DNA of 53,166 nucleotides from Methanoregula sp. (GTDB lineage Archaea; Halobacteriota; Methanomicrobia; Methanomicrobiales; Methanospirillaceae): contig PLLR01000074.1 of assembly GCA_003141335.1 (NCBI GenBank), positions 1 to 53,166 of the forward strand, written 5' to 3'. This document shows positions 1 to 53,166 of the stretch, in pieces (position 1 is the stretch's first letter; every line of letters begins with the position of its first letter). The notes beneath the pieces are model-generated. The model had not been told where the DNA came from. It did not search any database and was given only the letters and a program-made list of their open reading frames with translations. Position numbers and translations under genes: made by a program.

Positions 1-86
1 GAACCAAGTGCGTAAGTCCTATTTAAGAAGATTTCAGAGTATCGGACAAGCCATTGTTTCTTCATGAATTTTTTTCACCAGATTGA

Positions 87-377
87 TTATTTTTTCTTTC
101 TCGCCATCTTACGTACCCGTTCTACCTCATCGGTATCTTCAATCCGGAGCAGGTAGGTTCCATGACAGGGTTTTGTATACGGAAAGATGATCTTTTTGCC
201 ATCCTCAATACCGAGAGCAATCGGCGGAAGACCGATGATGTACTCGTCAAAGAGCTTGTAACCGGGATCAACATACCAGATCTCTTTGAAATTCTTTTCT
301 GCATATTCCCGGCACTCCTTGAACGAAGCACCGAGCGGGAGGATCATCTCGTATTTCAGGTTCTCGATACAGCCCAT
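87..377 (-). CDS. DUF1894 family protein (methanogen-associated)
   Basis: 96-aa ORF, 22-nt overlap with upstream DUF1890-like gene; sequence pattern recalled as DUF1894. Confidence 0.75.
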   Translation of the reverse strand: MGCIENLKYEMILPLGASFKECREYAEKNFKEIWYVDPGYKLFDEYIIGLPPIALGIEDGKKIIFPYTKPCHGTYLLRIEDTDEVERVRKMARKKK

Positions 378-838
378 CCGAACACCTCGTTTATCTTTGC
401 TTTCAGCTGCATCGGGTTATGTACCGCTTTGTCGACAATTTTCTCGCAGGGGAAATTTATCTCGTCGGCAAGCGGCCCGGGATCTTTTCCAAAGACAATA
501 ACAACCAGCCTTCGTTCCGGCAGCAGGTGGCGCATCGTCGCCGCGTAGGCAATTGCCGCATCGTTGTGCGCAAAGACCACGCAGAGATCGCAGTCCCTTT
601 TCTTCTCAACTATTTCGGCGATGCACTTTTCAAGTACCATCGTATCTTCGATGTAGTGCCTTTCGGGGTCCGAAACTTTCAGGAGATTGAGAACAGAGGG
701 GTTGCCCGCGATAAGAACATCGGTACCTCTTTTTTTCAGGTTGTGTGCTACATGAAACGCGAGCGCTTGTTGTGCAGGTGCCTCCGGGCACCCGAGTACG
801 ATGAGCGCTTTTTTTGGTATTACTGGTATGTCGGTCAT
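356..838 (-). CDS. DUF1890 family protein
   Basis: ORF 356..886; likely start at [23 protein letters not shown] (838), 4-nt overlap with upstream gene. Confidence 0.75.
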   Translation of the reverse strand: MTDIPVIPKKALIVLGCPEAPAQQALAFHVAHNLKKRGTDVLIAGNPSVLNLLKVSDPERHYIEDTMVLEKCIAEIVEKKRDCDLCVVFAHNDAAIAYAATMRHLLPERRLVVIVFGKDPGPLADEINFPCEKIVDKAVHNPMQLKAKINEVFGWAVSRT

Positions 839-1392
839 CTTTTCTCTCCGATTATTGCCTGTTTGCCGGAGCAGGTTCCTGTGCATTCAGCGGACTGCTG
901 GCAGACATGCTCCGCATCCGCTTCCTTGAACGGGTGATGGCAGTACGGGCACGTGAAATCACATTCGGTCCCTTCGTACGGGCAGATGGTCATGGAGAGA
1001 TCGGCGAGCGGGTGCCCCTTGCCCCGGATTTCGAACTCCTTGTACCAGCCGAACGGTGCCCGTTTCACTTCAATCGGTTCTCTGTTAAGTGCGTCTTCGA
1101 GTCCTTTGAGAATGGAGAACGCAACCTGAGGCGACCCGAGCGTGCTCGTCAGGTGGGCATAGGGGTAAATCAGCACTTTTCTGACTTTGAGTTTTTCCAG
1201 TCGCTGCAGTATATTCTGGTGTGCACTTGCGATTACCTTGTCAGGATTTTTCTCATCGATTTTCTCGACACAACAGAAGAGGACAACGCATTCCTCCATC
1301 CGGTCCTCGCGCACAGTAAGAGGTTCTGCCAGCTTTGTCTTCTGGGTTGCATTGTACCACATAGAGGATGCATGAATGGAGAGGATCCTCAT
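835..1392 (-). CDS. Free-standing archaeal threonyl-tRNA synthetase editing domain protein
   Basis: 185 aa, [24 protein letters not shown]...[22 protein letters not shown], typical of the archaeal ThrRS N-terminal editing domain; no catalytic synthetase module follows. Confidence 0.8.
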
Positions 1393-2875
1393 GAGTTACC
1401 CCTCCCAATAAGCATACTGATTGCATCGCTCGTGATGAGACCAATGAGATGCTGATCTGCATCAACGACCGGCAGGGCCGAGATGGAGTGCTCCTCCATT
1501 TTCTTTGCGGCAGATTCGATCGGTTCATCCGGGGCTGTTGTGATGACATTTTTTGACATGATCTCATCAAGCCAGAGGAAATTTCTGGCAACTGCTTTTG
1601 CGATATCCCACGAGGTGACGATGCCGACGAGATGCCCGCTCATCGACAATACCGGCAGGTGGTTGACCTCCAGGTTGATCAATCGCCGTGCCGTAACAGC
1701 AGTTGTTACCCCTTCCTCAATGGTCGGGACATTCCTGATCATGACATCGCTGACCACGGTCCTTGAGAGGAACTGGGTAATCAGGTAATTGATCTGGCCG
1801 GATTCCAGTAAGAACGCATCATGGCCGTAGTTGGAACGGATCTCGCTGTACCGGACCTCGCATTCATTTGCCGTCAGCGCTGATATGATCTCCTGCGACT
1901 GGTAGGGTGGGTAGAGCCAGTCAGAGGAGACCGAAATGACGAGGAATCCTGCGTGTACTCCTGCAAGCCCTTTAGCGAGCGAACCGTCTTTTATCAGGTC
2001 GAAGTAATCGATCGCCTTTGTTATGTACAGGTACGAGTTGGCATCGAACCGCTGGGTGAACGTGTCACCCTGGTGGTGGAGATAACTCTCCACGGCAAAA
2101 TCTGTCGAGAGGTCAAACCCGATCCGGTCCTTTGCCTGGAGCGAGCGGCCGAACTTCGCATGCATCGACTCGTCGGAGAGATACGTGATATGTCCGACCA
2201 TGCGGGCGAGTGCGAGTCCCTTGACCGGGCCGGCCGAATCATACGATTTCCGGTCATAGTAGTTGCCGCAGTTCCACTCGGGATCCGAGATGATCGCCTT
2301 CCGACCGACTTCGTTGAACGCGATCTGCTGGGGCGTGGAGTAGCCCGTAGTTGCTATTACGATCGCCTTTTTCACCATATCCGGGTAGCTGACCGTCCAC
2401 TGGAGCACCTGCATGCCCCCCATCGATCCGCCGGCCACCGCATAGAGCTGCGGGATGCCGAGATGGTCGATGAGCAGTTTCTGGGCGTTCACCATATCCC
2501 TGATAGTAATTACCGGGAACGCAGCACCATAGGGTTTGCCAGTCGCCGGGTTGTCTGATGATGGGCCGGTCGATCCTTTGCAGCCACCGATCACGTTCGA
2601 GCAGATCACACAATACCGGTCCGTATCAAAGGCTTTGCCCGGGCCAACTACCGCATCCCACCAGCCCGGTTTATCCTCACCCTCATGAAATCCCGCAACA
2701 TGGGCATCGCCCGAGAGTGCATGGCAGATTAAAATGGCATTGTTCCGTTCCCGGTTCAGCTTACCGTATGTCTCGTAGGCAATAGTTAGGGAAGGAAGAG
2801 TATCCCCGCTTTCAAGTGCGAGCGGGGAGGGATGGTGATAATAGTGTGTTGTTACCGTGCCCACAGACCCTTTGA

Positions 2876-2879
<4 letters not shown>
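1389..2879 (-). CDS. metX: Homoserine O-acetyltransferase with C-terminal CBS domain pair
   Basis: [25 protein letters not shown] motifs; C-terminal two CBS repeats ([17 protein letters not shown]..., [19 protein letters not shown]). Confidence 0.92.
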
Positions 2880-5632
<2,753 letters not shown>

Positions 5633-5642
5633 GATACCTCCA

Positions 5643-5714
5643 AGCCAGAGCCCGGAATCGAACCGGGTTGTAGTTGATCTGCAGTCAACCGCGTAGCCAC
5701 TCCGCCACTCTGGC
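5643..5714 (-). tRNA. tRNA-Cys (GCA)
   Basis: Minus strand GCCAGAGTGGCGGAGTGGCTACGCGGTTGACTGCAGATCAACTACAACCCGGTTCGATTCCGGGCTCTGGC+U73; acceptor, anticodon and T stems pair; loop CTGCAGA gives GCA; no encoded CCA. Confidence 0.95.
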
Positions 5715-5902
5715 ACAGTGTCTGAATTCACAATTGTGAATCTGACCATAATAAATAACAATTGTGAATATTTATAGGTTTTGTGATTGACAGATGCCTT
5801 ACGGGCGGTGCGCCCTACAGCAGCGATACGAGAAAAGAGTGGCCTGATTTCATCGGGGCCACCGATGACCTGATAGCCCGCGGTTGACAGGAAAAAAGGA
5901 AA

Positions 5903-6478
5903 TTATTTTTCCAGTTTTTTCATCAGCCACGCCATATTGGTACCCAGCGTCTTCATCGTTGCGAGGCCCTCTTTATCCTTTTTCACATCACCGGGTGCAA
6001 GCCCCATACCGATGTTCCAGTAGGATGAGCCGGGGACAATCATCTGGCTGATCAAGAAGAAATGGTTAAGCGTATCGAACATATGGATTGCACCGGCCCG
6101 ACGGGCTGCAACCACAGCAGCGCCAACCTTGCGCTGGAACATGTGATCGTTTGCCCGTGCTACATATCCCGTACGGTCGATGAGCGCTTTCATCTCCGTT
6201 GAAACATCCGTGAAGTAGGTGGGCGATGCCAGGATGATCCCGTCAGCTTCAACCATCTTTACGATGCACTCGTTAACGACATCGTTGTTGATCACACACC
6301 GCTGGTCACGGTTCTCATAACATTTTCCGCAGGCAAGGCACCCCCGATTTTTTTTGCCCGCGAGCTGTACCATCTCGATCTCGATCCCTGCTTTTTTGGG
6401 TTCCCTGAACACCGTGTTCACCAGAATGGCTGTATTACCGTCTTTTCTGGCACTGCCGTTAAATGCTACGACTTTCAT
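5903..6478 (-). CDS. Flavodoxin/NADPH-dependent FMN reductase family protein
   Basis: MKVVAFNGSARKDGNTAILV...CGKCYENRDQRCVINNDV...ILASPTYFTDVS. Confidence 0.88.
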   Translation of the reverse strand: MKVVAFNGSARKDGNTAILVNTVFREPKKAGIEIEMVQLAGKKNRGCLACGKCYENRDQRCVINNDVVNECIVKMVEADGIILASPTYFTDVSTEMKALIDRTGYVARANDHMFQRKVGAAVVAARRAGAIHMFDTLNHFFLISQMIVPGSSYWNIGMGLAPGDVKKDKEGLATMKTLGTNMAWLMKKLEK

Positions 6479-6613
6479 TTTCTACCTCTTTTCATTAGTG
6501 TTGTCCTGAATACTATAGAATCCCCGTTTGCTGCCACAACCGCATGAACCGAGCTGGCCATCCATAACCTTCTTTAGAGTCCGTGCCGAAAATGGATCAC
6601 AGGCTGCATCATC

Positions 6614-9154
6614 ATGGCGGAAGAAGAGTTCCCATTCATTCCTGTCGATCAGCTGATGGAAACACTGCACACATCACTGCAGGGTCTCTCTTCTGAAGAG
6701 GTTGAATCCCGAAAGGCATCCTATGGCCCCAATGCGGTGGTACGGCAGAAAAAGCTGGCAGCCTTTCGCCAGTTTGCCGGCCAGTTCAAAAACCCGCTGA
6801 TTATTATACTCCTCCTCGCAGCGGTCCTCTCCGTTTTTCTTGCGGAATTTGTCGATGCAATGATCATCATCGTGATTGTGTTCCTGAGCGTGTTCATTGA
6901 CTTTTTCCAGGAGTACCGGGCAGAACGGGCAGTCGAGCTCTTAAAGGAAAAAATCTCTACTCTGGCCACGGTTATCAGGGCTGGAATCCGGCAGGATGTG
7001 CCATTGTCGGAGCTGGTCCCGGGGGACATCATTACCCTGTCCGCCGGTGATATTGTGCCTGCAGATGCCCGTGTCATCCTTGCCCGGGATTTCTTTGTGG
7101 ACCAGTCGGCACTCACAGGAGAATCGTTCCCGGTGGAAAAAACAGCACAGATTCGGGCGGGCGAGAAACAGGATCCGCATCTATGGGAACAATACTTGTT
7201 CATGAGCTCACCGGTAGTTTCCGGTAGTGCAACGGCAGTAGTGGTAAAAACCGGGATGTCGACCGAATACGGGAAGATTGCAGAACGGCTGACCGCCCGG
7301 CCACCGGAGACGGAATTTGAACGCGGGCTGAAGCAGTTTTCGTACCTTGTCACCCGGATCATCTTCCTCCTTGTTATATTCGTTTTTTTCACCAATGCCC
7401 TGTTTAAACATGGTGTCCTCGAATCGCTCCTGTTTGCGGTTGCACTTGCAGTTGGCCTGACGCCCGAGCTGCTCCCCATGATCCTGACGCTCAATCTCTC
7501 GAAGGGGGCGCTCGCGATGTCAGAGAAAGGAGTGATCGTCAAGCACCTGGCCTCGATCCAGAACTTCGGGAGCATGGACATGCTCTGCACCGACAAGACC
7601 GGGACACTGACCGAGAACCGGATCACACTGGTGTACCATGTGGATGCAGAAAGGAACACCAGTGAACAGGTACTGTTGTATTCGTACCTGAACAGTTATC
7701 ACCAGACAGGACTGAAAAGTCCGCTTGACGATGCAATTCTCAGAACGAGCGGCGTGGAGATCGGGCAGTTCCAGAAAATTGACGAAATCCCGTTTGATTT
7801 CATTCGGAAACGGGTCTCGGTCGTAGTTGCAAAAAACCAGGATCGTATTCTGATCACCAAGGGGGCGCCCGAGGAGGTCCTGAAATTATGTACCCGTGTT
7901 TCCCGAATGAGCGTGTCAGAACCTTTTTTTGGGGATTGGCATACGCGGGCTGTGGGTTTATACGAAACGCTCAGCAGTGAAGGGTTCAGGGTCCTTGCTG
8001 TCGCTTCAAAAGAGATCACGGAAGAAAAATCCACTTATACCTTTGATGATGAAACCGACCTTACCCTGCATGGCTTTGTTGCATTCATCGATCCCCCCAA
8101 GGAGACCGTACGTGAATCACTGCGCATGCTCCATGACGCGGGAGTTGAAGTGAAGATCATCACCGGCGATAACGAACTCGTCACCCGTCATGTATGTGCC
8201 GCACTCGAGTTCCCGATCACCCGGATGATTAAGGGGAGCGAGATCGCCCGGATGGACAGCGACACCCTCGCCAGCGCAGTCGAGCAGGCGAACATATTCA
8301 CCCGGGTTTCCCCGCCACAGAAAGAACGGATCATCAGGGCGCTGATGAAGAATAATCACGTGGTTGGCTATCTCGGGGACGGGATCAACGATGCCCCCTC
8401 GATCCGGGCCGCAGATATCGGGATCACGGTGGACAACGCAGTCGATATCGCAAAGGAATCTGCCGACATCGTCCTGCTGAAAAAAGATCTCCGCGTACTC
8501 CGGGACGGCATCCTTGAAGGACGGAAGACGTTTGGAAACACGATGAAGTACATCATGATGGGGACAAGCTCGAATTTTGGTAACATGGTCAGTGTCGCGG
8601 CCGCGTCACTCTTTCTGCCCTTCCTTCCCCTTCTTCCTGTCCAGATACTCCTTAATAACCTCCTCTACGACGTGTCCCAGTCAACAATTCCAACGGATGC
8701 GGTTGATGAGGAATATGTACTGGCACCAAAACGGTGGGATATCGGATTCATCAAAAAATTTCTGCTCGTATTCGGACCGGTCAGTTCCCTGTTTGATATC
8801 CTCACCTTTATCAGTCTCCTGGTGGTATTTCACGCACCCATGGAGATATTCCGGACGGTATGGTTTCTCGAATCGCTCTGCACCCAGACATTCATCATTT
8901 TTGCCATCAGGACCCCCAAGGTACCGTTCTATAAAAGTCATCCCAGCAGGCTCCTTATCATCAGCAGCATATTCGTTGTCCTGGCCGGGATCGCAATCAC
9001 CCTCACACCCGCAGGTGGTCTCTTTGGTTTTGTCCCCATCACGTTCCCGTATTTCCTGCTTATAGGGGCACTTGTGGCCGGGTATATCGTCGTTGTTGAG
9101 ATCGTCAAAAAAAGGTTTTACCGTAATACCATCAACCGGAATGGCACTCATTGA
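6614..9154 (+). CDS. mgtA: Magnesium-translocating-type P-type ATPase
   Basis: GLTPELLPMILTLNLSKGALAMSEKGVIVKHLASIQNFGSMDMLCTDKTGTLTENR; P-type DKTGT motif; MgtA/B-like. Confidence 0.85.
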   Translation: MAEEEFPFIPVDQLMETLHTSLQGLSSEEVESRKASYGPNAVVRQKKLAAFRQFAGQFKNPLIIILLLAAVLSVFLAEFVDAMIIIVIVFLSVFIDFFQEYRAERAVELLKEKISTLATVIRAGIRQDVPLSELVPGDIITLSAGDIVPADARVILARDFFVDQSALTGESFPVEKTAQIRAGEKQDPHLWEQYLFMSSPVVSGSATAVVVKTGMSTEYGKIAERLTARPPETEFERGLKQFSYLVTRIIFLLVIFVFFTNALFKHGVLESLLFAVALAVGLTPELLPMILTLNLSKGALAMSEKGVIVKHLASIQNFGSMDMLCTDKTGTLTENRITLVYHVDAERNTSEQVLLYSYLNSYHQTGLKSPLDDAILRTSGVEIGQFQKIDEIPFDFIRKRVSVVVAKNQDRILITKGAPEEVLKLCTRVSRMSVSEPFFGDWHTRAVGLYETLSSEGFRVLAVASKEITEEKSTYTFDDETDLTLHGFVAFIDPPKETVRESLRMLHDAGVEVKIITGDNELVTRHVCAALEFPITRMIKGSEIARMDSDTLASAVEQANIFTRVSPPQKERIIRALMKNNHVVGYLGDGINDAPSIRAADIGITVDNAVDIAKESADIVLLKKDLRVLRDGILEGRKTFGNTMKYIMMGTSSNFGNMVSVAAASLFLPFLPLLPVQILLNNLLYDVSQSTIPTDAVDEEYVLAPKRWDIGFIKKFLLVFGPVSSLFDILTFISLLVVFHAPMEIFRTVWFLESLCTQTFIIFAIRTPKVPFYKSHPSRLLIISSIFVVLAGIAITLTPAGGLFGFVPITFPYFLLIGALVAGYIVVVEIVKKRFYRNTINRNGTH

Positions 9155-9481
9155 ATATCCTGAACAGGTAGTTTACAGCAGGTTAAAATCAGGATGATAG
9201 GGATCGTTCAATAACGATTCAGTATTTTTCCTGCAGTCGTTACGCTCAGCAGGGCTCTGCCCTTTACCCCATGTTGCTGCCAGGACCAGGGACCATGAAG
9301 ACAGAGTTAAGTGTGAAGATGGCCGGGTGTGAAACTATCGATGGTAAAGGAAATGAAAAAAATGATTCATGTGATTTATAGGAAGAACTCATCGATGAAT
9401 TTATCCCGATTGAGCGTTTGAGCAGAAAGGATATTACTGAACAGATCATGCAAGCTAGTATCCAATTAACAGGTGCGAACA

Positions 9482-10129
9482 ATGCTCCAGAAAATTGCCA
9501 TCTGCATACTGGTCCTCTGTGTTTTTCTGTGCGGGTGTACCACACCACTACCGGACAAAACAGGGTCAGTCACGATCACCTCGTCGCCATCCGGTGCGGA
9601 GGTCTACCTCGATAATGAATATCACGGCACTACGCCAAACACCATCAATGTGGTACCAGCCGGTAACCACACGGTGGAGATTCGTGAACGCGGGTATAAA
9701 AACTGGTCCCAGAACATAACAGTTACTTCAGGACATACTGCATCTGTCACACCATCACTGGTGCCGGATGCGGCCACAGTTCCGACAACAGTCCCGGTCA
9801 CCTTTGCCACCATGACAAAAAAAGACGTCCCGCAGATCCATATCGATGGCTATTGGACCTGGCCGGCAATAAGGAGTAATACTAATCCGGAACCACTCCT
9901 TGTGCATGTTGAGGGTGCCAATGTCGGGTATGCTGATGCACGGGAGGTAACGACATCTGCGAATATGTACTTAGACGGACGACAAATCTGCTGGACCAAG
10001 GTTTACCTGGGAACGATAAAAGCCGGTGGACATGTCACAAAAGACACCATGATGTCCTGCTCGCTCCCGCCCGATGTAAACAGCCAGAATTTAAAAATCG
10101 AGTTTGAGAATGTGGTAATTAGTCCATAA
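9482..10129 (+). CDS. PEGA domain lipoprotein
   Basis: Signal peptide with LCGC lipobox; GSVTITSSPSGAEVYLDNEYHGTTPNTINVVPAGNHTVEIRERGY. Confidence 0.8.
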   Translation: MLQKIAICILVLCVFLCGCTTPLPDKTGSVTITSSPSGAEVYLDNEYHGTTPNTINVVPAGNHTVEIRERGYKNWSQNITVTSGHTASVTPSLVPDAATVPTTVPVTFATMTKKDVPQIHIDGYWTWPAIRSNTNPEPLLVHVEGANVGYADAREVTTSANMYLDGRQICWTKVYLGTIKAGGHVTKDTMMSCSLPPDVNSQNLKIEFENVVISP

Positions 10130-10236
10130 CACAATTTCCCCGTTCCCTGAATGCAGTCAGAGAAAACGGGCTCCTGCAAGACGGAAGAGTTTTCCCGGTT
10201 AACGATACGCGTCCATCATCGGTTTTTTTTTAGAGA

Positions 10237-11214
10237 TTATGTACTTCTGTTTGTTTGCCGGAGCATGCGGAGCACTGCTTCCCCGAACTCCCGGGTCCCC
10301 GCTGAACCACCAAGATCCCGGGTTTTAATCCCGACTGCGAGCACCTCCTGTACCGCCGCCTCAATACGTTCCGATCCCCGGGCATCGCCACAATAGGCAA
10401 GGAGCAGCCCCGCACTCCGCAGGGCAGCGATCGGGTTTGCAATGTTCCGCCCGGCAATATCCGGGGCACTCCCGTGCACCGGCTCAAAAAGGGCATAGCG
10501 GTCACCGATGTTGGCACTCGGCACCAGTCCCAGTCCTCCGACAAGATACGAAGCCACGTCCGAAAGGATATCCCCGAAGATGTTGGTCGTGACAACAACA
10601 TCATACGAGGCGGGATGCTGGAGGATATCCAGCGCAAGAGCGTCGATGAACTTGTCATTACAGGAGATCCCCACAGCTTTCGCTTCGGCAAGGCAGATGT
10701 CACGGAACAATACATCGGACTTGAGCACGTTTGCCTTATGCCCGATGGTCAGCCTGCCGTTCCGCTGGTGTGCAAGCCGGATTGCAGAACGGACGATCCG
10801 TTCGGTACCCATCCGGGTCACCACCCGGAGTGTGGTTGCCCGGTCAGCGCCAATCTCCTCAATTCCGGAATAGAGCCCCTCGGTATTTTCCCGCACGATC
10901 ATAATGTCGAACCCGTCACCTTTGACCGGCCGCAGGTTCGCGTAGAGATCGAGCGCTTTTCTCAGCCGCAGCACCACGCTCTGGTAATCCTTCATGGGGG
11001 GAGTCGTAATTGCTCCGAACAGGATCGCATCTGCGGTCTTCAGTTCGGCAATATCGCGATCTGCACACGGGCATCCGGTCTGTTCCCAGCGGTGGTATCC
11101 GACATCAACCGGGAAGTATTCGTACTCGGGATGGAGCAGTTCGAGAACGTTTTGTGCAACCGGGATCACCTCATGACCGATCCCGTCCCCTTCAACAATT
11201 GCAATCCGGGTCAT
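10237..11214 (-). CDS. aksF: Isocitrate/isopropylmalate dehydrogenase family, likely (homo)n-isocitrate dehydrogenase of coenzyme B synthesis or LeuB
   Basis: MTRIAIVEGDGIGHEVIPVA...NIFGDILSDVAS...FEPVHGSAPDIAGRNIANPIAAL; operon with AksA/D/E homologs. Confidence 0.75.
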   Translation of the reverse strand: MTRIAIVEGDGIGHEVIPVAQNVLELLHPEYEYFPVDVGYHRWEQTGCPCADRDIAELKTADAILFGAITTPPMKDYQSVVLRLRKALDLYANLRPVKGDGFDIMIVRENTEGLYSGIEEIGADRATTLRVVTRMGTERIVRSAIRLAHQRNGRLTIGHKANVLKSDVLFRDICLAEAKAVGISCNDKFIDALALDILQHPASYDVVVTTNIFGDILSDVASYLVGGLGLVPSANIGDRYALFEPVHGSAPDIAGRNIANPIAALRSAGLLLAYCGDARGSERIEAAVQEVLAVGIKTRDLGGSAGTREFGEAVLRMLRQTNRST

Positions 11215-12011
11215 TTCGCCCTCCACTGCACCACCAGTTCATTCACCACACGGGCGATCTGCACCGGGCTTGCACCCCAGTGAACCACGGCACCGCACTT
11301 CCCCTTGTATATGCCGATGCCTTCACGTTCGGAGCGGCAGCAGCGGGCAATGAACGGCTCTTCCCGCACGGATTCCAGCGGGCAGATATTCTCCAGCACA
11401 AAGTCCTTCCCGTAGCACTCGGTGTAGAACTGTGAGCCCGTCAGGCAGCCGGCCACCCGTTCACCTCCCTGCATGGGGTCGGCATCAAGCGTGCGGGTAT
11501 ACCCTGCAGCACGGCAGGGGTAGACATCGGCCTGCACCTGCGTGATGTCACGGGTGTGGTGGCAGAACGTGACCGAAAGATCGCCAAAGAGCCCGGCGGA
11601 CTCCAGCTCCCGGATACATGCCGAGAGACTCGGGCGGGGAGGAGTTACATCATAGACATGGATCTTGAGCAGCCCGGACATATCGGGATCGAGCACGAAC
11701 GTCATATGTTCGTCCAGCCCGGTAAAGATCGTGCAGTGGTATCCCGTATCGAGTGCAAGCCCGATAAGTCGCGTGCGGTCATGGATCTGCACCTTCTCTG
11801 GGTAGCGGTAGGTTTCCCCGCTCGTTGCGATCACCTTTGATGCTATGATGGTGCGCATCATGCCGCTCCCTGCCGGGTCCGGAGTAACCTCAAGAAGTTC
11901 GTAACCTTCGCCCGTGTCCCGCACAAGAAAACGGCTCAGGAAATATACCTTATCACCGCAGGGCTTTGTTGAAGCATACCCGACAAGCTTGCACTGTTCA
12001 GGAAAGATCAT
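11211..12011 (-). CDS. Uncharacterised Cys-rich protein in coenzyme B cluster
   Basis: 266 aa ORF overlapping aksE and aksF by 4 nt each; no family confidently recognised. Confidence 0.7.
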   Translation of the reverse strand: MIFPEQCKLVGYASTKPCGDKVYFLSRFLVRDTGEGYELLEVTPDPAGSGMMRTIIASKVIATSGETYRYPEKVQIHDRTRLIGLALDTGYHCTIFTGLDEHMTFVLDPDMSGLLKIHVYDVTPPRPSLSACIRELESAGLFGDLSVTFCHHTRDITQVQADVYPCRAAGYTRTLDADPMQGGERVAGCLTGSQFYTECYGKDFVLENICPLESVREEPFIARCCRSEREGIGIYKGKCGAVVHWGASPVQIARVVNELVVQWRAK

Positions 12012-12478
12012 CCGTGGGTCCTCCAGTAGTTGACAAGACCGCCAGCTGCAAGGATCTCCTGCATCTTAGGCGAGAGCGGGCGGGTAACAGACTTCTTACC
12101 CCCTGCCTCAACCCATCCTTCTGCAAGATCAAATGAGACCCCCGTTCCTTCCCTGCAGGTAAGGTCGCATTCGATGAGCGGGAGCCCGACATTGATCGCA
12201 TTCCGGAAAAATATCCGTGCAAAGGATGGCGCCACCACCGCAACCACCCCGGCCTCCCGTATGGCGATCGCTGCCTGTTCCCGGGATGACCCGCAGCCGA
12301 AATTTTTTCCTGCCACGATCACGGCACCGTTCATCCGGCTGGCAAGTGACGGATCGAGATCTTCGAACACGTGCGCAACCCAGATACTGTGGTCCTTTGT
12401 CCGCAGGTAGCGCCCGGCAATCACAAGATCCGTGTCAATATCCGCACCAACGCAGACTGCACGCCCTTTACCCTGCAT
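12008..12478 (-). CDS. aksE: Homoaconitase/isopropylmalate isomerase small subunit
   Basis: MQGKGRAVCVGADIDTDLVIAGRYL...GKNFGCGSSREQAAIAI. Confidence 0.8.
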   Translation of the reverse strand: MQGKGRAVCVGADIDTDLVIAGRYLRTKDHSIWVAHVFEDLDPSLASRMNGAVIVAGKNFGCGSSREQAAIAIREAGVVAVVAPSFARIFFRNAINVGLPLIECDLTCREGTGVSFDLAEGWVEAGGKKSVTRPLSPKMQEILAAGGLVNYWRTHG

Positions 12479-13689
12479 CAGGACACCCCGGGCACGGATA
12501 TTTCCCCTTCAAGTGCACTGGCTGCCGCAGTTGCAACTGAGGACAGGTAAATCTCCCCGCCTACACCCATCCGGTTTTTAAAGTTCCGGTTTGCTGTTGA
12601 CAGGCAGACCTCCCCTTCCCCCAGTACTCCCATATGAGCTCCAAGGCAGGGACCACAGCCGGGGGTCCCAAGGGTACATCCAGCCTCCACAATGTCAGTA
12701 AGCACCCCGGTCCGGATCGCTTCCTGCAGCACGGCGAGGGAGGCAGGAACAACGATGGTACGGATTGCAACTTTTTTGCCTTTCACGATCCGTGCAAACC
12801 GTGCGAGATCGGCATAGCGCCCGTTCGTGCAGGTGCCCACGAATACCTGGTCAAGAGGCAGCCCGGCGAGGTCATGCACGGGTTTTATCGTGTCCACCCG
12901 GGGAGGCACGGCAATGACCGGAACAATATCCGGAAGATCGAAATCGAGCTCCTGAATATACCGGCACGGTTCCGGTTCCTGCGGTTTCACCGCGTGCCCT
13001 GCCGTTTTAAGATACTGCACGGTTACGTCATCTGCATAGAACATCCCCGCCTTTGCCCCGGTCTCCACGGCAAGGTTGCAGAGCGTGAGCCGGTCGTCCA
13101 TAGGAAGTGCAGCAGTGCCTTCACCAATAAATTCCAGCGCCCGGTAGGTAGCACCGTCCATACCGAGCCTGCTGACGTACGTGAGTGCGAGGTCCTTTGC
13201 CTCCGCTGCACCCGTGAGGGCGCCTGACAGGTGAATGCCGATCGATTCCGGGACCCGGAACCAGGTCTCCCCGGTCATCCAGATCGCCGCCATATCGGTC
13301 GCTCCGACACCCGTGGCAAACGCACCGAATGCCCCGGGCGTGCAGCTGTGGGAATCAGCGCCAACCACAACCTCACCGGGAAGCACCACCCCCTCGCTCA
13401 TGATCTGGTGACAGATACCGCCACCGATATCGGAGAAGTGCAGGAATGAACTGCGGGCGAACTCCCGCAGCTCATGCTGGAGCGTCGCAGTCGTGCTGTT
13501 GTTGGCCGGGACGATGTGATCGAAGAGAACATGGAGATGTGCCGCATCCTGTATCCTCTTTGCACCCATGCTCTTCCAGGCTTCGAGCGTAAGCACCCCG
13601 GTCCCGTCATGGACATAGGCATGGTCGACAGCCCGGTCAACATACTCACCTGCTGACGCCCCGAGAATTCGTTCGGAGAGGGTTTCCAT
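12478..13689 (-). CDS. aksD: Homoaconitase/isopropylmalate isomerase large subunit
   Basis: METLSERILGASAGEYVDRAVDHAYVHDGTG...GADSHSCTPGAFGAFATGVGATD...VFVGTCTNGRYADL; start at 13689. Confidence 0.8.
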   Translation of the reverse strand: METLSERILGASAGEYVDRAVDHAYVHDGTGVLTLEAWKSMGAKRIQDAAHLHVLFDHIVPANNSTTATLQHELREFARSSFLHFSDIGGGICHQIMSEGVVLPGEVVVGADSHSCTPGAFGAFATGVGATDMAAIWMTGETWFRVPESIGIHLSGALTGAAEAKDLALTYVSRLGMDGATYRALEFIGEGTAALPMDDRLTLCNLAVETGAKAGMFYADDVTVQYLKTAGHAVKPQEPEPCRYIQELDFDLPDIVPVIAVPPRVDTIKPVHDLAGLPLDQVFVGTCTNGRYADLARFARIVKGKKVAIRTIVVPASLAVLQEAIRTGVLTDIVEAGCTLGTPGCGPCLGAHMGVLGEGEVCLSTANRNFKNRMGVGGEIYLSSVATAAASALEGEISVPGVS

Positions 13690-14816
13690 CAGGCTTTCTC
13701 CTCTTGTGCTTTCCGGATCAGTTTTTTCAAGACATCTGGGGTGATGTTGCATTTATGCTCTGAGTGATCCTTGACGAGGTCAAGGACCCGGCAGACCTGC
13801 TTGTCGGTAAGTTCGCAGCCGAGCGATGCCATGACATGTTCGAGTGCTTTCTTGCCCGTATGTTTCCCGAGGATGAATTTGCGTTCGCTCCCTACCATAT
13901 CGGGCGGGAAATATTCGTACGTGGCCGGGTCTTCCAGTATTGCCGCGATGTGGATACCACTCTCGTGCGAGAAGGCCAGTTCCCCGGTCACGGGTTTGTT
14001 CCGGGGGAGTGTGATCCCGGAATATTTCTCGACCATGTGCGAGAGCTCGGTCAGATGGGAAAGATTGTACCGGTCAATGCCCCCTTTCATCCGCAGGGCA
14101 ACAAGCACTTCTTCTAACGATGCATTGCCTGCCCGCTCCCCGATCCCGTTCACTGTCGTATGCAGCTGGAACGCCCCGGCCTCTGCGGCAGTGATTGTAT
14201 TTGCGACAGCACAACCCATATCGTTATGACAGTGAGCACAGAGCGGCTTGTCCACCGATGCGACCAGTTCGGTCATGATCCGCTGCATCTCGGTCGGGAT
14301 CAGGCAGCCAACGGTATCGGCAAAGCTCAGGAGCACTGCACCGTGCTCTGACGCACGACGGTACACCTCTTTTAAGAAGGGGAGATCAGTCCGGGACGCA
14401 TCCTCGGCTGCAAACCGCACCTGAACACCGTGATCCGTGGCAAAATCGATGATCCCAAGCGCATCCTCAAGCACCAGCTCCCTTGGTTTTTTGAATTTGA
14501 TCCGGACATGCAGCTCGGATGTCGGGATAAAAATGCTTACCATGTCCACACCGCAATCGATCGCCGTTGCAACATCCTGTTCCCGGGCCCGTGCAAACCC
14601 GCAGACACGGGCATCGAGCCCGAGGTTCGCAATGGTCTTTACGCACTGCTTCTCATTTTTGGATACTGCAGGAAACCCGGCCTCTATCACCTCAATGCCG
14701 ATGGTATCCAGCATCCTGGCAATCCCTACCTTTTCCTCACAGGAGAACGAGACACCCGGTGTCTGCTCCCCGTCTCTCAGCGTTACATCGCAGATCTCAA
14801 TATTCCACGGTTTCAT
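13689..14816 (-). CDS. aksA: Homocitrate synthase family protein (AksA-type)
   Basis: DVTLRDGEQTPGVSFSCEEKVGIARMLDTIGIEVIEAGFP; GKHTGKKAL; start at 14816. Confidence 0.83.
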   Translation of the reverse strand: MKPWNIEICDVTLRDGEQTPGVSFSCEEKVGIARMLDTIGIEVIEAGFPAVSKNEKQCVKTIANLGLDARVCGFARAREQDVATAIDCGVDMVSIFIPTSELHVRIKFKKPRELVLEDALGIIDFATDHGVQVRFAAEDASRTDLPFLKEVYRRASEHGAVLLSFADTVGCLIPTEMQRIMTELVASVDKPLCAHCHNDMGCAVANTITAAEAGAFQLHTTVNGIGERAGNASLEEVLVALRMKGGIDRYNLSHLTELSHMVEKYSGITLPRNKPVTGELAFSHESGIHIAAILEDPATYEYFPPDMVGSERKFILGKHTGKKALEHVMASLGCELTDKQVCRVLDLVKDHSEHKCNITPDVLKKLIRKAQEEKA

Positions 14817-16068
14817 GGCTGCTTCCTTCCGGACAGGTCCCTTCAATCACCAGCGTCCGTGGCCTGTCCGTGACCACGAGCTCTTTTTTCAGCGTCAGTT
14901 CATCATCGGCACGGCAGATAACCGGGTCCGCCCAGCGGATATAGGGAACAGGATCATAGGCCGGCTGTTTGCCGGTCATCGCCGTGCATATGTTATTCAT
15001 TACAATACACAGGAGCGGGAGCCGCTTCTCATAGACGTCGATGAGCGCGTTCAGACCGGAGTGCAGGAGGGCATAGTCACCAATGAGAGCGACTTTCGTA
15101 CTCCGTGCGGCAACCGCGATGCTCGCACCCATGCCATAACTTGCGACACCCAGTTCATAGGGCGGGGTCATGCCCAGCACCGAACACCCTGCATCGCAGA
15201 TCATCGCCATATTCCGTTCCTGCAGGATATTCATCAGGGGTTTGAACGGGCATGCGGTGCAGAATGTGCGGTAATAGCCCCGGTCCTCCATCGCCTGCGG
15301 GCGTTCCTGCGGCAGCGGTGGCTGGATACCGCGGTGGTCGCGGACAAAAGTCCTCCCATATTCATGGATCTCGTGTATCCCGGCTGCCTGCTCTGGCAGG
15401 GGATGCACGGTCACAATCCGTGAACTCCCCGCTGCCGCACCAACTCCGGCGGGCTCACCCTTCCACTGGTTCAGGGCTGACCGGTCTGACCAGGCAAACA
15501 TAGTGCGGTACAGTTCCTCTGCTGCAGTGACCCTGCCGTTCATGGTCCATGCCCGGTCGGAGAGCCTCCCTTTCCGGTCATTCCGGGGAACAGGATTACC
15601 GGATACCACCCCATCCAGGATCTGCGGTGTCAGACGGAGCATCGCCACACGGGAGAACTCCTCAGACGCTTCAAGCGCCGCCTCCACACCGGCATAACAG
15701 GTGGTTTCATCCGGTTCAATTACCGGTAGTTCCGCGAGCTCCCCGTAGTAGCGCGAGTCCTGGGCGGTCTGTGAACCCTTTGCTTCCGGGTCATCCCCGG
15801 TGACAAGGATTACCCCCCCGATGAGCCCCTGCGCTGTAGCCTGGAGCAGGGGATCGGCACACGCGTTCACGCCAACATTTTTGATGATCACCGCTGCCCT
15901 CCTGCCGGAGAGGGAATCCCCAAGTGCATATTCGAGTGCAGTCTTCTCATTGATCACCATCTCCGCTTTTGTCAGTTTCCCAAGTTCGGTGATCGGGAAC
16001 CCCGGAACGGTATACAGCCGGTCAGTATACCTGTTAAGGGCATCGGCTATAGCGTCGACCCCCTTCAT
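14797..16068 (-). CDS. Thiamine pyrophosphate enzyme, IorA-like but lacking a C-terminal ferredoxin domain
   Basis: VLVTGDDPEAKGSQTAQDSRYY; GMGASIAVAARSTKVALIGDYALLHSGLNALIDVYEKRLPLLCIVMNN (GD..NN ThDP motif). Confidence 0.82.
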   Translation of the reverse strand: MKGVDAIADALNRYTDRLYTVPGFPITELGKLTKAEMVINEKTALEYALGDSLSGRRAAVIIKNVGVNACADPLLQATAQGLIGGVILVTGDDPEAKGSQTAQDSRYYGELAELPVIEPDETTCYAGVEAALEASEEFSRVAMLRLTPQILDGVVSGNPVPRNDRKGRLSDRAWTMNGRVTAAEELYRTMFAWSDRSALNQWKGEPAGVGAAAGSSRIVTVHPLPEQAAGIHEIHEYGRTFVRDHRGIQPPLPQERPQAMEDRGYYRTFCTACPFKPLMNILQERNMAMICDAGCSVLGMTPPYELGVASYGMGASIAVAARSTKVALIGDYALLHSGLNALIDVYEKRLPLLCIVMNNICTAMTGKQPAYDPVPYIRWADPVICRADDELTLKKELVVTDRPRTLVIEGTCPEGSSHETVEY

Positions 16069-17033
16069 CCGTCCCTCCCTGGTACAAGATCACAGCCGGT
16101 ACAGTTTGTGCACATCGTTACTGCCAACCGTGGGTCAAGCCCTGCTGCTGCAAGTGCTCGTTCATGGATCGCAAAGATTTTCTTTAACCGTTCCGCAGAT
16201 GGGCGGGGTGTTCCTGCAAGATCGGCCACCGGGTTGAGCGGGCGCAGTACGGGAATCACCCCGAGAGAGGTGAGCTTTTTAATGCAGGTTTCCAGCTCCG
16301 CATCGGTCTCCCCCAGACCCACGATGACATTGGAAAAGACACGGTTTTTCCCGAACAGCTGCACCGAGCGATCAAGCACCTGCCAGAGCAGTCCGTAATT
16401 TAAGCCCGGGCACATCTTGGAAAAGAGTTCCGGGGTCGCCGCTTCGAGATTAAATTTCACCTCAGCAACACCGAGTTCCTTTAAGCGGTCGGGTGTCGTT
16501 GTTGTCGGGTAAATGGAGACACCGATGGGCAGGTTAAACGAGGTGAGGTGTTTTACCACCTCAAGCACATAGGACTCCTCTTCTTCAATACCTGAGAGGA
16601 CGCCGCTTGTTATGGAGATCGCATGGATACGGTGGCGTACCGATTCCACCATCCTTATGATCTCTTCGATGGTCTTGCGTTTTCCCCCGATGCGGGGGAC
16701 CGAGCAGTACCGGCATGCAAAAATGCAGCTGCCAGTTACCGTGATGTAGGCCTGGTCAGGGCAGTGGAACCCGGGTTCCAGCAGGTGCCCGGCGATAAGC
16801 TGGCCTTCAATGTAAAGGTCGGCAGTCCCGTTGCCACGGTGGGCGATCTCGATGCTGCTTACCGGGCTGATCGCAAGCTTGACCCGGTGGCTTCCCATAG
16901 CAAAAAAAACTGCACCACTGCCACCGGCACCCGGTCCTGCTGCAGAGCGGGCAATATACTGATCTGCTGGTTCACCGGTCAGTCGTACCGGGTTCGCAGC
17001 CAGCAGCCGGGCTTTCAGGTCTTTCCACTGCAT
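16065..17033 (-). CDS. Radical SAM protein with C-terminal Cys cluster
   Basis: CIFACRYC (CX3CX2C) plus C-terminal CTNCTGC. Confidence 0.85.
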   Translation of the reverse strand: MQWKDLKARLLAANPVRLTGEPADQYIARSAAGPGAGGSGAVFFAMGSHRVKLAISPVSSIEIAHRGNGTADLYIEGQLIAGHLLEPGFHCPDQAYITVTGSCIFACRYCSVPRIGGKRKTIEEIIRMVESVRHRIHAISITSGVLSGIEEEESYVLEVVKHLTSFNLPIGVSIYPTTTTPDRLKELGVAEVKFNLEAATPELFSKMCPGLNYGLLWQVLDRSVQLFGKNRVFSNVIVGLGETDAELETCIKKLTSLGVIPVLRPLNPVADLAGTPRPSAERLKKIFAIHERALAAAGLDPRLAVTMCTNCTGCDLVPGRDG

Positions 17034-17911
17034 AATTCTAACGCCTCCTTATAATTCGTGTAAAAGGGCAGAGCGGCGACAGCACCGACTATCCCCCTCC
17101 CTTTCATGATGATCGTAAGGTTTGGATCCTGCAGGGTATCCAGCAGGCCCGGGTCGATCTCACCCCGCTTCACCTTCCATCCGAATGCAAGCAACTCCCG
17201 GGATGGCGTAAAACCGGTATAGACCGCCATCCCGGTTTTCCGGGAGAGGGTATACTGTTCGAGAAGCTGCCGGAACCGGTCCGTGAGTCCCCGGGCATCC
17301 GTAGTTGCAAACTCCGCGACCAGGCTCACGCAGTTCTTTGTGCGGTACGGCACCGGGAAGAGCTGTACGATCGTGTGCGAAAGGTATACCGAATGTTCAT
17401 CCTCAACTGCCTTTGCAATATTATGGACAAGCGTCCAGGTTGCTCCCTCTTCGGGAGTATCTGTATCATCAACCCCGATAAGCACCCGTTGCCGCCGGGG
17501 CAGCCAGATGGTGGCACCGGCAACTTTTCCCCCGCCGGCAGGATCACTCCTGCTTCTCAGGACACCGTGCGCATCTGACCGGCATGCTGCGGCACCTACA
17601 CCCCCGCCCCCCATACCGATGTAGGTGACTGCAATCTCATATGTATCGACTACGCATGAGGAGATACCGGCTGGAAACCGGGATCCTTCAAGAGCAAGAT
17701 CCACGGTACCCGGAGTTAACAGGTACCGCATGGTCTGGCCGACACAGCGGACATTTTTTACAAGCGGGCTCTGTGCATAGTGGTGCTTTGACCACATTGC
17801 CCCGCCAACGCAGTCAACGAATTCAATGAGCTCCACATGGCTGCCTGTTGCATCAGCTATTGCAACAATCCGCGGGTAGTGGATGACATACGGTTCAGAG
17901 AGGTTCGCCAT
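17015..17911 (-). CDS. Methanogenesis marker protein 11-like, TiaS-like GVDDTDTPEEGATW motif
   Basis: VLIGVDDTDTPEEGATWTLVHNIAKAVE; likely start MANLSEPYVIHYPR at 17911. Confidence 0.7.
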   Translation of the reverse strand: MANLSEPYVIHYPRIVAIADATGSHVELIEFVDCVGGAMWSKHHYAQSPLVKNVRCVGQTMRYLLTPGTVDLALEGSRFPAGISSCVVDTYEIAVTYIGMGGGGVGAAACRSDAHGVLRSRSDPAGGGKVAGATIWLPRRQRVLIGVDDTDTPEEGATWTLVHNIAKAVEDEHSVYLSHTIVQLFPVPYRTKNCVSLVAEFATTDARGLTDRFRQLLEQYTLSRKTGMAVYTGFTPSRELLAFGWKVKRGEIDPGLLDTLQDPNLTIIMKGRGIVGAVAALPFYTNYKEALELCSGKT

Positions 17912-18122
17912 ACTGTCCTGCCACCTCCATTCCCTTGTTGCCCCGGAGTACCGCACCCCATGCACACCACCAGTTCATCGAGTCCCCTGCTATGGTGCTT
18001 CGGGAAGGGCATCGTCTGATGCTCTCTGCGATGCCAGCACATTCATCCACCATTACGAGAAAGTTCTCTGTAAAAAGCAGTCCGAATGGTAGATGCACGT
18101 CGTTGTATGTAGGGGTGATCAT
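17895..18122 (-). CDS. Small uncharacterised protein heading the coenzyme B cluster
   Basis: 75 aa MITPTYNDVHLPFGLLFTENFLVMVDECAGIAESIRRCPSRST...; overlaps next gene by 17 nt; plausible coding composition. Confidence 0.5.
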   Translation of the reverse strand: MITPTYNDVHLPFGLLFTENFLVMVDECAGIAESIRRCPSRSTIAGDSMNWWCAWGAVLRGNKGMEVAGQYGEPL

Positions 18123-18160
18123 GTTATCGCCGAAAATTTCGTTAACAAAAGAATCGGCAA

Positions 18161-18174
18161 TAAAAATATAAATA
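18161..18174 (-). promoter_or_regulatory. Putative TATA box for the coenzyme B operon
   Basis: Minus strand TTATTTATATTTTTA about 40 nt upstream of the 18122 start. Confidence 0.4.
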
Positions 18175-18208
18175 ACGATCGATAAGATTTCGAAAATTTT
18201 AAAAAAAA

Positions 18209-19093
18209 TTAGAGAACTTTGTGCAGGTCAATCTTGAAAGGTCCAAGGGTACCGCCAAAGTTACCGGCAGAGATGAACTTCACACCCGGTACCATAACTG
18301 CAGCCCTGACACCGGCTGCCATTGCCGCTGCAACGGACTTTTCATCAATCCCGTCAATAACTATCTCATAGACTGCCTTGATCCCCGCCGGGATCTTTGA
18401 GTCAGGAACTTTTTCCCGGAGTGTCGGGCAGTACTTCTCGTTGGTCGAAGCGATCATGAACTTGTATTTTAAGCTGCCAACTTTTGAACCGCTCGCCACG
18501 ATACCGCCAGGGAAACTCGTAATGGTGCCCGGAACCTTGTCAATCGCATCAACTGCAGCCTTTGCACCCATGAGGGCTGCCATCTGGTTCTCGCCCATCA
18601 CAAAGAAGTTACCGCCGGCAACACCCTTCACGATACCAAACTCCTCTTCGCCAACGTATTCACCTTCCATAATGGGTATAACCCAGCACTTTCTCCCGCC
18701 GACTTCCTTTTGGTATTCGTAACCATCGCCAAAGAAGTGAAGCTTGACCGGGATCTTTTCCTCTGCATTGGTGATCCCATTAAAGACTGCTGTCGTAGGT
18801 GCGGTGAGAACACATTCTGCAAGGCGTTCGACAACCTGTTCTTTGAGTTTCTTCTTGCTTGCACAGATCAGGATGGCAACACCCGGTCTTCCATCGGGAG
18901 TCTCACTTGCCGGGACATACCCTTCAATACCTGCCTCACACGGGCAGCCGATTGATGATGTCGCAAAGCCGGTTGCTTCGGTTGCTGCTTTCTTAGCCCA
19001 TTCCTTCGTGACCGCAGTGATGATGACACGGCAGACCCAGGTCGGGAATGCCTCTGCGTACGTATTATCAATAGTAACTCCGTTGATTTCCAT
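18209..19093 (-). CDS. ftr: Formylmethanofuran:tetrahydromethanopterin formyltransferase
   Basis: [57 protein letters not shown]. Confidence 0.96.
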
Positions 19094-19362
19094 ACGATAA
19101 CCTCCGGTACTACAAAGGTACCATGATGTTGGTTGAATAAATTTTCTAATTTAATCCGGCTTCATGAAGCGCATAATAAACCACCAATTAAGTAAAAATT
19201 TTTTAGTTAACTTGTTTTAATTGTATAGTTACTTAAATTGAAAATCGTCAATAAATTGGCCTTTTTTTGAGGCAGATTTCAGAACATTTATCTATATTCT
19301 TCTACCATTTTTTGATAGTCGATTTTTAAAATCGATCATAATCATAGCTGGTGCGTGAAAAA

Positions 19363-19629
19363 ATGGCATTTGCAGTGCACATAAACATGGAAAATTGTAC
19401 CGGCTGTAACAATTGTGTCGTCGCGTGCCCTGTGGACGCATTGGAGCTTCACACTGTAGATCCTTCCTCAAAGGATAAGATCTACAAAGTCAAGGACGGA
19501 AAATCCGTTGTTCTTGACTTTAAGGGTGAACTTTGCGCCGGTTGTGGCGTTTGTGTCCAGGCATGCCCGCATGATGTTATCAAGCTGGCAGGGCCCTGGG
19601 AATCCAGAGCACAGGCAAAGGTACAATAA
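19363..19629 (+). CDS. fwdG: Formylmethanofuran dehydrogenase-associated ferredoxin, subunit G type
   Basis: Two CX2CX2CX3C motifs; start of fwd/hdr operon. Confidence 0.8.
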   Translation: MAFAVHINMENCTGCNNCVVACPVDALELHTVDPSSKDKIYKVKDGKSVVLDFKGELCAGCGVCVQACPHDVIKLAGPWESRAQAKVQ

Positions 19630-19652
19630 AGGAACAACGTGAGGGTTATTTC

Positions 19653-20825
19653 ATGGCATTGTTTCCAAAGTTTTCAAAAAAGAGGGAGGGTTTAAACGTT
19701 GTAATGGAGCAGCGCCTCCTTCAGAGCGTGAACAACCTTATTCTTAATGCAGAGACCTGCACAGGATGTGGTATATGTGTCGAGGCTTGTCCCGAAGAAG
19801 CAATCGTTCTCGGGCTCGTCGGTGCATCAAGTCGTGGCGCCATCAATTATGCCGCCCCGGTTGATGTTGACGAGGTCAAGTGCTCGTATTGCGGCGTCTG
19901 CGTCGTCATGTGCCCGTTCAATGCATTAACACTGAAGGTTGATGGACAGGAGAAACTTCCGATCCTTGAGAAGGAAGGGTTCCCGCAATATGATAAGAAG
20001 GCGGAGATTGATGACGAGAAATGCATCAAGTGCACGATCTGCGAAGAGGTCTGCCCACGGGATGCAATTGACCGGAACGTCCCTGCCTACGAAGGAACCT
20101 ACAAGGGACCGGTTACCGGAACAAAAGACCGCCAGACTGCGATCAAGACCAAGACGACATTCAAAGTTGATATGGAGAAATGCTCGCTCTGTGGTCTGTG
20201 TGGCGCACTCTGTCCGGCACTCGTTGTGAAACACAAGGAGTTCACCGCAGAGACAGGTAAAGTCGAAGGTGAAGTAATCTGGGACGAAACCAAATGTGAT
20301 GCATGCAAGGTGTGTGTCGAGGCATGTCCGGAAGAGTGCATCACCGTCGAGCGCGAGGTTATCAGCGATAAAATTGAGGGTAAGGTCAGCATTATCCTGG
20401 ACAATTGCTGCACCTGCCAGTGGTGTTCACGTAATTGCCCGCCCGAGGCAATAACGGTAGAAAAGATTTTTGAAGGAGACATCGAATTCCACGCCGAGAA
20501 ATGCCCCGGTGGTTGCTCAACGTGTGCAGATATCTGCCCGGCTAATGCGATCTATCTCCCCTCAGCTAAACCTGCAGCCGATATGAAAGGCGAGGTGGAG
20601 AAGAACATCGCGGTCAACAAGGATTACTGCATCCTGTGCGGCGCCTGTGTCAATGCATGTCCCGGTGAGGATATCATCGTGATGCAGCGAACCGGGGTCC
20701 GCATGAAGGGCACGGAGACAGACCTGTTCAAGAAGATAAAAGAGAAACTCTTCACCCGGAGAACTTCGAAGGTGAAAGAGGACATAACCGGACAGGTTAA
20801 CCTCAAAGTAATGGAGAAGGCGTGA
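19653..20825 (+). CDS. fwdF: Polyferredoxin, formylmethanofuran dehydrogenase subunit F type
   Basis: Eight 4Fe-4S motifs counted in 390 aa. Confidence 0.88.
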   Translation: MALFPKFSKKREGLNVVMEQRLLQSVNNLILNAETCTGCGICVEACPEEAIVLGLVGASSRGAINYAAPVDVDEVKCSYCGVCVVMCPFNALTLKVDGQEKLPILEKEGFPQYDKKAEIDDEKCIKCTICEEVCPRDAIDRNVPAYEGTYKGPVTGTKDRQTAIKTKTTFKVDMEKCSLCGLCGALCPALVVKHKEFTAETGKVEGEVIWDETKCDACKVCVEACPEECITVEREVISDKIEGKVSIILDNCCTCQWCSRNCPPEAITVEKIFEGDIEFHAEKCPGGCSTCADICPANAIYLPSAKPAADMKGEVEKNIAVNKDYCILCGACVNACPGEDIIVMQRTGVRMKGTETDLFKKIKEKLFTRRTSKVKEDITGQVNLKVMEKA

Positions 20826-20830
20826 TACTC

Positions 20831-21412
20831 ATGGCACGAACAAAAGGTTATCCGGAAGCACTGGAGAAGAAACTCAACGACCAAAGATACTACAGTGAGG
20901 ACTCAAACCCGGAATTCACGAAAAACGTGAAAGCAATCTCACGCACGATCGCCCACATGTGCTTCCAGTGCGGTACCTGCACCGGCTCCTGCCCGTCTGC
21001 TCCCCGCAGCAGCTACCGTATCAGGCTGTTCATGCGCAGGGCTGTGCTTGGGCTTGAGAACGAAGCATTAACCGACCCGGATCTCTGGCTCTGTACTACG
21101 TGTTATAGCTGTACTGACCGATGCCCCCGTGATATCGCACCAACAGATGTCATTATGGCAATGAGGAACCTCGCCTTCAAGAGAGATATTATACCGGTGA
21201 ACTTCCTCAAGACCGTTCAGGCTATTTATAAGACCGGCCATGGTGTGCCAAACAATGACGTGAACAGGGCAGCCCGTGAACGGCTCGGTCTGACCCGCGA
21301 CCCACCAACTACTCACATGTATCCGGAATATATTAAGGGTATCCAGACGATCCTGGACCACTACAAACTCAAGGCCAATGCCGACCGGATTGTCAAAGAG
21401 AGAGAGGGGTAA
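20831..21412 (+). CDS. hdrC: CoB-CoM heterodisulfide reductase subunit C
   Basis: CFQCGTCTGSCPSAPRSSYRIR; CTTCYSCTDRCPRDIAPTDVI. Confidence 0.93.
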   Translation: MARTKGYPEALEKKLNDQRYYSEDSNPEFTKNVKAISRTIAHMCFQCGTCTGSCPSAPRSSYRIRLFMRRAVLGLENEALTDPDLWLCTTCYSCTDRCPRDIAPTDVIMAMRNLAFKRDIIPVNFLKTVQAIYKTGHGVPNNDVNRAARERLGLTRDPPTTHMYPEYIKGIQTILDHYKLKANADRIVKEREG

Positions 21413-21418
21413 GATACC

Positions 21419-22336
21419 ATGTCAGAAGCAAAACACAAGTTCGCTTTCTATCTCGGATGCATTGCCCCGAACCGGTACCCGGGTTGTGAATCTGCATCCA
21501 TCAAGGCGATGAAGAAACTCGGCATTGAGCTGGTACCCCTCAAGGGTGCAAGCTGCTGCCCTGCCCCTGGTGCATTCGGTTCGATCGATCTCAACGTATT
21601 CTATGCAATGGCAGCCCGTAACCTCGTGCTTGCCGAGCAGATGAATATGGACATTGCACTGTTATGCAACGGCTGCTACAAGTCGATCTGGGAAGTCAAC
21701 CACAAGCTCAAGCACAATAAGGACCTCCGTGACGGGGTCAATGAAGTGCTCAAAGAGATCGGCATGGAGTACAAGGGCACCATCAATGTGTACCACACCG
21801 CTGAACTTCTCTACAATGACAAGTTCATCGGTGTCGAAAAAGTTCGCGCCAGCGTGACCAACCCGCTCACGGGTGCACGTATCGCTGTCCACTACGGCTG
21901 TCACCTGACCAAACCCCACAAAGACCGGGAGTTTGAAAAAGAGGTCATGCTGAACACCGATCACCCGGTCTGGATGGAAGAACTGGTCGCAGCTCTTGGT
22001 GCAACACCGGTCGAATACCGCAACAAGATGCAATGCTGCGGTGCCGGTGGCGGTGTCCGTGGATACGATATTGTCCACTCGCTGGACATCACCAATGAGA
22101 AGCTGATCAACCTCAAAGAAGTAGGCGTTGACGCTCTCACGGATATCTGCCCGTTCTGTCAGCTCCAGTTTGACCGCGGCCAGATTGAGATTAAGGAGAA
22201 GTTTGGCGTGTCATACGATTTACCCGTACTGCACTATGCCGAACTGCTCGGACTGGCACAGGGAATGAGTCCGCAGGAACTCGGGCTGGATCTGCATGCG
22301 ATCAGCTGCGAACCGTTCCTGCAGAAGGTGCTGTGA
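21419..22336 (+). CDS. hdrB: CoB-CoM heterodisulfide reductase subunit B
   Basis: FAFYLGCIAPNRYPGCESA; CCG motifs (KMQCCGAGGGVRG). Confidence 0.95.
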   Translation: MSEAKHKFAFYLGCIAPNRYPGCESASIKAMKKLGIELVPLKGASCCPAPGAFGSIDLNVFYAMAARNLVLAEQMNMDIALLCNGCYKSIWEVNHKLKHNKDLRDGVNEVLKEIGMEYKGTINVYHTAELLYNDKFIGVEKVRASVTNPLTGARIAVHYGCHLTKPHKDREFEKEVMLNTDHPVWMEELVAALGATPVEYRNKMQCCGAGGGVRGYDIVHSLDITNEKLINLKEVGVDALTDICPFCQLQFDRGQIEIKEKFGVSYDLPVLHYAELLGLAQGMSPQELGLDLHAISCEPFLQKVL

Positions 22337-22346
22337 GGTGGGAATA

Positions 22347-24479
22347 ATGGCCGAAAAGAAGAAAACAACTACCAAAAAGACTGAGACCAGGAAACAGGAA
22401 GCCCCCGCAAAACAGGATGTCAAAAAGCAGGTACCCGCAGCCAAGGGTGCAGCAGCACCAGTGAAGACAGGCCCCTCTGAGAAACCGCGTATCGGTGTCT
22501 TCATCTGTCACTGCGGTACAAACATCGCCGGCTCTATTGATATCAAAGAAGTTGAAGCCTACGCAAAGACTATCCCGAACGTGGCCCATGTGGACAACTA
22601 CCAGTATATCTGTTCCACACCAGGTCAGAATAAAATCATCACTGCAATCAAGGAACACAAGCTTACCGGAACGGTCGTTGCTGCGTGTTCCCCGCGTCTT
22701 CACGAACCGACCTTCAGGAGAGCAACCAAGGTAGGTGGCTTAAACCAGTTCCGGTTCGAGATGGCAAACATCCGCGAACAGAATGCGTGGGTGCATATGC
22801 ACGACCCCGAGGGGGCAACTTCAAAGGCAAAGGATACCATCAGGATTGCCGTGGCTAAAGCGGCATTATTACAGGATCTCACCCCGAAGACCGTACCCGT
22901 CGAGAGAGCCGCGATGGTCGTCGGCGCGGGTATTGCCGGCATGCAGGCAGCCCTTGACCTTGCAAACGCAGGCATCAAGACGTACCTCATCGAATCAATG
23001 CCAAGCATCGGCGGCAGGATGTCCCAGCTCGACAAGACATTCCCGACCCTTGACTGCTCGCAGTGTATCTTAACACCAAAGATGGTGGATGTGGGCAGGG
23101 CCGAGAATATCGAGCTGATGACCTACTCAGAAGTTGATGCAGTCGAAGGCTACATCGGCAACTTCGATGTGACCATCCGCAAGAAGGCACGCGGTGTCCT
23201 CTCCATGGCGGAGGCTGAAGCGAAGGGTATTTCCGGTGGCGGCTGTAACGGCTGCGGTGACTGTGAAGCACCATGCCCGGTTATCAAACCCAACGAGTTC
23301 GAAGTGGGCATGAAGCCCAGGAAGGCAATCTACATCAACCACCCGCAGGTTGTCCCGCTTCTCTACACGATCGATTTTGACTCCTGCATAAAATGCGGGC
23401 TGTGTGTGACCGCATGCGGTGAAAAGAAAGCAATTGATCTTGAAGCGAAGGACGAGTTTGTCAAGGTCAAAGTCGGAACAGCAATTCTCGCAACGGGATT
23501 CGACATGTTCCCCGTGGAGAAGAAAACAGAATGGGGATACAAGAAGTTTGAGAATGTCATCACGAGCCTCGAATTCGAGCGCCTCATCTGTGCGTCGGGT
23601 CCGACCGGCGGTTACCCTATCCGCCCGAGCGATGGAGAGAGACCGAAGACGGTCGCGTTCGTGCTCTGTGCCGGCTCCCGGGATAATACCGGCAACGGCA
23701 AACCGTACTGTTCACGGTTCTGCTGCATGTATTCCTTGAAACACGCACACCAGATCATCGAAAAGATCCCCGGTTGCACTCCCATCATCTTCTATATGGA
23801 TATCCGGTCATTCGGTAAGATGTACGAAGAATTCTACTACCGTATCCAGGATGAAGGCGCGAAGTTCATCCGCGGACGTGTGGCAAACATCCTCGAAGAC
23901 CCGAAGACCAAGAACCTCCATGTCTTTGCCGATGACACGCTGCTTAACCGCCCGGTCGATATGGAAGTCGACCTTGTCGTGCTTGCAGCAGCAGTGCAGC
24001 CCATGGAAGACACAGAAAGGACCCGGAAACTATTCGGTGTTTCCTGTACTGGCGACGGCTGGCTCCAGGAAGCCCACCCGAAGCTGAACCCCTGTGGAAC
24101 GACAACTGCCGGTGTCTTCCTTGCCGGTGTCTGCCAGGGACCAAAAGATATCCCCGACACGGTAGCATCAGCAGAAGGAGCAGCATCGGCAGCCAGTATC
24201 CCCATCCACATGGGTGAGGTGGAACTTGAGCCGTACTTTGCCACGTGTATTGAAGAGCGATGTGCAGGCTGCGGCATGTGCGTTAATCTCTGTCCCTTCA
24301 CTGCCCTTGCACTTGTTGAGAAGGATGGTCGTACGGTCATGGAGGTCACTGAGGCAAAGTGTAAAGGCTGCGGTACCTGCGGTGGTTTCTGCCCCGGTGG
24401 AGCAATATGGATGAACCACTTTGCTACCCCGCAGATCGTGGCGCAGATCGATGCATTCCTGCTCGGAGGTGAGCAGTAA
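22347..24479 (+). CDS. hdrA: CoB-CoM heterodisulfide reductase subunit A
   Basis: PRIGVFICHCGTNIAGSIDI; flavin motif GAGIAGMQAALDLANAG; multiple FeS motifs; start at MAEKKKTTTKK. Confidence 0.95.
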   Translation: MAEKKKTTTKKTETRKQEAPAKQDVKKQVPAAKGAAAPVKTGPSEKPRIGVFICHCGTNIAGSIDIKEVEAYAKTIPNVAHVDNYQYICSTPGQNKIITAIKEHKLTGTVVAACSPRLHEPTFRRATKVGGLNQFRFEMANIREQNAWVHMHDPEGATSKAKDTIRIAVAKAALLQDLTPKTVPVERAAMVVGAGIAGMQAALDLANAGIKTYLIESMPSIGGRMSQLDKTFPTLDCSQCILTPKMVDVGRAENIELMTYSEVDAVEGYIGNFDVTIRKKARGVLSMAEAEAKGISGGGCNGCGDCEAPCPVIKPNEFEVGMKPRKAIYINHPQVVPLLYTIDFDSCIKCGLCVTACGEKKAIDLEAKDEFVKVKVGTAILATGFDMFPVEKKTEWGYKKFENVITSLEFERLICASGPTGGYPIRPSDGERPKTVAFVLCAGSRDNTGNGKPYCSRFCCMYSLKHAHQIIEKIPGCTPIIFYMDIRSFGKMYEEFYYRIQDEGAKFIRGRVANILEDPKTKNLHVFADDTLLNRPVDMEVDLVVLAAAVQPMEDTERTRKLFGVSCTGDGWLQEAHPKLNPCGTTTAGVFLAGVCQGPKDIPDTVASAEGAASAASIPIHMGEVELEPYFATCIEERCAGCGMCVNLCPFTALALVEKDGRTVMEVTEAKCKGCGTCGGFCPGGAIWMNHFATPQIVAQIDAFLLGGEQ

Positions 24480-24938
24480 ATGTCAGCACCACCTGAATTC
24501 CCTATACCCAAACGCGAGCCAGGAGTCTGGCAACCCAAAATACTCGGTATTCTCTGTAACTGGTGCTCGTATGCCGGTGCAGACCTTGCCGGTGGTGGCC
24601 GTATCCAGTACCCGCCAGATGTCCGGGTTATCCGTGTGATGTGTACCGGACGTATTGACGCATTGTTCGTGCTCAAGGCCTTTGCTGATGGCGCAGATGG
24701 TGTGCTGGTCTCCGGTTGCCACTTCGGTGACTGCCACTACCTTGCAGGCAACTTCAAGGGTGCAAAGCGCATGTTCATGGTCAAGCGACTCATGAAGAGT
24801 ATCGGTCTGGATGACCGCCGCTTCAGGATGACCTTCGTGTCAGCATCCGAGGGTACAAAGTGGGGTGCAGTCATCACCGATGTAGTTAAAACAATCAACG
24901 AGCTCGGACCAAGCCCCATCAAGGAGTTCAATAAATAA
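24480..24938 (+). CDS. mvhD: F420-nonreducing hydrogenase iron-sulfur subunit D (MvhD)
   Basis: ILGILCNWCSYAGADLAGGGR...RVMCTGRID...SGCHFGDCHY. Confidence 0.93.
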   Translation: MSAPPEFPIPKREPGVWQPKILGILCNWCSYAGADLAGGGRIQYPPDVRVIRVMCTGRIDALFVLKAFADGADGVLVSGCHFGDCHYLAGNFKGAKRMFMVKRLMKSIGLDDRRFRMTFVSASEGTKWGAVITDVVKTINELGPSPIKEFNK

Positions 24939-24952
24939 AGGAGGACCAGAGC

Positions 24953-25096
24953 GTGGAAATGCTATCCCCCCATCCATTTTTCCTGCAGGTGCACCCGTGC
25001 AGCTGTCGCGATAATGGAGTTAATGTAAGCGAGACGGGATACATAGTTTCACGGATTAATTCAATTATTGGAGGAATATGTCGTGGCAACTATTAA
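24953..25096 (+). CDS. Possible 47-aa ORF between mvhD and fwdD
   Basis: GTG start after AGGAGG; VEMLSPHPFFLQVHPCSCRDNGVNVSETGYIVSRINSIIGGICRGNY; overlaps fwdD start. Confidence 0.3.
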   Translation: MEMLSPHPFFLQVHPCSCRDNGVNVSETGYIVSRINSIIGGICRGNY

Positions 25097-25481
25097 CGTG
25101 AACCTGATATCAGGTCGGAGCATCCAGCAGGGTGTTGCGATCGAAGGAGGGAAAGAAAAACCCGCCTATCGCACTGCTGCCGGCATCATCGAACTTGATC
25201 CATCAGATTTTAAAAAACTTGGGGCATGGAAAAACACCAATGTCAGGGTGACGAGCGATCACGGCAGCGTTGTTGTGAAAGCAATCGAGACCACCCAGGG
25301 CCCTCACCCTGGCCTCGCGTTCATCCCCATGGGACCCTGGGCGAATTCCATAATCGACCCCAATACCTACTCAACAGGGATGCCGACATTCAAAGGCGTA
25401 CCGGTGAAAGTAGACGTAGCGATCAATGAACCTATACTGCTTGGTATAGAACTGGTGCAGAAACTATGTGGGGTAAAATGA
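25083..25481 (+). CDS. fwdD: Formylmethanofuran dehydrogenase subunit D
   Basis: Molybdopterin dinucleotide-binding domain; GTG start after GGAGG. Confidence 0.88.
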   Translation: MATINVNLISGRSIQQGVAIEGGKEKPAYRTAAGIIELDPSDFKKLGAWKNTNVRVTSDHGSVVVKAIETTQGPHPGLAFIPMGPWANSIIDPNTYSTGMPTFKGVPVKVDVAINEPILLGIELVQKLCGVK

Positions 25482-25482
25482 A

Positions 25483-26799
25483 ATGACCAAGACCGTAACA
25501 GATGTAATTTGTCCTTTCTGCGGGACGCTCTGCGACGACCTGGAAGTTGTTGTTTCTGATGACGGAAAACAGCTTCTCGAGGTCTACAACGCCTGCGTCA
25601 TCGGAACTGAAAAGTTCTTACACTCCCAGTCAAAGGATCGTGTTACCCGGCCAAGGATGCACCAGCCTGACGGGACATGGAAAGAGATCAGCTATGATGA
25701 GGCAGCCGAATATACTGCCCAGATGCTGGCAAAGGCGAAAAAGCCCCTCATGTTCGGCTGGAGCTCCACCAACTGCGAAGCGCAAAGCGTTGGTAACGAA
25801 ATTGCCGAAATAACCCGGGCATGCTGTGACAATACCGCAGCAACCTGCCATGGCACCTCACTGATCGCAATACAGGATATCGGTCTCCCGTCATGTACAC
25901 TCGGGGAAATCAAGAACCGTGCAGATCGTGTCATCTTCTGGGGCTGCAACCCGGCACACGCTCATCCCCGGCACATGTCCCGGTACTCGATCTTCCCCCG
26001 CGGGTTCTTCACCGGCAAGGGACAGATGAGCCGCAAGCTGATTGTTGTTGACCCCCGTGTCACTGACACGGCGAAAATGGCCGACGTCCACCTGCAGGTA
26101 GAACAGGGTAAGGACTATGAACTGTTCGATGCACTCCGCGTGGCATTCAAAGGCGAATGGCTCCCCGATTTCGTTGCAGGCATCCCAAAGGAAAAGATCC
26201 GGGAAGTCGCAGATATGATGAAGAGCGGCCGTTTCGGGATCATCTTCTTCGGTATGGGTGTCACCCAGTCGCTTGGCAAGAACCACAACATCGATGCAGC
26301 AATCGCCGTCACAAAGGACCTCAACGAGTATACGAAATTCTCGATCATGCCGATGCGCGGCCACTACAATGTGACCGGCTCCGGTGAAGTGTTTGGATGG
26401 CAGTTCGGGTTTCCCTATGCAGTCGATCTCACCAGAGGGTTTGCACGCTATAACCCCGGCGACACCAGCACCATTGACCTGCTGGTACGCGGTGAAGTGG
26501 ATGCAATGTTCACCATAGGAAGCGACCCGGGTGCACATTTCCCCATAAGTGCCGTCAAGCAATTCGCACATATACCATCTGTTTGCATAGATCCTCACCT
26601 TACACCCACAAGCGGTGTGTCAAAACTGCATGTCCCGGTGGCATTCAACGGCGTGGAATGCGGTGGAAACTGCTATCGTATGGATAATGTGCCGATTGAT
26701 TGCCGTAAGGTTGTGGAACCACCAGAGGGCATGCTCACCGATGAGCAGTTCCTCATTAAAGTCCGCGACCGTGTAAAACAGCTCAAGGGGGCGGCGTAA
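25483..26799 (+). CDS. fwdB: Formylmethanofuran dehydrogenase subunit B
   Basis: VICPFCGTLCDDLEVVV; ATCHGTSL; molybdopterin oxidoreductase family. Confidence 0.94.
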   Translation: MTKTVTDVICPFCGTLCDDLEVVVSDDGKQLLEVYNACVIGTEKFLHSQSKDRVTRPRMHQPDGTWKEISYDEAAEYTAQMLAKAKKPLMFGWSSTNCEAQSVGNEIAEITRACCDNTAATCHGTSLIAIQDIGLPSCTLGEIKNRADRVIFWGCNPAHAHPRHMSRYSIFPRGFFTGKGQMSRKLIVVDPRVTDTAKMADVHLQVEQGKDYELFDALRVAFKGEWLPDFVAGIPKEKIREVADMMKSGRFGIIFFGMGVTQSLGKNHNIDAAIAVTKDLNEYTKFSIMPMRGHYNVTGSGEVFGWQFGFPYAVDLTRGFARYNPGDTSTIDLLVRGEVDAMFTIGSDPGAHFPISAVKQFAHIPSVCIDPHLTPTSGVSKLHVPVAFNGVECGGNCYRMDNVPIDCRKVVEPPEGMLTDEQFLIKVRDRVKQLKGAA

Positions 26800-26801
26800 T
26801 C

Positions 26802-28508
26802 ATGTCAGAATATATCATCAAGAACGGTAACGTATTCGACCCGGTCCAGGGCATCAAGGGGGACAAAGCGGACGTAGCCATCAAGGATGGCAAGATTGTC
26901 GACAAGGTCGGATCCGGTGCAAAGGTTATCGATGCCAAGGGGAAGACCGTCATGGCAGGTGCCGTGGAGATCCACGCTCACATTGCAGGTCCGAAAATTA
27001 ACATGGGCAGGATCTACCGTCCTGAAGACAAGCTTTTCACCTGCACGCCCACAAAGGGTTTGGAGCGGATGGGCGGTGGGGCATCCATCCCGACCACCTT
27101 TAAGACCGGTTACGAGTATGCCAAGATGGGATACACAACCGCGATGGAAGCGGCAATGCCACCCTTATTCTCCAGGCACGTGCACGAGGAGATCCGCGAC
27201 ACCCCAATCATCGATGAGGGGGCATATCCGGTTTTTGGGAACAACTGGTTTGTGATGGAATATCTCAAAAACAAAGAGATTGAGAACACTGCTGCATATA
27301 TCGCATGGCTCATAAGGGTAACCAAGGGATTTGCTGTTAAGGTGGTCAACCCCGGCGGAACAGAAGCATGGGCATGGGGACTGAACTGTCTTTCCGTGAA
27401 CGACCCGGTCCCGTACTTCGACATCACTCCCGCTGAAATTATCACCGGACTGATCGAGGCAAACGAATACCTCGGACTCCCGCACTCCCTGCACATTCAT
27501 CCCAACAACCTCGGTAACCCGGGATGTTATGAGACCACCCTTGACACGCTGAAACTTGCCGAAGGCTACAAGGCCAAAAACAAGTTCGGTCGTGAACAGG
27601 TGATGCACCTGACCCATACGCAGTTCCACTCCTACGGTGGAACCAACTGGGGAGACTTTGAGTCCAAGGCAAAAGAGGTCATGGACTACGTCAACAAGAA
27701 CAAGAACATCACTATAGACACGGGGAACGTAACCCTCGACGAGACCACGACAATGACCGCAGACGGCCCGTTCGAGCACCACCTGAGCGGCCTCAACCAC
27801 CTGAAATGGGCAAATATCGATGTGGAACTTGAGACCGGATCCGGTGTCGTTCCCTATATCTACAGCCCGAATATATCTGTGTGTGCCATTCAGTGGGCGA
27901 TTGGTCTCGAGATTGCCCTCCTGGCAAAAGACCCCATGCGCTGCTATATCACTACTGACCATCCCAACGCAGGTCCGTTTACCCGGTACCCGCGGGTGAT
28001 CAAGTGGCTGATGTCAGCCAAAGCCCGTGAAGCACAGGTCAATGCGTTCAAGCACAAGGACAAGGTGCTCTCCCAGACCAGTATCGGCACACTGGACCGC
28101 GAGATCTCACTCTATGAGCTCGCCCAGATGACCCGTGCAGGCCCGGCAAAATCGCTCGGCCTTGCCAGCATGTGCGGGGGCTTAAAGCCCGGCATGGATG
28201 CAGATGTTGCCGTGTACAACTTCAACCCGGACAAACCCGTAGCTAACCCTGATGACATTGAAAAGGCATTCTCACGCTGTGCACATGTCTTCAAGAGCGG
28301 TGTTGAGGTCGTTACAAACGGAGAGATCGTCAGCAACGGCCACAAGCGTACGCTCTGGGTGAATGTAAAAGTGAAGGACAACCCGCAGGTCATGCGTGAT
28401 ATCAACGAAAAATTCCTGAAGTATTACAGCATGACCCAGGCGAACTACGAAGCTCTCGGACACCACTTTGTCCCGAACCCGTATACCCTTGAGGTAGATG
28501 CAACATAA
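26802..28508 (+). CDS. fwdA: Formylmethanofuran dehydrogenase subunit A
   Basis: Amidohydrolase-type; VEIHAHIAGPKINMGR; 568 aa. Confidence 0.96.
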   Translation: MSEYIIKNGNVFDPVQGIKGDKADVAIKDGKIVDKVGSGAKVIDAKGKTVMAGAVEIHAHIAGPKINMGRIYRPEDKLFTCTPTKGLERMGGGASIPTTFKTGYEYAKMGYTTAMEAAMPPLFSRHVHEEIRDTPIIDEGAYPVFGNNWFVMEYLKNKEIENTAAYIAWLIRVTKGFAVKVVNPGGTEAWAWGLNCLSVNDPVPYFDITPAEIITGLIEANEYLGLPHSLHIHPNNLGNPGCYETTLDTLKLAEGYKAKNKFGREQVMHLTHTQFHSYGGTNWGDFESKAKEVMDYVNKNKNITIDTGNVTLDETTTMTADGPFEHHLSGLNHLKWANIDVELETGSGVVPYIYSPNISVCAIQWAIGLEIALLAKDPMRCYITTDHPNAGPFTRYPRVIKWLMSAKAREAQVNAFKHKDKVLSQTSIGTLDREISLYELAQMTRAGPAKSLGLASMCGGLKPGMDADVAVYNFNPDKPVANPDDIEKAFSRCAHVFKSGVEVVTNGEIVSNGHKRTLWVNVKVKDNPQVMRDINEKFLKYYSMTQANYEALGHHFVPNPYTLEVDAT

Positions 28509-28523
28509 GTGCAGGTGTGGACG

Positions 28524-29324
28524 ATGGAAACTGTAACTATCACCATGAAAAATCCGCCTGCACTGTATCTTGAGGCGGACAATGTATCGCCCGATGCATT
28601 TGCAGGAAAAACTGCAGCGCAGATCGCTGAGCTTCATGTTCACGAAGGAAATGTAACCTCCACTCTTGGCAAGTATTTCGATGTGAGTGGCAATGCAGGT
28701 GCAACCGCGGTCGACACGAAGATTATTGTGAAAGGCGATGTGAAGAAGGTCAAGTATCTCGGCTTTAAAATGAGCGCCGGAGAACTTGTTGTTGAAGGCA
28801 GCACAGACCTGTATGCGGGTGCCTGGATGACCGGGGGCAAGATGCTGGTCAAAGGAAATGCCGAAGGATTTGCTGCGACCGCCATGAAAGGCGGCGAGCT
28901 TGTCATCGAAGGCAATGCCGGCAACTACCTCGGTGCAGCATACCGGGGCGACTGGCGCGGAATGAGCGGCGGTAAGATCCTCGTGAAAGGAAATGCCGGC
29001 AGCGATATCGGCATGTATATGCTCGGTGGAGAGATCATCGTCAACGGCAACGTTGATGTCCATGTCTGTACCCATGCCGAAGGCGGAAAAGTCATTATCA
29101 AAGGAAACGCCAAGAGCAAAGTCGGCGGCCAGATGGTCGACGGCACTATCTACGTCTTTGGCTCCATCGACACCATGATGCCCGGCTTCAAACCCGCAGG
29201 TGAGATAGAGCTCGAAGTCGACGGTGTTAAAGCAAAATTTGCCCACTACATCGGTGACATGGGCGAGCGCCACAAGAAGAAGAAAGGACAGATCGTGTAC
29301 GCTAACCTGTACAAGAAGATCTGA
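28524..29324 (+). CDS. fwdC: Formylmethanofuran dehydrogenase subunit C
   Basis: GXXGXXX beta-helix repeats (GGKMLVKGNAEGFAATAMKGGELVIEGNAG). Confidence 0.94.
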   Translation: METVTITMKNPPALYLEADNVSPDAFAGKTAAQIAELHVHEGNVTSTLGKYFDVSGNAGATAVDTKIIVKGDVKKVKYLGFKMSAGELVVEGSTDLYAGAWMTGGKMLVKGNAEGFAATAMKGGELVIEGNAGNYLGAAYRGDWRGMSGGKILVKGNAGSDIGMYMLGGEIIVNGNVDVHVCTHAEGGKVIIKGNAKSKVGGQMVDGTIYVFGSIDTMMPGFKPAGEIELEVDGVKAKFAHYIGDMGERHKKKKGQIVYANLYKKI

Positions 29325-29603
29325 TCCCCTTTTTGAAGAAAAAACGCACTGCAAATCATTTGAGGAGCGTCCGGTGCAATCTGCACCCGGGCAATTCCTC
29401 AACCCCACATTTTTTATACAGAGCGCACACAAAAATATAAAAATTTACTATTTTCTATAGCAACATGTAATACCTTTTTTTATTTTTGTAATACTGCGTA
29501 AAACAATGAAACGTAATTAATATGATATATTTGAACATTCCTTCATTTTGAATTATTATTTTTTGTTTATTATAAAAACTGTTCTCTGAAAAAGATAGTA
29601 ACA

Positions 29604-29751
29604 CTTATATGGCGAAATCGGGAATAATTTCATGTCCCATTAGGGGACGTGCAATAGTGACTTTCATTCATTACCAGTATCCCTGATAGGGTATACTTTC
29701 GTTCAGTGACTGTATTGTACCGCGGTTAAATGGAAATTTGGAGGAATTCAC
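29604..29751 (+). promoter_or_regulatory. mcr promoter/leader region
   Basis: TATA-like CTTATATGG (29604-29612), inverted and direct repeats, GGAGG RBS before mcrB. Confidence 0.5.
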
Positions 29752-31062
29752 ATGAAATATAAAGACTCAATCGACCTCTACGACGATGAGGGTAAGCTCT
29801 TAAAGAGCAATGTCACCATTGACAGGATCAGCCCGCTGGTCAACAAGGGTGCACTCAATGTCATCGACCTCACCAAGAGGACAGTGGCAGTCAACTTCGC
29901 TGGTATCGAAGACGCCTTAAAGACCGGAAAGATCGGCGGCAAGACGAACCAGGTTCTCGGCCACAGCATGAACTGCAGCTGTGTCAAGGACTGCGACGCA
30001 CTCTCCGCCAAGATCAAGGACATGGTGCAGGTCACCGACGGTGACAACACCAAGATCACCAAGGTCGGCGGCGGCAAGATGATCTTAGTCGAGGTCCCGA
30101 GTGCACGACTGGATGCAGCAGCAACCTACGATGCGGCATCAACTGCCGTTGCAGCAGCCACCACCTATGCACTGGTTGACCAGTACAAGGTCGGCATGTT
30201 CGACGGCTCCTACGTGAAGGCAGCAGTCTGGGGTACCTACCCGCAGACCATGCACATGGATGGCGGCAACATCGTTTCGATCCTGAACATCCCGCAGAAC
30301 AACGAAGGTCTCGGCTACGCACTCCGTAACATCCCGGCAAACCACGCGGCAATGATGACCCACCGGAATGCCATGCAGGGCGCAGCACTCTGTGCGACCT
30401 TTGAACAGGCCGGGGAGTTCGAGATGGGTATGGCAATCGGCCCGTTCGAGCGTGCCCAGCTCCTGCTCTATGGATACCAGGGACTCAACGCCAACAACAT
30501 GGTCTACGACCTTGTCAAGGCAAACGGCAAGACCGGTACCATCGGTACTGTCGTGCAGAGCCTTGTCGAGCGTGCCATTGAGGACAAAATCATCAAGGCA
30601 GGCAAGAAGGGCAAGAGCGGCTACATCTTCTACGACACCAAGGACCCGATGCTCTGGAACGCCTATGCATCAGCCGGAACCCTTGCAGCCACGATGGTCA
30701 ACTGTGGTGCAGGGCGGTTCGCACAGGCAGTCTCTGCAACCCTGCTCTACTTCAACGACCTGCTCGAGCACGAGACCGGCCTCCCAGGCTCCGACTTCGG
30801 TCGTACCATGGGTGTCGCAGTCGGTTTCTCGTTCTTCAGCCACTCAATCTATGGTGGCGGCGGCCCCGGCGGTTTCAACGGTAACCACGTAGTTACCCGT
30901 CACGCAGCCGGTGTTGGTATGCCCTGTATCGTAGCAGCCTGCTGTCTTGATGCAGGTACCCAGATGTTCGGCCCAGAACACACGTCGAAGATCTACCAGG
31001 ATACCTTCGGACAGCTCGATGCATTCAGGAAGCCGATCCAGGCAGTTGCAAAGGGTGTATAA
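29752..31062 (+). CDS. mcrB: Methyl-coenzyme M reductase subunit beta
   Basis: MKYKDSIDLYDDEGKLLKSNVTIDRISPLVN...; position in mcrBDCGA. Confidence 0.98.
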   Translation: MKYKDSIDLYDDEGKLLKSNVTIDRISPLVNKGALNVIDLTKRTVAVNFAGIEDALKTGKIGGKTNQVLGHSMNCSCVKDCDALSAKIKDMVQVTDGDNTKITKVGGGKMILVEVPSARLDAAATYDAASTAVAAATTYALVDQYKVGMFDGSYVKAAVWGTYPQTMHMDGGNIVSILNIPQNNEGLGYALRNIPANHAAMMTHRNAMQGAALCATFEQAGEFEMGMAIGPFERAQLLLYGYQGLNANNMVYDLVKANGKTGTIGTVVQSLVERAIEDKIIKAGKKGKSGYIFYDTKDPMLWNAYASAGTLAATMVNCGAGRFAQAVSATLLYFNDLLEHETGLPGSDFGRTMGVAVGFSFFSHSIYGGGGPGGFNGNHVVTRHAAGVGMPCIVAACCLDAGTQMFGPEHTSKIYQDTFGQLDAFRKPIQAVAKGV

Positions 31063-31080
31063 ACCCCCCAGCAGATACGA

Positions 31081-31551
31081 ATGACCGAAACCACGTTCCC
31101 CCAGTGCAGGATTGTCACCGAGCGGTTGCTTAACCCCGAGACTACAGAGCGCCTGCTGAACCACGTTGTCAGTGTTCCCGGGATCCGGCGCATGGTCCTC
31201 AACGGACCACGCCTTCCCGCAACAGTTACGTACGGACCCGCCAAAGGACTCGCCAATCCTCATACCATGAGGAAAACGATCCATGTCGGGGACCAGGAAC
31301 TGGAACTGCAGGTGCATGTTGGTACCATACTGCTCGAGCTTGAGAACCGCGAGGTCATTCCCGCACTGCAAGCCGCGTGCAAACCGGTCTTCACGGACTA
31401 TAGTTTCTATATCCAGGAAGGCAGGTTTATGAAGACCGATCCATCACTTACCGATTACTGTAAGTATGGCCCGGACGCGGACAAAACGATGATCGGACTG
31501 GCTGATCCAAGCAGCAAGTCCCGACCCGTAATCCTTCAGGGAAATAAATAA
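31081..31551 (+). CDS. mcrD: Methyl-coenzyme M reductase operon protein D
   Basis: PQCRIVTERLLNPETTERLLNHVVSVPGIRRMVLNGPRLP. Confidence 0.95.
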   Translation: MTETTFPQCRIVTERLLNPETTERLLNHVVSVPGIRRMVLNGPRLPATVTYGPAKGLANPHTMRKTIHVGDQELELQVHVGTILLELENREVIPALQAACKPVFTDYSFYIQEGRFMKTDPSLTDYCKYGPDADKTMIGLADPSSKSRPVILQGNK

Positions 31552-31554
31552 ATT

Positions 31555-32190
31555 ATGCCGATTGGACGAGTAACCCAGGTTGTTGACTGCCGCGAGGCGA
31601 TGGGCATGGGTAAAGGAGGCGGGATTGCCCAGAGGGGCACCATCTCCGAGTGCCGGTACCCGGATGTCATTGTGGTCGGGATGTCTCCCGGACACCGCCA
31701 CGTGACAAAACCGGTGTGCGATATCACCTCAGGACTGCGACAACAGGGCGTTGAATACAGCATCAGTACGCTGGTGCTGTATGCCGGCAGTGGCGTGCCG
31801 CCGGACGCACCAAAAATTGCTGGTGGCGTCCTTGGCGCTTCATTTGGGCTTACCGATAAAGAGATCGTGCAGATCGAGAAACACAAAGTCGCCATCCTTC
31901 ACCACGGGAACGTACGTTCCCACGTGGTGCACAAGGTGAGGTTTATTCTCCAGGCCTGTGATGTGAAGGCAGTTGTTGTTTCCCAAGCCCCGATTGATTA
32001 CGAGGATCTCGCAAAGGAAGGAGTGAAGACATCCGTGGTGATGCCCCCCGCTGACAGGATCCGTACAAAAGGTACGGTGATGGCCATCGTGAGCGGTGTA
32101 ACCCGGGGTCAGACCCCCACGCGCGAGAAGATGGCGGAAGTCATTTCGTCAGTAATGAGAATCGTGAAAAAGAAGGAAACATTGGAGTGA
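31555..32190 (+). CDS. mcrC: Methyl-coenzyme M reductase operon protein C
   Basis: MPIGRVTQVVDCREAMGMGKGGGIAQRGTISEC. Confidence 0.95.
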   Translation: MPIGRVTQVVDCREAMGMGKGGGIAQRGTISECRYPDVIVVGMSPGHRHVTKPVCDITSGLRQQGVEYSISTLVLYAGSGVPPDAPKIAGGVLGASFGLTDKEIVQIEKHKVAILHHGNVRSHVVHKVRFILQACDVKAVVVSQAPIDYEDLAKEGVKTSVVMPPADRIRTKGTVMAIVSGVTRGQTPTREKMAEVISSVMRIVKKKETLE

Positions 32191-32197
32191 TAAAATA

Positions 32198-32965
32198 ATG
32201 GCATACAAACCCCAGTATGGTCCCGGCCAGACGCAAATCGCCGAGAACAGGCGCAAGCAGATGGACCCGACCCACAAGCTGGAAAAACTTCGCGATGTCA
32301 GTGACAAGGACGTCGTCCTCGTCATGGGACACAGAGCCCCCGGCTCAGCCTATCCAAGTGCACACCCGCCGCTTGCCGAGCAGCAGGAACCCGCGTGCCC
32401 GATCCGCAAGCTCGTGACCCCGACTGACGGCGCAAAGGCCGGCGACCGTGTCCGCTACATCCAGTTCACCGACTCGATGTACAATGCACCCTGCCAGCCC
32501 TACCAGAGAAGCTACGTCGAGTCATACCGCTTCCGCGGCATTGACCCGGGTACCCTCTCAGGCCGTCAGATTGTCGAGTGCCGCGAACGCGACCTCGAGA
32601 AATATGCAAAAGAACTCATCAACACCGAGCTCTTTGATGCAGCACTGACCGGTATCCGTGGGTGCACGGTGCACGGGCACTCGCTCCGTCTCGACGAGAA
32701 CGGTATGATGTTCGATATGCTCCAGCGCTTTGTCATGGACAAGAAGGCAGGCACCATCAAGTACGTCAAGGACCAGGTCGGTGTACCCCTCGACGCAGAA
32801 GTCAAGGTCGGTAAGGCGCAGGACGCAAAGTGGCTCAAGGCACACACCACCATGTACCACTCAAGGATAGGCACGGGATTCCGCGACGACCCCGAGTACA
32901 TTGAGTACATCACGCGCATCCACGAGCTGAGAACCAAATACGGCTTCATGCCAAAGGAGGCCTGA
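32198..32965 (+). CDS. mcrG: Methyl-coenzyme M reductase subunit gamma
   Basis: [36 protein letters not shown]. Confidence 0.98.
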
Positions 32966-32967
32966 AC

Positions 32968-34653
32968 ATGGCAAAAGCAAAGATCGAAAGGACCCAGAAG
33001 CTCTTCCTGAAGGCAATGAAGGAGAAGTTTGGAGCAGACCCGCAGGCACTGTCAACCGTATACGAGCGCAAGGGTCTTGAGCAGTCCCCGAGAAAAGTCG
33101 AGTTCATGAAGGCCAGTAAGAAGGCCGTGATGGAACGCGGCATCTCCATGTACGACCCTAAGCGCTGCCACTGTGGCGGTATCCCGCTCGGCCAGCGCCA
33201 GCTGACACCCTACGAAGTCAGCACCACGGGAGTCTTTGTGGAGGGCGATGACCTGCATTTCGTCAACAACGCTGCGATGCAGCAGATGTGGGATGATATC
33301 CGCCGCACGATCATCGTCGGCCTTGACCTCGCCCACCAGACCCTGCAGAAGCGCCTTGGCAAGGAAGTCACCCCCGAGACCATCAACGAGTACCTCCACG
33401 TGCTGAACCACGCGATGCCCGGTGCAGCCGTTGTTCAGGAACACATGGTCGAGACCCACCCGGGACTCGTGGATGACTGTTACGTCAAGGTCTTCACGGG
33501 CGACGACGAGATGGCAGACGACCTTGAGCCCCAGTTCGTGCTCAACGTTGACAAGCTCTTCCCGGCCAAGATGGCAGCACAGCTGAAGGCAGCGGTCGGC
33601 AAGTCGATGTGGCAGGCAGTGCACATCCCCACCACCGTCAGCAGAACGTGCGATGGCGGTACCACCTCACGCTGGTCTGCCATGCAGATCGGTATGTCCT
33701 TCATCGGAGCGTACAAGATGTGCGCCGGTGAGGCAGCAGTCGCTGACCTCGCATTCGCCGCAAAGCACGCCGGTGTTATCCAGATGGCAGATATCCTGCC
33801 CGCCCGCCGTGCACGTGGCCCGAACGAGCCAGGTGGCATCAAGTTTGGTCACTTCGCCGACATGATCCAGTCAGACCGCAAGTACCCCAACGACCCGGTA
33901 AGGGCATCCCTTGAGATCGTCGCTGCAGGCACCATGCTGTTCGACCAGATCTGGCTCGGATCCTACATGTCCGGTGGTGTCGGGTTCACCCAGTATGCAA
34001 CCGCTGCATACACCGACAACATCCTTGATGACTACACCCAGTACGGTGTGGACTACATCAAGAAGAAACACGGAGGCATCGCTAAGGCAAAGGCGACCCA
34101 GGAAGTCGTCAGCGACATCGCAACCGAGGTCAACCTCTACGGTATGGAGCAGTACGAAACCTACCCGACTGCACTCGAGTCCCACTTCGGTGGTTCCCAG
34201 CGTGCATCCGTCCTTGCCGCAGCATCAGGTATCTCCGTTGCACTTGCAACCGCGAATTCCAACGCGGGCCTGAACGGCTGGTACTTGTCCATGCTCATGC
34301 ACAAGGAAGGCTGGTCACGTCTCGGCTTCTTCGGCTACGACCTGCAGGACCAGTGCGGTTCCGCAAACTCCATGTCGATCCGTCCTGACGAGGGATTACT
34401 CGGCGAGCTCCGTGGACCGAACTACCCGAACTATGCAATGAACGTCGGTCACCAGGGAGAGTACGCCGCTATCGCAGGCGCCTCCCACATTGCCCGCGGA
34501 GATGCATGGACCCTAAACCCACTGATGAAGATCACATTTGCCGACCCGTCGCTCAAGTTCGACTTCTCCGAAATCCGCCGCGAGTTCGCAAAGGGTGCAA
34601 TCCGCGAGTTCATGCCCGCTGGAGAGCGCTCACTGATCATACCATCAAGGTAA
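32968..34653 (+). CDS. mcrA: Methyl-coenzyme M reductase subunit alpha
   Basis: [25 protein letters not shown] and other McrA signatures; 561 aa. Confidence 0.99.
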
Positions 34654-34667
34654 GATCTCATCAATCA

Positions 34668-34680
34668 CTTTTTTTTTATT
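34668..34680 (+). terminator. T-run following mcrA
   Basis: cttttttttatt 15-27 nt after mcrA stop; archaeal terminators are T-rich. Confidence 0.4.
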
Positions 34681-35005
34681 AAGAATCGATTACCGGTTCA
34701 GGTCGCTGGCCAATCCGGATCGCCCGGTTGGATTTGCGGTCGATGACGGTATAGGCATGCTTCCCTGGATTATCTGAGGATCAGATTGCCCTTTTTTGAT
34801 CGCGCAGTCCGCAGCCACCTGGATTGCATCCACCCCGCAGGCATCATTTTCAACAATTGTGACAAGGTCTTCATCCTCGAAACGGTCGACCTTCAGAGCA
34901 TTCACATTGCATACTGCTGCCTGGTAGCTTATTGCAAGATCAGGGCAAGAATGCCCGTGGAGCGCAACAGCGTCATAAAAGGATTTTTTTTATGAGCGTT
35001 ATCAT
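34679..35005 (-). pseudogene. FmdE/FwdE-like remnant with three frameshifts
   Basis: Minus-strand frames join as MITLIKK/SFYDAVALHGHSCPDLAISYQAAVCNVNALKVDRFEDEDLVTIVENDACGVDAIQVAADCAIKK/GNLIL/RDNPGKHAYTVIDRKSNRAIRIGQRPEPVIDS (partly reconstructed at the last junction). Confidence 0.8.
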
Positions 35006-35099
35006 AATTACATAATCAAATAATTTGCTTTTTTTCAGCTTAAATCACATCGTTTACATCCTGGTGTGCACCCGTTACCCAATTTAATCCTGAAAATAA

Positions 35100-35588
35100 T
35101 CAGGATTTTTTCGTAACCTCGACCGGATCGATATTTGCATCGATGAGGCAGTCAAATGAAACTGTCGCAAACCACCCGGCTTTTTCAAACATATGCATGA
35201 AGCAGACCCCGATAACCAGTGCGCCGGGGTGCCGGTCAATCACTGCTTTTACCTGCTCTGCTTTTATTGACACGTTGGGCATGGAGAGCCCGCCCATGAT
35301 GACAATTGCCTTTGGCTTAACGCTCACCGGGGCAGCACCGGCCTGCATCCCGATATCGGGGACATGGTGGATCTTATGCGCCTTGCTCTCGTCTACCAGG
35401 GGAACAAAGACCTGTTCAAGTTCGAGCGAGCGGACGGCAAACCCGAGCAGCTCGACAAACGGCGTGCACGTGCCCGGCACACCGTAATAGACGACCTGGT
35501 CTCCTTTTTTCAATCCCTTCTTCTCGATATATTCCTTGAACGGGCGCAGGATTCCCGGGACACCATGAAATACTTCTTTTGTGGTCAT
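35100..35588 (-). CDS. DUF2124 family protein
   Basis: MTTKEVFHGVPGILRPFKEYIEKKGLKKGDQVVYYGVPGTCTPFVELLGFAVR; start at 35588. Confidence 0.7.
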   Translation of the reverse strand: MTTKEVFHGVPGILRPFKEYIEKKGLKKGDQVVYYGVPGTCTPFVELLGFAVRSLELEQVFVPLVDESKAHKIHHVPDIGMQAGAAPVSVKPKAIVIMGGLSMPNVSIKAEQVKAVIDRHPGALVIGVCFMHMFEKAGWFATVSFDCLIDANIDPVEVTKKS

Positions 35589-35720
35589 TATAGATCTACA
35601 CTTCCAGCGAGAGATGATAAAAGTTCCCGGTTTTGATCGCACTATGATAGTACGAATCCGTTTGGTATCAACAACGGGTAAATAGCCTGTGATTTATTCA
35701 TTCTTCGTGAGGTATTCCAA

Positions 35721-36014
35721 ATGAAACGCATCATCATCAACGCACTCGTTGACATCGGTTGCCTGATCACATTCATACCGTCGCTTGTTTCCGGGTTTGT
35801 CGTCTATCTCGTCTTTCCGGAAGGCGGCGGGCGGGGGAGCAGCTGGACACTGTTCCTGGAGATCGCAAAAAACCAGTGGGTGACCATGCATAATTACACG
35901 AGCCTGGTATTCGCTGCCCTATTGATCATCCACCTTATCCTGCACTGGATATTTTTCCGGAATATTAAAAAATGTTTTAACCCGAAAGGAAAACAGGAGT
36001 GCGAGACCACTTAG
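35721..36014 (+). CDS. DUF4405-like membrane protein
   Basis: Two or more TM segments with HNYTSLVFAALLIIHLILHW histidine pattern. Confidence 0.65.
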   Translation: MKRIIINALVDIGCLITFIPSLVSGFVVYLVFPEGGGRGSSWTLFLEIAKNQWVTMHNYTSLVFAALLIIHLILHWIFFRNIKKCFNPKGKQECETT

Positions 36015-36078
36015 TGAGCCAATTCTGTGCTCAAATGACATGCCATTGACTGAAACTTCGGTAAAAAGGAGCAGCAGT

Positions 36079-36933
36079 CTACCATTCGAGCTTCATTCCG
36101 GTACCCACTTCCTGCACGGGACAATACCCCGCAAGGACAATTTTTGATGATAGTGATGTGCAGTGGCAGGCATGCAGGGATTTCAGCTGAAGGTCCCGCA
36201 GATATTCTGCCGTCTTTTTGAGCCGGGAGGGTTCCGGCGAGAGAAGATGGAGGCCGCCAATAATGTCGATAACCCGGCTGTTGCCGCACACGGTCTTTGC
36301 CTGTTCTACGATATTACAGATGCCGGCATGCGAGCAGCCGGTGATGATTACCAACCCTTCACTTGTCCTGAACGCCAGCGCAGAATCGTCAAGGATACGA
36401 TCCTCTTTGGCAGCTCCATCGGGCATGATTATTTTTCGCGTTCCCGGATCGACCTGCTCGAACTTAAAAGCCCGTTCAATCTCCCCCAAAAAGACAAGGT
36501 TTGTGGTAAGATGCCGCGGAATAGTGGTGGTGATCACGTCAAAGAACCGTGACAGCTCCTGCTCTGAGAGCACCGTCCCGGTATCGGGAACCGGGGATTT
36601 CGGGCGGGGATAAAAACACCATGGATGGGCGACCAGCAAGGGTTTCTTTACCGGAAATCCCTCTATGATGGAACGGGTCATGTGCCGTATGAGCGGGAAC
36701 AGTCCACCGCTATGGTCCAGGTGCCCATGCGAGAGTACGACCATATCCAGGTCAAGGAGGTTTATTCCCATCTTTTGAGCATTCTGCAAAAACAGGTCCG
36801 AATACCCGGTATCAAACAGAATCTTTTTCCCGTCAGTCTCAATCAGGAACGACAGGCCGGGTTCACCGCTGAAATACCGGTCCGTGAGGGTAGTATTATC
36901 GACAAGGACAGTAAGGGAAATCTGCGGGATCAC
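36079..36933 (-). CDS. MBL-fold metallo-hydrolase
   Basis: VVLSHGHLDHSGG; VIITGCSHAGICNIVEQ; related to the dihydropterin-type MBL subgroup. Confidence 0.88.
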   Translation of the reverse strand: MIPQISLTVLVDNTTLTDRYFSGEPGLSFLIETDGKKILFDTGYSDLFLQNAQKMGINLLDLDMVVLSHGHLDHSGGLFPLIRHMTRSIIEGFPVKKPLLVAHPWCFYPRPKSPVPDTGTVLSEQELSRFFDVITTTIPRHLTTNLVFLGEIERAFKFEQVDPGTRKIIMPDGAAKEDRILDDSALAFRTSEGLVIITGCSHAGICNIVEQAKTVCGNSRVIDIIGGLHLLSPEPSRLKKTAEYLRDLQLKSLHACHCTSLSSKIVLAGYCPVQEVGTGMKLEW

Positions 36934-37052
36934 AACACACCATCTTACCCGGACGGGAATAGTTCTTTTGCTTGTCGTAGAATCATGATTGAATCTTCTT
37001 TTTAAAACCTGACGATGGAATTCTCAATTTTCTGGTATATCAAAGTACCAGC

Positions 37053-37081
37053 GTTTAAATGATTTATGCGCATATGTGTAA
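37053..37081 (+). promoter_or_regulatory. CATATG-type promoter/operator element, copy 1
   Basis: gTTTAAATgatttatgcgCATATGtGTAA; 45 nt from CATATG to next ATG. Confidence 0.55.
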
Positions 37082-37115
37082 TTAAGGTACGGGAGACCGT
37101 ACGCCTGGTGACAGA

Positions 37116-37355
37116 ATGACAGAACCAACCATACGAAAAATCAACAACACTGAATCAGCTGCCCCCGTACAACGAGGGTGCATCGATGAACAAACCTGCG
37201 CGTGCGGTGAAAAACACGAACAGCATTCAAGCGATGTCAGCCACCGGGAAGCCTGCACGTCCCTCTTAAAATTCGGTAATTCCTGCTGCTGCCAATCCGA
37301 TGATACTGCACAAAACGCACCCCACCGCTGCGGGCATGGACCGCGCTGTCAATAA
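37116..37355 (+). CDS. Small Cys/His-rich protein of unknown function
   Basis: 79 aa with nine Cys; downstream of CATATG element copy 1. Confidence 0.5.
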   Translation: MTEPTIRKINNTESAAPVQRGCIDEQTCACGEKHEQHSSDVSHREACTSLLKFGNSCCCQSDDTAQNAPHRCGHGPRCQ

Positions 37356-37391
37356 AAGCACCAGCTTCTTACAACAGACGAACTGTATGAA

Positions 37392-37697
37392 ATGGTGAGG
37401 GTGATGACCGATTATCACACAATCCCTGAACTTCTGGAAGAGTATATGCAGCCACATGGCGGTGCCGGACTGTGGGTAACGGTGCCGGAGTTCCGCACCT
37501 ATTTTGCACTGAATGAACGATCATCACCTGCAATCTCCGGGTTTTTCCACAGGATCTCCCAGGGACCGTTCTTCACCTGCCCGTACCGGGTGGCAAGAAT
37601 CGAAAAACTGACCGTGAAGACGCCGAATACACGGATAATCAAGCGCTATTTTATTACACGAAGACCACGCGCCAGTGAGAACATTAATTCCCCTTGA
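37392..37697 (+). CDS. Hypothetical protein
   Basis: 101 aa ORF MVRVMTDYHTIPELLEEYMQPHGGAGLWVTVPEFRTYF...; plausible coding composition. Confidence 0.45.
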   Translation: MVRVMTDYHTIPELLEEYMQPHGGAGLWVTVPEFRTYFALNERSSPAISGFFHRISQGPFFTCPYRVARIEKLTVKTPNTRIIKRYFITRRPRASENINSP

Positions 37698-37729
37698 TAA
37701 GAGAATGATTGATCACAGGAGATGGATGG

Positions 37730-38089
37730 ATGACGGACAGCGAAGAAACAGAAATGCTCCCGTGCCCCCGGCGGGGACGGCCTCGCGTCCGGCGTATTAT
37801 TGAAGGAACCGGGGAGTCGCGTTGCTACAAGCCCTGCTGCTGCCTAGGAAAAGAGAACGAAGGCGTCTCACTCAAACCTGAGGAGATTGAACTGATCCGG
37901 CTTATCGACCTCGAAGGACTTGAACAGGAAGAGGCGGCAGAGCGACTGGGGGTCTCCCGCAAAACCGCATGGCGAGACCTGCATGATGCCCGGCGCAAGA
38001 TAGCAGATGCCCTTGTCAACGGAAAGGGAATCGAGATGGCTGGCTGCACAAAAGCAGCCGAAGGCCGGTGCCCGAAGTGCCTCCGGTAG
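37730..38089 (+). CDS. DUF134 family putative DNA-binding protein
   Basis: LPCPRRGRPRVRRI; EEAAERLGVSRKTAWRDLHDARRKIADALVNGKGIEM (HTH); start MTDSEETE at 37730. Confidence 0.85.
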   Translation: MTDSEETEMLPCPRRGRPRVRRIIEGTGESRCYKPCCCLGKENEGVSLKPEEIELIRLIDLEGLEQEEAAERLGVSRKTAWRDLHDARRKIADALVNGKGIEMAGCTKAAEGRCPKCLR

Positions 38090-38124
38090 ATTGCGGGTCA
38101 ATCTCTTTTCGTCCATTCACCAAT

Positions 38125-38152
38125 GTTTAAGTATTTTCGCTCATATGGGTAA
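38125..38152 (+). promoter_or_regulatory. CATATG-type promoter/operator element, copy 2
   Basis: gTTTAAgtattttcgctCATATGgGTAA; 49 nt from CATATG to DUF169 ATG. Confidence 0.55.
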
Positions 38153-38190
38153 ATACGGCTTTCCGATACGGGATGCTTTGAGGCGACGAT

Positions 38191-38907
38191 ATGAGTAATG
38201 AACCCATGAAAATACCGGTTAATTATGCCGAGGCATCTGAAACCCTCAAAAAAGTTCTGGGTATGAAAGGTTCTCCGGTGGTTATCAAGTTCGCGACGAG
38301 CAATGAAGATATTCCCGCTGGCATGGAGGAACTGGACAAAACGATCCGGCACTGCTCAATGGTGAACCTTGCCCGGAATGAAGGGAAAATATTCTATGCG
38401 ACCTCCGGAAAACACGAGTGCAATGGCGGTGCGTGGGCACTGGGCCTCCGGGAGATCACGCCGACGTTAAAGAGCGGTGATTTTTACTTCAAACTGGGAA
38501 AATATGACAGCGCTGCTGCCTGCAAACGAACTATCGATAAGGTCCCCCATCTCGGTTCCGGGGATACCTATGCGACGCTGTATGCCCCGCTCGAAAAGAC
38601 ACCGTTCACTCCACATGTCGTCATGATTGTAACGACCCCACGGAACATGCTCAAACTTGCCCAGAGCTCTCTCTTCCGGTTGGGTGGGAGGATTCATGCA
38701 GAGTTTTCCGGTATCCAGTCAGTCTGTTCCGATGCAACGGCCCAGACCTATTTAACCGGACGACCGAATTTCTCGCTTGGCTGTGACGGGTCGAGGAAAT
38801 TCTCCGGAATAGCCGATGACGAGATGGTAATGGGATTCCCCGCCGAGATGCTCCCTGAAATTGTTGGAGCACTGAAGATCGTTGTCGGTGCACCCGGTTC
38901 AAAATAA
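38191..38907 (+). CDS. DUF169 family protein
   Basis: LGMKGSPVVIKFATSNEDIPAG...CNGGAWALGL...CSDATAQTYLTGRPNFSLGCDGSR. Confidence 0.8.
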   Translation: MSNEPMKIPVNYAEASETLKKVLGMKGSPVVIKFATSNEDIPAGMEELDKTIRHCSMVNLARNEGKIFYATSGKHECNGGAWALGLREITPTLKSGDFYFKLGKYDSAAACKRTIDKVPHLGSGDTYATLYAPLEKTPFTPHVVMIVTTPRNMLKLAQSSLFRLGGRIHAEFSGIQSVCSDATAQTYLTGRPNFSLGCDGSRKFSGIADDEMVMGFPAEMLPEIVGALKIVVGAPGSK

Positions 38908-39028
38908 GGATTTCCGGACCAAGGTCGTGGCGGAAGAGTGAAGACCGTCGTGCCGGTGCCAGGGTGGCAACCGGGAGATGCACGTGCGGCGCTCTCTCCC
39001 CGCTTACCTTCTGTTTTTGTATCTGATC

Positions 39029-39055
39029 CTTAAATCTTTATGCTCATATGTGTAA
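39029..39055 (+). promoter_or_regulatory. CATATG-type promoter/operator element, copy 3
   Basis: cTTAAATctttatgctCATATGtGTAA; 43 nt from CATATG to the DUF5320 ATG. Confidence 0.55.
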
Positions 39056-39087
39056 TAATCCCACTAGAGCTATATTGAGGATTTTCC

Positions 39088-39234
39088 ATGCCAAACTTTG
39101 ACGGAACCGGGCCGCTTAAACGAGGGCGGATAATCGGGCGGGGTCTTGGACCCTGCAAAAAATGCAGCGATGGATGCCAGCGCCAGACAAACGCAGACGG
39201 TGAACCGGTAAAGGAAGATACCCCGTCTGAATAA
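39088..39234 (+). CDS. DUF5320-like small protein (not in ORF track)
   Basis: 48 aa MPNFDGTGPLKRGRIIGRGLGPCKKCSDGCQRQTNADGEPVKEDTPSE; MPxFDGTGPxxxGxxxGRGxGPC pattern. Confidence 0.75.
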   Translation: MPNFDGTGPLKRGRIIGRGLGPCKKCSDGCQRQTNADGEPVKEDTPSE

Positions 39235-39253
39235 TTCAGGATCTGATGAACAT

Positions 39254-40849
39254 ATGCCTTCGCCATTTATTACCGTAAACGACCTGTGCATGGAGTTTGA
39301 CGGCACCAGGGTATTAAACGATATCTCATTCGAGATACCAGAAGGTGAGATTGTCGGTGTCATCGGCAGGAGTGGGGCAGGCAAGAGTGTACTGATGCAC
39401 CTGCTCCGGGGGGTTGAGCAGCCCCCGACCCGGGGCTCGATTATCTATCACGTCTCCGCGTGTGACACCTGCGAATATATGGATGTGCAGAGCCGGGCTG
39501 GCGGGAAGTGCCCGCAGTGCGGTGGCGAACTGGTCGCACAAGATGTCGATCTCTGGGATGAGAAGAGTGACGGCTTGAAGTCCCGTGTCATGCACCGGAC
39601 AGCGATCATGTTCCAGCGTACGTTCGCCCTCTACGGTGATGACCGGGTGATCGAGAACGTTCTCCACGCGCTTGATGACATCAATTACCCCCAGGAACAT
39701 GCCATCAACCGTGCTGCAGATCTCATCGACCAGGTTAAACTATCCCACCGGATGATGCATATTGCCCGTGACCTGTCCGGCGGCGAGAAGCAGCGGGTCG
39801 TGCTCGCCCGGCAGCTCGCAAAGAACCCGGCAATGCTCTTTGCCGATGAACCGACCGGCACTCTCGACCCTGAGACCGCACGGCTGGTGCACGGGATGCT
39901 CATTGACGCGGCAAAAAGGAATACCATGGGCATGGTCGTCACCTCACATTTTTCGCACGTGATCGAGGACATGGCGAACCGTGCGATCCTGCTGGCCGAT
40001 GGCAGTATAGCAACCATTGGTTCGCCAAAAAACGTAATCAGGTTGTTTGTCAAAGACTATCACGAGCTGGATGAACCTGCACCCCCGGAACTGGGCGGGA
40101 AAATTCTTGCAGCCCGGGATGTCTCCAAGCGTTACATCTCCGTTGACCGTGGTGTGGTGAGAGCCGTCAACAGCGTGACATTCGATGTCCAGAAGAAAGA
40201 AATCTTCGGCATCATCGGTAAGAGTGGTGCGGGTAAGACTACACTCTCCCGGATTATCGCCGGCATCATCGAACCCACGAGTGGTGAGATGAATATCCTG
40301 ATCGGTGATGACTGGGTGGATATGACAAAACCCGGTATCGACGAGCGGGGACGGGCGAAGGAATACATCGGGCTCCTGCACCAGGAATACGACCTGTTCC
40401 CCCACCGCAGCGTCCTCGATAACCTGACCGACTCGATCGGTCTCGAGTTCCCCAAAGAGCTTGCATTAAGAAAAGCGGTTGTCACACTCAGGATGGCAGG
40501 ATTTACCGAAGAGAAATCCAGGCAGATCCTGAACCGGTTCCCGGGCGAGCTTTCTGACGGGGAGCGGCACCGGGTCGCGCTTGCGCAGGTGCTCATCAGG
40601 GAACCGCGTCTCGTGATCCTCGATGAGCCGACCGGCACCATGGACCCGATCACCAAACAGGATGTCAAGCACTCGATCCTGCACGCCCGCGACGAGATGG
40701 ATGAGACCTTTATTGTTGTGTCCCACGACATGGACTTTGTCCGGGACATCTGCGACCGGCTTGCACTGATGCGGGGCGGGAAGATTATCCAGATCGGGAC
40801 GACTGATGAAATCCTTTCACAGGTTACTGATGAAGAGAAGCATGACTAA
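39254..40849 (+). CDS. atwA: Methyl-coenzyme M reductase system component A2 (tandem ABC ATPase)
   Basis: Two ABC modules (GRSGAGKSV, GKSGAGKTT; LSGGEKQRV, LSDGERHRV) with CDTCEYMDVQSRAGGKCPQCGG insert. Confidence 0.9.
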   Translation: MPSPFITVNDLCMEFDGTRVLNDISFEIPEGEIVGVIGRSGAGKSVLMHLLRGVEQPPTRGSIIYHVSACDTCEYMDVQSRAGGKCPQCGGELVAQDVDLWDEKSDGLKSRVMHRTAIMFQRTFALYGDDRVIENVLHALDDINYPQEHAINRAADLIDQVKLSHRMMHIARDLSGGEKQRVVLARQLAKNPAMLFADEPTGTLDPETARLVHGMLIDAAKRNTMGMVVTSHFSHVIEDMANRAILLADGSIATIGSPKNVIRLFVKDYHELDEPAPPELGGKILAARDVSKRYISVDRGVVRAVNSVTFDVQKKEIFGIIGKSGAGKTTLSRIIAGIIEPTSGEMNILIGDDWVDMTKPGIDERGRAKEYIGLLHQEYDLFPHRSVLDNLTDSIGLEFPKELALRKAVVTLRMAGFTEEKSRQILNRFPGELSDGERHRVALAQVLIREPRLVILDEPTGTMDPITKQDVKHSILHARDEMDETFIVVSHDMDFVRDICDRLALMRGGKIIQIGTTDEILSQVTDEEKHD

Positions 40850-40892
40850 TGGCGCAAAAACGCCGCTTTATGATACTAACTGATACACCATC

Positions 40893-41777
40893 ATGACAGC
40901 AAACCCAACAACAACCCATCAGGAATGTGATGAAAACTGTTCGACCTGTTCTTCAGGACAAACACAGAGTGCTCCAAAAAGTGCGTCAAAAGGATTGCCG
41001 CCAAAAGCGAAGATTGATGTTAAACACGTCATCCTCGTGCTGAGCGGGAAGGGCGGTGTGGGAAAATCCACCGTCTCGGTAAACCTCGCGTTCGCCCTTG
41101 CGAACCATGGTAAAAACGTCGGCCTGCTCGATCTGGACTTCCATGGCCCCAACATTCCCAAGATGCTGGGTATTGAAGACCAGCGACCGGCTGTGCTCGC
41201 CCATACCATAGAGCCTGTCCATGTAACCGGAAACCTTGCAGTCATGTCGATGGCATTCCTGCTGCCGGATACAAGCACACCGGTTGTCTGGCGGGGGCCG
41301 ATGAAGATGGGAGCAATCCAGCAGTTCCTTGCCGAAGTGAACTGGGGATCGCTTGATTATCTTGTTGTCGATCTCCCGCCCGGTACCGGTGACGAGGCAC
41401 TCACGATTGCCCAGCTCGCCCCGAATGTGAAAGGAGCAGTCATTGTGACTACTCCGCAGGATGTCGCTGTAATGGATGCAATCAAGGCGGCGAAATTTAT
41501 TGAGAAACTGGAACTGCCGGTGATTGGGATCATCGAAAACATGAGCGGGATGATCTGTCCCCACTGCGGAGACACGATTGACCTCTTTTCCCGGGGTGGC
41601 GGAAAGAAAGCAGCTAAGGATCTGGGTGTTCCCTATCTTGGCGCAATTCCTCTTGACCCTGAAATGGTGAAGGCCGGGGATGAAGGAAGGCCGTATATTC
41701 TCCGCCATGCAGATACACCCACATGGAAGGCCGTGGACGCGGTGATGGAAAACCTGGTAAAACTGGTCGAGTCCTGA
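40893..41777 (+). CDS. Mrp/NBP35 family P-loop ATPase
   Basis: LSGKGGVGKSTVSVNLA; N-terminal Cys motif CDENCSTC; C-terminal MICPHCG. Confidence 0.93.
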   Translation: MTANPTTTHQECDENCSTCSSGQTQSAPKSASKGLPPKAKIDVKHVILVLSGKGGVGKSTVSVNLAFALANHGKNVGLLDLDFHGPNIPKMLGIEDQRPAVLAHTIEPVHVTGNLAVMSMAFLLPDTSTPVVWRGPMKMGAIQQFLAEVNWGSLDYLVVDLPPGTGDEALTIAQLAPNVKGAVIVTTPQDVAVMDAIKAAKFIEKLELPVIGIIENMSGMICPHCGDTIDLFSRGGGKKAAKDLGVPYLGAIPLDPEMVKAGDEGRPYILRHADTPTWKAVDAVMENLVKLVES

Positions 41778-42023
41778 TTGATGACCCGAAGAAAGGACAA
41801 ATTCAGGTTATTAAAAATCAGGCATTTTTTTAAGAATCACAAAACCCCCTCGTGAGAGGCGGGAAAAGACGCCTAAATGGGATCTGTTTCCTCTTCCCTG
41901 TTTGCCGGGAAGGTGCCGGAAAACCCATTCCCTCATACCCGTAAGGGATGGCCGCACAAGCAGGAACAGGAATCTTTGCCTTAAAGTATCCGACAGACAA
42001 AGGAATCTCTCTCATGCATACCA

Positions 42024-43271
42024 ATGACCTTTAATGGGATGAAAATAATCTTATCAGAAATGCGGGGAATGCTGATGCAACCGGCCTTACAGAGTGAACA
42101 GCCGCACCTGATTTACCTCAATAACGCCGCAACCACATGGCCTAAGCCGCCTGAGGTGCTCGAGGAAGTTGCTGCATGCCTACGCATGCCGCTGCACGAA
42201 CCGGGGAGAACGACGGGTAATGGATCCGTGGACTATCCTTCTTCCGCACGCGAAGCCCTTGCTGCATTTTTCCATGCGGGTCCACCTGAACACTACATCT
42301 TCACCCAGAACGCGACCGACGCACTCAATCTCCTGATTCACGGATTTGTAAAAAAGGGCGGTGTGCCGTTCCACGCGATTACCACGGAACTCGACCATAA
42401 CTCCGTACTTCGCCCCCTCACCTCGCTGGAGCAGGAAGGGACAATCAGGCTCTCGGTTGTTCCTTTCACGGGCCATACGGTGAATCTTGCTGCAATAAAG
42501 AAAGCGATCTGTGCTAAGACCCGGCTTGTGGTAATGACCCACGGGAGTAATGTGTTCGGTTCCCTCCAGGAAATCAAACCGATTGCAGAATATCTCCATG
42601 AAAACGACATTTTTTTCATCGTCGACGGTGCCCAGACCGCAGGACACATACCGATCAATCTCTCTGCTATGCCAGTTGACGCATTCGTTTTCACCGGGCA
42701 CAAGGCGCTCTTTGGCATACCCGGCAGCGGTGGGTTCTATATCCGCGACCCGGACGCAATCGCGGTCACCCGCCAGGGTGGCACCGGCACGGATTCACGG
42801 ACGCTCACCCACCCCTCCGATATGCCGATGCGGTTCGAGGCAGGGACGCACAATTACCCCGGAATCGCATCGCTCTATGCCGGGATTCGGTTCATCACAT
42901 CAACCGGTCAGGATGCAATCGGGAAGAAAAACAATGATCTCACACGTTTGTTCATCAGGGAACTTGAGAACAAACCGGGTATCACCATCTACAACGATGC
43001 ACCGGACCTCCCTGTCGTATCGTTCAATATCAGCGGCATCGACAACCACGAGGCCGGCTTCATCCTTGCCCGGGCGTATAACGTGATAACGAGGACGGGT
43101 CTCCATTGCGCCCCGCTCGTCCACGAACGTATTGACGGCGGGAAAGGCTGCATCCGCGCAAGTCTCTCGTGGTTCACTACCCGTGATGATGTTACAACAG
43201 CAGCAGCTGCGATTTGGGAGGTGGCAGAAAGTGCGGATTCTCAGGTCCGTTCAGACCAAGGTCTGCGTTGA
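42024..43271 (+). CDS. Cysteine desulfurase-like class V aminotransferase
   Basis: IYLNNAATTWPKPPEVLEEV; VDGAQTAGHIPINLS; FTGHKALFGIPGSGG; start codon uncertain. Confidence 0.85.
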   Translation: MTFNGMKIILSEMRGMLMQPALQSEQPHLIYLNNAATTWPKPPEVLEEVAACLRMPLHEPGRTTGNGSVDYPSSAREALAAFFHAGPPEHYIFTQNATDALNLLIHGFVKKGGVPFHAITTELDHNSVLRPLTSLEQEGTIRLSVVPFTGHTVNLAAIKKAICAKTRLVVMTHGSNVFGSLQEIKPIAEYLHENDIFFIVDGAQTAGHIPINLSAMPVDAFVFTGHKALFGIPGSGGFYIRDPDAIAVTRQGGTGTDSRTLTHPSDMPMRFEAGTHNYPGIASLYAGIRFITSTGQDAIGKKNNDLTRLFIRELENKPGITIYNDAPDLPVVSFNISGIDNHEAGFILARAYNVITRTGLHCAPLVHERIDGGKGCIRASLSWFTTRDDVTTAAAAIWEVAESADSQVRSDQGLR

Positions 43272-43614
43272 TGGCTCGCTGATGAAGGAATACGTGCTCG
43301 ACAAACCGCTGACCGAAGATTTCCTGAAATTTTTAGAGCAGTTCGGAACGGTCAGGTTCCTTGACCAGCTGAAAAAGCCGTATTTCTCCTTTGAAAAAGA
43401 ACAGTTCATTTCCATCAAGGGCTTTGTCGGGGACAGCAATGTCGAGGTGCGGTACAAAAAAGAGTTCCATGATCTGGTTGGAGACTATTTTCACCTCCTG
43501 CTCTACTATTACGACCAGGGTACAACCGGCATATCCCCCCTGAGAGGACATGAGGAATCAATCCGGGAAAGGATGAACATCCGCCTTGGCCGGCCACCAG
43601 GGAACCGCTTGTGA
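43231..43614 (+). CDS. Hypothetical protein overlapping the desulfurase gene
   Basis: In-frame GTG at 43231; VRILRSVQTKVCVDGSLMKEYVLDKPLTEDFLKFLEQFG...; 41-nt overlap. Confidence 0.65.
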   Translation: MRILRSVQTKVCVDGSLMKEYVLDKPLTEDFLKFLEQFGTVRFLDQLKKPYFSFEKEQFISIKGFVGDSNVEVRYKKEFHDLVGDYFHLLLYYYDQGTTGISPLRGHEESIRERMNIRLGRPPGNRL

Positions 43615-43866
43615 TCCCCGCACGTCAGACGGGCAGAATCCATCAGATCCAAAAAAGTGCCAATATCTCGTGAAACATAAAAACCGGCCTGCCTCACCGG
43701 AAGTGCATTCCTGAAACCCTGACGAGAACAAAAATAAACAGATGCTGGCGCCTTCTGAAGTGCTGATGTTGGTGAGCTAAGGCAAAAAACGCAGGTTTTC
43801 ACCGTTTTTTTAAAAAATACTGGCACCATGAAAACAATTATACTCTAAAGAAAGGAAAAAAGTGTA

Positions 43867-45021
43867 ATGAAAAATCCTTTTCATGTGATGCTCATCCCAA
43901 CACTCGGCTGTCCTTCCAAATGCAGTTATTGCTGGAGTTCGGAGGAAGGATCCCCGATCATGAGCATAGAGACCATCAGGGAAGTGGTGGCATGGCTCAA
44001 AAATTTCCGTGAGGACAGGGTTACCTTCACCTTCCATGGAGGCGAACCGCTCCTTGCCGGCCCGGAGTTTTACCGGCAGGCACTGCCCCTGCTCTCTCAG
44101 GAGTTGCATCACCTGAACCCGGAGTTTGCCATGCAGACAAATCTCTGGAGGATGACTCCGGAAATTGCCCAAATTCTGGCGGAGTATCATGTTCCCCTCG
44201 GTTCCAGCATCGATGGCCCCAGGGAAATTAATGATCTCCAGAGAGGAAACGGCTACTTTGAAAAGACCATGCGGGGCTATGAAATTGCAAAGGCACAGGG
44301 TCTCAATGTGAGATTCATCTGCACGTTTACCAACCAGTCCGTCAAGTCCCGCGAGGAGATCTTCAATTTTTTCTTAACGAACGGGTTCACCCTTAAATTG
44401 CATCCTGCACTGCCATCATTACGTTCCGAAAATCCCAAACAATGGGCACTGGATCCAGAAGAGTATGGAGAATTGCTGGTGTATCTCCTGGATAAATCCC
44501 TGGAGCATCTGCATGACATGGACATTATGAATATCAACGACCTGTGCAGATGCGTGTTCACCCGCCAGGGAAATGTCTGCACGTTTGTCAATTGCATGGG
44601 AAATACGTTTGCAGTGGGACCTGACGGGGGCATATATCCCTGCTACCGTTTTGTCGGTATGCCGGAATATGTTATGGGCAATGTATATGACCATCCCAGC
44701 AGACAAGATCTTGAAAAGTCTGACGCGTGGAAGCTGATGCACCAGTTCAGGCAATACGTGGATAAGGCCTGCGGGGAGTGTCAACACATAAAGTACTGCC
44801 GGGGCGGATGCCCGTACAATGCGATCGCGCCCACGGCCGGAGTAATACAGGGAGTCGACCCCCATTGTGTTGCCTACAAGAGGATCTTTGATGAAATAAC
44901 ATACCGGCTCAACAAGGAGATGTTTGATTCGCCCATGATGGAGATGGGCTTTACGTCTCAACCAATGAAGAGAAAAAAGCCCGGCGTCATGTCCCTGATG
45001 CATAAGATGGTGTCAGGGTAG
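43867..45021 (+). CDS. Radical SAM/SPASM peptide-modifying-type enzyme (TIGR04083-like)
   Basis: PTLGCPSKCSYCWSSEEG; TFHGGEPLLAG; C-terminal Cys-rich CGECQHIKYCRGGCPYNA. Confidence 0.82.
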   Translation: MKNPFHVMLIPTLGCPSKCSYCWSSEEGSPIMSIETIREVVAWLKNFREDRVTFTFHGGEPLLAGPEFYRQALPLLSQELHHLNPEFAMQTNLWRMTPEIAQILAEYHVPLGSSIDGPREINDLQRGNGYFEKTMRGYEIAKAQGLNVRFICTFTNQSVKSREEIFNFFLTNGFTLKLHPALPSLRSENPKQWALDPEEYGELLVYLLDKSLEHLHDMDIMNINDLCRCVFTRQGNVCTFVNCMGNTFAVGPDGGIYPCYRFVGMPEYVMGNVYDHPSRQDLEKSDAWKLMHQFRQYVDKACGECQHIKYCRGGCPYNAIAPTAGVIQGVDPHCVAYKRIFDEITYRLNKEMFDSPMMEMGFTSQPMKRKKPGVMSLMHKMVSG

Positions 45022-45048
45022 TAACTCAGCTCCCCGTCCGCTCATAGA

Positions 45049-45324
45049 CTAAAAGTGAAAGTGCCGGTACATGGCAATACAGATGATTCCCAGCACACAC
45101 AGCACCACCGCGTACAGGAGCGGCTGACCCTCAAGCGAGAATCCTGACACCCCGCTGTCGCCCGGTACATCACCCGCATCATGGGGAATACCGAGCGCAT
45201 TCTGGAACCGTTCCTCGATACCCATCGGACCGGCGATACGGAATGCCACCAGGGCTGCAATCCCCACGACAGCAATAACCACAATGAAGATCACCATCTC
45301 TTTTTTTGTGCCGGTCGTTGTCAT
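45049..45324 (-). CDS. cbiN: CbiN-like energy-coupling factor transporter component
   Basis: Two TM segments; 4-nt overlap with cbiM. Confidence 0.75.
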   Translation of the reverse strand: MTTTGTKKEMVIFIVVIAVVGIAALVAFRIAGPMGIEERFQNALGIPHDAGDVPGDSGVSGFSLEGQPLLYAVVLCVLGIICIAMYRHFHF

Positions 45325-45971
45325 GGCCGTTCACCTTCCAGCAGGTCCGGCCTGGCCTTGATAATTGCAGTAATAATCATACCGGTGATAAATGCCTCGA
45401 TAACTGCAACACCCATATTGACACCGGCAATCAGGGTAAGCCCGGCCAGGATCTGGGAGCTGCTCTGGGTAACACCCTGCACACCCGATACAAGGATAAT
45501 GGCGATCATGGCGAGATTGCCGCAGAACAATCCCAGGAGGGTCGCGATCCCGGCACGGGCAAATGCTCCCGGAAAGAGCCGTTTCAACACGTTCCAGGTG
45601 CCATACGCGACCAGTACCTCGGTCACATTGACGAGCAGGTTTCCCCCAACCAGGCCCCAGCCCCCGTGGCCGATTGCGGCGGAGAGGATATTGATGATAA
45701 GAACGATGAGCGAACCGAGGGCAGGTCCGGTAAGGATACCGATCAGGGGTGTGAGGTTGAGATGTACCCCGCCAAAGAGGGGGATGCTCACCTGGAAGAT
45801 CGCAAACGCGGCCGCGGTACAGAACGCAGCGAGGGTGATCTTCCGGTTATCTGTTTTTTTCACGGACCTGACCCAGATGAGAGCGGCAGCGATCACCACA
45901 AGCGCAATCACCCACCAGACAGCCACCCAGAACAGGGTAAAGGACCCGTCTTCAAGATGAATATGCGCCAA
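45321..45971 (-). CDS. cbiM: Cobalt/nickel ECF transporter permease CbiM
   Basis: MAHIHLEDGSF...GGVHLNLTPLIGILTGPALG...NILSAAIGHGGWGLVGGN. Confidence 0.88.
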   Translation of the reverse strand: MAHIHLEDGSFTLFWVAVWWVIALVVIAAALIWVRSVKKTDNRKITLAAFCTAAAFAIFQVSIPLFGGVHLNLTPLIGILTGPALGSLIVLIINILSAAIGHGGWGLVGGNLLVNVTEVLVAYGTWNVLKRLFPGAFARAGIATLLGLFCGNLAMIAIILVSGVQGVTQSSSQILAGLTLIAGVNMGVAVIEAFITGMIITAIIKARPDLLEGERP

Positions 45972-46055
45972 TTCTAAAAACCTCCTGTTCCATTACTCCA
46001 TTAAATTCACTGGATCAGGTACACCATTGCCTGACTAAAAATAAAAACATTATCA

Positions 46056-46080
46056 AGAGTTTGGATAGACCCCAAATTTT
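46056..46080. promoter_or_regulatory. Putative metal-regulator operator upstream of cbiMN
   Basis: AGAGTTTGGATAGACCCCAAATTTT, imperfect inverted repeat matching the element at 48317. Confidence 0.6.
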
Positions 46081-46099
46081 TTCCGGGGATGATACGGCA

Positions 46100-46984
46100 T
46101 CATTTCCCACGGATTGCCACCATCATCCCCTCGATACTGATCGGGTGCTGGTCCGCAGGGATGCCCTGCATCCGGCAATACGCACGATATACCCTGACGA
46201 TCTGGGGTGGCTTTAACCCGGTCTCCTGCAGCAACTCCTCATCATAGAAGATCTCGTCGGGTTTACCTTCGGCAAATACCGAACCTTTCCTCACCAGGCA
46301 GACCCGGTCTGCTATCCGGGCGGCAAGGTCGAGGTCATGCGTTGCGATCACCACGCTGATCCCAAACCGCTGTTTGAGTTCAAGGATCAGATCTTCAATC
46401 ATCCCGCTGTGGACCGGGTCGAGATCAGAGGTTGGTTCGTCCAGTGCGATAATCCGGGGTTTCATGGCAAGAATGCCGGCAATGGAGATGAGCCGCTTCT
46501 GACCACCGGAGAGATAGTTGGGGAGTTTCTGGACAAGGTCAGCCGCCCCGACCGCTTCGAGCGCTCCTGTTGCTGCGTTTAAAGCGGCCTCGCGGGACAT
46601 GCCCATATTGAGGGGGCCGAACATCACGTCATCGAGCACGGTCGGTGCGAAGAGCTGGTCGTCCGATTGCTGGAACACTACGCCGACCTCCCGCCAGAGA
46701 TCGGTAAGTTCTCCTTTCGTGATCGACCTGCCGTTCACCGCAATATTACCCTCTGACGGGGTAAGCAAGCCGTTGAGATGTTCGATGAGCGTGGACTTTC
46801 CTGACCCGTTCGGCCCGCACAGGGCAACGATCTCGTTTTTCTGGACATAGAAACACATGTCATGGATACCGACGCTCCCATCCGGGTAGATGTGGCTTGC
46901 GCAGTCGACATGGATCAGTTCACGGTCTTTGTCAATGTGCGGGCAGTGTGGTGAGCTTAAAGGATCAGTACGGATGATGGTCAT
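46100..46984 (-). CDS. cbiO: ECF transporter ATPase CbiO
   Basis: ALCGPNGSGKSTLIEHLNGLLTPSEG; LSGGQKRLISIAGILAMKPRIIALDEPTSDLDP. Confidence 0.93.
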   Translation of the reverse strand: MTIIRTDPLSSPHCPHIDKDRELIHVDCASHIYPDGSVGIHDMCFYVQKNEIVALCGPNGSGKSTLIEHLNGLLTPSEGNIAVNGRSITKGELTDLWREVGVVFQQSDDQLFAPTVLDDVMFGPLNMGMSREAALNAATGALEAVGAADLVQKLPNYLSGGQKRLISIAGILAMKPRIIALDEPTSDLDPVHSGMIEDLILELKQRFGISVVIATHDLDLAARIADRVCLVRKGSVFAEGKPDEIFYDEELLQETGLKPPQIVRVYRAYCRMQGIPADQHPISIEGMMVAIRGK

Positions 46985-46991
46985 GGTCGTT

Positions 46992-47807
46992 TTACCCTCC
47001 CAATGATGGTGTCATGAGTGCCACTGCCACGACAACAGCTGCACCTGCGCAAATGAGCAGGTATTCGGCGTGCCGGAGTGCCGGGATCCCGGTCGCGGTC
47101 CCGTATGATCCGGAAAAACCCCGGGCGATCATTGCCTTGTGCACCCGTTCCGATCGCTCGAATGAGCGGATGAAGACAAGCGCGAAGACCTCGGCAAACA
47201 TCCGTCCCTGCACGCGGACGCTGTGGATGAGACCTCCCCCACGGGAGCGCACCGCTTTGAGGATCGAGCCGGTCATGGCAAGCGTCAGGAACAGGAACCG
47301 GTAGGCCATGAGGAAGATCTGGTCAAGGGGTGACGGGAAGATGCGGTAGATCATGGCAGAAAAATGCATGTACCGCGTTGTCATGAGGAAGAAGAGTGAG
47401 AAGGTCACGACTATGAGCGCCTTAAGCAGCAGGGTGACGACAAGCAGAATACCCTTGTCGGTGAGCACGAGGGGAAACCCGGCAACAGCAAAAGAGATGA
47501 TGGGATTTCCCGGTTCGCTCCAGGCCATGATCCCGACAAGCGAGAGGACAAAGACGGCCGGCATGGTATACCAGCCAAACAGTTTCCAGACCGGGAGATG
47601 TGCCGCTGCATATGCCCCAAGAATGACAAGATAGAGGACGGCGAGGATTGCGAGGTTTCCTGACAGGGTGACAAGGAGGATAATGAGGATGAGGAATGCG
47701 AATTTTGTCCACGGGCTCAGCCGGCTGAAACAGGACTGCTGCTTTTCAGCATAGTACGTTATCAGGTTCAGGTCCGGTATATGATCTGACAGTGAAGCCG
47801 CGCTCAT
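46992..47807 (-). CDS. cbiQ: ECF transporter transmembrane protein CbiQ
   Basis: MTRYMHFSAMIYRIFPSPLDQIFLMAYRFLFL; KAMIARGFSG. Confidence 0.9.
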   Translation of the reverse strand: MSAASLSDHIPDLNLITYYAEKQQSCFSRLSPWTKFAFLILIILLVTLSGNLAILAVLYLVILGAYAAAHLPVWKLFGWYTMPAVFVLSLVGIMAWSEPGNPIISFAVAGFPLVLTDKGILLVVTLLLKALIVVTFSLFFLMTTRYMHFSAMIYRIFPSPLDQIFLMAYRFLFLTLAMTGSILKAVRSRGGGLIHSVRVQGRMFAEVFALVFIRSFERSERVHKAMIARGFSGSYGTATGIPALRHAEYLLICAGAAVVVAVALMTPSLGG

Positions 47808-47844
47808 AATACCCTATCCTGTGCCCACGGTAACCGTTGTGTTT

Positions 47845-48288
47845 TCATATATCATCTGCCTCGCATCCGTGACAGTGGGTATCGTGGGTTATTTCGCCGC
47901 AGACACCCTGTCGTGGATGGCCCATCGCATGGCACATCCGCTCGACTGCATCCTTTGAGATGAGACTTTCAAACCGGGAGACTTCGCTGCAGGCCTGTTC
48001 CTGTGAAAGCCCGTAATGCGTCAGCATGAGGGCGAGTATCCGGTGCCGTTTTACCAGGAAATCCGTATACTGTTTTCCGCATTCCGACAGGCAGACGCCC
48101 CGGTAGGGAATGTGGGTGAGATAGCCGGACTCTGCAAGTTCACTGATGGTCTTTGTGATTGTTGAAGGATCAACCTTAAAGTGGGAAGCAAGGTCATTGG
48201 TTTTGACTGACCCGCCGCGCTCAACAAGGTACTTGAGATACTCCACCTTTCTTGGGGAGAGCTCAAGACCCTCAGGAATTTCCATACG
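47845..48288 (-). CDS. DtxR/MntR-family metal-dependent transcriptional regulator
   Basis: LSPRKVEYLKYLVERGGSVKTNDLASHFKVDPSTITKTISELAESGYL...; likely start MEIPEGLELS at 48288. Confidence 0.83.
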   Translation of the reverse strand, partial: RMEIPEGLELSPRKVEYLKYLVERGGSVKTNDLASHFKVDPSTITKTISELAESGYLTHIPYRGVCLSECGKQYTDFLVKRHRILALMLTHYGLSQEQACSEVSRFESLISKDAVERMCHAMGHPRQGVCGEITHDTHCHGCEADDI

Positions 48289-48316
48289 TTTCCTCAGTGG
48301 GTTGGCGATCCAGAAT

Positions 48317-48341
48317 AAAGTTTGGTATGGCACCAAACTTT
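48317..48341. promoter_or_regulatory. Putative metal-regulator operator upstream of dtxR-cbiQO
   Basis: AAAGTTTGGTatggcACCAAACTTT, perfect 10-bp inverted repeat with 5-nt spacer. Confidence 0.7.
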
Positions 48342-48468
48342 TGCATATCCGTTAATTCAGGGGCTTAGCACAAATGAGAGCATGTGAGGGGTTCATGTGT
48401 GCTCCCCAACAAATGCGATAACTCCTGAACAGGTAATACGTCATCATCGCTCTAAGCGCAAGGGCGGT

Positions 48469-48496
48469 AAGGGGGGACAGGCACTGTCCCCTCCTT
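48469..48496. repeat. GC-rich hairpin, REP/MITE-like or terminator
   Basis: aaGGGGGGACAGgcaCTGTCCCCtCC, 8-bp perfect core stem in an AT-rich intergenic region. Confidence 0.5.
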
Positions 48497-48585
48497 CATC
48501 TTACATGTGCTTTTTATTTCATCTCCTGATAAAAGGAATTCTACAGAACCGAAATTATTTTAGTTACCAGTATCCAATTTCCCCT

Positions 48586-48904
48586 ATGGCGCCAAAGGTA
48601 CAAAAAGGGGAAAAAAAGAGAGAAAATCCATTTTTGAACTATTACCGGATATGCTTGCCTCTGCTCTTACCAATCAGGATGATTTCATAATAACCTATGA
48701 GACAAACCCTGATACTGGTAAACGGGTTTTTCATGTATTGCGGGGGAAATTAATTACCCCGTGTATGCTGGGAACGTTGAAAAACAGGGTTGAACTTCAG
48801 CAAGAAGAGGGATGTACAATCATGACAAGGCATTGGAGGCGATTCAAAGGTTCAAATTCCTGCCAGATTATTATGAAGTGAAAGGGTACAGGATGGTGTT
48901 GTGA
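48586..48904 (+). pseudogene. Frameshifted small gene of unknown function
   Basis: Frames join as MAPKVQKGEKK/ERKSIFELLPDMLASALTNQDDFIITYETNPDTGKRVFHVLRGKLITPCMLGTLKNRVELQQEEG/MYNHDKALEAIQRFKFLPDYYEVKGYRMVL. Confidence 0.55.
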
Positions 48905-49320
48905 TTGAAGTTTTTCAATTTTTTTATCTTCTGATTCATTCAATTTTTTTCACACAAGAATTTTTTTGATATGTCCCATCAATTCTTTACGAACACACAT
49001 GAGTTGTTGATTATATTTTTTTATCGATCGATAACAATTCCGCATAAACATCAAAAAAGAACAATACATCCGTCATGGATTATTTCCTGTCATCAACTCA
49101 ACTTTTTTTTCGTTAAAGTAAATTTACATGATTAAATAATCCAATATTATCGCTGGTTTTATAATTCGGGCGATTTAAAGTGCGATCTCAAAAATTTAGT
49201 TTCGAAACCTTTTAATTAAGCTCTCACTAAATTTACACTAACCACAAAGAGTTTTAACTCAATGTGCGTGGCATTGCATTTTGAATACTCTCGTGCATTC
49301 GCACGTAGGGAGGAGGCTAA

Positions 49321-50217
49321 ATGGAACAAATTGTATTTGGCATTGGAATTACTGCATTGACAGGAGCTCTTGCCACCATAGCCGGTTCTGCGGAAGATAC
49401 TGAATCCAACATCGGGTCCCAGGGTGACCCGAACTCACAGGTTCAGCTCGCTCCGCAGATGGGTTTCGTGCACCGCATCTTCAACAAGGCGATTGCCGGT
49501 GAACCCCCAGCATACGGTCTCTGGTGTGCACTGGGTGCAGGTCTGGCATGGGCTTTTATGGCGATGCAGATCAACGCGGTTCTTGCTATCGTCCTTGGCT
49601 GTGTTCTCGCAGTTCTTGTACAGGGCGTCTATGCAACCACCGCGTATCTTGGCAGGACGGCAAGTCTCGCCAAGTTCGGGCAGCCGGTCTACGTGGACAT
49701 TCTCAAGTCCATGACATCGGTCACCATGGCACATGCCTTCATCGCAATATTCTGTACCGTAACACTCTGTCACCTGATCAACGGTGCACTGGGACACCCG
49801 TTCCCGTTGCCGCTGCTCGGCCTGATCTGGGGTATTGCACTCGGTGCAGCAGGCTCTGCAACAGGCAACCCGTACTATGGAAAGGAACGCCAGTACCAGA
49901 ACCAGAAGTTCGGTGCAGGTGTCCCGATCTCCGCATCGGGTAACATCGTCCGCTACGCTGAAGCCGGTGAGCGCAACTCGCTGGACAACGGATGGTTTAC
50001 CGCAAAGATTGGCGGTTCCGCATCAGGAGTCTGTTTTGGTCTGATTGTGTTCCTTGAAATCTGGCGTACGATTCTCTTTGAGAAGATCAGCGCCGGCTGG
50101 GGTGCAATCATTGTCGGTATCCTGATGATCCTCATCTTCACCGTTATAGACCGGTACATCGAAGTCTGGGCACGCAAGAACTACGGACCATATACAGAAG
50201 CCAAGGTGGCATCATGA
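49321..50217 (+). CDS. mtrE: Tetrahydromethanopterin S-methyltransferase subunit E
   Basis: MEQIVFGIGITALTGALATIAGSAEDTESNIGSQGDPNSQVQLAPQMGFVHRIFNKAIAGEPPAYGLWC. Confidence 0.97.
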   Translation: MEQIVFGIGITALTGALATIAGSAEDTESNIGSQGDPNSQVQLAPQMGFVHRIFNKAIAGEPPAYGLWCALGAGLAWAFMAMQINAVLAIVLGCVLAVLVQGVYATTAYLGRTASLAKFGQPVYVDILKSMTSVTMAHAFIAIFCTVTLCHLINGALGHPFPLPLLGLIWGIALGAAGSATGNPYYGKERQYQNQKFGAGVPISASGNIVRYAEAGERNSLDNGWFTAKIGGSASGVCFGLIVFLEIWRTILFEKISAGWGAIIVGILMILIFTVIDRYIEVWARKNYGPYTEAKVAS

Positions 50218-51047
50218 GCGCAGTCGCAGCAAAACCACAGGCTGGAGGCGCAATGAACCCGACCGCAATGGCGGTTGGCGTCGTTATGCTTCTTATCATC
50301 CTCGCACTCTGCTGGTATGTTTCACCAGGTGCCGGTCTGATGGCACTCGTAGGTGTCATCATCGGCGGCGTCCTGATTGGATTCGGTACTCACTTCGTGC
50401 CAGTCGGTGGTGCTCCTGCAGCAATGGGGCAGGCACCGGGTATCGCAACAGGTGTTGCAATGCTTGCCGCTGGTGCAGGTCTTGCCGGTCTTTTCGGTGG
50501 TGCATGGGCGGCAGAACAGGGCCTTGTCGTTGCAACAATCACCGGTGGAGTCGGTGGCGGACTGATGATGGCTATTACCTGCATGATGGTGAACTTCGTC
50601 TATGTTTTCGGCATGGGTATTCCTGCAGCATCAGGTAAAGTCTTATATGACCCCATCACCGGAGACTCACAGAAGGAATTCAAATCCCAGGGAACTGAAG
50701 GTCACGGTCTTCCATTTGTATCATTCGTCGGAGGCGTCATCGGGGGTTTTCTCGCAGGCGCTGGCGGTACAATCATTTACCTGCAGCTTCTTAGCCTCTA
50801 CGAGGCAACGCTCCCGGCCGTTATGGGTCTTCCCCCTGCACAGGTGATTCCAATTGCAGTCGCAGCCGCAGGTATGTTCGCTGTTGGTCTGTTCCTCGTG
50901 AATGCAGTGCTGACCGCATATAACATCACGGGAACAATCGAAGGACCCCACGACCCGAAATTCAAGCGCTGGCCACGGGCAATCGTTGCATCCGCTGTCG
51001 CATCAGCCCTCTGCGGTTTTGTAGCGATCCTTATCGTTGCAATATGA
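50214..51047 (+). CDS. mtrD: Tetrahydromethanopterin S-methyltransferase subunit D
   Basis: Polytopic membrane protein following mtrE; position and motif. Confidence 0.95.
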   Translation: MSAVAAKPQAGGAMNPTAMAVGVVMLLIILALCWYVSPGAGLMALVGVIIGGVLIGFGTHFVPVGGAPAAMGQAPGIATGVAMLAAGAGLAGLFGGAWAAEQGLVVATITGGVGGGLMMAITCMMVNFVYVFGMGIPAASGKVLYDPITGDSQKEFKSQGTEGHGLPFVSFVGGVIGGFLAGAGGTIIYLQLLSLYEATLPAVMGLPPAQVIPIAVAAAGMFAVGLFLVNAVLTAYNITGTIEGPHDPKFKRWPRAIVASAVASALCGFVAILIVAI

Positions 51048-51057
51048 GGTGTTGAAG

Positions 51058-51906
51058 ATGTCAGTAAAAATTGAAGTAATTGAAGGGGGCATTCCTCACC
51101 AGAAGATCATGATTGGGGGACTCGTAAGCACACTCGTGTGCCTCTACCTGACGTACCTCAATGTGCTCACCAACACCGAAATGTTCGCATTCTTTGGTGG
51201 ACTTGCGATGATTACCGCATTGATCTGGGGGAGCCACACCATCAAGGTGCTGTGCAGTTACGGTATCGGTACCGGTGTGCCGTCAGCAGGTATGATCGCA
51301 TTCGGTTCCGGAGTTATTGCAATGCTGCTCGCTACCAAATTCGGTATGGCAGCTCCAATCGTCGCACTTGTTCTCGCAGCCGTTATCGGGTTCATTCTCG
51401 GGTATATTTCAAATAATATCCTGAACATGAAGATCCCGGCAATGGTTCAGGCACTTACCGAAATGGCAGTAGTTGGTGCGCTGTCCCTTATGGGATTCGC
51501 AGCACTGATCACCGGTGGATTCACCTTTGCCGGTCTGACCACAGGTGAGGTCTCGATGCTCGGGATGACGGTGAGCTCTAACCAGATTTCATTCATCGGT
51601 GGAGGACTTATCGCCGTTGCATTCCTTCTTGGAGCGATCGCAATCCAGCACCCGTTCAACGCGTGTCTGGGACCTGGCTGGAAACAGGACCGGATGCTCA
51701 TGTTGACCGCAGAATGTGGTTTCCTGAGCATGATCGTCGCTGCATTCATGTCCTTTGCACTCATCAGCGCGGGATCTGCAATTATATCGCTGATCATTGC
51801 GATCCTTGGATGGGCATACACCTACAACCAGTATATCTGCCTGTCAAAGCGCGACGCCGCTGCATGGCTTGATGCAAAACCGATTCCTGATATGGAGGGA
51901 CTCTAA
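51058..51906 (+). CDS. mtrC: Tetrahydromethanopterin S-methyltransferase subunit C
   Basis: MSVKIEVIEGGIPHQKIMIGGLVSTLVCLYLTYLN; position in mtr operon. Confidence 0.95.
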   Translation: MSVKIEVIEGGIPHQKIMIGGLVSTLVCLYLTYLNVLTNTEMFAFFGGLAMITALIWGSHTIKVLCSYGIGTGVPSAGMIAFGSGVIAMLLATKFGMAAPIVALVLAAVIGFILGYISNNILNMKIPAMVQALTEMAVVGALSLMGFAALITGGFTFAGLTTGEVSMLGMTVSSNQISFIGGGLIAVAFLLGAIAIQHPFNACLGPGWKQDRMLMLTAECGFLSMIVAAFMSFALISAGSAIISLIIAILGWAYTYNQYICLSKRDAAAWLDAKPIPDMEGL

Positions 51907-52200
51907 ATGGCATACATTCAGGTACTTCCGGAATACGGGCTTGTTGCTGATCCATTGATCGGTCTTGTGACATCCGCAGGCGAATCACTCTCACCCGTTC
52001 TTGAGAAGGTCGCAGCCCTTGAGGCAGTGAGCGCCGATCTGATCAACATGCTTTCCGGTGAGGGTAACTACCTCGCGTCGTTCCCCAACAGGGAGAATGG
52101 TCTTGCAATCGGTGGTGTTATCACTTCATTCTGGTACGGGCTTGCAATCGGACTATTCATTGCCGGAATCATTGCATTCCAGCTGATCAAGGTGGGTTGA
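51907..52200 (+). CDS. mtrB: Tetrahydromethanopterin S-methyltransferase subunit B
   Basis: [35 protein letters not shown]. Confidence 0.95.
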
Positions 52201-52201
52201 T

Positions 52202-52924
52202 ATGGCACAAAAGAAATCACCAGCAAGTGGCTGGCCACTCGTCAAGGGAGACTTTATCTCAGGTGACGCCAACAGCCCCGTGGCTGTTGTCACCATGGGG
52301 TCACACCTCGACGAAAAGGGCATCTGTGACGCAGGCGCCGCACTGTGCGGTTCCTGTAAGACTGAAAATCTCGGTCTTGAAAAGGTCATCGCCAACATCG
52401 TCGCCAACCCCAACATCCGCTTTATGCTCTGTTGCGGTACCGAAGTCAAGGGTCACCTCGCCGGCCAGACCATGATCGCTCTCCACAAGGGCGGCGTGAA
52501 AGAAGGCAGGGTCGTCGGCGCTGAAGGCGCTATCCCCTTCATCGAGAACCTCAAGGACGAAGCCATCAAGCGCTTCCAGGAGCAGGTCGAATGCGTCAAC
52601 ATCATGGAAAGCGAAGACCTCAACGCAATCAAGGCAAAAATCAACGAACTGAAAGCCCGTGACCCGGGTGCGTTCGCTGCTGATGCCATTGTCGTCGAGG
52701 TCAAGGAAGCCGGCGGTGGCGTTGAGGAGGCAGGTGGAGAAGTTGCCCCGATCTCCGGTGAGATAGCGATCATTACTGCCCGCTTGAAGATCATCGAGAA
52801 GATGGTGACGGATATCGGATACCGGGACAAGTTTGCCGCCGGGGTCTATGCAGGTAAGATCGAAGGCCTGATGATCGGTCTGATCATCTCGTTCGCCCTG
52901 GTCGGATTCCTGATGATGAGGTGA
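52202..52924 (+). CDS. mtrA: Tetrahydromethanopterin S-methyltransferase subunit A
   Basis: [65 protein letters not shown]-terminal TM helix. Confidence 0.97.
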
Positions 52925-52929
52925 TAGAG

Positions 52930-53133
52930 ATGGCAGAAGAAGCAAAGACTACAGGACCAGTCAGGATGGTTGCGATCGAGAATATGGTGGAAAACATCCG
53001 CTATAAATCACAGATCCTGGCACGGACGAACAAGATTGACTCGGCAGTAACCGCAACCGGTTTAATCGGGTTTACAGCAGGATTGCTCTGTGCACTGATC
53101 CTGATTTTAGTGCCGGCATTACTGGTGGGATGA
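52930..53133 (+). CDS. mtrF: Tetrahydromethanopterin S-methyltransferase subunit F
   Basis: MAEEAKTTGPVRMVAIENMVENIRYKSQILARTNKIDSA...; single TM. Confidence 0.93.
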   Translation: MAEEAKTTGPVRMVAIENMVENIRYKSQILARTNKIDSAVTATGLIGFTAGLLCALILILVPALLVG

Positions 53134-53143
53134 GGTGAACAAA

Positions 53144-53166
53144 ATGGCACAAAAGAAATCACCAGC
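53144..53166 (+). CDS. mtrA: 5' end of a second mtrA-like gene (truncated by window edge)
   Basis: atggcacaaaagaaatcaccagc is identical to the first 23 nt of mtrA at 52202. Confidence 0.75.

Follow-up and report, generated by a model that had tools for sequence, protein, structure and literature searches.

Coenzyme B (CoB) is the cofactor that methyl-coenzyme M reductase (MCR) needs to form methane and, to our knowledge, it is made only by MCR-bearing archaea. In the established pathway of its synthesis, AksA, AksD/E, and AksF extend 2-oxoglutarate to 2-oxosuberate. Which enzymes, then, carry out the steps that follow? No assignment for them was found in the open-access literature that we searched, nor any functional assignment for DUF7714, 7-oxoheptanoate, or marker 11. 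Because CoB is, as far as is known, confined to MCR-bearing archaea, its synthesis could interest methane control.

A first-pass annotation of the window (the whole 53,166-nucleotide stretch of DNA analysed here) had proposed that the unknown genes co-transcribed with a set of aks homologues are prime candidates for the late steps. We find this proposal partly supported: it was right in direction, and the candidates are not equal. The locus is probably a CoB operon comprising the Aks proteins, a thiamine-type (TPP) decarboxylase, a radical SAM/marker 11 unit, and a DUF7714 protein for a thiol-forming step, all of these being candidate activities. It narrows the late CoB steps to four named proteins, each with a specific testable role.

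Organization of the locus and type of the aks genes

Nine open reading frames (ORFs) at 10237-18122, all on the minus strand, overlap head to tail (Table 1), confirming the nine-gene chain and the extent described for it at first reading. The chain runs from the small ORF through marker 11, the radical SAM protein, the TPP enzyme, AksA, AksD, AksE, and the PF24830 (DUF7714) protein to AksF. In the ORF table, the overlaps are 16 bp (AksF/DUF7714), 4 bp (DUF7714/AksE), 1 bp (AksE/AksD), 64 bp (AksD/AksA; ~1 bp if an internal Met is the AksD start), 50 bp (AksA/TPP), 4 bp (TPP/radical SAM), 19 bp (radical SAM/marker 11), and 71 bp (marker 11/small ORF). Of 80 named Methanomicrobiales loci, nearly all keep this gene order, far beyond chance, and four further archaeal families retain parts of it. 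The full gene set occurs together in the Methanomicrobiales (80 loci) and in families f14 and f7; in families f8 and f22 it is split into two pieces, AksE-DUF7714-AksF and marker 11-TPP.

Table 1. Features of the nine-gene chain, with the matches on which each label rests.
Feature	Position	Strand	Evidence
AksF, homoisocitrate dehydrogenase homologue	10237..11226	-	PF00180 E 2.6e-88; TIGR02088 E 1.4e-112
PF24830 (DUF7714), archaeal XcbA homologue; candidate thiol-forming enzyme	11211..12011	-	PF24830 E 4.2e-88
AksE, homoaconitase small subunit with YLRT loop	12008..12478	-	TIGR02087 E 2e-48; 2PKP E 1.8e-35
AksD, homoaconitase large subunit	12478..13752	-	TIGR02086 E 9.6e-142, above cut-off
AksA, homocitrate-type synthase	13689..14846	-	PF00682 E 7e-83; PF22617; 6KTQ E 7.5e-86
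TPP-dependent enzyme, candidate 2-oxosuberate decarboxylase	14797..16068	-	PF02775 E 4.2e-9; TIGR03336 E 1.3e-45, far below cut-off
Radical SAM protein, LipS2/MSMEG_0568-related	16065..17033	-	PF04055 E 4.9e-17; LipS2 E 6e-19, below cut-off
Methanogenesis marker protein 11, TCKD + FLD domains	17015..17965	-	TIGR03280 326 bits; PF22641 E 1.3e-11
Remnant of second marker-11 paralogue (mm11b)	17895..18122	-	tblastn with the sister genome's mm11b

The best solved match of AksE is 2PKP, a homoaconitase small subunit, and the motif YLRT is aligned between them; in 3VBA, an isopropylmalate/citramalate isomerase, the same loop position reads YLVYT. A loop of the YLRT type reportedly sets substrate specificity in MJ1271. 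Among the loci fetched, YLR[T/S] was found in all but one of ~100 AksE ORFs scored, and a second, LeuD-like small subunit is encoded elsewhere in the source genome. The loop indicates a CoB rather than a leucine set, and the sequences thus support the earlier reading of the aks genes as CoB-type. With NCBIfam models, AksE scored 158 and 139 bits against the HacB equivalogs (cut-off 230 for both); because these cut-offs may have been set on other orders, we claim AksE only at the looser subfamily level. AksA, whose best solved match is the homocitrate synthase 6KTQ, likewise reached no equivalog cut-off. That these are really leucine or lysine genes in a cluster unrelated to CoB is largely refuted and, in our judgement, highly improbable: AksF and homoaconitase scores below the methanogen equivalog cut-offs would fit it, but the AksA match speaks against it, and on the YLRT loop and separate LeuD-like subunit we reject a leucine identity. 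The sub-threshold scores instead mark the Aks proteins as diverged relatives of those of Methanocaldococcus jannaschii, with which they share families, the YLRT homoaconitase loop, and the expected chemistry to 2-oxosuberate. In contrast to M. jannaschii, here all four share one operon with four uncharacterised enzymes.

TPP enzyme, radical SAM protein, and marker 11

The TPP enzyme has fused PYR and PP domains of the IorA type. Its 423 residues, compared to ~595 for IorA, leave no room for the IorA Fe-S domain. It is not the longer IorA-like protein that the genome also encodes, and it scored 155.9 bits against the IorA model, whose equivalog cut-off is 650.9. Sulfopyruvate decarboxylase (ComDE) performs an analogous 2-oxoacid decarboxylation in coenzyme M (CoM) synthesis; in the profile search the TPP enzyme did not match the ComDE model, and its solved relatives matched at the superfamily level only. 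Among 30 genomes with natural losses, it was present in 12 of the 12 that are AksE-positive and in 0 of the 18 that are AksE-negative (agreement 30/30, p 1e-8, for genomes that are not independent). Given this exact co-occurrence, the TPP enzyme is most likely the 2-oxosuberate decarboxylase, the best-supported assignment among the candidates, and would convert 2-oxosuberate to 7-oxoheptanoate.

The radical SAM protein carries the motifs CX3CX2C and, at its C-terminus, CTNCTGC. It scored 68.5 bits against the LipS2 lipoyl synthase model (equivalog cut-off 270), and its solved relatives were also superfamily-level matches. Its neighbour, previously labeled only 'marker 11-like', proved to be a true member of TIGR03280 (326.3 bits, curated cut-off 255.8). 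Marker 11 has both the TCKD (PF22641) and FLD domains in common with TiaS, the tRNA(Ile2) agmatinylcytidine synthetase, including a match to PF08489 (E 3e-6), and its predicted fold matches TiaS 3AMT with probability 1.00. However, it is ~100 residues shorter, the match is confined to its C-terminal half, and it scored 11.6 bits against the full-length TiaS model NF040849 (cut-off 600). Judging from this kinase-type fold, marker 11 would be the likelier ATP-dependent enzyme, for amide coupling to threonine or for phosphorylation. The radical SAM protein and marker 11 agree in 29/30 of the genomes with losses, were lost together in two lineages, and may form one functional unit acting after 2-oxosuberate decarboxylation.

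The small ORF, also counted at first as a candidate enzyme, fell away. In tblastn, the 338-residue product of a second marker-11 gene, mm11b, from the sister genome matched it in the same frame over residues 7-78 (E 9e-22) and 317-338. The small ORF therefore joins ~72 N-terminal and 22 C-terminal residues of mm11b, with ~240 residues missing, and it had no family match in profile searches. By sequence, it is an in-frame deletion remnant (pseudogene stub) of mm11b rather than a functional gene. Similar short stubs occur in loci L037, L043, and L044.

Lineages that are natural knock-outs already divide the four candidate proteins into blocks. In putative CoB auxotrophs, loss of aks is accompanied by loss of the TPP enzyme, radical SAM protein, and marker 11, in support of all three as late-step candidates. 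In two lineages the middle block of the chain is absent; in one of these it is cleanly gone, with mm11b adjoining DUF7714 downstream of Ftr. The clean-loss lineage is without any LeuD/AksE homologue, consistent with Methanomicrobium mobile, for which requirements for CoB and isovalerate are on record (PMC10658910). One radical SAM/marker 11 loss lineage is probably this known CoB auxotroph; loss genomes G210, G214, and G250 appear Methanomicrobium-like and genus g13 Methanocorpusculum-like. Homocitrate synthase and homoaconitase are reportedly enriched in environmental compared to host-associated Methanocorpusculum (PMC10035134).

The expectation that the unknowns would follow MCR and be missing from non-methanogens without CoB held in part. 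The co-located unknowns track MCR and aks, but the MCR-bearing families f10, f12, f18, and f24 gave no DUF7714 or marker 11 match above cut-off. Counting against the expectation, marker 11 is also present, next to a different radical SAM gene, in MCR-negative Archaeoglobaceae that have no YLRT homoaconitase. This occurrence, and a fold common to the RNA-modifying TiaS, would suit a pair that makes or modifies something else than CoB, be it a different cofactor or a modification of MCR or RNA, and that clusters with aks incidentally. We think this unlikely. Both genes are lost in two methanogen lineages, so neither is needed for methanogenesis as such, and sister states of one of these lineages keep both; in Archaeoglobaceae the radical SAM partner belongs to a different subfamily, and that pair also has a thiol-cofactor setting, adjoining cysteate synthase-like and sulfopyruvate decarboxylase-like genes of the CoM type. 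A role of the radical SAM protein and marker 11 in CoB synthesis is, by a small measure, the better bet.

The DUF7714 protein and its bacterial relative XcbA

What had been noted as a Cys-rich unknown has PF24830 as its sole Pfam match, over its full length (residues 1-263; 295.6 bits, gathering score 25). XcbA proteins from bacteria qualify fully as members of PF24830, and the XcbA family model was matched by 19/19 DUF7714 members tested. Across 8 archaeal and bacterial sequences, C166, C189, C210, C224, and C225 are invariant, and the motifs PP.P and V.WG are common to both groups at 23-28% identity. On these alignments the protein and XcbA, a bacterial CoM enzyme, are members of one family, a relationship that is new here and connects that enzyme with a Pfam family previously lacking a function. 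XcbA of Xanthobacter autotrophicus Py2, which we take to be Xaut_5051, shares the family, cysteines, and motifs. The DUF7714 protein nevertheless lies below the cut-off of the XcbA subfamily NF052538 (48.7 bits, E 5.9e-13, cut-off 150), and its neighbours differ: all meaningful bacterial plasmid relatives are in CoM synthesis operons adjoining phosphosulfolactate synthase, whereas in the archaeal operons seen DUF7714 sits among aks genes.

By analogy with its bacterial relative, the DUF7714 protein would most likely catalyse a reductive thiol-forming step. No relative was found by sequence in the Protein Data Bank, and a fold search with a good predicted model (pLDDT 87.6) gave a best E of 0.06 and no credible TM-score, so structure offers no mechanistic help. 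MMP16/ComF and L-ASST (COG1900), which catalyse an analogous aldehyde-to-thiol conversion (PMC12068725), belong to a different family. M. jannaschii has MCR and lacks DUF7714; a role of DUF7714 in making the CoB thiol would thus require that other methanogens do this with a different enzyme. More tentatively, DUF7714 and XcbA might be one family making the thiols of CoB in archaea and of CoM in bacteria, with the TPP enzyme, radical SAM protein, marker 11, and DUF7714 covering all late CoB steps in Methanomicrobiales, Methanosarcinales, and relatives.

DUF7714, its five cysteines intact, survives in lineages from which AksE, the TPP enzyme, the radical SAM protein, and marker 11 have been lost. 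It is thus not just one more step of de novo CoB synthesis, and a role in de novo synthesis only, as first proposed, is doubtful. Its substrate could be only 7-oxoheptanoate or, with the same somewhat less than even chance, a compound that CoB salvage handles as well; a CoM intermediate seems improbable.

Salvage could extend to DUF7714 and mm11b together, which, besides de novo synthesis, would process imported CoB or its breakdown products, for example by disulfide or thioaldehyde reduction. The two are the genes that remain after operon loss, adjacent in most such genomes, and DUF7714 is fast-evolving in them (branch lengths 1.11 and 0.5) yet keeps its five cysteines, the pattern that an altered but still active role would leave. 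However, many complete genomes have no mm11b, and in this window only a broken piece of it is left. It is thus not a general requirement, and we regard joint salvage as rather unlikely.

We give still less credence to DUF7714 as an archaeal CoM synthase or MMP16 backup, placed in this operon because MCR needs both thiol cofactors. Its kinship with XcbA would agree with this, as would its retention in putative CoB auxotrophs, CoM not being among the listed needs of M. mobile. An MMP16 backup does exist in M. acetivorans (PMC12068725), which has DUF7714, but the reported compensation was attributed to L-ASST (PMC12068725). Moreover, in every complete operon seen, whether in Methanomicrobiales or in the four other families, DUF7714 has AksE or AksF as a neighbour, and in no archaeal locus examined does it adjoin a CoM gene.

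Composition of the coenzyme B operon

The first-pass annotation had described a minus-strand chain of nine overlapping genes for coenzyme B (CoB) synthesis, and its coordinates and gene calls agree with the ORF table and the family matches. Its "marker 11-like" protein is true methanogenesis marker protein 11 (marker 11), scoring 326 bits against a cut-off of 256. The genome is 2.0 Mb, with McrA ~15 kb from the operon; among named genomes it is nearest to Methanoregula. Ftr, ferredoxin, Hdr, Fwd, Mcr, and Mtr genes flank the operon in a methanogenesis super-locus; except for Ftr and McrA, these were named solely by reading the sequence.

Positions of the features discussed
Feature	Location	Coordinates	Strand
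Operon: small ORF, marker 11, rSAM, TPP, AksA, AksD, AksE, DUF7714 (PF24830), AksF	window	18122-10237	minus
Small ORF	window	17895-18122	minus
Methanogenesis super-locus	window	18209-34653 and 49321-52924	
Marker 11, MSMEG_0568-type radical SAM, cysteate synthase-like, fused ComDE-like, SsuA-like, in a row	Archaeoglobaceae locus L143 (same in L136)	8396-14244	
Marker 11 directly upstream of mcr operon	locus L138 (genome G020)	7990-13996	
Marker-11 paralogue with N-terminal segment	locus L152	9465-10583	
Third marker-11 paralogue (example)	genome G056, contig C1	1380394-1381215	

The small ORF can be ruled out as a candidate pathway gene because, by its match to a sister genome, it is a deletion remnant of mm11b, a second marker-11 paralogue: residues 7-78 and 317-338 of the 338-aa mm11b are fused in frame. 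In other Methanoregula, mm11b is full-length or reduced to short stubs, with similar remnant ORFs at three loci (L037, L043, L044), and it appears to have decayed repeatedly within the genus.

Judged by alignment, the aks genes are of the CoB type. The best solved match of AksA is homocitrate synthase, and that of AksE is the homoaconitase small subunit 2PKP, with which it has a YLRT loop in common; the isopropylmalate/citramalate isomerase 3VBA has YLVYT at this position. From enzyme work in M. jannaschii, the loop reportedly determines substrate specificity. Of the ~100 AksE ORFs scored in the fetched loci, all except one have YLR[T/S], which the Archaeoglobaceae paralogues lack. A second small subunit elsewhere in the genome matches the expectation for a separate leucine enzyme.

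Nearly all of the 80 named Methanomicrobiales loci, judged where the contig reaches far enough, have the order Ftr, (mm11b), marker 11, rSAM, TPP, AksA, AksD, AksE, DUF7714, AksF (rSAM, radical SAM protein; TPP, TPP-dependent enzyme). Family f14 has marker 11, (rSAM), TPP, AksA (opposite strand), AksD, AksE, AksF, and DUF7714; family f7 has the same set from (rSAM) onward, AksA again on the opposite strand. Families f8 and f22 carry two pieces, AksE-DUF7714-AksF and marker 11-TPP.

Natural losses of operon genes

An AksE search over 150 genomes of the order revealed that genus g13 (family f3) and genus g11 (family f6) each mix AksE-positive and AksE-negative genomes. Thirty genomes from these genera were then tested and fell into three states; they share ancestry, with at least two independent state C events. 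State A has all genes. State B (G136, G171, G225, G237, G249, G253, G270) is without AksE and TPP and keeps rSAM, marker 11, and DUF7714. In state C (G217, G221, G229, G241, G264, G267; separately G210, G214, G250) AksE, TPP, rSAM, and marker 11 are absent, while DUF7714 and mm11b are present. G245 (76% complete) and G261 (70% complete) have none of the tested genes. TPP tracks AksE exactly (12/12 AksE-positive versus 0/18 AksE-negative genomes), and rSAM tracks marker 11 in 29 of the 30; the one mismatch is a MAG that is 73% complete. The G210 locus, read directly, is Ftr-mm11b-DUF7714; loci read in this way lack the block cleanly, which rules out assembly gaps as the explanation for them. 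A physical split at the same boundary as in the loss states occurs in G193, with mm11b, marker 11, rSAM, and DUF7714 at one site and TPP and the aks genes at another.

Genus g13 would fit Methanocorpusculum, whose environmental members are reported to be enriched, relative to host-associated ones, in genes for homocitrate synthase and homoaconitase (PMC10035134). Every LeuD/AksE homologue is absent in G210, G214, and G250 in the search of 150 genomes, and these g11 genomes would be consistent with Methanomicrobium mobile, which is recorded as needing CoB, isovalerate, and other acids (PMC10658910).

We propose that TPP is the partner of the aks genes, its natural role being 2-oxosuberate decarboxylation. 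The rSAM and marker 11 track each other as a pair and, since they are dispensable where CoB is probably imported, likely perform late CoB steps. The TiaS-type kinase fold of marker 11 would suit ATP-dependent amide formation or phosphorylation. DUF7714 persists in genomes from which the other genes have gone, so it may act on something imported, serve coenzyme M (CoM), or both.

DUF7714 and XcbA

XcbA catalyses the last, reductive step of bacterial CoM synthesis. The NCBIfam XcbA family was matched by 19/19 archaeal DUF7714 members tested (best E 1.7e-25). At 48.7 bits, the window's protein falls below the cut-off of 150, making it a relative rather than a member of the XcbA subfamily. A tblastn search of 72,556 plasmids with this protein gave meaningful matches in Methylocystis, Mycolicibacterium, Xanthobacter Py2, and Nocardioides; all are full PF24830 members (E 1e-75 to 1e-93), each in a CoM-synthesis operon, adjoining phosphosulfolactate synthase and lyases. 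Every aligned member, archaeal or bacterial, has the same five cysteines and a V.WG motif. By these matches, archaeal DUF7714 is of the XcbA family. For the predicted DUF7714 fold (pLDDT 87.6), no credible Protein Data Bank relative was found. Its homology, together with its place in the operon, points to a reaction that forms a thiol. According to PMC12068725, bacterial CoM synthesis has been fully worked out in Py2.

In the DUF7714 tree, the two state C lineages lie apart on long branches (1.11 and 0.5) with all five cysteines retained, which suggests a changed role. Much faster DUF7714 evolution was seen at L156-L162 and L172, where the rest of the operon is lost.

Marker 11 beyond the operon

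The co-transcribed genes had been nominated for the later CoB steps, with their phyletic profile against Mcr as a check. DUF7714 is single-copy in 60/148 genomes of the phylum, 58 of them with McrA; the two in which McrA was not found are MAGs 70% and 61% complete. Marker 11 is above cut-off in 59/60 of these genomes. Counting against the nomination, marker 11 is found also in MCR-negative Archaeoglobaceae, and several MCR-bearing families have neither DUF7714 nor marker 11 above cut-off. Among control genomes DUF7714 is present in Methanosarcina acetivorans and was not found in M. jannaschii.

MCR-negative Archaeoglobaceae without the YLRT enzyme carry marker 11 and a radical SAM gene from a different subfamily, and in two of them (L143, L136) the pair adjoins cysteate synthase-like, fused sulfopyruvate decarboxylase-like, and SsuA-like genes. 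There, the pair may thus serve a related thiol cofactor, as if a CoM-like thiol were made without MCR.

Methanomicrobiales and f14 also have a third marker-11 paralogue, more distant and ~370-420 residues long. The L152 paralogue, whose genome has several McrA copies, shows by eye an apparent N-terminal helix-turn-helix segment.
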